From positions 1 through 64,000 of IMG/VR virus record IMGVR_UViG_3300030202_001345: a stretch of 64,000 bases of DNA, one strand, 5' to 3'. A program made the position numbers and the translations under genes. Shown here piece after piece: positions 1-64,000 of the stretch (positions within the stretch are counted from its first letter, which is position 1; each line of letters begins with the position of its first letter). The DNA comes from a virus. The notes beneath the pieces were generated by a model. That model did no database searches. It saw nothing but the letters and a program-made list of their open reading frames with translations, and was not told where the DNA came from.

Positions 1-1
1 A

Positions 2-67
2 GTATCAGCTATAAAAGCTAAATATGCTCTATCAGCAGAAATAGAAGGAGCATTAACAACACTATAA
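2..67 (+). CDS. C-terminal end of a gene cut by the window edge
   Basis: An open frame enters from the left edge and stops at TAA 65-67, one base before the next start codon. Only 21 residues are visible (they include AKYALSAEIEG), too few to name a family. The tight spacing shows it belongs to the same operon as the exonuclease that follows. It may be the end of a recombination or replication gene, but that is inferred only from position. Confidence 0.5.
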   Translation, partial: VSAIKAKYALSAEIEGALTTL

Positions 68-68
68 C

Positions 69-800
69 ATGAACAAAGAAAAAGTAATTAAAAAGCTACG
101 TGATGATAAGCATTACTATGGAGACTTTGGTAAAAAGTATCTAAGTAACTCTGACATCAGTACTTTACTTACAAACCCTTTAGCACTTGGTAAAGCATCA
201 GAAGCTAGACCCGCGTTTTTAGTAGGTGGATATTTTCACACGGCTATATTAGAACCTGATAAATTAAAAAAATTCAAGGTAATAGAGTCAACTACTAGAA
301 ACACAAAAGCGTATAAAGAGATGTCGGGTGGCGAGCTATGCTTGCTACAACATGAAGTTGATAACATAGAGAAACTAACAGACACAATGTTAGAGAACAA
401 AATATGCTATGACTTAATTAGAAATTCAACAAATGAATACGAAAAACCCGGCATTACAGAGCTTGAAGGTTGTATGTGGAAAGGTAAAGCTGATATTATA
501 AACCATGAAGAAAAACTAGTTGTTGATTTAAAGACGACTGCAGATCTTAACAAGTTTAAATACTCAGCTTCTAAATACAATTACGACTCACAGGCTTATA
601 TTTATAGTAAACTATTTGGTTATGAAATGGTGTTTATCGCCATTGATAAAAATACAAGCCAAATAGGTATTTTTGACTGCTCACCGCAATTTTATGAACG
701 AGGTAAGGATAAAGTCGAAAGAGCAGTGCAGGCTTATGAATTATTTTATAAGTCTGAAGGCTTTGATCCTACTCAATATTTTATAAACAAAACCTTATAA
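69..800 (+). CDS. RecE/Cas4-like PD-(D/E)XK exonuclease
   Basis: The 243-aa protein carries a PD-(D/E)XK nuclease core near residues 138-157: a KADI stretch followed by VVDLKTT, which supplies the Asp and Asp-X-Lys metal ligands. The N-terminal part (LSNSDISTLLTNP, then a GGYFHTAILEP segment) matches the layout of phage exonuclease VIII-like proteins that resect double-stranded DNA for annealing recombination. It sits upstream of an SSB and primase-helicase, and an ERF-like gene starts at the right end of the window, so a RecE plus annealase pair is plausible. A Cas4-like helper nuclease is the alternative. Confidence 0.75.
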   Translation: MNKEKVIKKLRDDKHYYGDFGKKYLSNSDISTLLTNPLALGKASEARPAFLVGGYFHTAILEPDKLKKFKVIESTTRNTKAYKEMSGGELCLLQHEVDNIEKLTDTMLENKICYDLIRNSTNEYEKPGITELEGCMWKGKADIINHEEKLVVDLKTTADLNKFKYSASKYNYDSQAYIYSKLFGYEMVFIAIDKNTSQIGIFDCSPQFYERGKDKVERAVQAYELFYKSEGFDPTQYFINKTL

Positions 801-801
801 T

Positions 802-981
802 ATGGGAAGAACCAGAAAACCACAGTTAAAAGTATGCAGCGTAACAGGATTAGAAACTAATGTAAACAATTTTTACACTAATCAAAATCATGTTAAAGCT
901 GTAGACAACTTAAGGAGAACTACCAACGCGACTAAAGATCAGTTGGCTAGAATGTTTAATCAAATAAATCAATACGCATAG
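802..981 (+). CDS. small basic protein, unknown
   Basis: A 59-aa frame starts at ATG 802, one base after the upstream stop, and ends one base before the SSB start. It is basic at the N-terminus (MGRTRKPQLKVC) and polar throughout, with no recognisable domain. The tight packing between two recombination genes supports it being real. Confidence 0.6.
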   Translation: MGRTRKPQLKVCSVTGLETNVNNFYTNQNHVKAVDNLRRTTNATKDQLARMFNQINQYA

Positions 982-982
982 T

Positions 983-1303
983 ATGGCAAGTATAATAGCA
1001 ACTAGTATAGACCTTACTAAAATACCTAAAGATAAGATTATCAATGGTAAAAAAGGTAAATACTTACCTATTACTATTACATTAAATGATGAATTAGATC
1101 AATTCGGAAACAATGGTCCAGTTGTAGTACAACAAACCAAAGAAGAAAGAGATGCTAAATCAGACAAGGTTTACCTTGGTAATGTAAAAGTAGTATGGAC
1201 AAATGATAACAATGTTGGTGTTGCTCCTAAACAGGAGTTTGCAGCAGCAGCCCCCGCGGGTAAGCCGGGTGGTTCTAATGAACCAGATGACTTACCATTT
1301 TAG
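983..1303 (+). CDS. ssb: single-stranded DNA-binding protein
   Basis: The 106-aa protein ends in an Ala/Gly/Pro-rich linker and the acidic tip NEPDDLPF, the hallmark by which SSBs recruit replication and repair partners (compare the DDDIPF tip of cellular SSBs). The N-terminal 75 residues are rich in beta-forming residues (YLPITITLND, VYLGNVKVVW), as expected for a small OB fold. At 106 aa it is shorter than cellular SSBs (about 150-180 aa) but normal for phages. It sits between the exonuclease and the primase-helicase. Confidence 0.7.
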   Translation: MASIIATSIDLTKIPKDKIINGKKGKYLPITITLNDELDQFGNNGPVVVQQTKEERDAKSDKVYLGNVKVVWTNDNNVGVAPKQEFAAAAPAGKPGGSNEPDDLPF

Positions 1304-1619
1304 TTTAATTTTATGTTTGTTTGTTAGCTTAGTAGGACTTGGTCAGGAGGTTCAATGGATTCCTCTTGATCAAGCCGAAAAGCTTAATCAACAAACCGGT
1401 AAACCAATAATTATTCTTGAAGAAAATCACGATAGAATAGTATATTTATATAACTTAATAAACAAAAACAAAGATTATATAAATGAACATTATTTACCTG
1501 TTAAGATTAAAACGTCATCCGAGGACGATAAAATAATAATTAAATCTCAAATTAAAATAACTATCATGGGCTATATGTCAGATAGAGGATTTAAAAAATC
1601 ATTAGAAATAAATAAATAA
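1278..1619 (+). CDS. exported thioredoxin-like protein without CXXC
   Basis: This frame overlaps the end of the SSB gene by 26 bases and stops just before the primase start. Starting at ATG 1278 (or 1287) gives a signal peptide: hydrophobic core FSLILCLFVSLVGLG and likely cleavage before QEVQW. The mature part (WIPLDQAEKLNQQTGKPIIIL, then an asparagine-rich helix and VKI strand) follows the strand-helix-strand pattern of thioredoxin-fold proteins. The usual CXXC after the KPIII strand is missing and replaced by ENHD. An envelope or periplasmic role is inferred. The thioredoxin assignment is by pattern only. Confidence 0.55.
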   Translation: MNQMTYHFSLILCLFVSLVGLGQEVQWIPLDQAEKLNQQTGKPIIILEENHDRIVYLYNLINKNKDYINEHYLPVKIKTSSEDDKIIIKSQIKITIMGYMSDRGFKKSLEINK

Positions 1620-3338
1620 ATGCAGACAACAGAGATCAATGGTTTTGTAATTGACGAGTTCAATATACATAAGCTAGAAACTGGAAAAAAGCAGGGTACA
1701 TGCCCTCTTTGTTCCCACGCTAGGAAGCCCAAGAATCAAAAGGCAAAATGTGCCTCTTATGATTGGGAACGTGGTCTCGGTACTTGTCACAACTGTAACA
1801 CATCATTTCAACTACATACATATCAAAGAAAAGGAGCTAGCGAAAGAGTTTACGCTAGACCTGATCAGCCAGATCCTGAATATCCGGAGCTAGCAGATGA
1901 CAAAGTGTTGAAATGGTTTGAAACTAGAGGAATATCACCAGAGACCTTGCTTGACTGTCAAGTTACTCAAGGCTCTGAGTGGATGCCTCAGACCGGTAAA
2001 ACCGAGAATACAATAAAGTTTCAATACTTTATGGGCGATCAACTTATTAATGTTAAATACAGAGATGGTCGTAAGAATTTTAAATTATATAAAGGCGCTG
2101 AAAAAGTATTTTATAATATTAATAGTATTGTAGGATATGATAACTGTATTATAACAGAAGGCGAAATGGATGTATTAGCTTTTCACGAAGCTGGAGTTAC
2201 AAACGTTGTATCGGTTCCTAATGGCGCAACACTTACTAATAATAATTTAGATTATTTAGATAATTGTATAGATTATTTTGAAGACAAAGAAAAAGTAATA
2301 ATAGCGGTAGATAAAGATGAAGCCGGACAAATGCTACAGCAAGAATTAGTCCGTAGACTAGGCGCTGAAGTTTGCTTTTTAGTTGACTTTGATGAGTGTA
2401 AAGACGCTAATGAATACCTACAGAAATATGGCAAAGAAAAATTACAAGAGTGTGTTACCACAGCAAGACCGTACCCGCTTGAAAACGTCACAACGTTCAA
2501 AGATATCGAAAACGAAGTCACAGATTTCGTTAAACACGGTTTTAAACCTGGATTTCAAATTGGTCTTAAAAACTTTGATGATATTTTTTCAACGTACACC
2601 CGTCAGTTTATTACTGTTACTGGCATACCTAGTAGCGGTAAGTCTGATTTTGTTGACCAAATGGTTGTAGGTTATAATCAAAACTATGGCTGGAAAACTG
2701 CTTTTGCATCTCCAGAAAATCAACCAACATATCTTCATGCTCATAAGCTTATGCGTAAAGTATGGGGCGATATGCCCGACGTTAATGACATAGGTAGCGC
2801 TAAATGGAAAGAGGTTGCTAACCATGTCAATGATAATTTTTATTTTATAGACATGGATAAATACAGTTTAGAAGCAGTGCTTAGAAAAGGAGCAGAGCTT
2901 GTTAAACGTAAAGGTATTAAATGCCTTGTAATTGATCCTTACAATAAAGTAAGAGATACAAACGCAGCGTCAGACGATGTCAATAGATATACTATGGATT
3001 ATTTGGCTAAAATAGAACAGTTTTGTAGAAAATATGATGTGTTAACTTTTATAGTAGCACACCCTACAAAAATGTATAAAGGCCAAGATGGCAAAATGGA
3101 AGAACCTAATATGTATAATATTAAAGGTGGTGGTGAATGGTATGATGCTAGTTATCACGGGTTATTAGTACATAGAGATTATGAGGCTAAAAATACTAAA
3201 GTTAAGGTATTAAAAGTTAAATTTCAAAACCTTGGTGAAAACGGAGCTGAATGCTTCTTTACATGGGAGCCTAAGTCAGGTTCATTTGTACCACAAGTAA
3301 ATACAGTATCAGATGACAGCGGCCTTCCGTGGGAATAA
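1620..3338 (+). CDS. bifunctional DNA primase-helicase (T7 gp4/Twinkle type)
   Basis: The 572-aa protein has all parts of a fused primase and replicative helicase. A zinc finger spans residues 28-59 (CPLC and CHNC). The TOPRIM primase core has the acidic ITEGEMD motif near 178 and AVDKDEAG near 230. A RecA-like helicase has Walker A GIPSSGKS near 335-342 and a Walker B-like CLVIDPYN further on. It unwinds the fork and primes lagging-strand synthesis. Its length matches T7 gp4 (566 aa). A partner DNA polymerase is not in this window. Confidence 0.95.
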   Translation: MQTTEINGFVIDEFNIHKLETGKKQGTCPLCSHARKPKNQKAKCASYDWERGLGTCHNCNTSFQLHTYQRKGASERVYARPDQPDPEYPELADDKVLKWFETRGISPETLLDCQVTQGSEWMPQTGKTENTIKFQYFMGDQLINVKYRDGRKNFKLYKGAEKVFYNINSIVGYDNCIITEGEMDVLAFHEAGVTNVVSVPNGATLTNNNLDYLDNCIDYFEDKEKVIIAVDKDEAGQMLQQELVRRLGAEVCFLVDFDECKDANEYLQKYGKEKLQECVTTARPYPLENVTTFKDIENEVTDFVKHGFKPGFQIGLKNFDDIFSTYTRQFITVTGIPSSGKSDFVDQMVVGYNQNYGWKTAFASPENQPTYLHAHKLMRKVWGDMPDVNDIGSAKWKEVANHVNDNFYFIDMDKYSLEAVLRKGAELVKRKGIKCLVIDPYNKVRDTNAASDDVNRYTMDYLAKIEQFCRKYDVLTFIVAHPTKMYKGQDGKMEEPNMYNIKGGGEWYDASYHGLLVHRDYEAKNTKVKVLKVKFQNLGENGAECFFTWEPKSGSFVPQVNTVSDDSGLPWE

Positions 3339-3351
3339 ACAAAAAAGTACC

Positions 3352-3591
3352 ATGGGTACATATCAAAGAAGCAGTGAAGAAGATGAAGCTTTGTACTGGT
3401 GTATAGCTAACAACGTTTGTATATCTCCTAGACAAATTAAATGGGGTGAAGGCAAATGGGTTTTAGATATTGAAACAGGTATATACCCTAACAGAAAATT
3501 ATTAGGAACAAGTGAAGCTTTTGGTCCTGTAGAAATATGGCAAAAGCAATGTGAATACGCTAAATATTATTATGACAAATACAAAAATTAA
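3352..3591 (+). CDS. hypothetical protein
   Basis: A 79-aa protein; ATG 3352 is preferred over an earlier in-frame ATG at 3313 because the earlier one overlaps the primase. It has aromatic and charged residues (DEALYWCIANN, WVLDIETGIYPN) and no recognised domain. It overlaps the following ThyA-family gene by about 20 bases, which suggests translational coupling. Confidence 0.6.
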   Translation: MGTYQRSSEEDEALYWCIANNVCISPRQIKWGEGKWVLDIETGIYPNRKLLGTSEAFGPVEIWQKQCEYAKYYYDKYKN

Positions 3592-4222
3592 TTTTAAAAC
3601 AGCAAGTGAAGCTTTCGATTATTTTTATATTAAAATAAAAGATAAGGGTCAGGTTTTTCAAGACACTAAAGCTTTGTTTAATATTGGGTTTTATATACAC
3701 AACCCTTCTGATAAACAGATAAAAGCAAGGTATAGAAAATGGAATAAAGATTATGCAGAAGCCGAATGGCAATGGTACTTATCAGGTGATCCTAACATTA
3801 AAAAGCTAGGCGAACTTTATGGTAGTATACCTCCTATATGGGAGCGTATGGCTAACAGTGATGGTAATGTAATGTCTAACTATGGTTGGCAATGGAATCG
3901 TAATGATCAAATACATTATGTCGTAGGTAAGTTAAGAGAAGATCCAGAAACTAGACACGCGGCTATAAGTATATATGACGCCAAAGAATATGATCAATAT
4001 AGAAACGACACACCGTGTACCTACGCGGTACAGTTTACAATACTAGACGGTATGTTAAACATGTCTGTCTATATGCGTTCTAATGATCTCTGGTACGGCT
4101 TCTGTAATGATCAATACCAATTTGCATCATTACAACAAATGGTTGCAGAAAGACTGGAAAGACCAGTTGGCTGGTATTACCACCACGCCCACAACCTACA
4201 CTTATATAACAATAAATTATAA
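3572..4222 (+). CDS. ThyA-family enzyme, probable dCMP hydroxymethylase
   Basis: The protein (216 aa from ATG 3572; an alternative start lies at 3551) belongs to the thymidylate synthase fold. The catalytic Cys lies in TPCTYAVQF (Cys near residue 149), the phosphate-binding Arg in MRSNDLWYG, and the nucleotide-binding HLY close to the C-terminus. The residue aligned with Asn177 of E. coli ThyA, which reads the uracil base, is Asp here (near residue 180, in YGFCNDQYQF). Asn-to-Asp at this site is the known switch to dCMP in phage hydroxymethylases. The enzyme is therefore more likely to make 5-hydroxymethyl-dCMP than dTMP. Neighbouring MazG-like genes fit a nucleotide-pool role. Confidence 0.75.
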   Translation: MTNTKINFKTASEAFDYFYIKIKDKGQVFQDTKALFNIGFYIHNPSDKQIKARYRKWNKDYAEAEWQWYLSGDPNIKKLGELYGSIPPIWERMANSDGNVMSNYGWQWNRNDQIHYVVGKLREDPETRHAAISIYDAKEYDQYRNDTPCTYAVQFTILDGMLNMSVYMRSNDLWYGFCNDQYQFASLQQMVAERLERPVGWYYHHAHNLHLYNNKL

Positions 4223-4224
4223 CT

Positions 4225-5001
4225 ATGTATTATTTATACCATATACCGGGTAAAAAGATCGGTGTAACACGTAATCTTAATAACAGGGTTACTCTTATGC
4301 AAGGCTATAAGAAGGGTGAATATGAAGTTCTTGACCAGTCAGAAGATATAAATTATATATCAGACAAGGAAATAGAACTTCAACAGTCTTATGGCTATAA
4401 AATAGATATGAAACCTTATAAAAAATTATTTAATAAAATGAAAATAAACGCAACAGAACAGACCTCAACATTCCCTGTGCCCGTCAATAAGTTAAAAGGC
4501 AGACTAAGGGATAACATAGGTTTAACGTGGAAAACAGAGTTCGGCCAGTTTGAAATAACAAAAGAGAACATCAAGTGGATTATGCACAATGTAAAAACAT
4601 CTATGTTTAACAACGATAGATCTTATATTTATAATAAAGCTTTTTATGAAGCTTATTTTAATCCTAAAGACAATCCTAATAAATGCATATCTAATAATTC
4701 AGATTGTGAAAGATTTGATCTTATTAGAGAATGGGCACAAACTAGAGGATTATATGATAAAGGTAATACTCATACTCAATATGTCAAGCTACAAGAAGAA
4801 GCTGGTGAACTAGCCAAAGCATTATTACAAAACGATTATGATGAAGTAAATGATGCGATCGGTGATATGGTTGTTGTGTTAACAAATTTAGCACACCTAC
4901 ATGGAACAGAGATAGAGCATTGTATTGATGACGCATACAAAGTTATTAGCAAACGCACAGGCAAAATGATTAACGGAACATTTGTGAAAGATGAAAATTA
5001 G
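4225..5001 (+). CDS. GIY-YIG-like domain fused to MazG-like pyrophosphohydrolase
   Basis: The first 70 residues (YYLYHIPGKKIGVTRNLNNR, then a downstream Glu in SDKEIELQQSYGYK) resemble the GIY-YIG nuclease fold: a Y-x-Y strand, the KIGVT turn and an Arg/Glu active-site spacing. The last 100 residues are a MazG-type all-alpha dNTP pyrophosphohydrolase, with metal ligands in LQEEAGELAKA and a second acidic pair in DAIGDMVVVL. A linker of about 80 residues joins them. The MazG half would hydrolyse nucleotides to monophosphates. Whether the first domain cuts DNA is unknown. Confidence 0.65.
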   Translation: MYYLYHIPGKKIGVTRNLNNRVTLMQGYKKGEYEVLDQSEDINYISDKEIELQQSYGYKIDMKPYKKLFNKMKINATEQTSTFPVPVNKLKGRLRDNIGLTWKTEFGQFEITKENIKWIMHNVKTSMFNNDRSYIYNKAFYEAYFNPKDNPNKCISNNSDCERFDLIREWAQTRGLYDKGNTHTQYVKLQEEAGELAKALLQNDYDEVNDAIGDMVVVLTNLAHLHGTEIEHCIDDAYKVISKRTGKMINGTFVKDEN

Positions 5002-5302
5002 AACTGAAGACAAGATAGTACAAGCTGTACTAAGGAAGATGGACGAACGTAGCTTAATAGGTCAAAAGAAATATGGAGCTACAATGATGCAAGAGATTGA
5101 AGGTCAGGAAAAAGATCTTAATCGTTTTTTAATCGACGTACAAGAAGAACTAATGGATGCGTTGTTATATATCGAAGCTGCTAAAAGATGTTTGACTGAT
5201 GAGATAGAAGAAGCTATGTTAAATAGAATGAATATAATAGGTCAAAACGGTAATGATGGTTTACATTACGATATACAAGTAAACGATGAAGAAGTTTTAT
5301 AA
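4991..5302 (+). CDS. MazG-like helical protein
   Basis: A 103-aa, mostly helical protein. The pattern of a KKYG segment followed about 25 residues later by DVQEELMDALLYIEAAK is common in phage MazG-like nucleotide pyrophosphohydrolases, where the Glu and Asp residues bind magnesium. It overlaps the end of the preceding MazG fusion by 11 bases and the next gene by 17, so all three are coupled. The function is inferred from the motif and context. Confidence 0.5.
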   Translation: MKIRTEDKIVQAVLRKMDERSLIGQKKYGATMMQEIEGQEKDLNRFLIDVQEELMDALLYIEAAKRCLTDEIEEAMLNRMNIIGQNGNDGLHYDIQVNDEEVL

Positions 5303-5741
5303 AAAGAAAAAACGAGGACCTGTACAGTCGAAAAAGATTATATATGATAATATAACTTTTGCATCAGGTTTAGAACGTTATATGTATATGGCTTTAAAAA
5401 AAGCTAAGATCAGAGCTTTGTATGAAGGAGAAACATTTGAGCTTCAAGAAGGTTTTGATTTTCCATTTGAATCATTTGAGCGTTGTGGAAATGGTAAAGG
5501 TGATTATAAAAATAGAGGTAATAAAAAAATACTCAATATAAAATACACACCTGATTTTGTTGGTAAAGGTTTTATAATAGAAACTAAAGGCCGAGCAAAT
5601 GAATCATTTCCACTTAGATGGAAAATGTTTAAAAAGCTATTAACAGAAAATAAAATAGCACCGTTAACTTTGTATAAACCACAAAATCAAAAAGAATGCG
5701 ACGAAACAATAAGGTTAATCCTAAACTCGAGAAAGAGTTAG
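5286..5741 (+). CDS. T7 endonuclease I-like Holliday junction resolvase
   Basis: The 151-aa protein has the PD-(D/E)XK order of T7 endonuclease I: FASGLERYMY near residue 27, YTPDF near residue 95 and IETKGR about ten residues later, giving the Glu, Asp and Glu-x-Lys active site. The N-terminus is strongly basic (KKFYKKKKRG), consistent with DNA binding. T7-family enzymes resolve branched DNA during replication and packaging. A DUF1064-type nuclease is a close alternative within the same fold. Confidence 0.7.
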   Translation: MKKFYKKKKRGPVQSKKIIYDNITFASGLERYMYMALKKAKIRALYEGETFELQEGFDFPFESFERCGNGKGDYKNRGNKKILNIKYTPDFVGKGFIIETKGRANESFPLRWKMFKKLLTENKIAPLTLYKPQNQKECDETIRLILNSRKS

Positions 5742-5869
5742 CAAGACGTAAGTATGCTGAGCGTCAAATAGATACTTGGTGGAAATGGAGTTTTAATATT
5801 AGAGGAAAAGTATTGTATAAAGAATTAGTAGAAGTACAAAACAAATACGGAATAAAAACACATGGCTAA
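5696..5869 (+). CDS. small basic protein, unknown
   Basis: A 57-aa frame starts at ATG 5696 inside the end of the resolvase gene and ends over the start of the next small gene (ATGGCTAA overlap). It is basic and aromatic (RRNNKVNPKLEKELARRKYA, then DTWWKWSFNIRGK). No domain is recognised. The overlaps on both sides argue for translation. Confidence 0.5.
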   Translation: MRRNNKVNPKLEKELARRKYAERQIDTWWKWSFNIRGKVLYKELVEVQNKYGIKTHG

Positions 5870-5996
5870 AATAAATCTATTTACCTACAAAAAAGAAAAA
5901 AGAAAGAAAAGACCTGGAGTACATGCCAAGTCTAAAAATAGTAATTGTAAACAAAGTATAAATTATGTCAAAAAATATAAAGGACAAGGACGTTAA
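5862..5996 (+). CDS. small Lys-rich phage protein
   Basis: A 44-aa, very basic peptide (YKKEKRKKRPGVHAKSKNS and a KKYKGQGR end). Peptides ending in a similar YKGQGR motif occur in other Bacteroidetes phages to my recollection. Their role is unknown; nucleic-acid binding is a guess from charge. It overlaps the genes on both sides. Confidence 0.5.
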   Translation: MAKINLFTYKKEKRKKRPGVHAKSKNSNCKQSINYVKKYKGQGR

Positions 5997-6129
5997 AGAT
6001 AACTGGTCTTTGTCAGTAGGATTTTACCCCGGCATATTGCTGGGCGGTAGAACTTACGAAGAAGAAAAACAAGTAACACATGTTTTATATCTACCATTTG
6101 TAGATATAGCATTAGAAATATATAATTAG
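5965..6129 (+). CDS. small hypothetical protein
   Basis: A 54-aa frame overlapping the preceding gene by 32 bases and ending one base before nrdB. It has a Gly-rich middle (LSVGFYPGILLGGRTYEE) and a hydrophobic end (VLYLPFVDIALEIYN). The pattern recalls small phage proteins of unknown function found beside nrdB. Confidence 0.5.
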   Translation: MSKNIKDKDVKDNWSLSVGFYPGILLGGRTYEEEKQVTHVLYLPFVDIALEIYN

Positions 6130-6130
6130 T

Positions 6131-7129
6131 ATGGCTGCACCTATATTTACCCCAAGAATACCTTATAAACCTTTTGAGTACCCTGAGTATTATACTGAGG
6201 GTTGGTTAAAGCAAGCTCAAGCATTTTGGCTGCACACTGAAATACCTATGTCTGGCGACGTTAAAGACTGGAACGAAAAATTAACTGATGCAGAGAAAAA
6301 CCTAGTAGGAAATATCCTGCTAGGCTTTGCTCAGACTGAATGCGCTGTGTCAGATTATTGGACGCAGAAAGTAGTTGGTTGGTTTCCTAAGCATGAGATA
6401 CAACAAATGGCTATGATGTTTGGATCTCAAGAAACAATACACGCGGTAGCTTATAGTTATTTAAATGAAACACTAGGGCTTGAAGATTTTTCAGCGTTCC
6501 TACATGAGCCAGCTACAGCGGCTAGATTTGATAACCTTGTAGCATATGAAGGCAATGATCCAGTAGGCATAGGTAAATCACTAGCTACGTTTTCTGCTTT
6601 TGCAGAAGGAGTTAGTTTGTATTCTGCTTTTGCTGTACTATATAGTTTTCAACTACGTAATTTATTAAAAGGTATTGGCCAACAAATGAAATGGTCAGTA
6701 AGAGATGAAAGTCTACACAGTAAAATGGGCTGCCAACTGTTTAGACAAATGTGTTCACAAATACCAGGGTTAAAAGAAGAATGTGAACCTCATATATTTG
6801 AAGCAGCCTTAACAATGCACAATGCTGAGATGACTTACATTAGTAAGATATTTGAGATGGGTGATATAGAAGGAATTAAAAAATATGACTTGGTACAATT
6901 TATTAAAAAGAGGGTTGGAGATAAGCTTTCGGAACTTGGGTATAAAACTAAAAAATACAAAAGCCACGACTGGACACCGGATAAAAGTTATGACCAAAAA
7001 GGAGTGGATGCTCTTTCTTGGTTTGATCATCTTACCGGGGGTCATACCCATACTGATTTCTTTGCAATACGTTCGACTGATTACTCAAAGCCTAATGAAG
7101 GCGAGGACTTCGAAGACATGTGGGATTAA
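6131..7129 (+). CDS. nrdB: ribonucleotide reductase small (beta) subunit
   Basis: The 332-aa protein is a class I R2 subunit that makes and stores the radical used by NrdA. Diiron ligand motifs are visible: QETIHAVAY near residue 100 (Glu-x-x-His, with the candidate radical Tyr four residues after the His) and RDESLHSK near residue 192. An acidic residue for the first ligand lies in FAQTECAVSDYW. Its length is close to short bacterial and phage R2 proteins. The nrdA gene follows after two small genes, forming a deoxynucleotide supply cassette. Confidence 0.95.
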   Translation: MAAPIFTPRIPYKPFEYPEYYTEGWLKQAQAFWLHTEIPMSGDVKDWNEKLTDAEKNLVGNILLGFAQTECAVSDYWTQKVVGWFPKHEIQQMAMMFGSQETIHAVAYSYLNETLGLEDFSAFLHEPATAARFDNLVAYEGNDPVGIGKSLATFSAFAEGVSLYSAFAVLYSFQLRNLLKGIGQQMKWSVRDESLHSKMGCQLFRQMCSQIPGLKEECEPHIFEAALTMHNAEMTYISKIFEMGDIEGIKKYDLVQFIKKRVGDKLSELGYKTKKYKSHDWTPDKSYDQKGVDALSWFDHLTGGHTHTDFFAIRSTDYSKPNEGEDFEDMWD

Positions 7130-7167
7130 AGTAAATATAACTGAAGACGATATAAATAAAGATTTAT

Positions 7168-7398
7168 ATGAAAGAGAATAAATTATTAGAAATGAAAAAC
7201 AAGGTAGAAGCTTTAACAAATATTGCTCAACACCTTTTAACAGAAACAGCTCACATAAAAGAACTAGCAGTTGGTACTTTAGAGCTAATAAAAAATATGC
7301 CCGCCTATGACGAAGCAGTTAAAAAGCTTAAAGAACAAGTTACTAAGGATCCTAGTGAGAACAAGGAGACTGACGCCGATAGAGAAATTATCAAGTAG
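7168..7398 (+). CDS. small coiled-coil protein
   Basis: A 76-aa, highly charged helical protein with heptad-like hydrophobic spacing across its first 55 residues (NKVEALTNIAQHLLTE, LAVGTLELIKNM) and an acidic tail. It lies between nrdB and nrdA. No family is recognised. Confidence 0.6.
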   Translation: MKENKLLEMKNKVEALTNIAQHLLTETAHIKELAVGTLELIKNMPAYDEAVKKLKEQVTKDPSENKETDADREIIK

Positions 7399-7579
7399 AA
7401 TAGGTTACTTTGGAGCTGGATGTTTACTTGCAGCTCACTGGACACTAGAACCTAAATTATATATAGCAGGATTTGTTTGTGTATTAATTCAGGTAGCATC
7501 TCGTAAACAATGGAACTTAGTAGTACTAAACATTAATGGGTTAATAGCCTGGACAAAACATTTAATTAGCAACTTATGA
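7355..7579 (+). CDS. small membrane protein
   Basis: A 74-aa protein if it starts at GTG 7355; the only in-frame ATG, at 7307, would overlap the previous gene by 92 bases. Two hydrophobic segments are seen (IGYFGAGCLLAAHWTL and LYIAGFVCVLIQVA) followed by KQWNLVVLNINGLIAW. It overlaps the nrdA start by four bases. It could be a holin-like or other inner-membrane protein; nothing decides this. Confidence 0.55.
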   Translation: MRTRRLTPIEKLSSRIGYFGAGCLLAAHWTLEPKLYIAGFVCVLIQVASRKQWNLVVLNINGLIAWTKHLISNL

Positions 7580-9276
7580 ATTGGAATAACAATTGGATAA
7601 AAGATGTAGATTACCCTGCGTGGGGAGATACTGATGTATATAAAAAAACTATTACTGGAGGTTATTTATTAGAAGATGAAACTCCAGCTGACGCTTATAA
7701 ACGTGTTTGTAAAACTGTAGCAAGAAGATTAAATCGTCCAGAGCTTTGTGATATATTTTATGAATACATTTGGAACGGTTGGTTGTGCTTAGCGTCTCCA
7801 GTTTTATCTAATACAGGTACTGATAGAGGTTTACCTATTAGTTGCTTTGGTATTGACGTTGCTGATAGCATTCATGACATTGGTACTAAAAATTTAGAGA
7901 TGATGCTACTCGCTAAACACGGCGGTGGAGTTGGTATCGGTATAAATCAAATAAGACCCGCCGGAGCTAAAATAACAGGAAATGGAACAAGTGATGGCGT
8001 TGTGCCGTTTTGTAAAATATACGATTCAACAATACTTGCCACTAATCAAGGATCTGTCAGACGAGGAGCTGCATCAGTTAATATTAACATTGATCACCCC
8101 GATTTCGAAGAGTGGCTCGAGATACGTGAACCCAAAGGAGACATTAATAGACAATCACTTAACCTGCACCAATGCGCTGTTGTCGGTGATAAGTTTATGC
8201 GAAAACTTGAACAAGGAGATGGACAAGCTAGAAAACGTTGGGGAAAATTACTTCAAAAGCGTAAAGCGACTGGAGAACCTTACATCTTATTTAAAGGGAA
8301 TACAAATAAGAATAACCCCAGCGCATACAAAGATAACGGATTAAAAGTACATATGACTAACATATGTTCTGAAATAGTTTTACACACAGATGAGTCACAT
8401 AGTTTTGTATGTTGTTTGTCTTCTTTAAACTTAGCTAAATACGATGAGTGGAAAAATACAAATATTATTTATGACAGCATATGGTTCCTTGATGGAGTGC
8501 TTGAAGAGTTTATACAAAAAGCTAAAGGCAAAATTGGTTTTGCCAACTCAGTACGTTCCGCAGAAAAGGGTCGCGCCCTCGGGCTTGGTGTTCTTGGTTG
8601 GCATACCTATCTCCAGGAAAAAAGCATTGCTTTTGAAGGTTTACCAGCTCAGTTTGAAACTAGGAAAATATTTTCGCAAATTAAAATTGAAAGTGAAAGA
8701 GCTAGTATGGACCTTGCAGAGATATATGGAGAACCTTTATGGTGTGCTGGAACTGGTTTTCGTAATACCCACTTACGTGCTATTGCTCCTACTGTTAGCA
8801 ACAGCAAACTTAGTGGAAACATCTCACCAGGCATTGAACCGTGGGCTGCAAATGTTTTCACGGAGCAATCTGCTAAAGGTACTTTCATACGTAAAAATCC
8901 TACACTTGAAAAATTATTGGAAGAAAAAGGATTAAATACAAGGTATGTATGGGATAAAATATTATCTGACGGAGGTTCAGTGCAAGATATAAAAGAGTTA
9001 GACGAAGAAACAAAAGAAGTTTTTAAAACGTTTAAAGAAATAAATCAACTAGAGTTAGTAAGACAAGCTGGTTTGCGACAACAATATATAGATCAATCTG
9101 TTAGTTTGAATCTAGCTTTTCCTAGTCAGTCATCACCTAAGTGGTTAAACAAAGTTCATTTTGATGCTTGGAAGAAAGGTGTTAAAACTTTATACTATAT
9201 GAGAACAGAGTCTGTACTACGTGGTGATATAGCTGATAAAGCAACTAGTGAAGATTGTGTTGCTTGTGACGGATAG
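7576..9276 (+). CDS. nrdA: ribonucleotide reductase large (alpha) subunit
   Basis: A 566-aa class I catalytic subunit. The first active-site Cys is in LPISCFG near residue 90, the NICSE motif (Cys and Glu) and the paired Cys in FVCCLSSLNL lie mid-protein, and the C-terminal redox pair is CVACDG at the very end. There is no N-terminal ATP cone, so it is a short phage form without the usual overall activity site and should not be shut off by dATP. It is the last gene before the convergent terminator. Confidence 0.95.
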   Translation: MNWNNNWIKDVDYPAWGDTDVYKKTITGGYLLEDETPADAYKRVCKTVARRLNRPELCDIFYEYIWNGWLCLASPVLSNTGTDRGLPISCFGIDVADSIHDIGTKNLEMMLLAKHGGGVGIGINQIRPAGAKITGNGTSDGVVPFCKIYDSTILATNQGSVRRGAASVNINIDHPDFEEWLEIREPKGDINRQSLNLHQCAVVGDKFMRKLEQGDGQARKRWGKLLQKRKATGEPYILFKGNTNKNNPSAYKDNGLKVHMTNICSEIVLHTDESHSFVCCLSSLNLAKYDEWKNTNIIYDSIWFLDGVLEEFIQKAKGKIGFANSVRSAEKGRALGLGVLGWHTYLQEKSIAFEGLPAQFETRKIFSQIKIESERASMDLAEIYGEPLWCAGTGFRNTHLRAIAPTVSNSKLSGNISPGIEPWAANVFTEQSAKGTFIRKNPTLEKLLEEKGLNTRYVWDKILSDGGSVQDIKELDEETKEVFKTFKEINQLELVRQAGLRQQYIDQSVSLNLAFPSQSSPKWLNKVHFDAWKKGVKTLYYMRTESVLRGDIADKATSEDCVACDG

Positions 9277-9296
9277 ATAGTAATTATTAAAAAAGA

Positions 9297-9319
9297 AAAG
9301 GAGGCCTTGAGCCTCCTTT
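9297..9319. terminator. bidirectional terminator hairpin
   Basis: A perfect 9-bp inverted repeat, AAAGGAGGC and GCCTCCTTT, surrounds a 5-base loop. It lies just after nrdA on the plus strand and after the last small minus-strand genes. Poly-A upstream and T-rich sequence downstream let it end transcription from both sides. Confidence 0.8.
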
Positions 9320-9428
9320 CTTATATAGGAACTTTTGGGTATGGTACGCCCATTTTATTGTTGTTCCTTTTGTTTCCTCTGCTTAACAAAGACCGCAGTA
9401 GCCATTACATATTGGACACATATTTATT
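9320..9428. other. convergent intergenic region
   Basis: No convincing gene lies here. The minus strand encodes a 12-residue Cys-rich frame at 9383-9421 (starting MCPICN) and other tiny frames, all too short to claim. The stretch separates the hairpin from the small minus-strand genes. Confidence 0.4.
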
Positions 9429-9506
9429 TTATTTATAGTTTTTAAACATTGATTTGTATAGCAATTTGTTCCAAGCTTGCTTAAACTTGAAAATAAATTT
9501 TCTCAT
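9429..9506 (-). CDS. possible 25-aa basic peptide
   Basis: A very short frame starts with ATG overlapping the TAA of the upstream gene (TAATG). It encodes a basic aromatic peptide (MRKFIFKFKQAWNKLLYKS). Stop-start coupling is the only support. It could be chance. Confidence 0.25.
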   Translation of the reverse strand: MRKFIFKFKQAWNKLLYKSMFKNYK

Positions 9507-9667
9507 TATTTCTTTTTTTCATTTTTTAATTGTATCCATTTAGTTACAGTATAACCTATAGTTACAATAAGTAGTAATACTTTCAGTCCCATTTCTATAT
9601 CTGTGAGTGTGGTTACGCCTAGTGTTGATCCGTTTATTAAGTAAAGTTTTAAGTTTTGTATATCCAT
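9506..9667 (-). CDS. small single-TM protein, holin-like
   Basis: A 53-aa protein with a polar N-terminus, one membrane segment (MGLKVLLLIVTIGYTVTKW, about residues 26-44) and a Lys-rich end (NEKKK). Size and charge layout fit a class II/III holin or a spanin-like accessory. It is the last substantial gene of the late operon, 11 bases downstream of the giant protein gene. Confidence 0.5.
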   Translation of the reverse strand: MDIQNLKLYLINGSTLGVTTLTDIEMGLKVLLLIVTIGYTVTKWIQLKNEKKK

Positions 9668-9678
9668 TGCCTGTTAAT

Positions 9679-12600
9679 TTATTCCCATTCGTCTATATTT
9701 AGAACTGATTCTTTTTTCTTTTTCTTTTTATTCCCTGTTGTATCTCTATCCATACCAAGTTCCCAGTCTTGATAACCCATAAGCATAGAGATTCTTTGCC
9801 ACATTTCTACATCATCAAATAATGCTCCATCTATATTCTGAGCTTTTCTTAAGGCTCTGTCCATAGGCACGTTTGTGGTTGCAGATATTATATTTGCCAA
9901 TGCCATATAAGCCTCGTTGTCTAAACTAAACTCCATGTCATTAAACGCTCCATACTCTGCGGATATAGCAGCGCTTCTTAATTTTCTTGCTTTTGAACCT
10001 ATTGTAGGTGATACGTTTAACACTTCAAATATCGCCGCGTCATAAGCTTTCTTCCCGTCTTTTTCCTGTATTTGTTTTATTTTCATTAACGTGTTTTTAA
10101 CCATAGATGCTGTAGCACCGTATAATCCCATACCTCTCAATAACGAGTCAGCCATACCATTAGCAACTCTACCAGACTTAGCCATTAGCTTATCGTCTGT
10201 TTCATCATCGCCAAACGCAATACCAAACATAGCATTTTGTATAGCGTTAAACATAAGGTTTTGTATAAATCCATAGTAAACTATTTTAGAAGCGTTTGTT
10301 TTCCAATTACCTCTGCCGTTTACTAAATCTAAATAAGCTTTCTTTTGTATTCTCATGTACTGCATAGGTGTGTTAGCAAAAGCTAATATAACCCTACCTA
10401 GATCACTAGCTTGCTGTTGGCTTATTTTATCAGTTCTACTTGACTGTTGAGAGTTTTCAGCTATCTCTCTAAAATCTCTAAAAGCTCTTTCTTCTGCTAC
10501 TTTTTCAGACAAACCTTTTTTCTTATAAGTGTTTAATCTGTTTCTATAAAACGTAGCACCACCAGAAGCTATAGCAAAACTATCTGCATACCTAGTAAAA
10601 ACAAAACCTTTATTTAACATATAGTTTATTAATCCTCTACCTCCACCGGACTCTGCTATTTCTGATTCAGATATGTTTAACTTTAAACCATTACGTCTAG
10701 AGATTAAATAATCTGAGTTCATTAACTTTAAAAAGTCTTTAGAATATTGAGGCATGTTACCTAAAGCTTTACCAGCAGCCATAGGATTATTATCTGTCCA
10801 GTTAACAAAGTTAATAGATGATATTGTCTGCAACACAGCGGATCTAGTATTTAAGAACATGATAGCACCTACTGAATTATTAATATAGTCAAGTACTTTG
10901 TTTTCTAAATTGTTTCTTGATTTTCTATTTCTACCAGTCTTCATTCTAGATATAGTACCCTCTAAAGCATCTCTATAGCTTTTACCAAAAGCAGCTTGAA
11001 GTTTATTTAAATTAGCTTCACTAAATATTTGATTAACATTTTCTGTCCAACCATACTGCTCTAGATATTCAGATCTTTTTACATCTCTTAATAAATTTCT
11101 AGCATCTAAAGTTAAGTTACCACTAAGCCAATCAGCCTTAGGTGGAGACCAACCAGAGTTTTTAGTAGTTAATAACAATTGATCTGCAAACGCCTCGAGC
11201 TTAGGATTATCTTTAACTAATTTATTTAAGTCTCTTAAATCTGCTTTACTTAAACCAGGAACTTCTAATCCCATCTTAGTCCACATTCTAACTCTTACAG
11301 CTGTTTCGTTAGTGAAACCAGTGTCATTAGTCTTTTTAAGATTTTTAGGTACTACACCTAAGCTTTTTTTCAAAGCTTTAATATCTTGCGCTAGCTTAAC
11401 CTGATCTTTAGAAATCATTTCTTCTGCTTTAGCAAAAGGATCATTTAAATATTTCTTATAAAACTCTTGTTGTTTTTCTCCAACCTTACCTTTACCTAAT
11501 GTTTTATAAAGTAATCCCATAAAGTCTTCAGCACCAGGAGAAACTATGTAATCAAACCTACCTTTTCCTCTGCCTACAACTTCAGCTTTTGCTCTACCAA
11601 ATACTTTATCAGCACCGATGCCTGATTTATTTTGTATTATCTCGTTAAACGTTTTGTTTAGATCAACTTGTTGTAAAGCTAGTTGGACTTTGCTTTTTAC
11701 GTCTATAACATCTAAAACAGATTTAACAGCTTTAACATTTTTTACAGCATCATCTACAAAATAAAAATCATTATAACCTTTAGCAGCCTTATCTAATATC
11801 CAGTTTGACTTTGCTGTTGGGCTACCGTTTTCTAAACCAGTAATATTTTTAAGAGGTATGTCAATACCTATTCCTTTTAAAAACTTATGAATAGCATTAG
11901 CTGACGCTTGAGGTCTTGCTGTTAACACAAACATGTTTTCATTACCAAATTTTCCTATAGCTTTTTTAATTCTTGGAACTAGAGGACCGGGCTTCCCGTC
12001 AATTACTTTATTAAATTCAGAAAAATCGAATTTTGCTCCTTGAGCTTCTAAGGCTTCTGAACGCTTAGCAAATTCTGTAGCATTAAGTTTACCTTTCTTG
12101 CCATTAGGCAACGTGTAAAGTACGTTAGATTTAGATCTAGCTAATGTGTCATCAAAATCGTATACACTTATACCCTTAGTTTCTTTTTTTAATCTTCTAG
12201 CTAAAGCTAAAGCCTTATCTCTATTAGACATGTTGTTTAGTAATTCAGATTTACTAAGATCAATTTGTGATAATGTGCCTGACTTTTTAGCTAAAGCTTT
12301 ATCAGCTTCATATGACTGTTTAGTTTGTTTAGGATTTGCTAATTCATATTTAGCTATTTCTACATTAGGCTTACTAGGTTCTAATGACAACCTACCCATA
12401 GCATCTTGCAGCTGTGGTACTTCTAATTTTCTAACTGATTGACCTAGCTTTTGTGCATTTTGTTGCATTAGCTTGTCATAAAGAGTTTCTTTAAAACCAC
12501 TTTCAACTGTTACGTAATCTTTTAATTGTTTTAAATCTAAAATCATACGAGATAAACCAGCGGTATTAGTTGTGCCACCAAGCTTATCTATAACATCTAA

Positions 12601-15600
12601 ATATTTTTTAAACGATATAACACCTTGATAATCGTTCATTATTTTTCTACCGTCTTTAGCCCACTTACCCTCTACAATAGCCTTAGCTTCTTGCATTGAT
12701 TGTTCTAAAGAAGATTTTAAATGTTCAAGTTTCATTGTGCCTACACTACCTGTTTTTTTAACAGCCATAATAGGAACTAATTGTCTACCATAACCTTGTA
12801 TAGTGCTGGAATTAGCCGCTGCTAAATCATATATAGTTCTTGCCCTTGCTTCAAACTCTGCTGGTGTTTTTGCATCATATAGATACTTTTGTTTAATGAC
12901 GCCCATAGCATAATACACATCTGCCTTGTAAGCATTATCGCTTGCATTTATATATTTTTTAAGTGCGCTTAAGTCATTAGTATCAAAATACTTTTTTAAA
13001 GCATTTTTTTGTTGAGACTCAGTCATGAAATCTCCTGGTTTTATATTATCAAATACTTCACCTAAATATTTTTCACCAAGATTATCAATTATTCTTTTGT
13101 ATTGGTTTTTACTAACAGGGCTTTCTGACATTAAATTACCATCTGTAGTTATTTTAGCACCATCAGGACCAACATTTCTACCAGTGCCTCTACTGCTACT
13201 ACCAAACGATTGCAATAAAGTTTCTTTAGTTTTCAAAAAGTCTGGTAAATTTTTAGGATAATATTTTGCTAAGTCTTCTATGTTTTTAAAGAAACCTTCT
13301 ATTCTAGCTGTGTCAAATAAAGAAATATCACCTTGAGTGCTACGCATTGATTTGCCAGTTACTCCGTCTATAATGTTTTCTATCTTAACACCCTTTGGCG
13401 CACCACTAGCTTCAGCTATTTTCATATCAGCTTTAGGAGCTTTTTTAAATGTAGGTGCTTCTGTTTTACCACGAGCAGCCTCTGACTCAGACATTTTAAT
13501 AGACTCAGTCTCTATGAACTTAGCAACATCTGGATATAATTTTCTAAATCCTTCTGGATCTCTTGAGTAATTAGCAAAGGCTGTAAATACTTTTTCTATA
13601 CTACTTAAAGTTTTTGGCTTGTTAGGCGCGTTTAAAATAACTTGAGCCATGCGTGGATTTTTACCATCAGCCAAGTCTCTAATAACAGAATTAGATTCAG
13701 GTCCTGTACCTTGAGCTTCTCTAGCTACTTTGTTTTTTAATCCTCTAAAAACTAATTCAGTTAAACCTTTTATAGTTTGTACTTGTGCATCTCTATATAA
13801 AGCACCAGCTGGTTCTTTTAATATATCTTGTATATCTTTTATACTAAGATCTTTTCTTAATTCCCAGTTGCCACTATTGTTTTTTCTATATAATAATTTT
13901 TTAAGATTGTTTGGTACACCTGTTGCCTTGCCACCAGCTGTAAATCCTTCTGGTATTATATTTAAAACAGCTTGCGCGTTTTTATTTAGATCCGATCTTA
14001 ATTGTCTAAAACCTTCTATTGCAACTTTAGGTAAATTACGTTTTGGACTTGTAAACCACTCAGCTAGTGGATTACCTTTTGAATCTACAATACCATATGT
14101 TTCAGCAAGTAACTTAGCTTCAGCTTCAGTTAAACGCAAAGACTTATAGGTTTCCTTAGACATGTCTCTATTACTTATATCCTTTTGCATTTCAGGTATA
14201 AGATCTTTTTGAACATCTATAGTTAAATCTAATTCTCTAGGATCTGTTTTCTTAACTCTAGGTTTTGGTTTAGGCGCGTCTAAGTTTTCAGCTTTAAAAC
14301 CTCCAGTATCTGCAATACCCCTAATATTACTAATGTCTTCGTTAATACGCTTAGTCATGTCTAACCCAGCTTCCTCGTATATTTCTTTTCTACGAGATTT
14401 AATTGTATTACCAAGGTATGTCATTACCTCTGTGCTACCGTCGTAGTTATCCAGCATACCAGTCTTTCTACCTTTTGCTACTCCTAAAAGTTGATATACT
14501 AAAACATCTGTTATAGCGCTTTGTTGTACGTCACCTAGCTTAGTACTAAAACCTAAAGCTTGATTTATTAAAGCTTGATTATCTTTAATTAAATCATAAA
14601 TATCTTTACCGTAATCACCAGATTTGTTTTTAATATTTTCTGCTAATTCTCTATTACGTTGTTGTTGAGTTTTTAAAAGCTCTTGACCAGCTTTATCTAA
14701 GTTTAATTTTTGTCCGGTTTGAGTGTTAATAAGATCGTATACTTTACCGCCTTTTTGTTTTTGTATTTTAATATCTTTAAAACGCTGTATCATACCAGGA
14801 CTGTATTCACCAGATCCTACGCTTTGTCCATATCTACTTAAAAAATTTATTACTTTTTGTGGTGTGTTTAGATCTGGCAATAAGCCTTTCATTGGTGTGT
14901 CTCCAAGTGTTTTTTCTAAAGAACCATAAATATCTTGTACTATTTTTCCAAATACATTATTAGTAACAATGCTTTCGTAGTTTTTAGGATCTCTTAATAA
15001 ATCTACAACAGCAGCCGTATACTCTTCATTAAAACTATTTTTATCCTGTATTTTTTCGTATGCTTTTTCAACAGCACTTTTTAAACCTCCTTTTATATTT
15101 TTAATACCAAATTGCCAGTCTACACCGTTAAGTGTTTTAGATATGTTTCTTGCTAAACTACCAGACAAGCCAACATCGTTTTTAAATTGTTGTCTCATCA
15201 TTGTGTGAAATATCTCATGAGGCACTGTACCTGGAGTCATCTTGTTTACATTAACTCTAACCAAAGGTGGTTTGCTTCCTCTAAAAACAACTTCTGTTTT
15301 ACCAGATTTATTTAATTTAAAATCAAAAGCAGGTTGATCTGACTTTGTAGCTTTTTTATATTGTCTATTATACTTTTCAAACAAAGACTGAGTATCTGCC
15401 ATTAAAATATCTTTGTTTAAATATCTCTCTCTGTTTTCTGATACCTTTATTTGTTTACTTACTTCTTGATATAACTGTACCTTGTTTATGTATTGGCTAT
15501 CATTTTTTTCAAGGTCACTTCTTTTGCCTTTACTTTCCATCTTCATAATGTCAATAAGTAATTCCATTTGAAGATTCTTTTTACCCTGCATTGTTAAAGC

Positions 15601-18288
15601 AAAATCTGCCTTACGAGACTTACCAGTTGCCATGTGGCTGAAACCAATTAAACTAAATTGTATTGTTTCCATTAAAGCATGCTTAGCCCAGTCAGACATG
15701 TTACCATATTTTTCTTCGACAAATGTTTGCATGTCAGTTTGGCCTAACATAGATTGAACCATTGCTTCTAAAGGCGCAGCAGTTTGAGCACCGGCAGCAC
15801 CACCAAGTCCAGAGTAAAAACCTTTTTCTATAAAAGGATTAAAAACAGCGTACTCTCCTTTAAATATATTTGTTGGCAATACTTTTCTCATAGCAGCACC
15901 ACCCAATACAAATCCAAAACCAGCACCAACCGGCATGTCAACACCAAACAAAGGATCCAACGCTGCCATTTTAGCTTCTTCTTGTAAACCTAATATACCT
16001 AAAGCTTGCAGCTTTTGAAAAGCACTACCACTTACCTGTGTTAAACCTTTTGATTTAGAATAAGCATCAACAGTCATTTTAGCTCTTCTCGCCCTAGCCG
16101 CAACAACTGCTTGTGATAAAGGTGTTACGCTATTTTTACCTGTTTTAGCTAAATACGTAACGTTTTTTAATTTACTTAAATATCTTCCTGTTCCTAAAAA
16201 ATTTCCAGTACCACCTGTTAAATAAGTAACAGCAGCAAGTTCAGCAATCATAGGGACAAAACCTCCCATACCGCGTACTAGTTCTTCTCCAAAACCTACT
16301 TCAAAAGCTTCTTCTTGTTCTGTGGTAAGCTCTATTGGTTTTTCACCTTCTTCTAACGTAGAATTAATATTACTAATTAAGTCTTGAGTTCGGTTTAATA
16401 CGTCTCTGGTAGTTTCTATTTCAATAGCCTCACCTCCGAAAGTAGGTAAAGCCTCACCAAGACCTTCTACAAAATTCATTATCATGTTTCCGTTTAGCGC
16501 TAAATCATTTGCGCTTAGAGAACCTGGATCTACATTTAATAAATATAATTCTTTCCAGGCTTCACGTTGTACTTCTAATCTTTTTTGTGTTTCTTTAAAG
16601 TTAGCAACAGTTGCGTTTAAACCTCTAGCGTCTGGAGCACCTTCAATTCCTGATATTTCTTTTAAATCTTTTATTTCTTTATCAGCGCTATAGCCACCAT
16701 AAAATTGATTGTAACCTTTTAATGAACCTAACCAGGGGTCAATACCTCTTGACAGCTTCATCATGTCTTTCATCTTAACACCTCTAACAACATAAAAATC
16801 TCCTCCAGTACCACTAGCTTCTAGGTTTGGTTTATAACCATACTGTTTTAATTTTTCTAATTGCTTTGAGAAACTTACTCTTATATCAAATTTAATATCG
16901 TTTATATCTTTTTTAAACTCTCCGTACTCCATGTTAAACACATTGTACTTGGATTTAACAGTAGCAAAATCATTGTTCTTCATTATTTCTTGAAGATTTA
17001 CTTTTGCTATATTATACTTATCGGTTAAGTCTTCTTCATCTCTTACTATTATACCACCCTCTTCACCAACCGGTACTATTCTTCTTCTACCTGTTTCTAG
17101 ATCAAATAAAAATTTAGTATTTTTACCAAATATTTCTTTCATCAATAGATCTCTTCTTGCTTCTAGTTTTTTGATTTCATTAACAGTGCCTCCATACTCT
17201 CCGTAACCTAAGTTTTGAAAGTTTTCATTAAGAGTTATTTCCTTGTTTATAAGTGAGGCATTTATACTTGCTAGTTCTTTTTCTTTAGGATTTACAATTT
17301 CTTGTATTTGTTGAATTTTTAAATTTTGTAAAGCTAGTGAGCTGTTTTCGTTCTCTAGTAATGGTAAGTATTGTTGCTCATAAACTCTATCAAAATTATC
17401 TTTTACTTCGTTTAATTGAATATCTTCTATTATGCTATTTACTTTTTTAGTTATTTGATATTCAGGTAAATAACCACCATTATCTTTATATAATTGTGAA
17501 ACGTTTTTTCTAACATATTTTTGAAAGTCAGCAGATTTAGATCCTTTCATTATACTATTTATAGGCATATAAGAATCAACACTAAGATCTTCTTCATCTA
17601 AAAAATCTATTTTCAATTGAGGTATGTTAGTTAAAACTTCTTCTTCAAAAACTTCCACGTTTTGATTAAATTGTTTTTGAGCCTCTGAATCAAAATTTAA
17701 TTTTAAAAATTCGTTTATTTGCCCTTCACCAGTGTGAGTAGGTTTGTCTATTAAACCTACCGCTTGACCTAACCTTAATGCTAAACCGGTAGCATTAATA
17801 CCACCACCTGGGGGTGATGGCCCTTCATAATACTCTGGGTTTAAAGCTACTTCTATTTTGTTTCCATTTAAAGCTTCTATACCAATTCTACTAGAACCTC
17901 TTTTTGTAAAGCTAAATCCTCCATTTTCTCCACCATACAATGTATTATACGCATTGACTAAGTCCTGCGTATCTTGTGATTTAAAATCTGGAATTTCAAT
18001 TATATCAGTATATTTTCTATCTTCAGGTATAACAACCTCTGTTTTACTAGGTGTTACAACTTCCCACTCATCAATATTTAATTCCGATGAAGAGTTTTCC
18101 GAATCTGATTCCATATTCTCGGATGCTACCGGGGTTATTGGTGTTACAGTCGCATCCTCTGCCACAACACCTTCTGCTTTTTTTGAGTAACCTAGGTTAG
18201 CTGCTTCAGTTTCCCAATCGTCACCAAACATATCTTTTAAAGATTGTACAGTTACCTCGTTACCATCTCCATCTATGTATATTTCCAT
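9679..18288 (-). CDS. giant 2869-aa internal virion/polyvalent protein
   Basis: The largest gene in the window. Visible parts are an acidic, low-complexity N-terminus, Ala/Gly-rich hydrophobic helices near residues 690-880, a zinc-peptidase-like motif PHEIFHTM near residue 1025, and a HAD phosphatase-like domain near 2040-2175 (VYDFDDTLARS, then VLTARPQ, then FYFVDD). Long Lys/Glu-rich helical stretches lie between, and the C-terminal third has membrane-like helices. The motif LNIDEWE occurs at residues 70-76 and again as the last seven residues. Giant proteins at this position in podoviruses are carried in the capsid and ejected into the cell. That role, and enzyme activity, are inferred. 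No RNA polymerase signature was found. Confidence 0.7.
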   Translation of the reverse strand: MEIYIDGDGNEVTVQSLKDMFGDDWETEAANLGYSKKAEGVVAEDATVTPITPVASENMESDSENSSSELNIDEWEVVTPSKTEVVIPEDRKYTDIIEIPDFKSQDTQDLVNAYNTLYGGENGGFSFTKRGSSRIGIEALNGNKIEVALNPEYYEGPSPPGGGINATGLALRLGQAVGLIDKPTHTGEGQINEFLKLNFDSEAQKQFNQNVEVFEEEVLTNIPQLKIDFLDEEDLSVDSYMPINSIMKGSKSADFQKYVRKNVSQLYKDNGGYLPEYQITKKVNSIIEDIQLNEVKDNFDRVYEQQYLPLLENENSSLALQNLKIQQIQEIVNPKEKELASINASLINKEITLNENFQNLGYGEYGGTVNEIKKLEARRDLLMKEIFGKNTKFLFDLETGRRRIVPVGEEGGIIVRDEEDLTDKYNIAKVNLQEIMKNNDFATVKSKYNVFNMEYGEFKKDINDIKFDIRVSFSKQLEKLKQYGYKPNLEASGTGGDFYVVRGVKMKDMMKLSRGIDPWLGSLKGYNQFYGGYSADKEIKDLKEISGIEGAPDARGLNATVANFKETQKRLEVQREAWKELYLLNVDPGSLSANDLALNGNMIMNFVEGLGEALPTFGGEAIEIETTRDVLNRTQDLISNINSTLEEGEKPIELTTEQEEAFEVGFGEELVRGMGGFVPMIAELAAVTYLTGGTGNFLGTGRYLSKLKNVTYLAKTGKNSVTPLSQAVVAARARRAKMTVDAYSKSKGLTQVSGSAFQKLQALGILGLQEEAKMAALDPLFGVDMPVGAGFGFVLGGAAMRKVLPTNIFKGEYAVFNPFIEKGFYSGLGGAAGAQTAAPLEAMVQSMLGQTDMQTFVEEKYGNMSDWAKHALMETIQFSLIGFSHMATGKSRKADFALTMQGKKNLQMELLIDIMKMESKGKRSDLEKNDSQYINKVQLYQEVSKQIKVSENRERYLNKDILMADTQSLFEKYNRQYKKATKSDQPAFDFKLNKSGKTEVVFRGSKPPLVRVNVNKMTPGTVPHEIFHTMMRQQFKNDVGLSGSLARNISKTLNGVDWQFGIKNIKGGLKSAVEKAYEKIQDKNSFNEEYTAAVVDLLRDPKNYESIVTNNVFGKIVQDIYGSLEKTLGDTPMKGLLPDLNTPQKVINFLSRYGQSVGSGEYSPGMIQRFKDIKIQKQKGGKVYDLINTQTGQKLNLDKAGQELLKTQQQRNRELAENIKNKSGDYGKDIYDLIKDNQALINQALGFSTKLGDVQQSAITDVLVYQLLGVAKGRKTGMLDNYDGSTEVMTYLGNTIKSRRKEIYEEAGLDMTKRINEDISNIRGIADTGGFKAENLDAPKPKPRVKKTDPRELDLTIDVQKDLIPEMQKDISNRDMSKETYKSLRLTEAEAKLLAETYGIVDSKGNPLAEWFTSPKRNLPKVAIEGFRQLRSDLNKNAQAVLNIIPEGFTAGGKATGVPNNLKKLLYRKNNSGNWELRKDLSIKDIQDILKEPAGALYRDAQVQTIKGLTELVFRGLKNKVAREAQGTGPESNSVIRDLADGKNPRMAQVILNAPNKPKTLSSIEKVFTAFANYSRDPEGFRKLYPDVAKFIETESIKMSESEAARGKTEAPTFKKAPKADMKIAEASGAPKGVKIENIIDGVTGKSMRSTQGDISLFDTARIEGFFKNIEDLAKYYPKNLPDFLKTKETLLQSFGSSSRGTGRNVGPDGAKITTDGNLMSESPVSKNQYKRIIDNLGEKYLGEVFDNIKPGDFMTESQQKNALKKYFDTNDLSALKKYINASDNAYKADVYYAMGVIKQKYLYDAKTPAEFEARARTIYDLAAANSSTIQGYGRQLVPIMAVKKTGSVGTMKLEHLKSSLEQSMQEAKAIVEGKWAKDGRKIMNDYQGVISFKKYLDVIDKLGGTTNTAGLSRMILDLKQLKDYVTVESGFKETLYDKLMQQNAQKLGQSVRKLEVPQLQDAMGRLSLEPSKPNVEIAKYELANPKQTKQSYEADKALAKKSGTLSQIDLSKSELLNNMSNRDKALALARRLKKETKGISVYDFDDTLARSKSNVLYTLPNGKKGKLNATEFAKRSEALEAQGAKFDFSEFNKVIDGKPGPLVPRIKKAIGKFGNENMFVLTARPQASANAIHKFLKGIGIDIPLKNITGLENGSPTAKSNWILDKAAKGYNDFYFVDDAVKNVKAVKSVLDVIDVKSKVQLALQQVDLNKTFNEIIQNKSGIGADKVFGRAKAEVVGRGKGRFDYIVSPGAEDFMGLLYKTLGKGKVGEKQQEFYKKYLNDPFAKAEEMISKDQVKLAQDIKALKKSLGVVPKNLKKTNDTGFTNETAVRVRMWTKMGLEVPGLSKADLRDLNKLVKDNPKLEAFADQLLLTTKNSGWSPPKADWLSGNLTLDARNLLRDVKRSEYLEQYGWTENVNQIFSEANLNKLQAAFGKSYRDALEGTISRMKTGRNRKSRNNLENKVLDYINNSVGAIMFLNTRSAVLQTISSINFVNWTDNNPMAAGKALGNMPQYSKDFLKLMNSDYLISRRNGLKLNISESEIAESGGGRGLINYMLNKGFVFTRYADSFAIASGGATFYRNRLNTYKKKGLSEKVAEERAFRDFREIAENSQQSSRTDKISQQQASDLGRVILAFANTPMQYMRIQKKAYLDLVNGRGNWKTNASKIVYYGFIQNLMFNAIQNAMFGIAFGDDETDDKLMAKSGRVANGMADSLLRGMGLYGATASMVKNTLMKIKQIQEKDGKKAYDAAIFEVLNVSPTIGSKARKLRSAAISAEYGAFNDMEFSLDNEAYMALANIISATTNVPMDRALRKAQNIDGALFDDVEMWQRISMLMGYQDWELGMDRDTTGNKKKKKKESVLNIDEWE

Positions 18289-18294
18289 ATTATA

Positions 18295-20211
18295 TTATTT
18301 AAGTAATGTTTTTTGTATAAACTTTGAAATTATTTTTTTATCTCCTTTACTTAATGGTATATTAAATTGCTCTGAAAAATACTCACCATTTTTCATAACA
18401 GGTAGTTTAACTGTTATTTTGTTTCCAAAAAAAGGATCATCATTTATAATATCTACTCCAGGTACTTTTTCTTTTAACTCTGCAAATGTTATCTGTTCAC
18501 CTTTATATCTAAGAGGAAGATCATCTATATTATCAACTGCATCGTCTGTTTGAGCCATTGTTATATAATTAACTATATCATTAGCTGCTGTAGAGTTTGT
18601 TGATGCGGCTGGCACATACTCACCTGGTTTTAAATTATATTGTTCGGGTAGTTTTAACAATCTACGTAATTTACTAGCACCCTCACTATATAAATCACCA
18701 GCTGGAATTGTAAACACACCGTACTCAGCTGCTTTTCCTGATGATGTTTGACCGCCACCAATTGTATACTTATCCGAAGATCCAGCAAGTCTTTCTATTG
18801 TTATACCGTTAATTAAATCTAAAGTATCTAAGTTACCATCTACAATGGCCCTGTTAAATTGAATAGATAAAGCTTCTTGTGCTTTAGACGCGTCGCTTCC
18901 TTTATTACCAGAACCTTTAGACATAGCTGCTACGTTTATTTTAGATGTATAATATCTATTGTTACCATCTTCATCTTTGTCTATTTTAAGCCCAGTTGTT
19001 TCGATGGTTTGATCTACTAACACTCTACTTAAAATTTCTTCTTGTGCGTTAACAAAAGTTATTGGAACACCTTTTGAATCTACCCTACCTTTCATACCAA
19101 ATGGATTATAGTTAGGGCTTTTTTCATCGTTGTTATAAACACCCTCTACCATAGTCACAAAGTCTTTGTATTCGTTAGGAAAAATATTACCTTTAATATT
19201 GTTGTTCATTTTTAAATTTACTTCGTAGAAGTTTTTAATTGCATTGTATCCCATACCCGCAACACCACTAATTTCCCCCACAGCAGCTGCATTCATTTGA
19301 GATAGCGGAACTTCTAGATCGTAATATGTTCTTATGTCTTGCTTGGTACCTGTTTTTGTTTTACCGTCGGCGGAGTATACACTACCTATATCAATACTTA
19401 TATCGTCTCCATCAACATATTTAGGATCTAATATACCTTTAGCTGTTAATAGATTAAAACCATCAGGACCAGGCCCTAACTTTTTAGAAAACTCTTGAAA
19501 TACTTGAGGCACTTCTTGTATAAAATCATTGTCTTCGCTGTCGTCTAATTCCATCCACTTCTTTGCAGATATAGTACGCGCAGGCATAACATCTCCATTT
19601 CCGTTTTTACCACTTACTACAAGTTTTAAATCATTATCTGTTTCATCATATTTTAAACTTATATTAGATCCTGGAATTTTACCAGCCATTACATTTATAA
19701 GCCATTGATTTTGCTCCTGTGAATAATTATCAGTTCCAAATACAGCAATTTGAGATCCTAAAGTATCTTTTTTTTCGTTCCAATAAGCAGTTATATCAGA
19801 CCAACTAGAAGCAAAACCTTGTGTTAGGTTTAGTAGGTTTTGATAATCAGCTATAACTTTTTTTGCTTCACCTCTTTTTTTATTATCACTAAAATCTGTC
19901 ATAAGATACAACTGAGCTTGAGAAGCTACATCTATTCTATCTCTTAATATACCTGTTACTTCGTTATCTAATGTAGGGTTTTCAGTTATTTTACCCAACT
20001 CATCAGCCCTTTTCAAAGAAAGCATGTCAACTTTATACTGCATTTCCTGCATTCTATTTATGTTGGCTTGTCTTTCTTTTTCTTTTTGTCGCTTAAGAAT
20101 ATCTTGCCTTTGTCTTTCCTTTTGATACAAAGCTTCAGTTCTGCTTTGCGCTTCAAAGTATTTATTTATTGGGCTTCCACCCTGTGGTCCTGCTGGATTT
20201 TCGTAACTCAT
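18295..20211 (-). CDS. probable internal virion/structural protein
   Basis: A 638-aa protein. Residues 25-60 form a strongly charged coiled coil (YQKERQRQDILKRQKEKER), followed by mixed alpha/beta sequence with no family I recognise. It lies between the giant protein and a small Gly/Ala-rich protein in the tail end of the structural operon, where T7-like and crAss-like phages keep ejected internal proteins. The gap to the giant gene is six bases, so the two are probably co-translated in similar amounts. Confidence 0.6.
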   Translation of the reverse strand: MSYENPAGPQGGSPINKYFEAQSRTEALYQKERQRQDILKRQKEKERQANINRMQEMQYKVDMLSLKRADELGKITENPTLDNEVTGILRDRIDVASQAQLYLMTDFSDNKKRGEAKKVIADYQNLLNLTQGFASSWSDITAYWNEKKDTLGSQIAVFGTDNYSQEQNQWLINVMAGKIPGSNISLKYDETDNDLKLVVSGKNGNGDVMPARTISAKKWMELDDSEDNDFIQEVPQVFQEFSKKLGPGPDGFNLLTAKGILDPKYVDGDDISIDIGSVYSADGKTKTGTKQDIRTYYDLEVPLSQMNAAAVGEISGVAGMGYNAIKNFYEVNLKMNNNIKGNIFPNEYKDFVTMVEGVYNNDEKSPNYNPFGMKGRVDSKGVPITFVNAQEEILSRVLVDQTIETTGLKIDKDEDGNNRYYTSKINVAAMSKGSGNKGSDASKAQEALSIQFNRAIVDGNLDTLDLINGITIERLAGSSDKYTIGGGQTSSGKAAEYGVFTIPAGDLYSEGASKLRRLLKLPEQYNLKPGEYVPAASTNSTAANDIVNYITMAQTDDAVDNIDDLPLRYKGEQITFAELKEKVPGVDIINDDPFFGNKITVKLPVMKNGEYFSEQFNIPLSKGDKKIISKFIQKTLLK

Positions 20212-20221
20212 ATTTTTATTT

Positions 20222-20914
20222 TTATACTATACCTGCTACCGCTCCAAATAGATTACCTGTTGCGGATTCTCTAGCAGCTCTAGCGTCTCTACCTTCTTGA
20301 TAAGCTCTATCAGATAAACCTGCAACCCTATTCATCTTGGCAACTTCACGTTGTTCTGTGGCATTAAACATAAATGCTTTACCTTGAGCATCTGCGGCTT
20401 GAACTCTTTGGCCTTCAGATATTTGTATACCTTGTAGTCTTTGTTGTTCAGACATTTTCATTTGTTGCATTTGTGATTCACCTTGTGCTCTAAGTTTTTC
20501 ATTAGCAGCTTCTTGTGACTCAATACTAGCTGATACACCTTTTTTAGCTTTTAGTGCTGCTTGAGCTAAAGCTGTTGCTCCACCGGCACTAGCACCTGTA
20601 GATCTTATAGTGTCTAATGTGTTAGCTAAAGAAATATCTGCCTCTTCAGCTTGCATTTCTGCTGCTTGTGTTGCAACACCTAAGCTTGCGTATGGATTAG
20701 AAATCATACCGCTTAAATCTGTTGCTAAACCAGACAGGTCAGTAGTGCTAGCATATGGGTTTACCACAGGTTGCCTACTGTTCTCCAGTCTTTGTAACTG
20801 GGCTTCTCTACGTCTTTGCTCACGTGCGGCACGTCTTTGAGCTCTTCTAGCTCTTCTACCAGCGCCTATTGCACCAATGCCTTTTACGATTCCTGAGGCT
20901 ACACTGCTTCCCAT
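20222..20914 (-). CDS. Ala/Arg-rich internal virion protein (T7 gp14-like in character)
   Basis: The 230-aa protein begins with a Gly-rich hydrophobic segment (GIVKGIGAIGAG), then a block of Arg-rich repeats (RRARRAQRRAAREQRRR), then long Ala/Gln-rich helices. This composition is usual for small internal proteins that form a channel for DNA ejection. Sequence similarity to T7 gp14 was not tested. Position next to two large internal proteins supports the call. Confidence 0.6.
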   Translation of the reverse strand: MGSSVASGIVKGIGAIGAGRRARRAQRRAAREQRRREAQLQRLENSRQPVVNPYASTTDLSGLATDLSGMISNPYASLGVATQAAEMQAEEADISLANTLDTIRSTGASAGGATALAQAALKAKKGVSASIESQEAANEKLRAQGESQMQQMKMSEQQRLQGIQISEGQRVQAADAQGKAFMFNATEQREVAKMNRVAGLSDRAYQEGRDARAARESATGNLFGAVAGIV

Positions 20915-20917
20915 ATT

Positions 20918-21316
20918 TTATGCGTATTTATATATTATTGAATGTTTTTCTTCTAAGACCTCGTAGTCTAAGCTTTTTACCTTGCTTACAATACCAGGTT
21001 CTGCTGATGTTGCCCAAACAAATTTACAGCCAACTTTAATAGCATGTTTAACCATGTAATCTATTAACTTTGTTATTAATTCGTTTCTATCTTTTTCTCT
21101 ATATTTTATGTTTGATACAACAAAATCTATATAAGCTATTCTAGCATTTGTAAAATACAAATAACCAGCTGCTACGTTAACACCATCTTTTGATACTATA
21201 TATCCACCTGTACTATCGTGTGGTAAATAATCTGGATCAGGTATTGGTATTTCCCAATCAAGCCACCATTGACTTATCTCGTCAAAGTTTGACTCTTCTA
21301 TTCTTTTTATTTTCAT
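20918..21316 (-). CDS. GNAT-like N-acetyltransferase
   Basis: The 132-aa protein fits a short GNAT fold: an N-terminal strand and helix with WWLDWEIP, the central strand pair GYIVSKDGVNVAAGYLYF, then YIDFVVSNIKYR leading into the acetyl-CoA loop and helix, and a C-terminal LDYEVLEEKHSIIYKY. The acetyl-CoA loop is not a clean Q/RxxGxG/A, so activity is uncertain. It sits inside the virion gene block, which is odd for an enzyme, though GNAT genes occur there in several marine phages. Confidence 0.65.
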   Translation of the reverse strand: MKIKRIEESNFDEISQWWLDWEIPIPDPDYLPHDSTGGYIVSKDGVNVAAGYLYFTNARIAYIDFVVSNIKYREKDRNELITKLIDYMVKHAIKVGCKFVWATSAEPGIVSKVKSLDYEVLEEKHSIIYKYA

Positions 21317-21327
21317 ATAATTAAATT

Positions 21328-22899
21328 TTAATAAGCAGACTCTACATAGTTTGAAGAGACTGCGAATAATTCTTTTACGCCTCCAACATCTGTAGATGAA
21401 TCTGTTTGAACTGTTACAGTACAGTAGTAACCTTTTATACCAGTCATGTCTGCACCAAAAACAATTTCACCCTCAGACGGTTGTGTATCGTTGACTAAGT
21501 TAGCATAGTATTTATTTTCTTTTCTATCAAACCCCGCGTACTCTCTTGGTAATGCTGGGTTAACTGTTCCAAAAACACTAAGATAATCTAAGCGATCTAC
21601 AGCTTGTCCGTCCGCTGGATTTATTACGTATTCACCTTCGTAAAAACTACTAACTGCTGGAACGTAAACCGGTGGATTACCAACACCATCAAAGTATTTA
21701 ACGTAAATATTATTAAACTCATCTGGTCCAGTAGCATCGCTTTGAAAAGCATAAACTTCCCAACCATTACTTCCTTCGTAATTAACTGTTTTAAAGTTTT
21801 TAGATAAACTAACTTTAGGGTTAAATATAAATGTTATTAGCGAGTCATACTGTCTGCCATAAAAATTAGCTCTTTGACCTTGGTTGTGTTGCCATAAAGT
21901 AGGCGCAGCATCTTTATAGTTACCACCACTTTGCTGTTCTTGCTCATAACCAATAGAATAAAAATTACCTTTTAAACTAAACATTTCAATAGGTCTATAA
22001 CTAAACCTACTAGTCCAACCTAAAACAGTTTCGTCAAAAGCTAATGTTTGATATCTAGGTGGATCATTAAGTAGGCCAGGAGTAGGGTTGCTATATTCTT
22101 GTAATGATATTACATACTGCTTTTGATACATATCCCAGCCGCCGAAAACTTTTCCTAGTTTAGCGTTGCTAAAGTTAACACTACCTAGATTATCTCTAAA
22201 ATAATCAAACATACCATAGTTAGATATCTCTGTTATACCATCTCTTGATAATCTTAGCACGGCGTTTCTATCCATATCCGCAAAGTACTTTCTATAACCA
22301 TAGACAGCAAAGCTTTCTGGATTTCTACTAATACCATAATTACCAGCATAAGGAACTATTTGACCTATAACTAAATTAAGTTGACTAACAGGAACGCCAC
22401 CACCCTCTGCAGTATATATAGCATCTTTATCTATTAAAGCTCTACTAACTTTATTTTCTTGAAATATAATTAAGTTAGTATCTTCTGCATATAGTTTTTG
22501 TATACTACCATTTGCTGGATCAGCTGCTTTGGTAATTTCTTCTCCAACACTAAATACGTTTGTATCGTTAATACCTGTTCTGGAATTATATATACCAGAA
22601 TAAATCATAGCATTACCCCTAATAGCCCCAAGAGGTTCGTTTTCAACTAAATAAGCTTTTACACCTAGAGAAACAGATGTGTTATTATAACCGCCTCTAA
22701 TTCTAGATTCTTCAATAGCCCAATCATAACCGTCTGAACCTATAGTACTAATTCTAGGGTATCCACCTAAAACCTGTGGTATACCTCTTGAACCGTCCCA
22801 TACAGGCTCTGTTGGCTGTGTTGGTTGACTATTTTCATAATCATTAACTTTCTTTAATAAGAAGGTATTAAAATATTTTACTTCTATTATCGCAGGCAT
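21328..22899 (-). CDS. tail/stabilisation protein
   Basis: A 523-aa beta-rich protein with repeated short blade-like segments (KLYAEDTNLIIFQENKVSRA, ESFAVYGYRKYFADMDR, GYDWAIEESRIRGG). This pattern is common in podovirus nozzle or hub proteins with a beta-propeller. Its N-terminal part looks like a continuation of the body domain of the larger protein encoded just upstream. The job is inferred from position and composition. Confidence 0.55.
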   Translation of the reverse strand: MPAIIEVKYFNTFLLKKVNDYENSQPTQPTEPVWDGSRGIPQVLGGYPRISTIGSDGYDWAIEESRIRGGYNNTSVSLGVKAYLVENEPLGAIRGNAMIYSGIYNSRTGINDTNVFSVGEEITKAADPANGSIQKLYAEDTNLIIFQENKVSRALIDKDAIYTAEGGGVPVSQLNLVIGQIVPYAGNYGISRNPESFAVYGYRKYFADMDRNAVLRLSRDGITEISNYGMFDYFRDNLGSVNFSNAKLGKVFGGWDMYQKQYVISLQEYSNPTPGLLNDPPRYQTLAFDETVLGWTSRFSYRPIEMFSLKGNFYSIGYEQEQQSGGNYKDAAPTLWQHNQGQRANFYGRQYDSLITFIFNPKVSLSKNFKTVNYEGSNGWEVYAFQSDATGPDEFNNIYVKYFDGVGNPPVYVPAVSSFYEGEYVINPADGQAVDRLDYLSVFGTVNPALPREYAGFDRKENKYYANLVNDTQPSEGEIVFGADMTGIKGYYCTVTVQTDSSTDVGGVKELFAVSSNYVESAY

Positions 22900-22932
22900 A
22901 TTATTATAATTACTTGTTTTTCACTGTTTTAA

Positions 22933-25900
22933 CTAGTTTAACGCTGTCAACGGTTGTTGAGTACCAGCCGTGACAGCACCATTTGCACTCACCTCCATTT
23001 TCCAAGATCTTAATTCTTGATTAGCAGAATTGCCACTACCAGGTCCATTTGTAAAACCTTTGGCCCCAGCAAACTCAAATGGATAGTTATTAGCACCGCT
23101 GGTATTCCAATTACCAGCCTCTTCATAGTTAGTACCACCACTTCCAACTGTTCTTACATTTATTGTACCTGATGAACCAAATGTTTTTGGTATTGTTAAA
23201 TCAGTGTCCGTGTAAAGCTGTGTAATATATCTAAACAATGGTTCTTTAGCATATACAACCTGAGTTCCTGCGTTTGGTATTACATTTGGGTTTGTACTAG
23301 GGAAACTTACTCTATATTTAAACGCTCTTTGATTTCCAAAGTCGTAATAAAAATCACCAAATGTAATTTGAAAACCATTTCCAGCTAAACTAAAACCACT
23401 TGATTGATTTACCTGGCTACCACAAAGCTGAGTATTACACGGCCAGTTATTATTATTCATGTTGTATGTTGCTATTCTATAATCACCTGGCGTGTCGAAT
23501 GCAAATGTTCTTGACGCGTAACAAGACACAACCTGTGAAGTGCTACTACTTTGTTGAGGTACTCTTGTTTGCCACCTTCCAAAACCATTTATGTTACTAC
23601 CGCCACTCGAACTAGTTGCTAAATATAATTGACCAAACTGCCATTCTGAAGTTAGATTTGTTGAATGCCTCCACTCACCTTGAGAGTAATTAAGGGTTGA
23701 GCTACCTGGGCTTAAGTTACCTGTGTAATCACCATTTAAATCTGTTGCTGCAACCCATTGAGTGCCACCTACAGGTTTGTAATCTATATTAAAACTACCA
23801 AAACTATACATGAAGCCACTATTACCACCTGGTCCGCCCACTCCCTGATCATCGTTTCCAAATCCACCATCGTTACTAGATCCACAAAAAGTATTTTGAT
23901 TGTTTGACACTAAAGTAATATTTATAAAAGCTGTACCATCTACTATACCTGGTTGATTTACAAAACCTGTAGCAGAAGATCCACCAGCCATTCTAAAAAC
24001 ACTGTGATTATATGCTGAATTAGTTGTACCACAAGTAACAACATTTTCGTTACAATCTGCACATTTTTCTAAACTTGTAAAACCTTGAGCGCTACCCGCT
24101 GGAGAACCTGGAAAACCAACAGTGGCTGCTGGCGGTATCGCCTGAAAACCTTGGTCTGCAAGACCCATTTGACTAAAAGCTGTTGCTGAACTCATTGAGT
24201 CAGCAAAAAATATTGTAGCAGCTTCACCAACACTAAAATTACCAAATAAATTTCCTGTAAAAGAACCTGTTAAAGGTGTTTCTCCAAATATAACTTGAAA
24301 AGTTGATGTATCTACAACTCCATTAGAATCAGTTAATGTAACTGTTAAATCATAAGCACCTATTGCTGTTCCGTCTTGTGTTAATCTACCATATCTTTTT
24401 CCTGTGGTTTGATCTTGATAGTTTACTATATCAAACGGACTGTTAGGCGTAGCTTGACCACCAACCTGTACGCTAGTAATATTCCAAGTTAAATCATGCT
24501 CATACATTAAATCACCCTGTATTTGCTGTGTTTGGTTATTTATGTTTGAGCCATTGTATCCTATGAAATCATACATAGGTGGCCGGTTAGGAAGTTGGTT
24601 TGTTGGGCCTTGACCTTCTTGAAAAGAATAATTTCGTGTTGTAAAAGGATTTGCTATTAAAGAAGAAACATTTGTTAATTGATTATTACTAACTGTAAAT
24701 GATGAAGGTGTTGCTCCTGGAACAGGTACACCTGTGGCGTCTGCTTCTATAATACTAAAACTAAACTGATACGTATTAGCTACGTCGTTAGGTGAAAAAC
24801 CATCTTTGTAAAAATACTGTCCTTTAGTTGCTATATAATAACTATCATAAGAATAAGGTTGATTACCTGTGCTACCATCTAGCATTATTTGTCCTTCTGA
24901 AACTTTAACTAATTGAAAGTAGTTAGTAACATCATTACCTACACCATCAACAACACTAAAAATATCATTACCAGCAGCGTCAGTCGCTATAGCTGTATAA
25001 GTTATTGGTGTGCCACCAGAATCTTCTGGAGCAAAATTACCATTAGCGTTGGCAGATGATATACCTACAAACTTAGTTTGTATACCACTGTTAGGATTAC
25101 CGAAAGCACCACCAACAACTGTTACTAAGTATGCGTTGCCATCATCAACAACACTAGTTACTGTGGGTGAACCAGTTGTATTTCCTACAGGTACTGTATT
25201 TAATATCCTGTCTTCATTTCCTTGCCAAACATTTTTTGGAAATCTTGCAGTTCTATTTGCAGAACCTTGTACTCTAGAAGCAAATACCCCTAAAGCTTGT
25301 AAGCCTGGGTAAAGATTTATAGGTATGGTATTAACGCCTGATGCATCTACAAAAGGAGCACCAGTAGCTTCACTATAATTTAAGCTTGCGCTTTCTTCTA
25401 AAAAGAAGTTATAGTTGTCTAAGCCAGCCGCGATACTTGTGTTGTTTTCTACAACAAAATTTAAATCACTAATTAAACCTGATGTAGTAGTTTCATAATA
25501 TATGTCTAATCTAGATATATTAGGTTCTGTCTCATATATAGCTAGTTGAGGCGTCATATTGGTATTTAAACTTGATGACGATATAACACCTATGTTAATA
25601 GGATCGTTAACACCCCTTGTTGTGGTAATTCTAGCTATTAAAGGTTTTGTGTCTATTTGATATAGATTGTCTTGACCAGTAGTACTTAAAGTATCAAACA
25701 CCATATTTGAATCCGCTGTTGTTGCTATATTACTTACAATATGAGCAAATACACCTGGGTAAAACTGAGTGTTAGCAGTTGCTGGGGTAACAGCAGTTTG
25801 ACCTTGTTGAGTGACTGGTAGGTTTGTAACTCTACCAAATAATCTTACGGAACTTCTAAATTGTTTTTGTTCTGGTCCTACCTCTGATAAATCTCTTGGT

Positions 25901-27963
25901 ACTTTATTTATATTATCATTTATTAATACAACATTGGCTGTATAATTTTCTTCACCTGTTGGGAATGGAGCTAAGTCAGTTGGAGGAGGAGTTGCTGATG
26001 TCTGCTCAGGATAACCATTTAATATACCAGGTAAATATACATTATAATACTCTTGTTCATTTTGTTTTACTACAATTTTATAAGAATACCAACCTAATGG
26101 ATTATAATCAGGACTTTGTTTGTTACCGTTATAAACACCAGGATAAAAATTACCAGAAGTTAAAACCGGTGCTGTAGGTATTATATTGTTTACATTAATT
26201 TTTAAAGAATCACCTGGCCACACTGAGGCAACCTCATCTCCTTGAGGTGGATTTGGATTTCTATATGGTACATAAACAGTAGATAAACCAGCAGCAGAAT
26301 CTGTACCATCATTAGATAGTATTGTTGTTGATGATCTACCATATCTATCTGATAAAACAAACCCAACTTGATAGTTTCTATTTTGCTTTAAAGAATGATT
26401 AGGATATTCTACATAACTTGTTTTCCATTGCACTGGATAGTTAGTACCGTCTATAATGTCTTCAATGTCAAAATCTTGTTTCTCAGAAACATTAACATTA
26501 TAATCTATTGAGGCGGGTGGTGAATGCTTTGTTTGAAAGTTACTGTAAACTATTCTATTACTTATAACTTCTTGACCAAAGGCTTTTACAGGTATTTTAT
26601 CGTAAACCCTAACTATTTCGTTTGACGGTAGTGTTTGAAAAGGTTTTGTAGAATTGTAGTCATAAGTAAATACTGTGGTTGCGTCAGCAACAGCAGCAAC
26701 TCTTGTAGCTTCTATAGTATCAACAACTTGTATTGCTTGTGTATCAGATTCTTTAAATAATATTTGAAGATTTTTTATTTTAAAATTATTTATAAGATCT
26801 TGACCTATTGATGGTAGTGGAACTTTTAAGGTTATTTGATTAACTTTGTTTTCCATAAAATCAACAACTGTACTTCTATAAGCTTGTTCTTGATCTTCGT
26901 TTACACTAGTGTCTGGATCATCAAACTCTGTTTCATTTAAGAAATAACCATCTTGTTTTGGTATAAAAGCCTCTTGTGTGTAAGGAGCCATTAATGAATA
27001 CGTGTTATCTTCAAACTGAAATCTATAGCTAAACCTTACAAACTTGTCTGTTAAAAAATCCGGATCACCTTGGAAATCAATATTGAAATAAGGGTTTTTA
27101 TTAAATGTAACAATTTCAGACACGAACCACTCTGCGTTTTGGTTATCCGTAATTATAGACCATAATTGTGTACCTGGTGGTGAAGGATTTTGTTCTATTA
27201 TTTGAACTATAGTTGTTACTACACCTTGATCACTAGCCCACTCTACTTGATCACCCACAACTGGATTACCTATAACAGCTGATCCGCTAACATCAAATGA
27301 AACACCCGTGGTATCAGCCACTGGCGTAAGCTCACCTCCACCGCCTGGGTAAAATTCGCTAACAACATCTTTCATTGTTGTTTCATAAGGAACCGCGGCT
27401 GACGGCGCTAGCGCGCTAGACTGCCAAAGATCAATAGGTTGATAAGGATTATAAGAAGCAACACTAACTTGATCTTCATTAAAATAATAATTATCTGGTT
27501 TTGTAACGTCTATACGTCTAGGTTGATTTCTGTTGTCTGTAAAAAACAATAAATTTTCTAATAAGTTTACACCTATTACAGGGTATAATGTTGAAAAATT
27601 AAGAAACTCATCTTGTACATGTAAAGTTAATTGATTACTTCCACTACCTGTATTTACGCTTACTATAGCATGGTTTGCATTTGGATTATATGCTTCACCA
27701 TTATTGCTAGTCATGAAGAAAAATATAGTATTAGTATCTTCTGAAACAAAAGTTCCTATGCAAGTTACGTCATCATCAAGACTTTGCCAAAAATCTACTA
27801 AAGCAGTATTACCTATAACATTTTCTAAAGCTCCAACATCTGAAGATTCTGACCTACTAATAGCTACATTAATAGCGTCTCTATACTCGCCGCTAGGTAG
27901 CAATCGATCGTCTAAGTCTTTATTCATCTTAGACTTTATAAAAGCATTTTTAACTTCAGCCAT
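22933..27963 (-). CDS. 1676-aa tail nozzle/fibre protein
   Basis: The N-terminus (MNKDLDDRLLPSGEYRDAIN at about residues 13-32, then SSDVGALENVIGN) is a conserved opening that I associate with nozzle-type tail proteins of crAss-like and other Bacteroidetes podoviruses. Long beta-rich, Asn/Gln/Thr-rich stretches follow, with an Ig-like region (QDQTTGKRYGRLTQDG, YDLTVTLTDSNGV) and a Cys-rich section near residues 1300-1500 (CADCNENVVTC, WPCNTQLCG). It probably forms the outer tail and may contact the host. No enzymatic motif is seen. Confidence 0.65.
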   Translation of the reverse strand: MAEVKNAFIKSKMNKDLDDRLLPSGEYRDAINVAISRSESSDVGALENVIGNTALVDFWQSLDDDVTCIGTFVSEDTNTIFFFMTSNNGEAYNPNANHAIVSVNTGSGSNQLTLHVQDEFLNFSTLYPVIGVNLLENLLFFTDNRNQPRRIDVTKPDNYYFNEDQVSVASYNPYQPIDLWQSSALAPSAAVPYETTMKDVVSEFYPGGGGELTPVADTTGVSFDVSGSAVIGNPVVGDQVEWASDQGVVTTIVQIIEQNPSPPGTQLWSIITDNQNAEWFVSEIVTFNKNPYFNIDFQGDPDFLTDKFVRFSYRFQFEDNTYSLMAPYTQEAFIPKQDGYFLNETEFDDPDTSVNEDQEQAYRSTVVDFMENKVNQITLKVPLPSIGQDLINNFKIKNLQILFKESDTQAIQVVDTIEATRVAAVADATTVFTYDYNSTKPFQTLPSNEIVRVYDKIPVKAFGQEVISNRIVYSNFQTKHSPPASIDYNVNVSEKQDFDIEDIIDGTNYPVQWKTSYVEYPNHSLKQNRNYQVGFVLSDRYGRSSTTILSNDGTDSAAGLSTVYVPYRNPNPPQGDEVASVWPGDSLKINVNNIIPTAPVLTSGNFYPGVYNGNKQSPDYNPLGWYSYKIVVKQNEQEYYNVYLPGILNGYPEQTSATPPPTDLAPFPTGEENYTANVVLINDNINKVPRDLSEVGPEQKQFRSSVRLFGRVTNLPVTQQGQTAVTPATANTQFYPGVFAHIVSNIATTADSNMVFDTLSTTGQDNLYQIDTKPLIARITTTRGVNDPINIGVISSSSLNTNMTPQLAIYETEPNISRLDIYYETTTSGLISDLNFVVENNTSIAAGLDNYNFFLEESASLNYSEATGAPFVDASGVNTIPINLYPGLQALGVFASRVQGSANRTARFPKNVWQGNEDRILNTVPVGNTTGSPTVTSVVDDGNAYLVTVVGGAFGNPNSGIQTKFVGISSANANGNFAPEDSGGTPITYTAIATDAAGNDIFSVVDGVGNDVTNYFQLVKVSEGQIMLDGSTGNQPYSYDSYYIATKGQYFYKDGFSPNDVANTYQFSFSIIEADATGVPVPGATPSSFTVSNNQLTNVSSLIANPFTTRNYSFQEGQGPTNQLPNRPPMYDFIGYNGSNINNQTQQIQGDLMYEHDLTWNITSVQVGGQATPNSPFDIVNYQDQTTGKRYGRLTQDGTAIGAYDLTVTLTDSNGVVDTSTFQVIFGETPLTGSFTGNLFGNFSVGEAATIFFADSMSSATAFSQMGLADQGFQAIPPAATVGFPGSPAGSAQGFTSLEKCADCNENVVTCGTTNSAYNHSVFRMAGGSSATGFVNQPGIVDGTAFINITLVSNNQNTFCGSSNDGGFGNDDQGVGGPGGNSGFMYSFGSFNIDYKPVGGTQWVAATDLNGDYTGNLSPGSSTLNYSQGEWRHSTNLTSEWQFGQLYLATSSSGGSNINGFGRWQTRVPQQSSSTSQVVSCYASRTFAFDTPGDYRIATYNMNNNNWPCNTQLCGSQVNQSSGFSLAGNGFQITFGDFYYDFGNQRAFKYRVSFPSTNPNVIPNAGTQVVYAKEPLFRYITQLYTDTDLTIPKTFGSSGTINVRTVGSGGTNYEEAGNWNTSGANNYPFEFAGAKGFTNGPGSGNSANQELRSWKMEVSANGAVTAGTQQPLTALN

Positions 27964-27969
27964 TTAATT

Positions 27970-29481
27970 CTAGTGTTTTATCCATTTAGATTTACCACGC
28001 ATAACTTGTACTATCTCGTCAAGTTTAATATTTGATAATCTTATTTTAGCATTTCTTAATTTAGCATATCTATCTTTTTTAAACCTCATAACCACGTACT
28101 CTGGTTGATTGGCTCTTGTTGATAGTATTGAATATAATATTGCCGAGTACATAGCATCTTCCGCTAGCTTAGGAACTTTAGTATCTAAGTCGTAAGCTAA
28201 GCCATCTGATATGTATTCTAGTATTATTATTTTATCTCTAAGGTTTGCAGAAAAACTTATTTTACCCTCTCTTTCATTCATGTTAAACCAACCGTTGTAG
28301 TTAGCGTATTGAGGATCCATACCATAAAGCTCGCCATAACCCGCGTATAATCCAAAACCCCAATCCCCAAACTGTAAAAGATAACCTAACCAGGTTTCGT
28401 CTACTAATTGGTTAAAATATCTATAAGCATTTGTACCCCATCTTTCTTCTACTATAGATGTTCCAGAAATATTAGCATCGTAAACATCTTGTATAGGAAC
28501 ACCTTTGCCATCTTGTAAAGGCATTCTATAAGGACTTTGAGTTAAGTTGTTTGACGGATATATAGGGTGTTTTACACCTTGACTATCATACCAACCCATA
28601 CTAACATAGTTAACATAATCTTGAGGTAGTATAACGCTTAGGTTGTGAGGTATTGTAAGCTCTTGGCTTTTAATACTTTTTAATGTATCATAACTAAACT
28701 CTTGCATAGCTCGTTTAGCAAAGAATATTAGATCAGTTCTTTTTACACTAGGTATTAATTTACCCGCGCCAACATAAGCAACTAAAAAATTATTTATAAT
28801 ATCTTTTAATTTTACATAAGCATAACTACCATAATTTTCCTCAACAACATCTCCAAACGCTTTATCATTTAATGTGGTGCCATACTTGCCTCCATCTAAT
28901 TTTTTTAATTGTACTACAATATATGAGTTTTCATCAAAATTAGTAAAATACTCAAACGTGGTAACACTGCCCCCACCACCATAAAGTAATGTACCATATA
29001 TCAATTCTATCCATGAAACAGTATACTCATTAGTAGCGGCATCGTAAGTTACATTACTTAGTCTAGCAAATCTTACACCTGCAGAACCTGGTGTCCACAC
29101 AACTTGCGATCCTTCAGCTTCAAACTTCATACCAATTTTAGGTATTATTCCACCTGCTGGAACCGTAAACACGGCTTGCGCAGCACCTGGAGGAGACGCA
29201 GAAGTATCTGTGGTAGAACCTGTACCTAAAAAGCTTATTGTATTTCCGACTACTCTAAACTGATTGTTTGTGGAATTTTGCTCTTCATAACTACCTGGTA
29301 AACCAGTAATACTATTGTATATTTTAAAGTTGTTTTGATTATAGTTTTGATTACTAGGATCATCACTTAAAAATTTTAACTTAGTATCAAATGTTGTAGT
29401 AAATTCAAATTGATCAATAACAGTCTGAAATGATTGAGCTCCTTCGTAATATTGCCTATTGTTTTCTTGTATTAATGCCAT
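27970..29481 (-). CDS. ring/adaptor-type structural protein
   Basis: A 503-aa protein. The middle (VKRTDLIFFAKRAMQEFSY, then LTIPHNLSVILPQDYVNYVS) resembles head-to-tail ring proteins of crAss-like phages. The N-terminal 170 residues are beta-rich and Gly/Ser/Thr-rich, and the C-terminus is helical (LAEDAMYSAILYSILSTRA). It lies between the second ring protein and the nozzle protein, which fits the connector stack below the portal. Confidence 0.6.
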   Translation of the reverse strand: MALIQENNRQYYEGAQSFQTVIDQFEFTTTFDTKLKFLSDDPSNQNYNQNNFKIYNSITGLPGSYEEQNSTNNQFRVVGNTISFLGTGSTTDTSASPPGAAQAVFTVPAGGIIPKIGMKFEAEGSQVVWTPGSAGVRFARLSNVTYDAATNEYTVSWIELIYGTLLYGGGGSVTTFEYFTNFDENSYIVVQLKKLDGGKYGTTLNDKAFGDVVEENYGSYAYVKLKDIINNFLVAYVGAGKLIPSVKRTDLIFFAKRAMQEFSYDTLKSIKSQELTIPHNLSVILPQDYVNYVSMGWYDSQGVKHPIYPSNNLTQSPYRMPLQDGKGVPIQDVYDANISGTSIVEERWGTNAYRYFNQLVDETWLGYLLQFGDWGFGLYAGYGELYGMDPQYANYNGWFNMNEREGKISFSANLRDKIIILEYISDGLAYDLDTKVPKLAEDAMYSAILYSILSTRANQPEYVVMRFKKDRYAKLRNAKIRLSNIKLDEIVQVMRGKSKWIKH

Positions 29482-29485
29482 TTAG

Positions 29486-30250
29486 TTAACTTTTTGCGTT
29501 TGCTTCATCTTGCATTACTTGCTGTGTAGCTACTTGTATTATTTGTGGATCTTTTACAATTACACCAGCGTAAGCTAATATTCTTAATATTAAGCTTGTT
29601 TGTTCAGATTGGTGAAGTTCAAATTGTATAGAACCAGATGGTGGATTTGCCGATGAATCATATTGCTCACTGTCGTAAACATATTGACCCCTGCTACCTA
29701 CTGTAAAACCCCACAGTGGTGGTATAGGTTTTCTAACAAAATCTATACTAATTACATTACTTGTATTAATGTTGTTTGGTGATACATACAACTTTTCACC
29801 TTCATATAAGTATACAGGAAAATCATCTGTAGCAGTTAAAAAAGGAGAACTTTGTGAGTTGTAAAAATCAGTTCTATTAACTCTTTCTAATTCTTTAACT
29901 TCACCAAAAGGATTGGTGTATGTAACTAAACCTAGTCTATAGAATTCAACGACTTGGCCTAAACTATTTGTTATAGTTTGTGGTATTGTAAAGTAATTAG
30001 AAGTGTAGGAAAGTGTAGCGGAGTTTTTAAATATAGATAATTTTTCATCTATATTCATTTGCCTATCAGCGTAGTCTACATCCGCTTGAGGTACACGTAA
30101 CTGTTGATTTAAGTCTTCAAAGTATTGCTCAAAGATTTGCAATTGTACTTGATCTGCCACGCTGTTAAATTCTTGTGGCGTCATATAACCACGTTGTTCT
30201 TTATTTAGAATTAACAACACGGTTGAGTATACAGTGTTTACGTTTACCAT
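29486..30250 (-). CDS. ring/adaptor protein
   Basis: A 254-aa protein whose N-terminus (MVNVNTVYSTVLLILNKEQR, then MTPQEFNSVADQVQLQIFEQ) matches my memory of a widespread head-tail connector family in Bacteroidetes podoviruses. A helical N-terminal bundle is followed by a beta domain with a DDFPVYLYEGEKLYV segment and a C-terminal helix. It starts 36 bases after a hairpin, so it may have its own promoter. Confidence 0.65.
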   Translation of the reverse strand: MVNVNTVYSTVLLILNKEQRGYMTPQEFNSVADQVQLQIFEQYFEDLNQQLRVPQADVDYADRQMNIDEKLSIFKNSATLSYTSNYFTIPQTITNSLGQVVEFYRLGLVTYTNPFGEVKELERVNRTDFYNSQSSPFLTATDDFPVYLYEGEKLYVSPNNINTSNVISIDFVRKPIPPLWGFTVGSRGQYVYDSEQYDSSANPPSGSIQFELHQSEQTSLILRILAYAGVIVKDPQIIQVATQQVMQDEANAKS

Positions 30251-30272
30251 TTTATATTTTTAAGTTAATATA

Positions 30273-30292
30273 AAGGCGGCCGAAACCGCCTT
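30273..30292 (-). terminator. hairpin between structural genes
   Basis: A 7-bp inverted repeat, AAGGCGG and CCGCCTT, with a 6-base loop, lies in the 58-base gap between the 257-aa protein and the ring protein. Only a short T-rich run follows on the minus strand, so it is a weak or partial terminator, or an RNA-processing site. Confidence 0.55.
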
Positions 30293-30308
30293 ATATTAAG
30301 ATTACATG

Positions 30309-31082
30309 TTATTTAAACTTTTTCTCTATTGATTTGTAAACTTCAACTCCGTCATCGGTTTTAAAGAATGCAGCCATAGCAGAATAAGGATTTTCATCAT
30401 ATGGTATTGTCATTAATTTTTTGCCATTACTAGCCCAATTAAAAGTTCTTTGATCTTGTGATAAAGAAATTATTTTAGCCTCTGTTGCTTTTATAGCAAA
30501 GTTTCTAAGTTCAATATTCTCATCATTAGCAAGGTCTAAAAACAATTTAGGATTTCTTTTAGCATAAATAATTATATCTCTTTTTAACTCTTTTGAAGTT
30601 AATTTAGATACTTTATTACCAAACTCAACTCTTAATATTGCTTCAGCTAGATCTATATCCATGTTAGCAGCAGCGTTTAAAGCTTCTATTTCTACCGCCA
30701 TGTAATCTAGTGCGTCTTCAGCGTCAGCAACTGTGTTGACTTCTGCATATTTTTTACCCAATAGAGGGTGATATAGTGAAAGTAATTTTTGTAATGATTG
30801 ATACTGTTTTGGAACGTGTAACGAACCTTTTTTAAACATAATATGTCCTAATGTAGCTTCACCTTTTTGTTCATCTACAAATGGACTAGAATGATTAGTA
30901 GCGTATCTTAATTCTCTTACTCCACCTAATTCTTCATCAAACCAAGTTAAAGGGTATCTTTTACCATGTCTTGATGGAATAGTTAATGTTAAAGGATTAT
31001 ACTTACCTAAAACATAATAGTGTCTGTCTTTAATCTCCCAACCTTTTTCTAGTTGTGAAGATACTTTTTTTTCTTTTGTCAT
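30309..31082 (-). CDS. virion-associated protein of unknown role
   Basis: A 257-aa, mostly helical, highly charged protein encoded directly after the major capsid protein. N-terminal segments include RHYYVLGKYNPLTLTIPSRH and LTWFDEELGGVRELRYATN; the C-terminus has Lys/Glu helices. I recognise no catalytic motif. Genes at this position in related phages encode head-associated or connector proteins, so a head role is likely. Confidence 0.5.
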   Translation of the reverse strand: MTKEKKVSSQLEKGWEIKDRHYYVLGKYNPLTLTIPSRHGKRYPLTWFDEELGGVRELRYATNHSSPFVDEQKGEATLGHIMFKKGSLHVPKQYQSLQKLLSLYHPLLGKKYAEVNTVADAEDALDYMAVEIEALNAAANMDIDLAEAILRVEFGNKVSKLTSKELKRDIIIYAKRNPKLFLDLANDENIELRNFAIKATEAKIISLSQDQRTFNWASNGKKLMTIPYDENPYSAMAAFFKTDDGVEVYKSIEKKFK

Positions 31083-31110
31083 AATATAATATAATATAAA
31101 AGTTAAAAAT

Positions 31111-31161
31111 AAGGGTCAGGGCACCCGTTGAGCATTAAGCTTTTTGGTGCCCGTGTACCTT
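31111..31161 (-). terminator. strong terminator after the major capsid gene
   Basis: On the minus strand, GGGCACC pairs with GGTGCCC around a loop that itself contains an AGC/GCT mini-hairpin. Outer AAGGT and ACCCTT can extend the stem, and TTATTTTTAAC follows. A terminator just after the capsid gene would set capsid mRNA above that of downstream genes. Confidence 0.7.
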
Positions 31162-31170
31162 ATATAAATA

Positions 31171-32679
31171 TTAGATGCCTTTGAATAAAACAAAGTTGTT
31201 AGCAGCTTGCACACATAAACATCTTTCAGATAGGAAGTTTACTTCCATCGCATCAAGATCAGATGTGAACGCTCCACCAACGGAACCTGTTAACCAAGAC
31301 TTCATTCGTCTGTCGTCAGCTTGTGATGCTCTATATCTCACGTGTAGGAATGGTCGTCTAATGTTTGTACCTAAAATTTGGTCATAAACAGTAGATGTTC
31401 CAGCCGGTACTAATACACCGTCAATAGAACTTACACCGTATCCAACAACTGGAGCAGTCTCAATCGCACCTCTTGTAGAAGCGTCGTTTAAGTATTTCCA
31501 GTCTGTTTTATAGAAATCATAAGAACCTCGTCTAAAACCAGAGAATCCTAAGTTAAGTGCCATTTGCTCAGAGTTTTCAAATAAACCATAAGCAGTACCA
31601 CCTTCGCCTCCAGCAGAAATACCAGCAAGCATGTCATCAAAAGATAATGCAGTTTCTCTGTTTAAGAAAAGCATGTTCTCTTCAATAGCACCTTGAGTAT
31701 CTAAGTTTCTAAGAATAGAATCGAAAGAATCTAACTGAGAAACACCTCCAACAGGAGCAGCGTTAAACCCAACGTTAATGTTACCTCTATCTTCGATAGC
31801 AGCAAATAAACCTTGAGTACCTTTGAATCCAGCAGCAGCAGCAGATCCAGCAGGAGCACCCGCAGCATCAGCTAACTCACCTTCAACAACAGACATTTCT
31901 AGATAATCTTCAAATCTAAGTCTTGTTTCAGACTCAGCTTTTAAATACCATAAATATCCTGATGTTCCATCTTCAGTAGCTACTTCAACCCAACCGATCT
32001 GAGCAGTGTCAGAACCAGATACAACATATTTGTTTCTGATAATAATTGGTGAATTAGAAAACTGAGTAAATGATGGTGTTATACTTTGATAACCATTAAC
32101 AGCACCTGCACCAGCAGTGTTGTTAGCGATAGAGCTTCCTTTTCCATACTCAGAACCTGAAACAAATATTTTAATATTTGTAGTTGCTAAGTTAGAAAGA
32201 TCAGCCGCACCGTATACAGCTACAGTTAACGCACCAGTTGCAGTGTTACTTGCAGTAACAACACCTTTAGCTTCTTGTCCAGTCTCGTCCATCATAACGA
32301 TAGTTTGATTTGGAGATATAACGTTAGCTACAAAATCTTTAGGATCAGCTGGAGCTAGGTCTACAGGAATTGTTATTGTGTTTACTTGGTCGTTATCACA
32401 ACCTTCGTAACCGATGTGTAATCTGTTTTGTTCTGACCAGATAACTTGGTCTGATGTCATTGGCATTTCAGCGCCTACCATTCTTAGGAAACCAGATAAC
32501 GTTCGGTTACCGTATCTCTCTACTTCTTGTTCGTAGATTTCGGGTAGATATTGCTGAGCAAATGAATCAGAATCACCTGGATTTGCGCCTCCGTTAAACG
32601 ACAAATAGTTAGAATCTAGTATTTGTTGTTTCTGAGACGGCTTGATTGTCCCGAATAACGGGCTTACATTTTGACTCAT
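31171..32679 (-). CDS. major capsid protein
   Basis: A 502-aa protein, presumed HK97-fold. The N-terminal arm (LSFNGGANPGDSDSFAQQYL, then EVERYGNRTLSGFLRMVG), a Gly/Ala/Thr-rich insertion near residues 110-200 and the C-terminal part (FYKTDWKYLNDASTRG, HVRYRASQADDRRMKSWLTG, LDAMEVNFLSERCL) look like capsid proteins of crAss-like and related Bacteroidetes podoviruses. It lies between scaffold and connector genes and is followed by a strong hairpin terminator, as expected for the most abundant virion protein. Confidence 0.85.
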   Translation of the reverse strand: MSQNVSPLFGTIKPSQKQQILDSNYLSFNGGANPGDSDSFAQQYLPEIYEQEVERYGNRTLSGFLRMVGAEMPMTSDQVIWSEQNRLHIGYEGCDNDQVNTITIPVDLAPADPKDFVANVISPNQTIVMMDETGQEAKGVVTASNTATGALTVAVYGAADLSNLATTNIKIFVSGSEYGKGSSIANNTAGAGAVNGYQSITPSFTQFSNSPIIIRNKYVVSGSDTAQIGWVEVATEDGTSGYLWYLKAESETRLRFEDYLEMSVVEGELADAAGAPAGSAAAAGFKGTQGLFAAIEDRGNINVGFNAAPVGGVSQLDSFDSILRNLDTQGAIEENMLFLNRETALSFDDMLAGISAGGEGGTAYGLFENSEQMALNLGFSGFRRGSYDFYKTDWKYLNDASTRGAIETAPVVGYGVSSIDGVLVPAGTSTVYDQILGTNIRRPFLHVRYRASQADDRRMKSWLTGSVGGAFTSDLDAMEVNFLSERCLCVQAANNFVLFKGI

Positions 32680-32684
32680 AATTA

Positions 32685-33884
32685 TTAATTTTTAATTGTT
32701 ACTTTTTTGATTTTTAATTTTGAAGAATCAATACCACTTAGTGCTTTTACTTTTATTCCATTAACAAAAACCTCTCCACTCGCAGTTTTACGAGGCTCTT
32801 GGTCTATGTTCTTGGATTTAGCCATCATATCTCTTACAGCATCGGCTTTACCTTGCTCATAGAAATGACTTGCTATAGTATCAGCATTTTCCGCAGCGTA
32901 TATAGCTTTGTGATAACCAGCCACATCTACCACGTTACCCTCTTTATCGAGAAACTTCTCAATAGTGTTGGCAACATTAGACTGTCTATCTGCAACAGCA
33001 TTAGGGTTTTTAATATTATATCTAAATATTTTTTGGCCTAGTTTGAAATCAAAACCTTTGAATTCTGCGCCAAATAGATTTTTAGTACTGTGTTTAAAAT
33101 CTTCATGTTGTCGGTTTGCTATATCTTTTTCTTCATTATAGCGGCTGAAAAAGTCCATTGCTTTTTGTTGCTCTTGAGTAACGCCCGGTCTCAACTTGAT
33201 CTCGTCGTAATATTTACTCTTTGCATTTTCTAAAAAGCCTTGTGCTTTTGCAACTTCTTCTTTAAACGCAATTTTTTTCTTGCGAATTTCTTTTGGTTCA
33301 TCAACCTCTTCGTCATAATCAAAGTCTTCTAATAAAAGACTTACATCTTCATGATCTAAATGAGGTTTAGTTTGTTTATAATACTCTCTTATTAAAGCTG
33401 TATTATCAACACTAGAGTAGTCAGCATTTAATCTAACATAATCCTCTATATTACCACCAGTATCCTCCATAAAGGAAACTAGTTTTTCAATATTTTCTGG
33501 TAAAGCTTTGCCTGCTACTTGATTATCTCTTATAGCTTCTTTTACTTCTTGCTCTACTTTTTTTGTTTCTTCTTGTACCTGCTCCTCTGTTACTTCTTGG
33601 ATAGGAAGCTCAACATTCGAGCTGGGCTCTTGTACTTGTTCTTCCACTTCAGGTATATCTCTGGTTTGTTTATCTTCAACCAGTTCATCTGTTTTAGGCT
33701 CTGAAACGGCATTGTTTTCTTTTTTAATTTCAACTTTTGTAACCTCAGGAACAACTTCACCTTGAGCTTCTGGAGCTGTGTTAGGTATATCTACTTTAGT
33801 TACGTTATTAATTTTACCTAAGTTTTTAGGTTTTTTAGGTGTTTTAATTTTAAATTCACCTTCTTGTTTTACTTGTTCTGACAT
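32685..33884 (-). CDS. scaffolding protein
   Basis: A 399-aa, very acidic protein. The first 150 residues are low-complexity Glu/Val/Lys (PEVTKVEIKKENNAVSE, EVEEQVQEPSSN), then long helices (KKKIAFKEEVAKAQGFLENA), with a basic C-terminus ending KIKKVTIKN. Composition, position between portal and capsid genes, and the basic tail that would bind capsid protein all match scaffold proteins. Confidence 0.75.
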   Translation of the reverse strand: MSEQVKQEGEFKIKTPKKPKNLGKINNVTKVDIPNTAPEAQGEVVPEVTKVEIKKENNAVSEPKTDELVEDKQTRDIPEVEEQVQEPSSNVELPIQEVTEEQVQEETKKVEQEVKEAIRDNQVAGKALPENIEKLVSFMEDTGGNIEDYVRLNADYSSVDNTALIREYYKQTKPHLDHEDVSLLLEDFDYDEEVDEPKEIRKKKIAFKEEVAKAQGFLENAKSKYYDEIKLRPGVTQEQQKAMDFFSRYNEEKDIANRQHEDFKHSTKNLFGAEFKGFDFKLGQKIFRYNIKNPNAVADRQSNVANTIEKFLDKEGNVVDVAGYHKAIYAAENADTIASHFYEQGKADAVRDMMAKSKNIDQEPRKTASGEVFVNGIKVKALSGIDSSKLKIKKVTIKN

Positions 33885-33911
33885 AATATAATATAATAGT
33901 TAATAAATAAT

Positions 33912-36332
33912 TTATTGCGGCTCAAATTGTTCTAAGCCAAAGCCATCTAGATTATCAAATCCAGCTGACTCAAAGTTTGTAGGTAGCGTATCATTTTTTC
34001 TTTGATCAATCATTTGTGATTGTTGCGAACCTACTATTTTTACTCTTTTATCTTTACGATCTTCTATTTCTTTTTCTTTAGTTTTAGCAGCTTGCATTTG
34101 AGCTTGAGCTAATTGTATATTGTAATTAAACTCTTCAGCCATTAAAAGCTTTTTAATTTCAGCTTCTGTTTGCATGCGTTGTATTTCAAACTGAGATTTA
34201 GCTTGCTCTATTTGAACTTTAGATTCAGTTAAAGCTTGTTGTTTTTGCATTTCAGCTAAAGAAGCTGCCTCTGATGTTTCAGCATTAGCCTTAGCTTGAG
34301 CTTGTATATTCATCATTTGAGCTTGTTGATCTCTTTCTCTTTTCTTTTTCTGAGCTATTTTTAATTTAGCATTAGCTAATTTAAGGTTTTTAATTGCTCT
34401 TAAATCTATAGCGTCAGATAAATCTATGCTTTGTTGTTGTAAAGCCATTTGAATGTTTTGCTCTAGCATAGCTTTTTCCTCTTCATCTGGTTCTAATTCT
34501 AAATATATACCAAACTCCATTAACTGTCTTTCCATTAACTCACCAAGAGTAGCTGTATTAAACATAGATATTGAATCAACTAAAGCTTGTCTTGTTAAAG
34601 GAAAAGCTAATGCATCTGCTGCTCGCAGCGCTATGTTTTCACAATTACGTAAGGTTAAATATAAACAGGATTGTAGAATATGTCTTGTGGCTGTATTACT
34701 GTTAGCGGCTGCTAATTTTTGTAAACCAACCAACGATCCTATTTCAGGAGTACTAGCATCTCTAGCCTCATTTAGCCCCGTCACATCTCTGATCATTTGT
34801 AAATAATACTGATAAGTTTGTATTAAGCTAGCTATTTTAGCATTACCACTACTTGTTTGTAGTTCTTGAATAGGTACCTTACCTCTGTTAGGATCACCCT
34901 CTTGTGTTAAACTTCTACCAACAATACTACCAGTCTGGAAGTACATGTTTAAAGCTTCTTGCGGGTTATAGTTTGTTCCATTACCTAGATCAACCTCTGC
35001 TAAACCATCAACATCTACAAAAACACCATCTGGTACCATACGTGATAACACTTGTTGTAATTTTAAATGTGTTATTTGTATCATATCAGCAAAGGCTGTA
35101 ATACGACTAACTGTGGATTCTATTCTACCCTTATACATACGAGGAGCACATATGTTATAGTTCATGTTTACTTTAGCTATATTACTCATTGGTCGAGTCA
35201 TATTTTTTGCTAACTCCCATCTAAGCATTTTATTCATGCCTAGTATTTTTGCTCCTGAATACAAAACTTCTATTGACCTAGACGCTCTTTCAAAGTTATC
35301 ATTTTTAGGAGGATTAAAAGTATCTGGTTTTTCTAATGCTTTTTCTAAACCATTTTCAGATCTTTTAATTTTAAAAACTTGATCTTGATATGTTTTATAT
35401 TCAAAATATAAAATGTTTACAGTATTGTTATTATCATACTGACCATAGTAATTATTTCTAAAATTAGAATTACCAGGAAATTTTTCTATTTCTTTTAAAT
35501 CTTCAGGCGTTAAATAAGAATATTGTTTTTTAAGTTCTTCTAAACTTATTTGTTTAACTTCACCTACATAATATATATCCTCAAAATTAGGATCTTCAGT
35601 GTAAGAATAAACTAAGTTAGCAGGATCAACATACTCAACACCAATACCGTTAGCTAAATTAAAACTAGTCTTACTACAACCTATACCTAATACAACTAAA
35701 TCTTGAAGTAATCTTCTTTTAGTTAACTGGTATCTATTTCTTTGTAACACATTTTCTATTAACTCTTCTTCTGCTATTTCTACAGATTGTTTATAGGTTA
35801 ATTGCATGTGCAGATCAATCTCTTCTTGAGATTCAGGTAAAGAATCAGGATCTGTTATTGTATAAAAATCTAAACCTGTTTTTTCTTTTGTTTCATTTAA
35901 TAAATCTTTACCATACATATCACGCATTAAACCAGCTGCGTAATTTGTTCTTTGCTTTACAGACTCAGGGTCTTGAGCAAAAGCTTTTATATCATAAACT
36001 TTTGATGACATACCATTTACTAGTATATCAACAAACTTAGGTATAATAGGCACTGGCTTCCAATCAAGATTTAAATAGCTTAAGTCACCATTTATTGATA
36101 ACTCATCTTTATATTTTTGTACTGACTGCTCTCCTCTAGCATATAATCTTAAAGAATTAAAATACTGCCAGTTGTTTCCAAACCTGCCAGCTGCTCCAAG
36201 ACCTCTATCACCAGCCCACCATTCACCTTCTATAGCCCTAGCAACTGCTAATCCATATTCCATTGTGCTTTTCTCTTCATCTGGTACCACCTGACTAGGG
36301 AAAGAACTATTTGGATTTGTATATATATTCAT
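33912..36332 (-). CDS. portal protein
   Basis: An 806-aa portal ring protein through which DNA is packaged. The N-terminal region (EGEWWAGDRGLGAAGRFGNN, then LRLYARGEQSVQKY, INGDLSYLNLDWKPVPIIPK) is a pattern I associate with crAss-like portals. The C-terminus is a long Gln/Ala/Lys coiled coil (about residues 640-770), as expected for a barrel reaching into the capsid. It starts directly after the terminase stop codon. Confidence 0.85.
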   Translation of the reverse strand: MNIYTNPNSSFPSQVVPDEEKSTMEYGLAVARAIEGEWWAGDRGLGAAGRFGNNWQYFNSLRLYARGEQSVQKYKDELSINGDLSYLNLDWKPVPIIPKFVDILVNGMSSKVYDIKAFAQDPESVKQRTNYAAGLMRDMYGKDLLNETKEKTGLDFYTITDPDSLPESQEEIDLHMQLTYKQSVEIAEEELIENVLQRNRYQLTKRRLLQDLVVLGIGCSKTSFNLANGIGVEYVDPANLVYSYTEDPNFEDIYYVGEVKQISLEELKKQYSYLTPEDLKEIEKFPGNSNFRNNYYGQYDNNNTVNILYFEYKTYQDQVFKIKRSENGLEKALEKPDTFNPPKNDNFERASRSIEVLYSGAKILGMNKMLRWELAKNMTRPMSNIAKVNMNYNICAPRMYKGRIESTVSRITAFADMIQITHLKLQQVLSRMVPDGVFVDVDGLAEVDLGNGTNYNPQEALNMYFQTGSIVGRSLTQEGDPNRGKVPIQELQTSSGNAKIASLIQTYQYYLQMIRDVTGLNEARDASTPEIGSLVGLQKLAAANSNTATRHILQSCLYLTLRNCENIALRAADALAFPLTRQALVDSISMFNTATLGELMERQLMEFGIYLELEPDEEEKAMLEQNIQMALQQQSIDLSDAIDLRAIKNLKLANAKLKIAQKKKRERDQQAQMMNIQAQAKANAETSEAASLAEMQKQQALTESKVQIEQAKSQFEIQRMQTEAEIKKLLMAEEFNYNIQLAQAQMQAAKTKEKEIEDRKDKRVKIVGSQQSQMIDQRKNDTLPTNFESAGFDNLDGFGLEQFEPQ

Positions 36333-38537
36333 TTACTTAATTATTTTTGACATATGTCCTTTATTATTATATTTTTTAAATCCTAAAGGACTTGATTGTA
36401 CAACACGTTCTGATATTGGTCTATATCTATGTTTGTTACACGCCATTAACGCTAAACCAGAGCTAATTGATGCATCATGTTTTGTTCTATTATTTATATT
36501 AAATCTAGCCCAGTCGTTTAATGTTCTTTGAAAATACATATTACCGTAACCTTGACTTAATAAACCCACGTGTTGTTCTATATATGTTTCTATAGCTGCT
36601 GCGTGAGCTTGCTTCATGTCTTCACTAGAGTTAGGTATACCACCTATTTCTCTTTCAGTAACTGATAACTTTAATTTATCAGGTCTATTCATACTAAAAC
36701 CTCTATAACCTCTTCTTTTAAAATGATATAATAATCTAGGTTTATTGTTTTCTGCTAGTATTGGCATGCCATAAAAAATACAAGCCATTAATACATCTTC
36801 AAAAAATATTTCAGCTGTTTGAGGTCTAGCTATATACTCTAAAAAAAATTGATTTGGAGGCGCATCCTCCATACTAAACTTGGTTAAACCATGTAAAGCT
36901 CCATTGGATCCTCTTCTATCTACGGTTCCTGATATGTCATAACTATCACAACCAAAAGCACCTATGTGTTCGTTTCCAGGATATTTTAATCCTTTTTTTA
37001 ATGCTACATTATTTTGTAGATGTAACGGTGGAACCCAACTAATTAAAAACCTACCGTCATTGTTTGGGTAAAAAATAACTCTTGTGTCTTGAGTTCCGTT
37101 TTCCCAACGAAAAGAACCTTTTGTTATTATGTTTGTATTTCTAATATCTTCATTGTAATCAACTTGTTGATATATCTTAGTTAGATTAAATAAAGATGAT
37201 TTTGCTTCATCTCTAAAAGCGTGTTGCTCAGTTCTTGGGAATTGTCTATAAAATTCATTTAAAGCCTCTTGGTCTCCTTTTAATCCATCAACTTCATTTT
37301 GCCAATAATTTATTACACCTAAATTTATTTTATTCCCATGCGGCCCAATAGTTTCTTTTTTTGGATCTTCGAATACAGGTACGCCATAAGAATCAATGTA
37401 TCCTTCGTAGTTCCATTCCATAGGTATGAACAAACTATATAATCCTGAGCGAGTCTGTCCATTGGCGTTTCTTTTTGTAACATCTGAGTCATAGTAAAGT
37501 TTTTTAAAGTTTTCTCCACCTTTGTCTAGCGCGTTGCTAGTTGATCCCATCATGCATTTACCTACTACTCTACTACCTAATCTTAATGTTGTTTTCGTAA
37601 CACGCCAGTTGTTGAGGATGTTGTTTGGCCTTTCCCACTTACCGGATTCGTCGTGAACGAGGAGTTTAAGCTTCTCTCCATCATAGGAGTTGTCGCCGGT
37701 ATTTTTCCAATCGATAGTGGTATCGAGTCCTGCAAGATCGGTCTTGGTCTCGTTGTTGTCGAGTTTCCTTCTTGTGAACTTGGATGCTGGTACCCTGTAG
37801 GCAAGCTCGGTCTTGGGACGGTCCATACCGTCCTGTATCGGTTTGAAAAAGAACGGGTAATTGACCGATATTGGGACGACTTTATCAGTGAACATTGTTT
37901 TTGCATCGGGCCCAGATTTGGACAATATTCCGTACCGTGAGTCGGAATTAATAGTTGCAAGATTAACCACTTCTCCTGAGGCCATAAACGAAAATCCTGA
38001 TCTACGATTTTTAAGATAGCACATTCCATAACTTCTGGCGTCTGCTTTACAAGCTTCCCAGAAAATGTAGAATAATCTATTTGCTTCCCTAAAATCTGGT
38101 TTCCCAACATCAATCTTGGACCACTGCAGGTACATATAGTGAGTACCAGTAAGGTAAGTAGCCACATCTTTATTATAGAACCAAAAGCCCTGTTCTCTTC
38201 TAATAAATTCTTTATCAATGTAATCATACCAGTCTTCTTTAAATTCTATAGGATAAGTATCCCAGTCAAATCTTGTTTTTATTTTTTTTAACTCTTCAGG
38301 TATAATTGATCTACTCCACGTATTGTTATCAAATTTAACTACATCACTTTGTTTTGGTAACGCAATTTTTAAATTTTGTATTTCATACACATCACCAATC
38401 TCACCACTTTTACTTATAACTATAACATCGTGTTCTTCGTTATAACCATATTTCCATTTTTTACCTCTATTTAGTTTTTTTAAAACATGAGGTTTAATGT
38501 GATCTTCTAGTACTTTATATAAATCTTGCTTATACAT
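36333..38537 (-). CDS. terL: terminase large subunit
   Basis: The 734-aa packaging motor has an N-terminal ATPase and a C-terminal nuclease. The Walker A is a deviant form, NRRSGFSFMASGE near residue 180, and Walker B is KLLVHDESGKW near 295 with the catalytic Asp-Glu. The RNase H-like nuclease starts near GAFGCDSYDISGT around residue 530 with the first acidic ligand. No small terminase subunit is recognised nearby; one of the small genes to the right may fill that role. Confidence 0.85.
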   Translation of the reverse strand: MYKQDLYKVLEDHIKPHVLKKLNRGKKWKYGYNEEHDVIVISKSGEIGDVYEIQNLKIALPKQSDVVKFDNNTWSRSIIPEELKKIKTRFDWDTYPIEFKEDWYDYIDKEFIRREQGFWFYNKDVATYLTGTHYMYLQWSKIDVGKPDFREANRLFYIFWEACKADARSYGMCYLKNRRSGFSFMASGEVVNLATINSDSRYGILSKSGPDAKTMFTDKVVPISVNYPFFFKPIQDGMDRPKTELAYRVPASKFTRRKLDNNETKTDLAGLDTTIDWKNTGDNSYDGEKLKLLVHDESGKWERPNNILNNWRVTKTTLRLGSRVVGKCMMGSTSNALDKGGENFKKLYYDSDVTKRNANGQTRSGLYSLFIPMEWNYEGYIDSYGVPVFEDPKKETIGPHGNKINLGVINYWQNEVDGLKGDQEALNEFYRQFPRTEQHAFRDEAKSSLFNLTKIYQQVDYNEDIRNTNIITKGSFRWENGTQDTRVIFYPNNDGRFLISWVPPLHLQNNVALKKGLKYPGNEHIGAFGCDSYDISGTVDRRGSNGALHGLTKFSMEDAPPNQFFLEYIARPQTAEIFFEDVLMACIFYGMPILAENNKPRLLYHFKRRGYRGFSMNRPDKLKLSVTEREIGGIPNSSEDMKQAHAAAIETYIEQHVGLLSQGYGNMYFQRTLNDWARFNINNRTKHDASISSGLALMACNKHRYRPISERVVQSSPLGFKKYNNKGHMSKIIK

Positions 38538-38809
38538 TACGTAGATCTTCCTTCTGCAAACCCTTTAAAACTTCTTTCTTTAGTTTTTTTAGGTTTTTCA
38601 TTTAATAAATTTTCTTCTTCTTGTATGCGTTGTAGTATTTCAAACGCATCAAATATAGCTAACTTTTTTGTAGCTGCTGCGTTTTTTAAACGATCAGCTG
38701 ATATGTCATCGTCTGAATCTACAATAGGTTCTTTAGCAACCTTAATTAACTCATCAACTGCTTTTTGCCCAGCTTGGATTATACTCTTCTTCGTTTCCTT
38801 TATATTCAT
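38537..38809 (-). CDS. small helical protein upstream of terL
   Basis: A 90-aa, charged helical protein (KKSIIQAGQKAVDELIKVAK, then SDDDISADRLKNAAATKKLA) ending one base before the terL start. Size, charge and position fit a terminase small subunit or a packaging accessory, but no HTH is clear. It overlaps the preceding GroES-like gene by 56 bases. Confidence 0.55.
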   Translation of the reverse strand: MNIKETKKSIIQAGQKAVDELIKVAKEPIVDSDDDISADRLKNAAATKKLAIFDAFEILQRIQEEENLLNEKPKKTKERSFKGFAEGRST

Positions 38810-39359
38810 ATTTAATTAAAATGTCATCAACGTCTAAACAATATAATCGTTGATTATTTATTATAAACTCAAATTCACGATTGTTAGGAAAGCCAACAAG
38901 ATCTCCCTCGTTTATTCCCTGCACTTCTAAGAGCTTATTACCGTGTTTAAGTATACCAACATTCTTTTGCTCTTTTTCAAGCGTTAGATTGTTATTATTT
39001 TTAATAGGCATAACGAAACATCTAGTACCAAACGAGTGCCATTTAACAACACGTTTATAAAGATATATTTGATCGGGTTGACAAAAAAACATATCCTCTT
39101 TAAATTTCTTACTACTGTCTACAGCTTCACCTTTAACATTATAGTATCTTCTAAAAACATTGTGATGTATAATAACCTCATCTCCCTCTTCTATAACAGT
39201 ATTGTAAGCTGTTGGTACATTCATAACAACTGCTTTTCTATTTATAAACTTAAACTTTTCTATACTACTATTTAGTATTAAGTCTTTGTCTTCTACTTTT
39301 ATAGAATTATCATATCGATCACCTATCGGTTTAACGATAAAATTCCAAACACTTTTCAT
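38754..39359 (-). CDS. GroES-like beta-barrel protein
   Basis: A 201-aa protein with a GroES-like opening: VKPIGDRYDNSIKVEDKDL, a loop with VPTAYNTVIEEGDEVIIHHN, and later IKNNNNLTLEKEQKNVGILK and EVQGINEGDLVGFPNN. The second GD element suggests two barrel-like repeats. It would be a second GroES-type protein beside the true GroES at 46.4 kb. It may act in capsid folding with the phage GroEL or be structural. The call is by pattern only. Confidence 0.5.
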   Translation of the reverse strand: MKSVWNFIVKPIGDRYDNSIKVEDKDLILNSSIEKFKFINRKAVVMNVPTAYNTVIEEGDEVIIHHNVFRRYYNVKGEAVDSSKKFKEDMFFCQPDQIYLYKRVVKWHSFGTRCFVMPIKNNNNLTLEKEQKNVGILKHGNKLLEVQGINEGDLVGFPNNREFEFIINNQRLYCLDVDDILIKYEYKGNEEEYNPSWAKSS

Positions 39360-39595
39360 TAATATTGTAAATCATACTCAACAGATATAGCCATGTTAGA
39401 ATTAAATTTTTTCCACGGTAATATTTCGTTGTTCTTTTTTATAAAAATGTTATAAGCGTTTTCTTCGTCTTTAATTATATCACTTATGATATGGTTTCCA
39501 TAAACCTCTTGACCAACCGAGTAATGCATCGCATTGTCTTTGTATTCAGAACCTATGCTGATTTTTCTTATTTTAGATTCCACTTTCTTTTTCAA
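39359..39595 (-). CDS. hypothetical protein
   Basis: A 78-aa protein with a basic N-terminus (MKKKVESKIRKISIG) and a beta-rich body (YSVGQEVYGNHIISDIIKDE). It shares one base with the next gene and overlaps the upstream gene by 23 bases, so it is translationally coupled. No family is recognised. Confidence 0.55.
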   Translation of the reverse strand: MKKKVESKIRKISIGSEYKDNAMHYSVGQEVYGNHIISDIIKDEENAYNIFIKKNNEILPWKKFNSNMAISVEYDLQY

Positions 39596-39815
39596 TTGGT
39601 GTGTAGGTACCGTTTGTTAAATCGATATTTACTGATCCATACTCTGCTTCTAATTCTTTTTTAGTTTCCTCTACAGCTTCATTTAAATTACCAAGCTTGT
39701 GAAGCATAGCGTGTTTTTGAGATGCTACACCACCTATTTGAATAAGTAGTTCTTTTATTTCCTCTTGTTGTTTTACAACTTTTTCTAATTGTGCTTTTTT
39801 TATTTTTTTTGCCAT
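39573..39815 (-). CDS. small coiled-coil protein
   Basis: An 80-aa protein with a Lys-rich start and a coiled coil over about residues 8-60 (QLEKVVKQQEEIKELLIQIG, LNEAVEETKKELEAE). No family is recognised. Position between the holin and packaging genes suggests a lysis or head accessory, with no direct evidence. Confidence 0.55.
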   Translation of the reverse strand: MAKKIKKAQLEKVVKQQEEIKELLIQIGGVASQKHAMLHKLGNLNEAVEETKKELEAEYGSVNIDLTNGTYTPIEKESGI

Positions 39816-39840
39816 TGTATTAAATTTAATTGATTATCTA

Positions 39841-40299
39841 CTATTTATTATTACTTATACTTTTAAATTTTTCCGCTCCACGTGAACCAAAATAGGCTAC
39901 ATAAACAGTTACTAAAAGTGTTTTGAGTAAATCTACCCAACTTTTTTCTACACTAAAACCCCATTCAAAACTATCTAATATTATAAACAATACCATAGAT
40001 ACTGTTAAAAATATAAGTGACATAGGTCTAGTGTTTTTACTTAACCATGAATCTGATTTCATATCGCTAACCCAGCGTTTTGAAACCTCTTCCATCTCAA
40101 CCATATCAAGCTCTAACAGCTTCATGGCTTTTTCTTTATCTTCTGGTGGTAACTCTGGATCGTTGTTTATTAAGTTTTTAACCACGCCTAACAAACCTTT
40201 ATCTGGCATCACATCTCCTATGGCTTGTACAAGACCTGATTTACCTAATAAAAATTGTCCGACTTTAGTGTCTTTAAACTTTTTTCTTTTATCACTCAT
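39841..40299 (-). CDS. holin (3TM-type family)
   Basis: The 152-aa protein matches the common phage 3TM holin layout: a soluble helical N-terminus, the signature RWVSDMKSDSWLSKNTRP, two strong membrane segments (PMSLIFLTVSMVLFIILDSF and LKTLLVTVYVAYFGSRG), and a charged end. It would open the inner membrane so the amidase encoded at 43.97-44.39 kb can reach the cell wall. Confidence 0.75.
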   Translation of the reverse strand: MSDKRKKFKDTKVGQFLLGKSGLVQAIGDVMPDKGLLGVVKNLINNDPELPPEDKEKAMKLLELDMVEMEEVSKRWVSDMKSDSWLSKNTRPMSLIFLTVSMVLFIILDSFEWGFSVEKSWVDLLKTLLVTVYVAYFGSRGAEKFKSISNNK

Positions 40300-40496
40300 T
40301 ACATTTTCTTTTCAATAACATACTTTGCGCCTGGAAATGTATAATCATAACCAGGATACATAACCTTAGTATATCCTCTATCATCAGTACCAAGCACTTT
40401 AAACTCAACACCTTTCATAGTAATATTACCTCCGGGAATAACGTTATATGGTTTGTTAACATCGGGACTATCTTTTTTATAACCCTTTAAACTCAT
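40299..40496 (-). CDS. small beta-rich hypothetical protein
   Basis: A 65-aa protein with Gly/Tyr/Lys-rich beta segments (VIPGGNITMKGVEFKVLG, GYTKVMYPGYDYTFPG). It has a stop-start overlap with the holin gene. No family is recognised. Confidence 0.5.
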   Translation of the reverse strand: MSLKGYKKDSPDVNKPYNVIPGGNITMKGVEFKVLGTDDRGYTKVMYPGYDYTFPGAKYVIEKKM

Positions 40497-40497
40497 A

Positions 40498-41811
40498 TTA
40501 ATCGCATGGAGGACATGGAGGACAATTACCTTTACGCACGTTTCTCGCTGTCTTTTTGTCTTTTATTTTCTTTTTTGTTTTATCAACAAAATTACCTATA
40601 ATTTTACCAATTTTAGGTAGTTTAACTTTCGCATCTACATCAGCATCAACACTAACATTAACACCTCTTTTTTTCTTTTTAGTAAGATCATCAGATGATG
40701 AACTAGATAATGTTTCTGTCGATGAAGGTGTAACTTTTGTTTCATCATTAGTCATATAACTTAGTGTGCCCGCAAAAGACTTGTTGTTTTGACCTGCTAT
40801 ATTTTCTTTTGGTTTGTTAAAACCTGAGCAACCTTCTGCATTAGGATTTTTTTCACACCTAGATTTTTCTTTTTTATAGTATTCGTACGTTTCACCACCT
40901 ATTTCATGAGCTTTTGGACCACCAGAACTTGCAGGTTTTTCGTAGTCATCTTGACTTACGTTAGTTCTTGTACCACTACCATAATCAACAGTTACATTTT
41001 CTTCACTCCTATTTATAGGATTTGGATTTGATGCTTGCATAACTTTAGCCATACCACTTCCTTCAGAAGATGCTAAAGCCATAATATTGCTTTTCATTTG
41101 GTAACCCATACCACTATTCATACCTACTTTAGCTTCAACTTTTCTAAAACCTGAGTTAATAAGATCTTGGTTTCTTTTGTTAAATACATCTTCGTTTTCA
41201 AACGTTTCTGTTTTTTCAACACCTGGTATAACTTCTGATTTTTCTGGAGTAACTGTAGTTATTTTACTAATTGTTTTTCTAGCAACTGGTTTTACTACTT
41301 CAGTTCTTTTTCCTGCAGTAACATCAATATCGGCGTCAACTTTAATTCCAGGTCCTTTAGGATTTTTAGCGTCTGCATAAGCAACCGCGTCATTACCTCT
41401 AATTCTTCTTTTCTTTTTATCGCCAACCGCAATACCGTGTTCTTGACTAGTTGTTACGGTTTGACCTCTATACTGGCCATGCCCATCCATCATAGTAGAA
41501 GATGTAAACCCTCCGTCAGCTAATTTGTTAGCAGCGTCTTTCATAGCTTTTCTACCACCGCTATAAAGATTTTTAACATTGTTACCAGCCGCAACATTAT
41601 TAACACCGTCAATACCTCCAGCTATAACCTGCCCATCTTTTATTAATACGCTACCAGTTCCTTTTAATCCTTTTCGTATTTCTTTTTTAGCTTTAAAATA
41701 CTTTTTTTCTCTTTGTCTTTGCTCTTTGTTTCCAAATATTGATCGAGCAAAATTACTTAATTGTTTAGGTCCTTCACCTTCGTGAGGAAGACCCTTCATT
41801 GTAAATGCCAT
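40498..41811 (-). CDS. low-complexity protein with MAF-MKG leader
   Basis: A 437-aa protein if it starts at ATG 41811; a longer frame to 41883 is less likely because it runs over the neighbouring gene. It begins MAFTMKGLPHEG, a leader shared with other genes nearby. The body is Lys/Thr/Asn/Gly-rich and probably disordered, with a beta-like segment (GSVLIKDGQVIAGGIDGV) and a Cys-rich end (NCPPCPPCD). It is likely a virion decoration or disordered accessory protein; its function is unknown. Confidence 0.5.
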   Translation of the reverse strand: MAFTMKGLPHEGEGPKQLSNFARSIFGNKEQRQREKKYFKAKKEIRKGLKGTGSVLIKDGQVIAGGIDGVNNVAAGNNVKNLYSGGRKAMKDAANKLADGGFTSSTMMDGHGQYRGQTVTTSQEHGIAVGDKKKRRIRGNDAVAYADAKNPKGPGIKVDADIDVTAGKRTEVVKPVARKTISKITTVTPEKSEVIPGVEKTETFENEDVFNKRNQDLINSGFRKVEAKVGMNSGMGYQMKSNIMALASSEGSGMAKVMQASNPNPINRSEENVTVDYGSGTRTNVSQDDYEKPASSGGPKAHEIGGETYEYYKKEKSRCEKNPNAEGCSGFNKPKENIAGQNNKSFAGTLSYMTNDETKVTPSSTETLSSSSSDDLTKKKKRGVNVSVDADVDAKVKLPKIGKIIGNFVDKTKKKIKDKKTARNVRKGNCPPCPPCD

Positions 41812-41821
41812 AGTTTTAATT

Positions 41822-42172
41822 TTATACGTTATATTTATTGTCTTTAAATTTCGTGCCAGACAGCTGATAAGCTTGCGCTTCATAGCCTAGTTGTTTTGGA
41901 TCACCTGACAAAGCTCTGGCGCTGTGTTTTGGTATTGTCTCACCTTTCCAATAAATATTTTGATCGTCATAATCTAATTCACCGGATTTCATTTGAGCGA
42001 CGTGGACACTCTCGTGCCCCTCAACTTCTTTATGAAACTTTGGATCTAGCTTGTCATTAAGTATAATCACCTGATTTTTAAGTGATTCACCTAAAACCCC
42101 TGGACCTAAATCACGTTGATAAACGGGAGTTATATCCGACTCGTATGGTGGGTTATTTAGTTTAAATGCCAT
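41822..42172 (-). CDS. small HExxH metallopeptidase-like protein
   Basis: A 116-aa protein. It starts MAFKLNNPP and carries HESVHVAQ near residue 54, an HExxH zinc motif, followed about 40 residues later by YEAQAYQLSG, where the Glu is well placed as a third ligand (gluzincin style). The layout resembles DUF4157-like or toxin-associated peptidases. It may process virion or host proteins. It has no signal peptide. Confidence 0.55.
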   Translation of the reverse strand: MAFKLNNPPYESDITPVYQRDLGPGVLGESLKNQVIILNDKLDPKFHKEVEGHESVHVAQMKSGELDYDDQNIYWKGETIPKHSARALSGDPKQLGYEAQAYQLSGTKFKDNKYNV

Positions 42173-42173
42173 G

Positions 42174-42332
42174 CTATTTTCTTTTAAATGGTATCATTCT
42201 ATTTAAAGCTTGTTTTCTACTCTCACAACCACAAGGAATACCAAGTCCTTCTGATAACATATTAACAGCAGCCTTAATACCTGTTGGTCTGGTTATTTTA
42301 TTTTCTATAAAATCTCCTAAACCTTTGTCCAT
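42174..42332 (-). CDS. small basic protein with CGC motif
   Basis: A 52-aa frame (start ATG 42332, TAATG overlap with the upstream stop) with GIPCGCESRKQALNRMIPF near its C-terminus. Tight coupling on both sides supports expression. Unknown function. Confidence 0.5.
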   Translation of the reverse strand: MDKGLGDFIENKITRPTGIKAAVNMLSEGLGIPCGCESRKQALNRMIPFKRK

Positions 42333-42613
42333 TACGCTCCTTTTTTATCAGGGTTTTGATCTGAAACAATAGGCATGTCGTTAAAATATCTATTACTTGA
42401 CATGTGTTTAGATATTTGACAACCACCCATCATGTTAACTCCCTTGCTATACATTCCAGCTGCTTCTGCTTTTTTACTCATAGCACCACTTATAAGTGTA
42501 GGTAGTACCTTAGCAGCAATAGCTCCTAATATTTTTGGCGCTCCAGGTTCACTTTTTTGGTGAGCTGGCCCGCAATGTTGTATGTGGCCTTTGCCACTTT
42601 TATCGTGTCCCAT
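42332..42613 (-). CDS. hypothetical protein
   Basis: A 93-aa protein with a His/Lys N-terminus (MGHDKSGKGHIQHCGPAHQK), a hydrophobic middle (ILGAIAAKVLPTLISGAMS) that could cross a membrane, and a polar tail. Its N-terminus resembles the His-rich gene next door, hinting at a shared origin. Confidence 0.5.
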   Translation of the reverse strand: MGHDKSGKGHIQHCGPAHQKSEPGAPKILGAIAAKVLPTLISGAMSKKAEAAGMYSKGVNMMGGCQISKHMSSNRYFNDMPIVSDQNPDKKGA

Positions 42614-42624
42614 AATTTTAATTT

Positions 42625-42900
42625 TTAATGATGTTTTTTATCGTACTTTAAATCTCCAGCTAGTTTTGAAATATGTTTTTCATCAGCTGTCATTTTTTCA
42701 TCGCTATGTCCATGATGATCATCATATAAAACATCTCTTTTAAGATAGTCCATATGAGCAGCATCATCTCTTTCAGCGGCTGCAACATTACAATCAGTTA
42801 CATGTGTATGTCCGTGTTGATCGTATTTTGCGTAGTGTGGGTGATTACCCGTATATTTTCCATAGTGACCTTTTTCATGATCACAACAACCTTTTCCCAT
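42625..42900 (-). CDS. histidine-rich protein, possible metal binder
   Basis: A 91-aa protein in which roughly one residue in five is His, spaced in GHYGKYTGNHPHYAKYDQHG, VLYDDHHGHSDEK and a KKHH end, plus a CC pair near the start. The composition suggests binding of Zn, Ni, Cu or Fe. A virion or tail role is possible given the position; no family is recognised. Confidence 0.5.
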   Translation of the reverse strand: MGKGCCDHEKGHYGKYTGNHPHYAKYDQHGHTHVTDCNVAAAERDDAAHMDYLKRDVLYDDHHGHSDEKMTADEKHISKLAGDLKYDKKHH

Positions 42901-42910
42901 AATTATTAAT

Positions 42911-43267
42911 TTAGTTTGTTAATTTTGAAGCAGCTTTTTTTCCTATATTTTTAGCGGCTAATTTAGCATATGCTTTTGATAAAACCTTATAAGCGCCTTT
43001 ACCACCTATTAAATCTATAGCACCGCCTCCTTGATTCATCATTGGATTACTTGGCCCAGTTATATTGTGAACAAACCTTTTGCCTAATGTACTAAAAAAA
43101 CCTCCTACACCTCCACCTTCTTCAAACTGAGGAGTGTTAGCTACATGTTCTTTATACGCTGACAGTCCTGGCATTTCAAAAATAACTTCCGTAGGTTTAA
43201 CTTCAACACTACTGTTAGCAGAATCTCCAGACGAGTACATAACAGGTCCTTTCATTTTAAAAGCCAT
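42911..43267 (-). CDS. Gly-rich protein with MAFKMKG leader
   Basis: A 118-aa protein beginning MAFKMKGPVMYSSG. It has a Gly/Phe-rich middle (FEEGGGVGGFFSTLGKR) and a Lys/Ala-rich end (LSKAYAKLAAKNIGKKAAS). The leader matches neighbouring genes. The function is unknown; minor virion protein is a guess. Confidence 0.5.
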   Translation of the reverse strand: MAFKMKGPVMYSSGDSANSSVEVKPTEVIFEMPGLSAYKEHVANTPQFEEGGGVGGFFSTLGKRFVHNITGPSNPMMNQGGGAIDLIGGKGAYKVLSKAYAKLAAKNIGKKAASKLTN

Positions 43268-43401
43268 TACTTCTTTTTCTTAATTGGTTTACAATCAGGC
43301 ACACGTCTATCACCTTTCTTTTTAAAAGTAGCTTTACCGTTTACTATATGAGTATAACCAGTCCAGCAAGGAGTTTTTTTCTTTTTAATTTTATTAGCCA
43401 T
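43267..43401 (-). CDS. small Lys-rich protein
   Basis: A 44-aa basic peptide (start MANKIKKKKTPCWTGY, end CKPIKKKK) with two Cys residues. Its stop overlaps the start of the MAFKMKG gene. Similar Lys-rich peptides surround it, so it probably belongs to a set of nucleic-acid or virion-associated basic proteins. Confidence 0.5.
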   Translation of the reverse strand: MANKIKKKKTPCWTGYTHIVNGKATFKKKGDRRVPDCKPIKKKK

Positions 43402-43694
43402 TACTTCTTTTTCTTTTTTACAACTTTACCATTATCATCGTACTCTAAAAACGGAGGTAATTTCTTTTTACCTTTTTCTTTACCATCCGACTTTTGCTTA
43501 GGTCCACCTTTAGATTTACAACCAAAATTATTAGCATAGTTAGCCATTTCAACTACAGATTTACTATAGTCATCTTTATTAGCCATGACCGCACTAGCGG
43601 CTGAACAGGTGTCTTTACCTTTCATATTCTTTTTCACCCACGCGGTGAACTTACCTTTATTTTTATCTTTTATTTCTGGGAATTGATTTGCCAT
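43401..43694 (-). CDS. small Lys-rich protein
   Basis: A 97-aa basic protein with a helical N-terminal half (GKFTAWVKKNMKGKD, then SAASAVMANKDDYSKSVVEM) and a Lys/Gly-rich tail ending KVVKKKKK. Stop-start overlap with the previous gene. Unknown role; I recall similar proteins in Bacteroidetes phages. Confidence 0.55.
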   Translation of the reverse strand: MANQFPEIKDKNKGKFTAWVKKNMKGKDTCSAASAVMANKDDYSKSVVEMANYANNFGCKSKGGPKQKSDGKEKGKKKLPPFLEYDDNGKVVKKKKK

Positions 43695-43697
43695 GAT

Positions 43698-43964
43698 TTA
43701 CCATTTTACTTTGTTAGCCCAATATGCTGCACTAAATACTCCTTTAGCAATATTCTTAGCGTGTCTAGCTTTAAAGCTTTTACGTCTTGCTTTTGACTTA
43801 GCGTCTTTCTTTTTACCAGCAGTGCTTACACCTTGCTGGCCAAATCTAATTATCTTCTCTTTACCACCTTTACAAGCCTTAACTATATGAGACTTTGTTT
43901 TGTGGCCGGATGTTTTCTTGGGCTTATTACATGCCAGATCTGATTTCTTAAATTTGTTTGCCAT
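43698..43964 (-). CDS. basic protein, DUF5872-like
   Basis: The 88-aa protein (ATG 43964, MANKFKKSDLAC; the longer frame to 44036 overlaps the amidase) is highly basic. It ends with a conserved-looking block, ARRKSFKARHAKNI then FSAAYWANKVKW. The spacing matches a family seen in T4-like and marine phages (RRKSFRARH followed by YWSC) but with Cys lost. The function is not known to me; nucleic-acid binding fits its charge. Confidence 0.55.
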   Translation of the reverse strand: MANKFKKSDLACNKPKKTSGHKTKSHIVKACKGGKEKIIRFGQQGVSTAGKKKDAKSKARRKSFKARHAKNIAKGVFSAAYWANKVKW

Positions 43965-43965
43965 T

Positions 43966-44391
43966 TTATAAATTACAATATTCAGCTTGAACATCAAAGC
44001 AAGGACAGGATTTAGCCGCAAACTCGTTGTGACCATGTATCGTTGCTTTTGGATGTAGCTTTTTTAATATTCTTAATAGTTCTAATAGCGTTGCTATTTG
44101 TTCAGATGTTCTAGTGTCTTTAGCTATCCACTTACCATTAGAACCTCTTTCAGCCTCAACACCACCAATATAGCAAATACCTATACTGCCTTTATTGTGG
44201 CCTTTTACGTGAGCACCTGTTTCTGTTATAGGTCTACCATATTCTATCATACCGTCTAAACCTATTACATAATGGTAACCAATACCTCGCCACCCTCTGG
44301 CTTTGTGCCATTCATCTATTGTAGCTGCAGATATTTCTTTACCTTCTTGTGTAGCAGAGCAATGTATAATGATTTTGTTTACATCTCTCAT
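43966..44391 (-). CDS. N-acetylmuramoyl-L-alanine amidase (endolysin)
   Basis: A 141-aa amidase of the T7 lysozyme/Amidase_2 type. Zinc ligands are in IIIHCSAT near residue 10 and IHGHNEFAAKSCPCFD near 119-130 (His and Cys). The GIGYHYVIGLDGMIEYGRP strand motif and TGAHVKGHN are typical. It cuts the amide bond between muramic acid and peptide in the cell wall. No signal peptide, so it depends on the holin. Confidence 0.9.
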   Translation of the reverse strand: MRDVNKIIIHCSATQEGKEISAATIDEWHKARGWRGIGYHYVIGLDGMIEYGRPITETGAHVKGHNKGSIGICYIGGVEAERGSNGKWIAKDTRTSEQIATLLELLRILKKLHPKATIHGHNEFAAKSCPCFDVQAEYCNL

Positions 44392-44606
44392 TAACCCATC
44401 TTAGCGATAGTAGTAATAGGTCCAGCTATATACTTACTAGGGTATTTAGATACTTGCATACCTGTTATACCTGCACTCCAACCTGGAGCGTGTAATCTAC
44501 CGTGCTGGTCTAGTGGTCCGTCCCATATATAAGATTCACCTACTATACCTACTTTTCCTTTACCGTGCATTTCTGCGTGTGGATCGTTTTTATAATGATT
44601 TGCCAT
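44391..44606 (-). CDS. hypothetical protein
   Basis: A 71-aa Gly/His-rich protein (DPHAEMHGKGKVGIVGES, then GPLDQHGRLHAPGWSAG). It shares a base with the amidase gene start. No family is recognised; likely a small virion-associated protein. Confidence 0.5.
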   Translation of the reverse strand: MANHYKNDPHAEMHGKGKVGIVGESYIWDGPLDQHGRLHAPGWSAGITGMQVSKYPSKYIAGPITTIAKMG

Positions 44607-44617
44607 AATTTTAATTT

Positions 44618-45424
44618 TTATTTATAAAATAATTTGCTTGCTAACTCTGATATTGATCTTGTTTTAAATAATTCTCCTGCAGCATTTTTATTCATTATGT
44701 CTTGCATTCCTGGAGATACATCAAACGTATTGTTAGCAGCTTTAGCAGCGGTTTTTGGCACTGGGCCTGACAACGCGCTTTTAACAACGTCTTTTCTTTT
44801 TTGTGTTGCTAAACCAGTTCTATCTTCTTTTTTCAAATGACCTTGATTTGTTTTAGCAGCTTTGTAATCTTGAAGAGCACTAAATTTTTTATACCTTTTT
44901 TCTAATCTAGCAACCTGCGCATGACGACCTTGACTTTTAGCTTTGTCAATTTTACTCTCAAAACTTTGATCTGTTCTTTTACCTAGCAAAGCACCTGGTT
45001 TAAATAATTTAGCTGCTTGATCAAACAATCCTTTTTCCTCACCTTGGTCTTGCTTAGAGTTGTCCATTCCGCTAGGTGTAAAGTAATCAACACTAGGAGT
45101 TGATGATCCGCCCGTTGCCGTGCTGTTTACAGGTGAAACACCAGCATAGTTACTAGGCATTACGCTAACTGGTGCAACAGTGTTAGTTAAAGACGGTTTG
45201 CTAGTTTGCCTTGGCATTGCCACTTGTTGATATTGGCTAGAGTCGGTTTGTTTTAATTCAACCGGTGCAACCATCATTGCGCCTTGTGGATTTCCATATA
45301 TAGAATCTGCTGTTCCTTGAGCACCAGCACTAAAATTATTATTATCTGCGCCTAAGCTATAAGGATCTGCCTCCATACTCGTTTGCCTGAAGCCTTTCTT
45401 TTTTAAGTTACATTTATGTGGCAT
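44618..45424 (-). CDS. low-complexity Ser/Gln/Lys protein
   Basis: A 268-aa protein. The N-terminus MPHKCNLKKKGFRQTS is basic, residues 20-120 are Gln/Ser/Thr/Pro-rich and likely disordered, and the C-terminal half is basic helical (SKIDKAKSQGRHAQVARLEK). It may be an internal or decoration protein. Nothing shows a specific function. Confidence 0.5.
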   Translation of the reverse strand: MPHKCNLKKKGFRQTSMEADPYSLGADNNNFSAGAQGTADSIYGNPQGAMMVAPVELKQTDSSQYQQVAMPRQTSKPSLTNTVAPVSVMPSNYAGVSPVNSTATGGSSTPSVDYFTPSGMDNSKQDQGEEKGLFDQAAKLFKPGALLGKRTDQSFESKIDKAKSQGRHAQVARLEKRYKKFSALQDYKAAKTNQGHLKKEDRTGLATQKRKDVVKSALSGPVPKTAAKAANNTFDVSPGMQDIMNKNAAGELFKTRSISELASKLFYK

Positions 45425-45426
45425 AG

Positions 45427-45945
45427 TTATCTTTTTATTGAGTTGTTTCTTTGTTCTTCTGTACCGTAAATAGATTGCATAGTAAGTCCAGCTTGCGGGC
45501 CAAAAGTGCTAAACGATGGTCTTTTGTATGCTCGATGTTGTCCAGGCATACCTGTGTTAACTGGAGCTGTTGCTTCTGGTAGTGGTGCTGGATTAGGCGG
45601 AGGTGTTATACCTTCAGCCACAGCGTCTTCGCTGCCACCGCCTTGTAATTCCTGTATATCAGCTTCTATGTTAGAAACTCTTTCACCTAATCCACTAATA
45701 TTGTCATTAACACCTTGCATACCTTGAGTTTGTTGCAAGGCTTTTCTTTTATTAATTTCATTTGTAAACAATGAGCTCAATTTTCTACCAGCCCCTCTGC
45801 TTAAAAGCGAATTGTTCATACCACTTAAACCATCAACATGGCCTTGGAGTTGGTCCATAGAAAGACTAGTTAAGTCTCTACTAGCTTTTCTAGCTCGCGA
45901 AAAATTGACTACGCTGCCTGCAAGGCTACCACTTCCTGATCCCAT
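45427..45945 (-). CDS. helical protein with Pro-rich linker
   Basis: A 172-aa protein. The N-terminal half is helical with a coiled coil (NDNISGLGERVSNIEADIQE), followed by a Pro-rich stretch (GITPPPNPAPLPEATAP) and a short basic end. It starts MGSGSGSLAGSVVNFSRARK, similar in style to internal virion proteins. Unknown. Confidence 0.5.
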   Translation of the reverse strand: MGSGSGSLAGSVVNFSRARKASRDLTSLSMDQLQGHVDGLSGMNNSLLSRGAGRKLSSLFTNEINKRKALQQTQGMQGVNDNISGLGERVSNIEADIQELQGGGSEDAVAEGITPPPNPAPLPEATAPVNTGMPGQHRAYKRPSFSTFGPQAGLTMQSIYGTEEQRNNSIKR

Positions 45946-45948
45946 AGT

Positions 45949-46395
45949 TTATCTGTTTTTATCTTTATTTACGTTATATATAGATGTTATCATAACCTTG
46001 TCTATATATCTTTTACCTTTCATTATAGGGTTTCTTTTTTCACTTGTAGGTATATCCTCTAACCCAAGCATAATACGGTACACTCTTTTAATTAACTGCT
46101 TACACTTAAATGAAACTTTATAAATGTTGTATTTCTGAGTTGTTCGATTATTATGTCTAAAGACTTTTATCCAATCATCATTCAGCAACTTGTTCCAGCG
46201 TCTATTGTTCCAGCTAAAAGAGTATGTACCTATTTCAAAATCATGCCTGGTGAACATGTCTAAACAATCGAGATATATCAAGAGTTCAAACTCTGCATCT
46301 GTTAAATTATAACTTTTGCACGCCCACTTTCGTATTATTCTATAATGTTTTAATAAATTTAATTCTTTTAAATTATCCGGCTCTAATCTTCTCAT
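45949..46395 (-). CDS. winged-helix (MarR-like) DNA-binding protein
   Basis: A 148-aa protein. DAEFELLIYLDCLDMFTRHD fits the helix of a winged HTH, and NNRRWNKLLNDDWIKVFRHN the recognition helix and wing. A basic C-terminus follows. Related proteins lie next to chaperone or virion genes in Bacteroidetes phages to my recollection. It may regulate late transcription. It overlaps the groES stop by four bases. Confidence 0.65.
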   Translation of the reverse strand: MRRLEPDNLKELNLLKHYRIIRKWACKSYNLTDAEFELLIYLDCLDMFTRHDFEIGTYSFSWNNRRWNKLLNDDWIKVFRHNNRTTQKYNIYKVSFKCKQLIKRVYRIMLGLEDIPTSEKRNPIMKGKRYIDKVMITSIYNVNKDKNR

Positions 46396-46658
46396 ATCAC
46401 AATCACTACATCAGTATCTTTTACAATGCAATAATTTTCTCCATTTATATCTATTTTGTGATTAGCGCTTTTATCGTAGAATATTTCATCATTTTCTTTA
46501 ATACCACAAACCACATCTCCTACACTTATAACTAAACCTTTATGGTATCTTATATCTACCCTTTGTTGTTTAGCTAAAAGCAAACCACCTTTAGTTTTTT
46601 CTGTACCTTGTTTTTCTGGTTGTATTAAAATGTTTCTACCTATTGCTTTCATCTCCAA
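46392..46658 (-). CDS. groS: co-chaperonin GroES
   Basis: The 88-aa protein follows the GroES pattern: MKAIGRNILIQPEKQGTEKT, the flexible mobile loop KGGLLLAKQQ, the GLVISVGDV strand, and a NGENYCIVKDTDVVIVI end. It is slightly shorter than bacterial GroES (about 97 aa). It overlaps the end of groEL by 23 bases, and the chaperonin-first order is the reverse of the usual bacterial groES-groEL operon. It caps the GroEL chamber during folding. Confidence 0.85.
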   Translation of the reverse strand: MEMKAIGRNILIQPEKQGTEKTKGGLLLAKQQRVDIRYHKGLVISVGDVVCGIKENDEIFYDKSANHKIDINGENYCIVKDTDVVIVI

Positions 46659-48189
46659 TTCTTAAATTGTTAATTACACAATCTGTAGATAATATGGTAG
46701 TTGCAACTGATGCAGCGTTTTTTAAAGCGCTTTTAGTTACAAGCAAAGGATCTACTATACCTTCGTTTATCATATTTACTTCATCACCGGTTATTACATT
46801 TATACCTGTGCCATTACCTTTTGGCTTATTGTAGTCAACTAAACCAGCGTTTTCTAATATAGTAGTAAAGGGATATGTTAAAGCTTTTAATAAAGCCATA
46901 TGCCCTTCTGATTTTTTTACTACAAAAAGAGAAGCGTCATATAAAGCAACACCACCTCCTGCAACTATACCTTCTTTAACAGCTGCTTTTGTAGCACAAA
47001 TAGCATCTTCTATTCTATCACTTTTTTCTTTTAACTCTACTTCTGAGTTGGCTCCAACTTTGACAACAGCCACTTTAGCGGAGAGACGAGCAAGGCGTTT
47101 TTCCAACTGAATGATTTCACCTGGGCTACCAGCTTCTTCCAATTGTTTTTTAACTTCTTTAACCAGCTCTTGAACCTCGCTATTAGATGTATCAACTTGT
47201 ATAATAGTCTCGTTATCATTTGTACTGCTTTTTATACATTGTCCTAAATGCTCTTGTTGTATAATAGTTAAATCATCACCTAGCTCTTCATTTATAACCG
47301 TAGCTCCAGTTAATATTGAAAGATCACTAAGTGTGTCTTTTTTATTAATACCATAAGTAGGAGCATTAACAACGTTAATTTTTATATTTCCTTTTACTTT
47401 ATTCATTGCAAGCGCTGAAACTACTGGTGGTTCTAAATCACCTATAATAAGTAGTGGCTTGTTATTTTTTATTACAAACTCTAAAACACTTTGTATTTGT
47501 CTAATAGTGTTTACTGGTGATTCAATAATTAACACCCAAGGGTTTTCTAACTCAGCAACTCTTTTTTCTTTACTAGTAATAAAGTTATCATTTACAAGGC
47601 CTTTACCATACTGAACACCATCTACAATTTCTACGCTAGTTTCATTGTGTGTAGTTGGTTCCATTATAACAACTCCTGTTTCATTTACAGCTTTAAAAGC
47701 TTTACCTATTATTTTACCTAACTTTATATCGTTGTTAGTTGATATTGTAGCAACTTGATCAATAATATCTCCAGATACTTTTATAGCGTTATCTTCTAAA
47801 TATTCTATAACTTGATCAACAGCATCGTTAATACCTTCTTTTATTTCTCTTACACTAGCTTGTTTTTTACTAGCTTCGTGTAATATAGCGTGCGCTAGCA
47901 CTGTTGCTGTTGTTGTTCCATCACCTGCTTCTTGCACTGTTTGTTTAGCAGCTTGCTTTAGCAGTGTAGCACCCATGTTTTCTACAGGGTCTAATAAAAC
48001 AATAGACTCTGCAACAGTTACACCGTCTTTTGTTATAATAGGTTTTCCGTTTTGATTCTCCAGTATAACACACTGGCCGCTAGCCCCAAGAGTGGAGCTA
48101 ACAGCTTTAGTGAGTTTATCTATACCGTTGAATATCTTTTCCTTGGCTTGATCACCAAAGTTAAGATTTTTTACAATCTTATCTGACAT
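46636..48189 (-). CDS. groL: chaperonin GroEL
   Basis: A 517-aa group I chaperonin. Nucleotide-site features are KDGVTVAE near 50, DGTTTATVL near 87-93, RIEDAICATK and VAGGGVALYD. The apical and intermediate segments are complete. It lacks the Gly-Gly-Met tail of bacterial GroEL and ends INNLRIGDESNR, so chamber-tail contacts differ. With groES it should fold virion proteins, possibly the capsid. It is rapidly recognisable but not a close copy of any GroEL I can name, so it is unlikely to be a recent host acquisition. Confidence 0.93.
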   Translation of the reverse strand: MSDKIVKNLNFGDQAKEKIFNGIDKLTKAVSSTLGASGQCVILENQNGKPIITKDGVTVAESIVLLDPVENMGATLLKQAAKQTVQEAGDGTTTATVLAHAILHEASKKQASVREIKEGINDAVDQVIEYLEDNAIKVSGDIIDQVATISTNNDIKLGKIIGKAFKAVNETGVVIMEPTTHNETSVEIVDGVQYGKGLVNDNFITSKEKRVAELENPWVLIIESPVNTIRQIQSVLEFVIKNNKPLLIIGDLEPPVVSALAMNKVKGNIKINVVNAPTYGINKKDTLSDLSILTGATVINEELGDDLTIIQQEHLGQCIKSSTNDNETIIQVDTSNSEVQELVKEVKKQLEEAGSPGEIIQLEKRLARLSAKVAVVKVGANSEVELKEKSDRIEDAICATKAAVKEGIVAGGGVALYDASLFVVKKSEGHMALLKALTYPFTTILENAGLVDYNKPKGNGTGINVITGDEVNMINEGIVDPLLVTKSALKNAASVATTILSTDCVINNLRIGDESNR

Positions 48190-48215
48190 AATTTAATTAG
48201 ATTTTATTTAATTTA

Positions 48216-48506
48216 CTATTCAAAGGTTTTAACTACTTTAGGTCCTTTTATAAAGTCGAGTTTTTTAGTATAATGCTCTATGCTACCGTCTATAGCAGCT
48301 TCAGCACTTTCTAATGTTTCTCGTCTTGTAACATCAATCCAAGTATCTTCTAAATCTTTATACTCAGTTTGATAAAACCCATTAGGTAGTTGAACAATTC
48401 TCCAATTCTTTTTTTCGACAAGGTGTTTCCAAAAGTCTTTGGTTTCCTCGGATACCTGTGGGTTGGAGTTACCCCAGGTATTGGTCTTATAATAAAAATA
48501 AGTCAT
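48216..48506 (-). CDS. hypothetical protein upstream of groEL
   Basis: A 96-aa protein with aromatic N-terminus (MTYFYYKTNTWGNSNPQ), a WKHLVEKKNWRIVQLPNGFY segment and a helical C-terminus (TLESAEAAIDGSIEHYTKKL). No known domain. It is the first gene of the groEL-groES-wHTH group. Confidence 0.5.
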   Translation of the reverse strand: MTYFYYKTNTWGNSNPQVSEETKDFWKHLVEKKNWRIVQLPNGFYQTEYKDLEDTWIDVTRRETLESAEAAIDGSIEHYTKKLDFIKGPKVVKTFE

Positions 48507-48593
48507 CGGTTTTGGTTTTTAATTAAACTTTGGTTATGCGCTCTAACCGAGCAGGTATACTCTTATCATCACTTGTTTTAAAGTATTTTTACT
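48507..48593. other. hairpin-rich gap before groEL group
   Basis: An 87-base gap. AAAGTATTTTTACTTT is a 6-bp hairpin overlapping the end of the fibre gene and may end its transcription. A second hairpin, GCTC-TAACC-GAGC, reads on the minus strand like a tRNA D arm followed by a CATAACC run, but no T arm or acceptor accompanies it. Confidence 0.4.
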
Positions 48594-50510
48594 TTACGAC
48601 ACTCTTATTTTAAGATCACCGTTATTATGATACAACCCAAATAATGGTACTCCGCCGGCGTTAGCTGCTGAATCACTTGAATAGTTGTTATATTTACCTA
48701 CGCTAGGCATGATTATGTGTCCTTCGTCGTTTGTACCAGTTCTGTTTGTTATTATTAAAGCATCTCTTCTATTACCACTAGTTGTAGAAGCACCTACTAT
48801 TAAAGCACACTGTAAACCACTTTTTGAGTATTGACTGTTTGTGTAATCATTATTTTCTCCTAGTATAACACAATCATCTCCAGTACCTGTATTGAAACTG
48901 GTAGATTGAACTAAGTTTTTACCTATTAGTATTTTTTGATTTTTTTGAGAAGTGTTATTAAAACCTATTAATATTGTTTTATTAGTAAGTGTTGGTCCAC
49001 TAGTTCCGGGTATACCAGTTACATTTCCGTTACCTATTGAAAAGTTGTTACCAGTATTACTACCATATACACTATTACTAGAACCTACAATAAAGTTTAA
49101 AGTTCCTCTATTAGTATTTCCTCTACCAGCTATTAAGCATATTTGAGATGTACTACCTGTAGTACTTGTGGTATTTGCGTTATTGTTAGATCCGCTAATA
49201 ATTGAATTGTTATTACTACCAGAGTGATTATTACCTACATATAAACTATTACTTCCTCCACCAGACATAGCTGTTCCTACTAATCCTACCGCCGAAGAAC
49301 CGCTGTTTATTGTTATGTTGTTTCCAATAGCAAAACAACCTTTAGTGCTATCAAAATTTGAAGTATGATTATTACCTATTATAAGTAGTTCTTTTCCTCG
49401 TATGGGAGAATATGTAATAGCACCACCGCCAGACACCTCGTCACCGTTGGCTCTACCTACAATTATACTATCTATTGTATCTACATAGTTTGCATTACCC
49501 GCGACTATTGATGAATCAAAAACAGAAACATTAGGAGTGCCTTCATTTGTAAAAGATCCATCACCAATAACTCTATTGTTAGATCCAACCACCAAACCTC
49601 TATCCGCACCTGAATAAACATAGTTATTATAACCACCAACAATCATACTTTCTATAGCTCCTTTTGAGTTTGGCCTCATTTGATTGTTTCTACCTACTAT
49701 GAATGACGACTTAGTGTTGTTAGTAGAATCAGTGGTACCTTGACTACTATTATTCCAGCCAAACATAGCTGTACCATAATAGTTTATATTATTTGAACTA
49801 GAGTTGTTTTTTATCTCGTTGTTAAAACCACCAACTAAGGCGTTACTACCACTTTCTATTTCATTGTTAGCTCCAAATACAGAACTATTATTACCACTAA
49901 TTTTTAAACCAGATCCAGCTACTAAAACATTTGTAGCGTTACCAGTTGTTTGATTGTTTATACCGCTATAGGTACTTCTAATTACGCTATGATTAATACT
50001 GTGATTTTGACCAACCACAGCTGAATTTATTATAGCCCCAGGTGATGTTAGTGTATTCGTAGTGCCAACTAATATAGATGAAACGTTGCTACCATCAACT
50101 TCGTTACCTTGACCTACAACTAACATTTTATCACCTGTGAGCGTATTGTTAAAACCTACTATACCTAGGTTTGAAGAACCGGAATCACCTATATTGTTTT
50201 CTGATCCAATAGAGAATGAAGATCCAAAGAAAGAAGTACTGTAAGTATTTATTACTGTATCAGCAACTGGCTCATAAGGCCATACTTCTAACCTTGGTGT
50301 TATTCTTGTTATATAGTGATTGTTTTGTGGTAGTATTTTTACACCTTCAACTACACCAGAATAACCAGTTGCATTAGCAAAACCACCTATCGTTATAAGA
50401 TTATCATCTACCTCACCTTTAAACGTATAAGTAGATAGGGTACTATTTTGTTCTGGATACACTAACAGTGATCCGTAAACATTTGAATTGTTTAATAATC
50501 CTATTGCCAT
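48594..50510 (-). CDS. tail fibre with YadA-like beta-roll repeats
   Basis: A 638-aa protein built of short repeats of the form SxxxGxNNxI/V (for example VVGQGNEVDGS, VFGANNEIESG, LVGGFNNEIKN, FIVGRNNQMRP). The repeat register resembles the left-handed beta-roll of trimeric autotransporter head domains, so the protein is probably a trimeric fibre. A short C-terminal block follows (GGVPLFGLYHNNGDLKIRVS). It would bind host surface sugars or proteins. Confidence 0.75.
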   Translation of the reverse strand: MAIGLLNNSNVYGSLLVYPEQNSTLSTYTFKGEVDDNLITIGGFANATGYSGVVEGVKILPQNNHYITRITPRLEVWPYEPVADTVINTYSTSFFGSSFSIGSENNIGDSGSSNLGIVGFNNTLTGDKMLVVGQGNEVDGSNVSSILVGTTNTLTSPGAIINSAVVGQNHSINHSVIRSTYSGINNQTTGNATNVLVAGSGLKISGNNSSVFGANNEIESGSNALVGGFNNEIKNNSSSNNINYYGTAMFGWNNSSQGTTDSTNNTKSSFIVGRNNQMRPNSKGAIESMIVGGYNNYVYSGADRGLVVGSNNRVIGDGSFTNEGTPNVSVFDSSIVAGNANYVDTIDSIIVGRANGDEVSGGGAITYSPIRGKELLIIGNNHTSNFDSTKGCFAIGNNITINSGSSAVGLVGTAMSGGGSNSLYVGNNHSGSNNNSIISGSNNNANTTSTTGSTSQICLIAGRGNTNRGTLNFIVGSSNSVYGSNTGNNFSIGNGNVTGIPGTSGPTLTNKTILIGFNNTSQKNQKILIGKNLVQSTSFNTGTGDDCVILGENNDYTNSQYSKSGLQCALIVGASTTSGNRRDALIITNRTGTNDEGHIIMPSVGKYNNYSSDSAANAGGVPLFGLYHNNGDLKIRVS

Positions 50511-50526
50511 ATAATTAAATTAGTTT

Positions 50527-52227
50527 TTAACCAACTTTAGTAAGCAAAGCTATATAATCTCCAGCACCTGGTGCGGATGGTAAGTCGGTGAAATTAACTG
50601 TTATAAACTCGTTAGATCTTGTAACAGATGGATAAACAGTTGCTCCACCATTACTTTCTTTTTGTATAACTTCAATTTTAACATCTACAGCATCAACGTT
50701 CGAACCAAATAAAGCATTATCACTAACATCTATTTGCCAACCTGTTGTTCCTGTTGGGGCTCCACTTTGATTACCAATACCATCATTACTTGCATCTAAA
50801 CCTACTTTAGCACCTTCAGCTCCTGGACTAGGAGTAACCCAAGTACCATCACCGCGTAAAAATGTAGCAGCAGAACCACCTGATGGTACGTAACCTACAT
50901 TTGTAGTTCCAGCATATTCAAATACATTTAGTGTTACAGATCCTGTTGCGCCAGTATTGGTTGTAATTGCTTCACCTGTAGAGGCTGTTCCGTCAGCAGA
51001 GTTTATATCAGTAACACCTTCATCAGACTGAACAATCGACCAGTTAGTTGCACTTGAAGCGTTTGCGGCAGCTGCAGTTACACCTATAATAGAATCCCCA
51101 ATATCTAGTGTATCACCAGAACAGTAGAAAGAACCACCAGCAGTTGCAACTACATAGTAATCTCCAACAGCAACCGCAACTCTTGTTCCTCCGCCGCCTG
51201 GACATGTATATAAATTAGAACCAGAATTGCCTCCTGAAAGTATAGCACCTGTATCAGCTCTAAATGTTCCTTTAAAAGTTAAGCCACCAGATATTAAACC
51301 ATCAACATATTGCTTAGATGTAGCATGCGTAGTAGCTGTAGGAACTAAAGGTATATTAACTTCGTTATCAAAAGTAACGTCAGTAGCTTTGTTTACGTAC
51401 TCATCATCTGAAAGTTCAACAAGTACCGCACCCATTGTTTTTAATTGGATTATCTCTACGGTATCACCTCCAGTAGTATCTCCAATTAATAGGTTTTGAC
51501 CATTACTAAAATCAAATGTTACATCACCGTTGGTTGTAATTTTACCACCTCCAATTGAAAAGTTACCTGTTATACTAACATTAGTTCCGTCGTCAGTCAT
51601 TGTGGAATTACCTATTGTAGTTCCATTTCCAGTAAATTTAGCCATTTTGTCAGCAGTACCACTACCACCTATACCTGAGGCAGTATAAGCTGGAACAATC
51701 CACTCGTTGTCTTTACTTAAAAACTGAACAGTTGCTCCTGCAGAGCCACTAGTGTCTACTGCGGAAAGATCTATAGTACCAACACTTACGTTACCTGTTG
51801 CTGAACTATTTTCTGTACCAGCTGATATATATGTACCATTAGTATTACTAAATGTTTCTACTATATTAGTAGGTACTGATGGTATTGTTGGGAAAGCTGT
51901 TATATTTCCTTCACCATTTACATAATCAGTATCAGCTCCTTCAAAACTAAAAGCTATAGTACCACTACTTGTTATAGGTGAATTTGATATTGATATCGCA
52001 TCACCATCAATAGAAGTGCCAACACTTGTTACCCCGCCGCCTACTTCAACCCAAGCTCCGTTTCCTCCTGCGTCTATAGTATATACCTTTACGACATCGT
52101 CGGTATCATGGTAGTATAATCTACCTTCTTGTAGGTCAGTGGTTGGATCTGTCCCAAGATTTTGTAGTCTAAAGTTTAACGATTCGTTGTTGTTAAACTG
52201 TAGAGTGTTTAAAAAATTTATTGCCAT
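50527..52227 (-). CDS. tail fibre protein
   Basis: A 566-aa fibre. The N-terminus (MAINFLNTLQFNNNESLNFR, then DLQEGRLYYHDTDD) is a usual phage fibre opening. The middle is Gly/Thr/Ser-rich with SKQYVDGLISGGLTFKGTFR, a segment common in fibre shafts. The C-terminus (VYPSVTRSNEFITVNFTDLP) probably forms a small binding head. It lies in a row of four fibre-type genes. Confidence 0.75.
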   Translation of the reverse strand: MAINFLNTLQFNNNESLNFRLQNLGTDPTTDLQEGRLYYHDTDDVVKVYTIDAGGNGAWVEVGGGVTSVGTSIDGDAISISNSPITSSGTIAFSFEGADTDYVNGEGNITAFPTIPSVPTNIVETFSNTNGTYISAGTENSSATGNVSVGTIDLSAVDTSGSAGATVQFLSKDNEWIVPAYTASGIGGSGTADKMAKFTGNGTTIGNSTMTDDGTNVSITGNFSIGGGKITTNGDVTFDFSNGQNLLIGDTTGGDTVEIIQLKTMGAVLVELSDDEYVNKATDVTFDNEVNIPLVPTATTHATSKQYVDGLISGGLTFKGTFRADTGAILSGGNSGSNLYTCPGGGGTRVAVAVGDYYVVATAGGSFYCSGDTLDIGDSIIGVTAAAANASSATNWSIVQSDEGVTDINSADGTASTGEAITTNTGATGSVTLNVFEYAGTTNVGYVPSGGSAATFLRGDGTWVTPSPGAEGAKVGLDASNDGIGNQSGAPTGTTGWQIDVSDNALFGSNVDAVDVKIEVIQKESNGGATVYPSVTRSNEFITVNFTDLPSAPGAGDYIALLTKVG

Positions 52228-52233
52228 TGTTTT

Positions 52234-52920
52234 TTAGTTTAAATATGCTTTTCCTGAAAATGCAGCAGAAAAAGTCAGTGTTAATTCATTTTCGTTATTG
52301 TATGTTATTCCACCCTCTACAGTAGAGTTGGCACTATCTACGACAGTAACCGAAGGAAATTTTTCTAAATCATGAGTTATAACCCATGTCGATGCTGGTA
52401 ATCCTTGTTCGTAAACAAACGTCTTATCACCACTACCGCTTTGTTCTGGTTCTTTAGCTATACTATAGTATTGCAAAAATTGCAAACCACCGTTACCACT
52501 TACAAACGTTAAGTTCATAAGGTAATTACCAGATACAGTCTCTAATATTAAAGAGTTAAAAGTAAAAACACCAAATTGTCCTAAGTTGTTTCTATTTTGT
52601 ATAAATATTTCATCGCCTACCAACGACTGTAAATATGGTAAAGCGTTAGAGCTATTTTTCATTATTGGCGTTATCATTAACTCTGTTATGTTTTGAAACA
52701 AAGTATTGTTACCACCAAATGAAGGAAAATATATAGAACTTCTTTCAGGTATTCCCTCGCTATCTGAAGTTTTAAATTGCCAGCTTACATTAGAATCCTT
52801 TACAACACTACTAATAGCGTTGATAGAAAAATTCTTAGTCTGGCCTGTTTGTACATCAGTACCGATTATAATGTCTGAACCATCAGGTACGCCTATTTGG
52901 TACGATGAAATTTTTGCCAT
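52234..52920 (-). CDS. short fibre/receptor-binding protein
   Basis: A 228-aa protein. The C-terminal 65 residues (TFVYEQGLPASTWVITHDLE, FPSVTVVDSANSTVEGG, FSAAFSGKAYLN) match the beta-sandwich receptor domain found at the end of many phage fibres. The N-terminus (YQIGVPDGSDIIIGTD) probably attaches it to another fibre. Confidence 0.7.
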   Translation of the reverse strand: MAKISSYQIGVPDGSDIIIGTDVQTGQTKNFSINAISSVVKDSNVSWQFKTSDSEGIPERSSIYFPSFGGNNTLFQNITELMITPIMKNSSNALPYLQSLVGDEIFIQNRNNLGQFGVFTFNSLILETVSGNYLMNLTFVSGNGGLQFLQYYSIAKEPEQSGSGDKTFVYEQGLPASTWVITHDLEKFPSVTVVDSANSTVEGGITYNNENELTLTFSAAFSGKAYLN

Positions 52921-52930
52921 GTTCTATTTT

Positions 52931-54931
52931 TTATACTGGGTCAACATCAAGAGTTCCGCTGTTGTTTACTGATACTATATATTCAGTTCCATCTGGAGAC
53001 GTTAACACAAGTCCATTTCCTGCTTGTTCTATTCTTACATCTCCTTTTGTTACTTTTATATCATTAGATGAGAGACCGTCAGCTGTTAATACAAGATTAG
53101 CGTCACTTACTATTAAATCCTTGCTATCATCTACAGTGTCTATTTTTAAATTGCTAGAGGTATCTTGATACACACTCCAGTTATAACCTCCGAGAGACGT
53201 AAGAGAATTAAATTTAATTTCATCAGTAATTAATTCACTTCGCTGCAAATCATTTCCTACTGTTACAGTAAGAGTTGCACCACCAACATCAAGTGATACT
53301 GAATCACCTGCGGTGTAGTCTGAGCCTGGGTCAACAACACTAAATGTATCAATACCTGAACCGCTAGTTATTTCATCTACTAATATAGTTAAACCAGATC
53401 CACTACCTGTAGACGCGGTTGTAGTATAAACATCACCTTCATTATATCCACTACCAGCATTTACTACTTGAAGCGCTATGTTTTCTGATTGTTGAATTCT
53501 AATAAAACCACCACTGTTATATAAACCTCCATATGGTATACCAGATTGCAACGCTACTTCATCATCGTTAAAATCAAATGTTGGAACCGTAGGTAGTATT
53601 ACTCTAGGTACTTGTCTTACAGCATTTTTAAAAACCCCGCCCTCTGTTATCATCAACGCGTTTGCGATATCGCTATTATTACTTCCTGTGGCAACTACAA
53701 ATTTTGTTCTACCTAATCCAGTCGGATTATTTTGAGACGGATATACGCTTGCATCGTTTCTATAACCTAAAGTCATACATTCAGTTGTGGCAGTTAAATC
53801 TCCACCAATATTAAAATTGTTTCGATGCGCTATATTATCGCCTCCTAAATTTGCTATATTATATCCAAAAGTAAATGAATTTGTTTCTGTATGTTTTAAA
53901 TCGTTGTCATGTCCTACAACAAAGCTTAGTCCACCGCTTGGAGGAGCCGCGCTTCCATCTTGAGTAGTAAGTGAGTTAGCTGAACCAATTATTATAGAGT
54001 TATTAAGACCAGCTGTACTAGCCCCAATATCATAACCCATTACATTGTTTAATCCAATTACATGAGAGTTAGTGGAATATTTTAATACGTTACCAGATCC
54101 TACAACTGCTGAGTTGACGGATGCCTTTGTGGTGTTACCTCCACCAAAAGATACTGATCTATCTGAATTATCAGTGATTTGATTGTTTTCACCTACGGTT
54201 AAACAATGATCAGATCCTGATATTATATCATTACTTCCTGCACCTATTATTGCTGATGTTTCACTTACTACTGGATTAGCAGGGTTATTAGAAATTATTA
54301 ATCCTTTTCTAAAAGAAACTACACCTTCAACGTCTAATCCAAAATTTGCATTAGCAGCTTTGTTTATACCTACGTGTTTACTGCTTGGGTCTATAGTTAT
54401 TCCATTAGAATTTTCTATAATTTGAGAATCACCTATAACACCTTGACCACCTGCTGTCCATTTTACAATATTATTTGTAGTACCAGTTCCTGAAACAGTA
54501 CCAGATGGTGCATCCGGCATAGTAAACGTTTCAATATTTACACCAGAAACATGACCGCTTGCATCTGTTGACACTGAATTGATTACATCAAAGTCATCAC
54601 CAAACTGTAAGTCTGTTTGACCGCTTGTGTTTGTTCTTCCTACTACGCTGTGATTGATTACTACGTTCTGACCTAGGTCTGGGTTAATTTCTGTGTTAAT
54701 TAATAAACCACCGCTAAAATTAAGGGCTTGTGAGATTAAGTCTACGCTGCCCGTGGTCCCGCTGTTTGAAGAAATGTCTAATGTGTTAGCTGGTTGCTGC
54801 CCTTGAAAGTATGCAGAAAGCTTAGTTAACGTCACGGATTTTGTAGCGTTATTGTCTGAAATATCGCTTATTGGCATTAAGTCTCCTGCTGCCAAAGTTC
54901 CTATCTCAGGGTATGAATAAATTATTGCCAT
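52931..54931 (-). CDS. tail fibre with YadA-like repeats (first late gene)
   Basis: A 666-aa fibre, first gene of the leftward late operon. The N-terminus (YSYPEIGTLAAGDLMPISDI) is an attachment domain; the middle has beta-roll repeats similar to the 638-aa fibre (VGENNQITDNSD, VVGSGNVLKYS, IIGSANSLTTQ), then a Gly/Ser-rich VNAGSGYNEGDVYTTTAST repeat and a beta-rich end. Two fibres with related repeats suggest duplication and divergence for host range. Confidence 0.75.
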   Translation of the reverse strand: MAIIYSYPEIGTLAAGDLMPISDISDNNATKSVTLTKLSAYFQGQQPANTLDISSNSGTTGSVDLISQALNFSGGLLINTEINPDLGQNVVINHSVVGRTNTSGQTDLQFGDDFDVINSVSTDASGHVSGVNIETFTMPDAPSGTVSGTGTTNNIVKWTAGGQGVIGDSQIIENSNGITIDPSSKHVGINKAANANFGLDVEGVVSFRKGLIISNNPANPVVSETSAIIGAGSNDIISGSDHCLTVGENNQITDNSDRSVSFGGGNTTKASVNSAVVGSGNVLKYSTNSHVIGLNNVMGYDIGASTAGLNNSIIIGSANSLTTQDGSAAPPSGGLSFVVGHDNDLKHTETNSFTFGYNIANLGGDNIAHRNNFNIGGDLTATTECMTLGYRNDASVYPSQNNPTGLGRTKFVVATGSNNSDIANALMITEGGVFKNAVRQVPRVILPTVPTFDFNDDEVALQSGIPYGGLYNSGGFIRIQQSENIALQVVNAGSGYNEGDVYTTTASTGSGSGLTILVDEITSGSGIDTFSVVDPGSDYTAGDSVSLDVGGATLTVTVGNDLQRSELITDEIKFNSLTSLGGYNWSVYQDTSSNLKIDTVDDSKDLIVSDANLVLTADGLSSNDIKVTKGDVRIEQAGNGLVLTSPDGTEYIVSVNNSGTLDVDPV

Positions 54932-55255
54932 GTTTGTTTTTTTAGTTGTTATGTTTTACATGTGCGTACCATAGTTATATATACTCACAGGTTTTGAAGC
55001 GAATTTACACTAATAATCGTATATTACAGACGTATAGTGACAAAAGCCTATTACTTATATATACTATATAGCTACTGTCATATAAAATTGTTATGTATAG
55101 AGAGGTATAGTGTAGCACCTCACCTTTTTATCTGTAATCCTTATTTAAAATTCGTTTTACTTTTGCGGGTTCGCCTTGTTTTCCACGTTTCGATGCGTAT
55201 ATACTCGTTTTATCGCGTATTTGCCCCCGCCTTTATGACTTTTCCTACGGGACTA

Positions 55256-55283
55256 TGACAATCTGTCACATGACATAATGACA
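55256..55283. promoter_or_regulatory. cluster of TGACA operator-like half-sites
   Basis: The units are TGACA (55256-55260), TGTCA (55264-55268), TGACA (55271-55275) and TGACA (55279-55283). The first pair forms TGACA-ATC-TGTCA and the second TGTCA-CA-TGACA, so the site could bind dimers side by side. It lies just upstream of a copy of the bipartite element, a good place for a repressor or activator. Confidence 0.5.
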
Positions 55284-55295
55284 TACTAGTATATT

Positions 55296-55332
55296 ACAGA
55301 CATATTACTACAATAAATGGATAATATATATG
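55296..55332 (+). promoter_or_regulatory. bipartite element copy 1
   Basis: ACAGACA at 55296-55302, exactly 14 bases, then ATGGATAATATATATG. The last positions differ from the other copies. It is the furthest from any gene start, so its role may differ. Confidence 0.5.
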
Positions 55333-55408
55333 TAATCAATTAGATAATGAGAGTCAAAGCGGAATACATACTAACTAAAATAAATAAGTAAACAAAACTA
55401 CACTCATC

Positions 55409-55446
55409 ACAGACAAAATATAACACTAATTGGATAATAATATAAA
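55409..55446 (+). promoter_or_regulatory. bipartite element copy 2
   Basis: ACAGACA, 14 bases, then TTGGATAATAATATAAA at 55430-55446, 21 bases before the first rightward gene at 55468. The distance from the first box to the inner GATAAT is about 17 bases, like a promoter -35 to -10 gap. Confidence 0.6.
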
Positions 55447-55467
55447 TACTAATAAATAATAAATATC

Positions 55468-55698
55468 ATGAGTAAATTAAATTCTAAAAGATTCGTCGTA
55501 AGACAATCACTAATCGGTAAAAACCAAGTAATCAATGTTGAATTCAAAAGCGGAAAGACTTTCACTTACAATCACGATAAAGTGTATGAGCTAATGAAAG
55601 ATAACTTATCAAAGTTAAACTGCTGGGAAAAGTATAAGTCTTACACTTCAAGTACTTCAATTCCAAGAGTATTACAAGGTGAAGTAGAAGTATTGTAA
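55468..55698 (+). CDS. first early-right protein, unknown
   Basis: A 76-aa basic protein (LNSKRFVVRQSLIGKNQV, then VEFKSGKTFTYNHDKVYELM). No domain is recognised. It lies 21 bases downstream of the bipartite element and begins the plus-strand accessory block, so it may be expressed very early. Confidence 0.6.
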   Translation: MSKLNSKRFVVRQSLIGKNQVINVEFKSGKTFTYNHDKVYELMKDNLSKLNCWEKYKSYTSSTSIPRVLQGEVEVL

Positions 55699-55699
55699 C

Positions 55700-55880
55700 A
55701 AGTATTTCTACTAACTAAGTGGCGCGTTGAGCTGTGTAGCATCACCACTATAAATAACGTTGAACAGAGCAATATGGGTAACTACATGGACAGTAGCGTA
55801 TCATACAATGGCTGCAAGCTGGCTTCGGTTGGCAGTGTAAGTTGTGTACGGCGTAGAGGTTCGAATCCTCTCTTATCCAC
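55700..55880 (+). ncRNA. unusual RNA with tRNA-like 3' end (copy 1)
   Basis: The 3' end holds a canonical T arm (stem AGAGG/CCTCT, loop TTCGAAT), then CTTATCC and ACT. GGGTAA near 55776 can pair with TTATCC to form an acceptor-like stem about 104 bases long in total. Between them CTGC/GCAG and ATACAA/TTGTGT can pair. No normal D or anticodon arm fits, and position 8 is not U. It may be a tRNA-like regulatory RNA, a degenerate tRNA, or part of a larger RNA starting near GTGGCGCGTT (55720). Confidence 0.45.
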
Positions 55881-55901
55881 TAATAATAAATAAATATAAC
55901 T

Positions 55902-56108
55902 ATGTCAAATTTCAAATTCAGAGGATTTATTCCTGCAGTAACTAAATACGTAAAATCAAAACCACTAGCAGAATTAGTGGCGGAAGTAATAGCTTTCGGA
56001 GTACTAATGCCATTAGCTGTTGGCGGAATAACTTTCTTCGTCTTTATGATGATAACAGGTCAAGTAGATTATTCAGCGATGGATATTAACTGTGGAATAT
56101 GCTACTAA
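55902..56108 (+). CDS. small membrane protein
   Basis: A 68-aa protein with one clear membrane segment (VIAFGVLMPLAVGGITFFVF, about residues 29-48), a basic N-terminus and a short polar tail with two Cys. Its stop overlaps the next start (TAATG). Role unknown; early phage membrane proteins often change host transport or exclude other phages. Confidence 0.55.
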   Translation: MSNFKFRGFIPAVTKYVKSKPLAELVAEVIAFGVLMPLAVGGITFFVFMMITGQVDYSAMDINCGICY

Positions 56109-56257
56109 TGAGAAGTTATTACAGTAAACTACAACAGAGATTTATAGCTCGTGAAGAATACTTTGACGAGCTACTCTTTGGAACTCTCAATGATGAGAAC
56201 TATGACAAGCCAATCACAAACAAATTCAGTAAAAAACTGGATAATAATATAAACTAA
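56108..56257 (+). CDS. small hypothetical protein
   Basis: A 49-aa protein coupled to the previous gene (TAATG). It starts MRSYYSKLQQRFIAREEYF. Its last six residues, LDNNIN, are encoded by the bipartite element box (56238-56253), so a regulatory site overlaps the gene end. Confidence 0.5.
   Translation: MRSYYSKLQQRFIAREEYFDELLFGTLNDENYDKPITNKFSKKLDNNIN
56217..56253 (+). promoter_or_regulatory. bipartite element copy 3
   Basis: ACAAACA, 14 bases, then CTGGATAATAATATAAA ending at 56253, inside the end of the 49-aa gene and 30 bases before the next start. Confidence 0.6.
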
Positions 56258-56283
56258 TTAATAACTTTTAAAACCTAATAATC

Positions 56284-56403
56284 ATGGGACATCAAAATAC
56301 TTACTTACTAAAAATCTCTTTCAGAGTATACAAAAAACATTTTAACTCACTAACTCCTGAAGAAAAAAGTAATGTATGGGATATATACTATGACTTCTAC
56401 TAA
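56284..56403 (+). CDS. small hypothetical protein
   Basis: A 39-aa protein (LLKISFRVYKKHFNSLTPEE, then SNVWDIYYDFY). It lies 30 bases downstream of the bipartite element and one base before the next start codon. Unknown. Confidence 0.5.
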   Translation: MGHQNTYLLKISFRVYKKHFNSLTPEEKSNVWDIYYDFY

Positions 56404-56404
56404 T

Positions 56405-56698
56405 ATGAGTGCAATAAAAACATTTACACACAGAGGCGTTGACTATGATTATCATGAGTGGACAACTTGGAACGGCAAACCTGCAAGTGGTTATACTATA
56501 ACTAACCATCCAACGTTTGCAATAACTAGTCCACGAGTGCAACAACTGTCAACTCAAACTAAAGAACAAGCTATCGCTAAGATAGATGATTACTTCGACA
56601 GAGAAGATCACTACAAAGAAATGGCTAAACTTCACGACGCTGGGTGTCAAGCGTATTACGATTCTAAGACTAGATGGGATAATTTTACAGGCGATTAA
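56405..56698 (+). CDS. hypothetical protein
   Basis: A 97-aa protein from ATG 56405; earlier in-frame ATGs overlap the previous gene. It has aromatic and charged segments (FTHRGVDYDYHEWTTWNGKP, then SKTRWDNFTGD) without a known domain. It is among the larger genes of this accessory block. Confidence 0.55.
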   Translation: MSAIKTFTHRGVDYDYHEWTTWNGKPASGYTITNHPTFAITSPRVQQLSTQTKEQAIAKIDDYFDREDHYKEMAKLHDAGCQAYYDSKTRWDNFTGD

Positions 56699-56714
56699 CA
56701 TTAAATAATTAACT

Positions 56715-56852
56715 ATGCAATTTATACTAACATGCCCTAACGGCAAAGTGATCGATATGTCTCACTACATTTCTCAACAAATGGAAGGTGAGTTAACTAG
56801 ACAAGATGTACTTAACAGAATAGAATTCTATAAATCAACTAATACAAAATAA
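56715..56852 (+). CDS. small hypothetical protein
   Basis: A 45-aa protein (MQFILTCPNGKVIDMSHY, then GELTRQDVLNRIEFYKS). It sits 16 bases after the previous stop and two before the next start. Unknown. Confidence 0.45.
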   Translation: MQFILTCPNGKVIDMSHYISQQMEGELTRQDVLNRIEFYKSTNTK

Positions 56853-56854
56853 CT

Positions 56855-56935
56855 ATGGAAGATTGGATAAATATGTACAAGACGGGTGAAATAACACTCG
56901 AAACTTTACTCGAACTACTTGGTGGTTACGTATAA
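56855..56935 (+). CDS. 26-aa peptide
   Basis: A very short acidic frame (MEDWINMYKTGEITLETLLE...). It follows the previous gene with a two-base gap. Gene density supports it weakly. Confidence 0.3.
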   Translation: MEDWINMYKTGEITLETLLELLGGYV

Positions 56936-56937
56936 TC

Positions 56938-56975
56938 ACAGACAGAATAATAAATCTATTGGATAATAATATAAA
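56938..56975 (+). promoter_or_regulatory. bipartite element copy 4
   Basis: ACAGACA, 14 bases, then TTGGATAATAATATAAA at 56959-56975, only seven bases before ATG 56983. Box B also reads as a TTG-initiated LDNNIN extension of the next gene, which is probably not translated. Confidence 0.65.
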
Positions 56976-56982
56976 TTTAATT

Positions 56983-57171
56983 ATGCAAAACACATTCAAA
57001 CAAGTTAACAAAACTACTATCAAACTAAATAATACTACCTACAAAGGTTACAACGTAGGCGATCTACCTCCTTCGTTCGGCTTTAAATACAAAGACGACA
57101 AACAAGGTAAATACCAATGGTTTAACTACAACGGTTTAACTTACATAGAAAAAACATTATTACCATGGTAG
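56983..57171 (+). CDS. small basic protein
   Basis: A 62-aa protein from ATG 56983; the in-frame TTG at 56959 lies in the bipartite element. Basic and aromatic (TYKGYNVGDLPPSFGFKYKD, then YQWFNYNGLTYIEK). Unknown. Confidence 0.55.
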   Translation: MQNTFKQVNKTTIKLNNTTYKGYNVGDLPPSFGFKYKDDKQGKYQWFNYNGLTYIEKTLLPW

Positions 57172-57179
57172 TTACTAAT

Positions 57180-57416
57180 ATGAAAGAATTATGTGCTTAT
57201 GCAGATAATAAGCGCAAACAAGCAGCCAAAGAGCACAGGCTTAAAAACGCTCATGAAGGTTATTGTAGTGGACTTACCTCTGCCGAGTACAACCGAGTAC
57301 GAATCAGTGGCAAGAAATCTTATGGAGCCAAGGCACGTAAGTTCACCCATAACCGTATGTGGAAACATCAATCAAGATATTCAGTTAAACAATTAATAGA
57401 AATAGTAAAAAAATGA
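57180..57416 (+). CDS. basic hypothetical protein
   Basis: A 78-aa protein from ATG 57180 (83 aa if ATG 57165 is used). Lys/Arg-rich (KRKQAAKEHRLKNAHEGYCS, then KARKFTHNRMWKHQSRYS). DNA or RNA binding is plausible from charge. It overlaps the next gene by four bases (ATGA). Confidence 0.55.
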   Translation: MKELCAYADNKRKQAAKEHRLKNAHEGYCSGLTSAEYNRVRISGKKSYGAKARKFTHNRMWKHQSRYSVKQLIEIVKK

Positions 57417-57679
57417 GCGATACAGTAACTAAATGGCATGAAATGCAAGATGAAAACAAAGAAATAATAACAGCAGACGAGTCAGCAAAGTATATATTTT
57501 TACTAGATTTTAATGACGGTAAAGTATATAGATATGACATAAGCGTGTTATGTACAGATGAAAACTGGTGGAATCCTGATACAGAGTCTTGTGAAGCGTT
57601 TTTATATGGAGCAGGTCACAAATTAGGTGACTGTGAATGGATGGTAACTAACAATAAAGGAATAGAATTTGGAAACTAA
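57413..57679 (+). CDS. acidic hypothetical protein
   Basis: An 88-aa acidic, aromatic protein (YIFLLDFNDGKVYRYDISVL, then ENWWNPDTESCEAFLYGAGH). The end GHKLGDCEWMVTN resembles small phage proteins of unknown function. It shares a base with the next gene. Confidence 0.55.
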   Translation: MSDTVTKWHEMQDENKEIITADESAKYIFLLDFNDGKVYRYDISVLCTDENWWNPDTESCEAFLYGAGHKLGDCEWMVTNNKGIEFGN

Positions 57680-57858
57680 TGAGTAAAATGAAAGAACTAG
57701 ATTTGATTGCACAAGGTGTAGCAGATCACATGAAAGAAATCATTGAAGACAGTGTTGATTGGCAACTAGCTGACCAACCACTTGACGGTGATGACTATCA
57801 AGAAATGAAAGAGTATGTAATAAATGTTGCACTTAATAAATTATTACAAACAAAATAA
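57679..57858 (+). CDS. small acidic helical protein
   Basis: A 59-aa acidic helical protein (MSKMKELDLIAQGVADHM, then QPLDGDDYQEMKEYVIN). Stop-start overlap with the previous gene. An antirepressor or inhibitor-like size; unknown. Confidence 0.5.
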   Translation: MSKMKELDLIAQGVADHMKEIIEDSVDWQLADQPLDGDDYQEMKEYVINVALNKLLQTK

Positions 57859-57883
57859 ATTATCTTTTGGATAATAATATAAA
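57846..57883 (+). promoter_or_regulatory. bipartite element copy 5
   Basis: ACAAACA, 14 bases, then TTGGATAATAATATAAA at 57867-57883, ending nine bases before ATG 57893. Box A lies in the last codons of the preceding gene. Confidence 0.65.
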
Positions 57884-57892
57884 CAAAAAAAT

Positions 57893-58081
57893 ATGTATTG
57901 TAAATGCGGCACAGAAGTGCACCCTGTAAGATTAAAGCTAGGCTACAAAACTTGTATGCCTTGCTCAACAACTCAAACGTACTCTTATGTACCTATCATC
58001 GAGCACAAAACAGGTAATACAATACAAATAGTTAGCCAAGAAGTAAGTGCATCAGTGCACAAAGCTTGGCGTAGAAAATAG
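57893..58081 (+). CDS. zinc-ribbon protein
   Basis: A 62-aa protein with two Cys pairs, YCKCG at the start and TCMPC near residue 20, forming a likely zinc ribbon, then SYVPIIEHKTGNTIQIV. It is close in style to DksA/TraR-type and phage zinc-finger proteins that bind RNA polymerase, though it lacks their long coiled coil. The stop lies at the edge of the second unusual RNA. Confidence 0.6.
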   Translation: MYCKCGTEVHPVRLKLGYKTCMPCSTTQTYSYVPIIEHKTGNTIQIVSQEVSASVHKAWRRK

Positions 58082-58386
58082 CGCTAATTCGATACGGCGC
58101 GAGGCGGCGGCATACTGGTCACGTTAGTTGAAGGGTAAGGCGGATAAAGCTTATAGGCGATTACCGGAGCGATCACTAAGTGAAGCTCGACCGTGGTGCG
58201 TTATAAGTAGCTATAACTTCAGCAAAACAGAAAGAGCGGATAAATGACAATACTAGTTAACTACCAGTCCGTAACTGCTGCCTTATGGGCGTGAAATGGT
58301 TAGAAGCTAAGAACAGTAACGCACGGCGAAAGCTATGAGCAAACAACTGTGACGCTTAACGCAGGTTCGATTCCTGCCACGTCCAC
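58082..58386 (+). ncRNA. unusual structured RNA with tRNA-like 3' end (copy 2)
   Basis: A 300-base gene-free, more GC-rich stretch. The 3' end has a canonical T arm (GCAGG/CCTGC, loop TTCGATT) and CACGTCC that pairs with GGGCGTG at 58287-58293 (one G-U). Other hairpins are GAGC-GA-TCAC-TAA-GTGA-A-GCTC, GTTATA-AGTAGC-TATAAC and TTAG-AAG-CTAA, with ACAGT/ACTGT enclosing a loop. The start shares GTGGYGCGTT with copy 1. No anticodon arm or tmRNA tag frame fits. Function unknown. Confidence 0.5.
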
Positions 58387-58405
58387 TAAATTAAATATAA
58401 CAACT

Positions 58406-58786
58406 ATGACTAAATATGAATTAGAACAAAGGTATCTCGAAGCAGACTTTGTTTGGAATATGCTAACTAAGTATGGCATACAAGAAATTACTACAATGCG
58501 ACAAGCTAAAAATGATACAAGAGCTTTTAGAATGCCTACAGGTCAAATAATAGCGTCATACAAATCAGGTATGGTACGTAGATGTGACAGTAGCGATAGA
58601 ATATGGCAACTAAATCCTAAGTACAAAACTAAAACTAGATGGGTGTTTCTAACAGAAAATGGCTTAGAAACTAAAGAATATGAAACGTGGGCTAGAGCCG
58701 CTATATATTCTAGACTAGCTAGGTTAAACTTTATACTACAATACTACTTAAGAAATTACAAACAAAATAATAAATCTATTGGATAA
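58406..58786 (+). CDS. hypothetical protein
   Basis: A 126-aa protein; ATG 58406 is chosen because an upstream ATG at 58349 lies inside the RNA. Segments include YELEQRYLEADFVWNMLTKY, QAKNDTRAFRMPTGQIIAS and a C-terminal ARAAIYSRLARLNFIL. Its stop codon is inside the next bipartite element. Unknown. Confidence 0.55.
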   Translation: MTKYELEQRYLEADFVWNMLTKYGIQEITTMRQAKNDTRAFRMPTGQIIASYKSGMVRRCDSSDRIWQLNPKYKTKTRWVFLTENGLETKEYETWARAAIYSRLARLNFILQYYLRNYKQNNKSIG

Positions 58787-58795
58787 TAATATATG
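58758..58795 (+). promoter_or_regulatory. bipartite element copy 6
   Basis: ACAAACA at 58758-58764, 14 bases, then TTGGATAATAATATATG at 58779-58795. The ATG of the next gene (58793) is part of the box end, so any promoter here predicts a leaderless mRNA. Box B also holds the stop codon of the preceding gene. Confidence 0.65.
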
Positions 58796-59029
58796 AAAAA
58801 ACCAAAAACCGTCTACGACAACTTATTGCCCGACGTTAAAAAAGCTTTGCAAACTAGTGCTAGAAAGTACAGTGCTGCAAAAAGATTAAAATATACATTA
58901 ATGTCAAAGTTAATGTGGTATGAACTAACCATCAACGATATTAGAGATTTGATTAGCTACAGCGAACTAAATAGCTGGGAATTAGAAGCTTACTCTTTTA
59001 TGTACGGTGATAAAATTATGAAAAAATGA
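58793..59029 (+). CDS. basic helical protein
   Basis: A 78-aa protein (MKKPKTVYDNLLPDVKKAL, then NDIRDLISYSELNSWELEA). It begins at the edge of the bipartite element and overlaps the next start by four bases (ATGA). Unknown. Confidence 0.55.
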   Translation: MKKPKTVYDNLLPDVKKALQTSARKYSAAKRLKYTLMSKLMWYELTINDIRDLISYSELNSWELEAYSFMYGDKIMKK

Positions 59030-59469
59030 ATAAAAAAATTATTACTGACGATATAATCGACGAAAGATTGGAAGCGCGTGGTGTAGAAATTGATCTTGAC
59101 CATGATAAAGCTTTAGAAAAAATACAAGATCATTATGAGTTTAGACTAGTAAGTGATTGGAATGGCACACCTGACTACAGTATATACACTGAAACCACAG
59201 CAGATGGTTACGAAGTATGGGTTGCTACAAGCGGTGATGGTAGAAATGTATGTATAAATGAGGATGTACACTACTATGAAAACGACTTATCAGAGAAACT
59301 AGTTGAAGCTATGACTGATTACAACGAGTTAATCTATGTAGATGATCTTGAATCTTATTATGTTCAGGACGCGGTTACAGAAGCATATGAGTCATACTAT
59401 AACGACATGAAGCAAGAAGTTGAAAACGAATTAATAGAAGAAGGATATGAACACGAAAAGTCAAATTAA
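59026..59469 (+). CDS. acidic protein, possible DNA mimic
   Basis: A 147-aa, strongly acidic protein (IIDERLEARGVEIDLDHDKA, then ELIYVDDLESYYVQDAVTEA and VENELIEEGYEHEKSN). Very acidic early phage proteins often mimic DNA or inhibit nucleases, but no such family is recognised. It overlaps the next gene by 23 bases. Confidence 0.55.
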   Translation: MNKKIITDDIIDERLEARGVEIDLDHDKALEKIQDHYEFRLVSDWNGTPDYSIYTETTADGYEVWVATSGDGRNVCINEDVHYYENDLSEKLVEAMTDYNELIYVDDLESYYVQDAVTEAYESYYNDMKQEVENELIEEGYEHEKSN

Positions 59470-59710
59470 GCCTAAGTGGTTTAAAGGTAGTTGGTACACC
59501 GAGGGTGATACAGTTACAAATCCCTTTAGTGGCGAGTCATATCCACTAACAGGGCCAGAGTTAAGTATATACGACTTTATACAAGGTATGAACTTTGTGT
59601 TCGCCGCAACACCAAGAAATGTAAATGAACAACAGTTAAAAGATTTTCATAAAGCTTTAAACTGGTTCAGAAAACATAATATAAAAGCATACATGGTCTT
59701 ATTAGACTAA
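59447..59710 (+). CDS. hypothetical protein
   Basis: An 87-aa protein (KPKWFKGSWYTEGDTVTNPF, then ELSIYDFIQGMNFVFAATPR). I recall this arrangement in marine phage proteins of unknown function. It ends just before the tRNA. Confidence 0.55.
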   Translation: MNTKSQIKPKWFKGSWYTEGDTVTNPFSGESYPLTGPELSIYDFIQGMNFVFAATPRNVNEQQLKDFHKALNWFRKHNIKAYMVLLD

Positions 59711-59715
59711 AAAAT

Positions 59716-59789
59716 TGCGCTGTGGAGCAGTTGGTCAGCTCGCTAGGCTCATAACCTAGAGGTCGCAGGTTCGAATCCTGCTGGCGCAC
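59716..59789 (+). tRNA. tRNA-Met (CAT)
   Basis: A full cloverleaf: acceptor TGCGCTG/TGGCGCA with two G-U pairs, D arm GAGC-AGTTGGTCA-GCTC, anticodon stem CTAGG/CCTAG with loop CTCATAA (anticodon CAT, 59750-59752), variable loop AGGTC and T arm GCAGG-TTCGAAT-CCTGC. The terminal CCA is not encoded. The CAT anticodon could be elongator Met, initiator Met or lysidine-modified Ile; no initiator-specific G-C pairs are seen in the anticodon stem, so elongator Met or Ile2 is more likely. Confidence 0.85.
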
Positions 59790-59791
59790 CT

Positions 59792-59992
59792 ATGAAATTT
59801 ATAAAATATACAATAGTATGGATAAGTCAAAATCTAGCTATCCCATTTTGGGTAGTTGGACATATACACTTGTCCATACACTCGTTTCATGATCTATACG
59901 AGCTTCTTGCTAGTATAGGCATGAACTTAATAGTATTAACCGGCTTTATTATAGATTATAAAGCACAAAACACAAATAAAAATGGCAACTAG
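59792..59992 (+). CDS. small membrane protein
   Basis: A 66-aa hydrophobic protein, segments FIKYTIVWISQNLAIPFWVV and LASIGMNLIVLTGFIID, with a polar end. It follows the tRNA by two bases and overlaps the next gene by 11 bases. Unknown. Confidence 0.5.
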   Translation: MKFIKYTIVWISQNLAIPFWVVGHIHLSIHSFHDLYELLASIGMNLIVLTGFIIDYKAQNTNKNGN

Positions 59993-60440
59993 AAACTTAA
60001 CAATGGTCGTAGATAGACGACACGCTGAGGAATCAGACCTTGGTTTTGCAGATAATCCCTCTGTATTTAATGACAAAAGCTATGTAAATATGTATTTACA
60101 TCACGATGGTTATCCTGAATGGCAAGGTGTACAAATAGCAAATTGGCTACAAACTAATCCTAGTCAAGATGGTAGCAGATTAGCCGCTAAATTAGTTCAT
60201 GATATGTACTATGACAGCTGCTACTTATACTCTGATCTATTACACATAGACCATCAATATACTTATATTATATGGTCAGGCAAAAAAGACAGATGGGTAA
60301 GCTGTTGGGACAACTACAATAGCTATAACGTGTTTGTTTTAAAACCAGAAAAAATTATATCTAAATATATGGACGATATGGAATACACTGATTTTGCTAA
60401 CGGAAATACAAGGTATGATAAAATTACAGACATAATATAA
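59982..60440 (+). CDS. conserved-looking hypothetical protein
   Basis: A 152-aa protein with YVNMYLHHDGYPEWQGVQIA near residue 35 and TYIIWSGKKDRWVSCWDNYN near 95. The HHDGYPE block resembles a common phage protein of unknown function. It lies between a membrane protein and the 90-aa gene. Confidence 0.55.
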   Translation: MATRNLTMVVDRRHAEESDLGFADNPSVFNDKSYVNMYLHHDGYPEWQGVQIANWLQTNPSQDGSRLAAKLVHDMYYDSCYLYSDLLHIDHQYTYIIWSGKKDRWVSCWDNYNSYNVFVLKPEKIISKYMDDMEYTDFANGNTRYDKITDII

Positions 60441-60461
60441 ATGAATTTGGATAATAATAAT
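60426..60461 (+). promoter_or_regulatory. bipartite element copy 7
   Basis: ACAGACA, 14 bases, then TTGGATAATAATAAT at 60447-60461, overlapping the first codons of the next frame (M-N-L-D-N-N-N-E-M). A start at ATG 60465 instead of 60441 would put the gene just downstream of the element. Confidence 0.55.
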
Positions 60462-60464
60462 GAA

Positions 60465-60713
60465 ATGTTTGATTTAAGCAAGTTTGATGATTATATAGAT
60501 CAGTTAACTGAGTTAGTATTTGCTCGTATTATAGATAAATACGGTGACATTTACCCATTAAACTTTACAACAAATCAAGAAGAAATATTAGTAAGTGAAT
60601 TAGCTAGACTACAAACACAGCTAGCTATGCTAGAAGATAGACAAGAGTACGAAAAATGTGCTATTGTTAAAATGAGAATAACTAAAATTGAATTAAAATT
60701 AAAAAACCTATGA
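60465..60713 (+). CDS. helical protein with UVR-like motif
   Basis: An 82-aa protein from ATG 60465 (or 90 aa from 60441, inside the element). Its C-terminal helical segment (ARLQTQLAMLEDRQEYEKCA, then IVKMRITKIELKLK) resembles the UVR coiled-coil motif of UvrB and UvrC. Any repair role is a guess. It overlaps the ligase start by four bases. Confidence 0.55.
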   Translation: MFDLSKFDDYIDQLTELVFARIIDKYGDIYPLNFTTNQEEILVSELARLQTQLAMLEDRQEYEKCAIVKMRITKIELKLKNL

Positions 60714-61540
60714 TAAAACCTATGCTTGCACACAAGTATGATGACAGTAGAGTTGACTGGTCTAAACCTGTGTACATACAACCAAAGCTAGACGGTGTTC
60801 GATGTGTGTTTACTAAAGACGGCGCATACTCACGTACTAGTAAAGAATTTAAAAATCTAGCTCATATTGAAGCAGAATTAATACCGTTTTTCAAAGAACG
60901 ACCAGATTTTGTACTTGATGGTGAGTTATATAATCACAACTTAAAAAATGATTTCGAAAAGATTATATCATTAGTTCGTAAGCAAAAACCTACAGCAGAT
61001 GATAGACTAGAAGCTAGAAGATTAGTACAGTTTCATATTTACGATTATATAGATGGCCGCTACAATAGCTACAAAACTCGTATGCAAAGCCTAGCAACAT
61101 CAGATCTATATAGTCCAAGTATACAATACGTGCCTGCAAAGCTAGTTGATAGTTATAATTATGCTAGAGAATTACATCAAGAGTTTCTTGATCAAGGTTA
61201 CGAAGGTTCTATCATAAGACTAGATGGCTTATACAAGCACGGTAGGTCTTACGATCTAATGAAATTTAAAGACTTCAGCGATACTGAAGCAACCATCATA
61301 GGTTATGAATTAGGTAAGGGTAAGAGACAAGGCACGCTCGGAAAGTTCATTATGTTAGATGACGAAGGTATACAGTTCGGTTGTCCGCCGGGCAAAGGTT
61401 ATACCTACAAGGATTTAGCTAATATGTTACTGAAAGTTAATGACTACATAGGTCAGCGTGCTACCTTTACTTATTTTCAACGAACTAAAGCAGGTTCATA
61501 CAGACACCCGCTATTCAAATGTATTAGAAATTATGAGTAA
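60710..61540 (+). CDS. ATP-dependent DNA ligase
   Basis: A 276-aa ligase. Motif I is QPKLDGVRCVF with the AMP-accepting Lys near residue 25, motif III DGELY near residue 74, motif IV EGSIIRLD and motif V LMKFKDF. It is a minimal form with an OB domain and no extra domains. It seals nicks in replication and recombination. It lies in the same gene run as the repair-like and sigma genes. Confidence 0.9.
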   Translation: MIKPMLAHKYDDSRVDWSKPVYIQPKLDGVRCVFTKDGAYSRTSKEFKNLAHIEAELIPFFKERPDFVLDGELYNHNLKNDFEKIISLVRKQKPTADDRLEARRLVQFHIYDYIDGRYNSYKTRMQSLATSDLYSPSIQYVPAKLVDSYNYARELHQEFLDQGYEGSIIRLDGLYKHGRSYDLMKFKDFSDTEATIIGYELGKGKRQGTLGKFIMLDDEGIQFGCPPGKGYTYKDLANMLLKVNDYIGQRATFTYFQRTKAGSYRHPLFKCIRNYE

Positions 61541-61643
61541 AGTAATATGGAAATTATATAATGATAACATGATAAGTGAAGAGGTAGCTCATATCTTATT
61601 AGATGCTCATTACAATAGATTACAAAATAAAAGATATAAATGA
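61533..61643 (+). CDS. 36-aa peptide
   Basis: The frame from ATG 61533 overlaps the ligase stop (ATGAGTAA), encoding MSKVIWKLYNDNMISEEV... It ends in an ATGA overlap with the next gene. A coupled small gene, function unknown. Confidence 0.45.
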   Translation: MSKVIWKLYNDNMISEEVAHILLDAHYNRLQNKRYK

Positions 61644-61804
61644 AAAAACTATGGAGACACTGGGCAAGAGCTCTTGGTGAAAAAGTAGGGGAAAGTAACA
61701 AGGATGCAGATAAAGTAGCATTTTTTAGAACTTTAATTATATTACAGGCTATAATTGCTAACGCTTTTATTGTATGGAATATACTAAAACGATGGAATGA
61801 ATGA
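61640..61804 (+). CDS. small single-TM protein
   Basis: A 54-aa protein with a basic N-terminus (KKLWRHWARALGEKVGES) and a membrane helix (FFRTLIILQAIIANAFIVW, about residues 28-46). Coupled to both neighbours by overlaps. Holin-like in size but in the early arm, so probably not the lysis holin. Confidence 0.5.
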   Translation: MKKLWRHWARALGEKVGESNKDADKVAFFRTLIILQAIIANAFIVWNILKRWNE

Positions 61805-62265
61805 ATATATTTTATTTACATAAGGATCCTGTAAAAGCTGCAGAGATGCAATACAATAAGCATGTGGTTAAAATGATCTTAGAATCAGCCCAAATGCTTT
61901 GTACAGCACATAGATACTATGGTAATGAAGACGTGCCTTATAAAACAGCACATCTAAACCATCCGTCAACTATATGGTGTAGACAAAACAGTAGACAATA
62001 CGTGTGGTTATATAATCATATGATTGCTTTAGGTGAGGAGTATACAAAACGTTATGGTAAAGAGCATTTAACAATAACTAAATGCAAAATACCATTAATG
62101 TTCTTACCTCCTTTAATACCTTGTAATCAAGATTTTAATGAACCACCACAAGCTATGCCAGACGAGTATAAAGTCGAAGGTGATAGTATAACGGCTTATT
62201 GGAACTATTATATTGGTGACAAAAGCCATATAGCTAATATTAAAAAAGAAAAAATATATGAGTAA
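61801..62265 (+). CDS. phage protein, possible pyrimidine-dimer glycosylase relative
   Basis: A 154-aa protein starting NIFYLHKDPVKAAEMQYNKH then VVKMILESAQMLCTAHR. This N-terminus belongs to a widespread phage family that I recall being linked to T4 endonuclease V (Pyr_excise), which cuts UV-damaged DNA. The match is weak; the family is otherwise uncharacterised. It overlaps the next gene by eight bases. Confidence 0.5.
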   Translation: MNIFYLHKDPVKAAEMQYNKHVVKMILESAQMLCTAHRYYGNEDVPYKTAHLNHPSTIWCRQNSRQYVWLYNHMIALGEEYTKRYGKEHLTITKCKIPLMFLPPLIPCNQDFNEPPQAMPDEYKVEGDSITAYWNYYIGDKSHIANIKKEKIYE

Positions 62266-62377
62266 AAAACTAGTACAACACTTAATTAAAACAAATTTTT
62301 ATGGAATTGCTGATAAAATTAAAAAGGCGCAAAAGAAAAATACAACACGTAGAGTTTCTAAGAACGCAAATAAATAA
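62258..62377 (+). CDS. 39-aa basic peptide
   Basis: The frame from ATG 62258 overlaps the preceding stop (ATGAGTAA, the same overlap type used at 61533) and encodes a basic peptide (MSKKLVQHLIKTNFYGIADK..). Overlap type is the main support. Confidence 0.4.
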   Translation: MSKKLVQHLIKTNFYGIADKIKKAQKKNTTRRVSKNANK

Positions 62378-62504
62378 TCTACATAATCAGATAGTAATAG
62401 ATACCATAAATGGTATTGATGCTTCTAATAAGGCTATATTAATTAAAAAGTATAATAGAAGATTAAATATAATAGAGGGCATGACAAATGCCTTAATAGT
62501 ATAA
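62301..62504 (+). CDS. possible small basic coiled-coil protein
   Basis: A 67-aa frame overlapping the 39-aa gene by 77 bases in another frame. Its second half (INNLHNQIVIDTINGIDASN) looks protein-like. It would fill the gap before 62519, but the long overlap is unusual. Confidence 0.4.
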   Translation: MELLIKLKRRKRKIQHVEFLRTQINNLHNQIVIDTINGIDASNKAILIKKYNRRLNIIEGMTNALIV

Positions 62505-62518
62505 ATAGTAATAGGCTA

Positions 62519-63136
62519 ATGTCACAAGATAGAAAAATGAAATGGTTAAATGATAGGAGGATAATATATCGTTATGACGGTATAGATCAACCTGACATTG
62601 AAACCAAACAGTATAAATACTATGAAAATGGTACATACAGCTGCTATCACTTGTTTAATACTAAAGCAAAGATCACAACATACAAATCACTGAAATGGCA
62701 TTTACTTGTATTGTTTTATCTAAATGAAGATAATGAATATAGTTCAAGCCCTTTCTTTGAGCATTTAGCTAGATTTATAGCTAAAAAAGATAATGGCTTT
62801 GTAACATTTTTTATAAGTGAAAAAGCTTTAAATGATATGATCATAGATGTATATCAACATGGTGGTGATGCGCCTAAGAACAAGCTACGTAAAGTTATAT
62901 TTAAACCGTACAATATGCTAACGCTTAATCAAAAGCTTAGTATTGTAGGTAAACTAATTGGTAGACGTAGTATTTGTAAAGAAACAATTTACCAAGCTAT
63001 GATTGACATATCAGAACATCGAAAGATTACAATGCGATGGCTTGCTGAGGTACTCGGTGTATCACAGAGAACAGTATACCGTCACATGTGTGATGAATTA
63101 AAACTCGCAAAACAAGAAATGAATGAGGAAATATAA
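62519..63136 (+). CDS. HTH DNA-binding protein
   Basis: A 205-aa protein with a C-terminal HTH (ITMRWLAEVLGVSQRTVYRH, about residues 173-192) and a larger N-terminal domain that I do not recognise. It overlaps the sigma gene by 14 bases. It may regulate the control region or replication start. Confidence 0.65.
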   Translation: MSQDRKMKWLNDRRIIYRYDGIDQPDIETKQYKYYENGTYSCYHLFNTKAKITTYKSLKWHLLVLFYLNEDNEYSSSPFFEHLARFIAKKDNGFVTFFISEKALNDMIIDVYQHGGDAPKNKLRKVIFKPYNMLTLNQKLSIVGKLIGRRSICKETIYQAMIDISEHRKITMRWLAEVLGVSQRTVYRHMCDELKLAKQEMNEEI

Positions 63137-63878
63137 TATACAAAACTATATTAGGTATAAAGAAGATTTAAAATCTACAATGCCTAAAGAAAAATTTTAT
63201 GATTATTACACCCGTGATGAAATGATAGTAAAGTTTATGCCATTGGTAGAAAACTTAGCTAGAAAATTTTCAACCGGAGATCAAGCTTCAGGTATACTTA
63301 GTATACTAGATTTATTGCAAATAGGCAACGAAGCTTTAACAAGAGCCGTAGATAAACTAGAGTGGGACAAATTAACTGACTCTGAAGATATTGAAAAAAC
63401 TCTTAAATCATTTTTTAGTAAACGTATCAAAGGTGCTATTCGTAGACGAATTGATAGACATAGAGGTAATATGCGTATACCAGAACACAAGATGAATGAG
63501 ATACGTAAAAACCCTAAAGATAAAAAAATGGTTGAAATGTTTTTTAATAGTATATTTTTATCTATTGATGCTCAACCATTGAATGAGGAAGGTGAATCTA
63601 TGGTTCAACAACTTCCTGATAAGTCAGAACCTTACAATGTTGCTTTTTTAAATATATACTTAAAAAGTTTATTAAAGAAACATTTAAACGAAGTACAATA
63701 TGAAGTACTAAGATTAAGCTATGGTTTAGACTGTGATAAGCACTCAGCTAAAGAAATTGCAGCAAAATTACATATCAATGGAACAAGCAATTATGTGCGT
63801 GTTTCAGAGCTAAAAAAAGATGCTATAAATAAGCTGATTGAAAATGTCGATCACTCGCAAGTGCTTGACTATCTGTAA
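63123..63878 (+). CDS. RNA polymerase sigma factor, sigma-70 family
   Basis: A 251-aa sigma-like protein. Region 2 is MPLVENLARKFS then LDLLQIGNEALTRAVDKL, followed by FFSKRIKGAIRRRIDRHRG. Region 4 is near the C-terminus: LNEVQYEVLRLSYGLDC, then AKEIAAKLH and VRVSELKKDAINKL. There is no region 1. It could redirect host RNA polymerase to phage promoters, perhaps the bipartite element copies 3-8 kb upstream. The overlap with the HTH gene suggests joint control. Confidence 0.8.
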   Translation: MRKYNIQNYIRYKEDLKSTMPKEKFYDYYTRDEMIVKFMPLVENLARKFSTGDQASGILSILDLLQIGNEALTRAVDKLEWDKLTDSEDIEKTLKSFFSKRIKGAIRRRIDRHRGNMRIPEHKMNEIRKNPKDKKMVEMFFNSIFLSIDAQPLNEEGESMVQQLPDKSEPYNVAFLNIYLKSLLKKHLNEVQYEVLRLSYGLDCDKHSAKEIAAKLHINGTSNYVRVSELKKDAINKLIENVDHSQVLDYL

Positions 63879-63940
63879 GTTATAAATGTAAAACAATATA
63901 TTTATGTGTAATTATATAAGTATACCAAATACCTAGAATT

Positions 63941-64000
63941 ATGAATATAAACGAAAAACTAACTGTCATTCAGACAAAGTTTAAATCTAAGAAATCTAGA
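63941..64000 (+). CDS. ERF-like annealing protein, 5' part only
   Basis: The first 20 codons (MNINEKLTVIQTKFKSKKSR) match the usual opening of ERF-family single-strand annealing proteins. The rest lies beyond the window. It would pair with the RecE-like exonuclease at position 69 if the genome closes on itself. Confidence 0.5.
   Translation, partial: MNINEKLTVIQTKFKSKKSR

Follow-up and report, generated by a model that had tools for sequence, protein, structure and literature searches.

The window analysed here comprises 64,000 of the 64,857 bases of virus record IMGVR_UViG_3300030202_001345 and carries seven copies of a two-part DNA element, TTACAAAC(A/T)AAATACGA-N9-GATAATA-WWAWW-R, whose internal spacing is fixed. 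In all probability the element is a class of promoter dedicated to the early genes of an uncultured, podovirus-like phage clade that is capsid-related to Elemovirus, Callevirus, and Maribacter phage Panino. The best explanation overall, held with slightly better than even confidence, is that these early promoters would be served by a phage sigma factor on the host core polymerase. The promoter-like reading given in the earlier note is supported by the clade-wide position and spacing of the copies, their restriction to one strand, their association with early operons, the limit on start codons, and the absence of enrichment of host-type promoters. The result is a predicted start-site map, from sequence alone, for a widespread uncultured phage clade of Flavobacteria, and it names one protein and one DNA element as a testable pair.

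Seven copies in a single rightward arm

All seven copies lie on the + strand and are confined to 55.3-60.5 kb. Counted from the first A of ACARACA, they begin at 55296, 55409, 56216, 56938, 57846, 58758, and 60426; the third had been placed at 56217 in the earlier note. With up to 3 mismatches allowed, the pattern gives 7 matches vs 0.21 expected in dinucleotide shuffles, which never reached 7; the other strand gives 0 matches at this threshold, as does the reversed control pattern. The extents of the copies, with their -10 boxes and predicted starts, are as follows.

55294..55332, + strand: early promoter copy 1; box A from 55294, -10 GATAAT at 55320-55325, predicted +1 G at 55332
55407..55445, + strand: early promoter copy 2; -10 at 55433-55438, predicted +1 A at 55445, first gene ATG at 55468
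56214..56252, + strand: early promoter copy 3; -10 at 56240-56245, predicted +1 A at 56252
56936..56974, + strand: early promoter copy 4; -10 at 56962-56967, predicted +1 A at 56974, gene ATG at 56983
57844..57882, + strand: early promoter copy 5; -10 at 57870-57875, predicted +1 A at 57882, gene ATG at 57893
58756..58794, + strand: early promoter copy 6; -10 at 58782-58787, predicted +1 at 58793/58794, gene ATG at 58793, predicted leaderless
60424..60462, + strand: early promoter copy 7; -10 at 60450-60455, predicted +1 G at 60462

Copy 1, ATGGATAATATATATGT, is the weakest, with 3 mismatches, and stands in tandem with copy 2 ahead of the first gene. Copy 3 carries CTGG and heads a conserved 39-aa microprotein (56284-56403). 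Copy 7 is the final copy ahead of the sigma gene and has an in-frame ATG at 60465 within the ORF 60441-60713. The messages of copy 6 (ATG 58793) and copy 7 (ATG 60465) would be leaderless or near-leaderless. Variation in the last bases, attributed before to two copies, is present and affects three, namely copies 1, 6, and 7.

Bases 64422-64839 of the record match bases 1-418 at 82%, and the map is thus effectively circular. Between 54931 and 9679 the late genes are read leftward; a single rightward arm extends from 55.3 kb across the 64.4/0 join to 9.3 kb, and the copies fall within its first 5.2 kb. Onward, this arm encodes DNA ligase, a helix-turn-helix (HTH) protein, the sigma factor, an ERF-like protein (assigned by eye), and primase/helicase, and it also encodes thymidylate synthase, a MazG-like protein, and ribonucleotide reductase. 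The late region and the left arm are free of copies, as had been noticed, but the left arm is not a separate arm because the map closes.

Element anatomy and predicted transcription start

The anatomy of the element was drawn from 357 distinct copies, with position 0 set at the first A of ACARACA. Positions -2 to 7 read TTACAAAC(A/T)A, positions 8 to 14 read AATACGA, and positions 24 to 30 are a nearly invariant GATAATA. The intervening positions 15 to 23 are free, except for a weak T22 and G/A/C at 23. Positions 31 to 35 are A/T, and position 36 is a purine in 98-99%. The ACARACA first described as box A is present, but the conserved stretch is longer and reaches from 2 bases upstream of it to about 8 bases downstream. 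The resulting box A of 17 bp exceeds a normal -35 element. The constant gap was borne out, with 131 copies at the one canonical value and neighbouring values at background without excess; the spacer tolerance of +-1 bp that is typical of, and not obligatory for, sigma-70-type promoters is therefore not seen. Both boxes hold more information, and their spacing is stricter, than is usual for sigma promoters, a point against reading by the phage sigma.

Start codons place a limit on where transcription begins. The first usable ATG was sought from position 22 on in 312 copies with an open frame downstream; none lies before position 30, 11 lie at 30-35, and 301 (96%) lie at position 36 or beyond. 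A sharp spike of 32 copies is found at position 36, vs 2 at 35 and 3 at 37, and the class with ATG at 36 spans many gene families, the primase included. Of 269 copies, 59 have a non-start ATG at position 34, in many cases within ATGTAA, and further on such ATGs are almost absent. The start-codon limit with its spike at 36, the purine at 36, and the unused ATGs ending at 34 make a +1 at 35-36 very likely. The predicted transcript very likely starts at position 36, 7 nt after GATAAT and with a 17-bp spacer, and some genes would be leaderless, read from an ATG at the predicted +1. An ATG at 30, ahead of the predicted start, is found in three copies that all precede one gene family; these do not fit that start unless the gene of this family is read from upstream RNA. 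A start-stop mini-ORF (ATGTAA, positions 34-39) was also considered and was rejected on two grounds: where ACGTAA stands in its place the G at 36 is retained, and the ATG lies ahead of the predicted start.

If +1 is position 36, GATAAT spans -12 to -7 and is separated by 17 bp from CAAACA, which spans -35 to -30. The upstream box TTACAAAC then lies at about -38 to -30, and its extension AAATACGA reaches -22. The -10 GATAAT has an invariant A at -11 and T at -7, like the -10 of a sigma-70-type bipartite promoter, and G replaces T at -12. Next come the discriminator of A/T bases and a purine at +1. Other features of this promoter type are likewise found in silico, namely an upstream element lying about 17 bp ahead of the -10, a start 6-8 nt after it, and the purine at +1.

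Spread among related phages and the phage sigma factor

The 357 copies come from a motif search and an independent sigma search and are distributed over about 75 related contigs, with 5-9 per full-length genome. They head early operons and are absent from the late regions of related genomes. A position weight matrix scan of this phage and 19 relatives, as suggested in the earlier note, finds 127 copies and 0 in shuffles. Background scatter, which would have spoken against a promoter, is not found, as 353 kb of late and downstream DNA contain 0 copies, barring one relative whose own early arm wraps round the contig end. Among 2.9 million viral contigs scanned, the exact pattern occurs in 44 stretches. 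When mismatches are allowed, the 42 of these records that were searched give 1-9 copies each, with the reversed control near zero, and in the multi-copy records the copies are clustered and in nearly every one all on one strand. Some of the single-copy records seem unrelated, e.g. one repeated group with TTGGATAATAATATTTT.

The capsid protein is shared by Elemovirus, Callevirus, Baltivirus, Maribacter phage Panino, and MW202828. In these, and in phi14:2 and crAss001, the motif occurs only at chance level, about that of the reversed control. The cultured relatives checked have neither the motif nor the sigma. The group consists of viruses of marine Bacteroidetes, and the element, taking the place of the host start signal and accompanied by the sigma, points to a transcription switch specific to the virus. 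A literature search found no paper on the promoters of this clade.

The element is accompanied by a phage sigma factor, whose gene overlaps that of the HTH protein, and a third feature faces the late genes.

62519..63136, + strand: 205-aa protein with a helix-turn-helix at its C-terminus; its gene overlaps that of the sigma; possible partner
63123..63878, + strand: phage sigma factor of 251 aa with sigma-70 regions 2 and 4; proposed promoter reader
54972..55010, - strand: single late-side promoter-like element facing the late genes, GTAAA-N14-TGTGAGTATATA, core 54978-54989

The search with the sigma protein gives 56 loci with 208 copies on the sigma strand and 1 on the opposite strand, and in every locus without a copy the DNA ahead of the sigma amounts to 2.5 kb or less. 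In the reverse direction, the sigma is encoded in 22 of the 23 long contigs found by a reduced motif. This co-occurrence may merely mark one clade. The HTH protein is present in 31 of 32 related loci. The sigma has a profile match to sigma-70 regions 2 and 4 and no match in 50,697 phage records. Its model has a mean pLDDT of 72 and a best Foldseek E-value of 2e-7; the global TM-scores are low (about 0.3), as is expected if the two sigma domains are freely oriented. R107 and R108 in region 2.4 are invariant and align with the E. coli sigma-70 residues that read -12. They may suit the G at -12, which is suggestive and not proof.

The most likely reader of the element, at about even odds, is host RNA polymerase carrying this 251-aa sigma. 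In such a mechanism, the phage sigma would steer the host core RNA polymerase to the element copies, and one signal repeated 5-9 times would fire several short early operons. One early operon would lead into the sigma gene, as a positive feedback, and then into the replication genes. The sigma gene sits downstream of the promoters presumed to need it, which counts against this mechanism. With an early signal that differs from that of the host, candidates for starting the first round are sigma carried in the virion and weak host initiation. Reading of the upstream box may fall to a second phage protein. Phage sigmas with their own promoter class include gp28 and gp33/34 of Bacillus phage SPO1 and gp55 of T4. 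The present system resembles these in that a phage sigma is conserved with a non-host motif repeated before co-regulated genes. In contrast, the motif here is tied to early genes, its upstream box is long and rigid, -12 is a G, and recognition by the sigma is presumed. It appears to work like the known phage-sigma systems, and membership in any named one is not claimed.

A separate phage activator could instead read the upstream box (-38 to -22) with host RNA polymerase, leaving the sigma mainly to the late side; this is rather unlikely, though it accounts for several observations. The upstream box is altered in three lineages that keep the remainder of the element (L116 ATATAAGTTTRATACGA, L128 TCACGGACTTATA, and L135 TTCGAATRTTAATACGA), whereas the sigma region-4 helix YVRVSELKK is unchanged in all three, so another protein may read the upstream box. 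A box that changes together with sigma region 4, which would be a supporting and not a defining feature of recognition by the sigma, is therefore not seen in the three box-A lineages. The late-side element shares the register of the early element, from TT..AAA to a G 26 bases downstream, and as TTGTAAA-N15-TGTRAGTATATA it keeps its sequence across L116, L128, and L135, as would befit a site that the sigma itself reads. The phage sigma may have this element as a further target or as its main one. The size of box A beyond a normal -35 element also favours an activator. In T4 middle promoters a MotA box replaces the -35 element and the -10 is ordinary, and the present element is similar in combining an ordinary -10 with a special upstream box in place of the -35; it differs in its fixed spacing, in its early expression class, and in that no activator was found. 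The recognition helix of the HTH protein is kept in L116 and L128, and the protein was not found in L135. Box-A specificity from sigma region 4 or from the HTH protein was rejected, as neither has a matching change.

Host promoters, host chromosomes, and other polymerases

The Flavobacterium primary sigma (sigma-A) signal is TTTG/TAnnTTTG (PMC6847099, PMC9723704). The element is not of this -33/-7 Bacteroidetes type, in agreement with the earlier note: GATAATA replaces TAnnTTTG, and the consensus of the copies has no -33 TTTG. It shares with Bacteroidetes sigma-A promoters the A at -11, the T at -7, and a box at -12 to -5 relative to +1. Leaderless starts amount to about 10% of the element copies vs 5.5% of the F. 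psychrophilum mRNAs (PMC9723704). The divergent region of 31 phages of the clade contains no host-type TTTG/TAnnTTTG promoter, and in clade early arms host-type promoters are not enriched (0-1 per genome vs 0.3-0.4 expected). The Elemovirus early arm has 4 host-type promoters vs 0.9 expected, and its -7 boxes are at twice the expected number. This suggests that a lineage related to Elemovirus, which seemingly has host-type promoters, moved its early genes to a private signal.

The element could also belong to the host, as a class of promoter that a host alternative sigma or regulator reads and that the phages borrowed for immediate-early expression. This is improbable, even though early genes must start before phage proteins exist and several Flavobacteriales chromosomes have the element before host genes. 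Among 84,980 bacterial and archaeal genomes, a scan picks out 12 stretches, of which three (L162, L164, and L172) are clearly phage contigs by their shared genes and one (L167) possibly is; the rest are mostly Flavobacteria chromosomes. The ATG of the host gene is exactly at position 36 in 4 of 9 (L161, L163, L165, and L320). However, the element occurs in only 4 of 299 Flavobacteriaceae genomes at up to 1 mismatch (control 0) and in essentially 1 of 52 genomes of another family in a profile search. This rarity argues against a general host regulon, and a large host regulon was sought and not found. The element also matches none of the six mapped Flavobacterium psychrophilum sigma motifs, as compared through their text description in PMC9723704; a by-eye comparison with that text finds it unlike each of SM4-SM6 (-24/-12 sigma-54, TAnnTTGY, and CGT-box). 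In the host genomes G044, G048, and G051, a search with the phage sigma profile at E 0.001 finds nothing. That a few Flavobacteria chromosomes have the element but not the sigma speaks against the phage-sigma reading.

A promoter for a T7-type single-subunit polymerase is very improbable. The resemblance consists of TAATACGA-N9-G in the T7 promoter register (TAATACGACTCACTATAG), with AATACGA and an invariant G separated as in T7, rigid spacing, and high information content. However, this record and 12 relatives have no RNA_pol (PF00940) match, while the T7 control was positive. The late proteins of 2869, 806, and 734 aa, considered as a hidden polymerase, have no polymerase match in Pfam or PDB profile searches; those of 806 and 734 aa look like portal and terminase by position, neighbours, and alignment. 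A start at the G (position 24) would account neither for the purine and the ATG spike at 36 nor for the ATGs tolerated at 34, the predicted start being 12 nt further downstream, and TACGA is lost in lineage L128. The missing enzyme and the start-codon evidence led to rejection of the T7-type reading. A search for the catalytic RNA polymerase subunit of phi14:2 likewise detected no homologue, with the crAss001 control positive. The crAss-like phages (phi14:2 and crAss001) are similar in their opposed early and late arms and in a distant structural similarity (crAss_MUZ_C), but they have their own virion RNA polymerase, without homologue here, and the element motif is at chance level in them.

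A non-promoter role, as a repeated binding site or RNA-level control element before genes, would suit copies just upstream of start codons, some overlapping upstream gene ends, but is very improbable given the strict two-turn spacing with free spacer sequence, the -10-like core, the purine and the ATG spike seen at the predicted +1, and the tandem copies before the first gene.

With dedicated early promoters served by the phage sigma as the preferred reading, the sporadic host-chromosome copies are candidate infection-responsive promoters. The sigma and its promoter could form a private code by which host genes under the phage promoter would be switched on by infection, a proposal that is doubtful at present. 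If it is true, leaderless host genes (ATG at +1) would answer infection, e.g. as an alarm or defence response. In L169, L171, and L319 the genes start at position 56 and apparently belong to one secreted-protein family.

Predicted promoter element in Flavobacteria chromosomes and divergent phage lineages

The predicted early-promoter element precedes chromosomal genes of Flavobacteria in nine sequence stretches (L161, L163, L165, L166, L168, L169, L171, L319, and L320), and an ATG lies exactly at its predicted +1 in four of these loci. Behind it lie genes of unknown function, one for a TerB-domain protein, and one for a HAD-like protein, the latter recognized by eye. The phage lineages L116, L128, and L135 have a rewritten upstream box, with identical -10 and spacing. 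They comprise a natural test set toward identifying the reader of this box (box A).

Microprotein and tmRNA-like RNA of the early arm

56284-56403, +: conserved 39-aa microprotein
58287-58388, +: short tmRNA-like RNA, similar to tmRNA in its tRNA-like ends

The microprotein (MGHQNTYLLKISFRVYKKHFNSLTPEEKSNVWDIYYDFY) is located immediately downstream of promoter copy 3 and is common to stretches L063, L071, and L074. The tmRNA-like RNA is conserved in the early arm of the clade, the uncultured relatives of the window phage, and is also present in L078, L080, L066, L069, and L070. In the window and relatives it scores 31-38 bits, below the Rfam value of 47. Its middle is very short, and a tag frame is apparently absent. 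A second tRNA-like piece, a 3' half, occurs near 55850-55880.

Late strand

9679-18288, -: 2869-aa late protein
46636-48189, -: phage-encoded GroEL
54972-55010, -: single late-side promoter-like element

The 2869-aa protein has a variable N-terminus and a conserved region of 850 residues at its end, which contains a HAD-like DFDDT motif; a search for a family match to this protein found none. The GroEL shares 41% identity with its counterpart in Flavobacterium phage immuto. In many relatives, a conserved inverted repeat (GTGACATTAGCC...GGGCTATTGTCAC) lies immediately upstream of the promoter-like element.

Genome ends

63565-64000 and 1-418 (record bases 64422-64857): overlapping contig ends

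Record bases 64422-64839 and 1-418 share 82% identity. With this overlap of the contig ends, the map is circular or permuted, with strain variation. L248 (record G423; 129,537 bases) carries the sigma factor gene twice, at 20760 and 83045, and appears to consist of two copies of a 62 kb genome joined head to tail.
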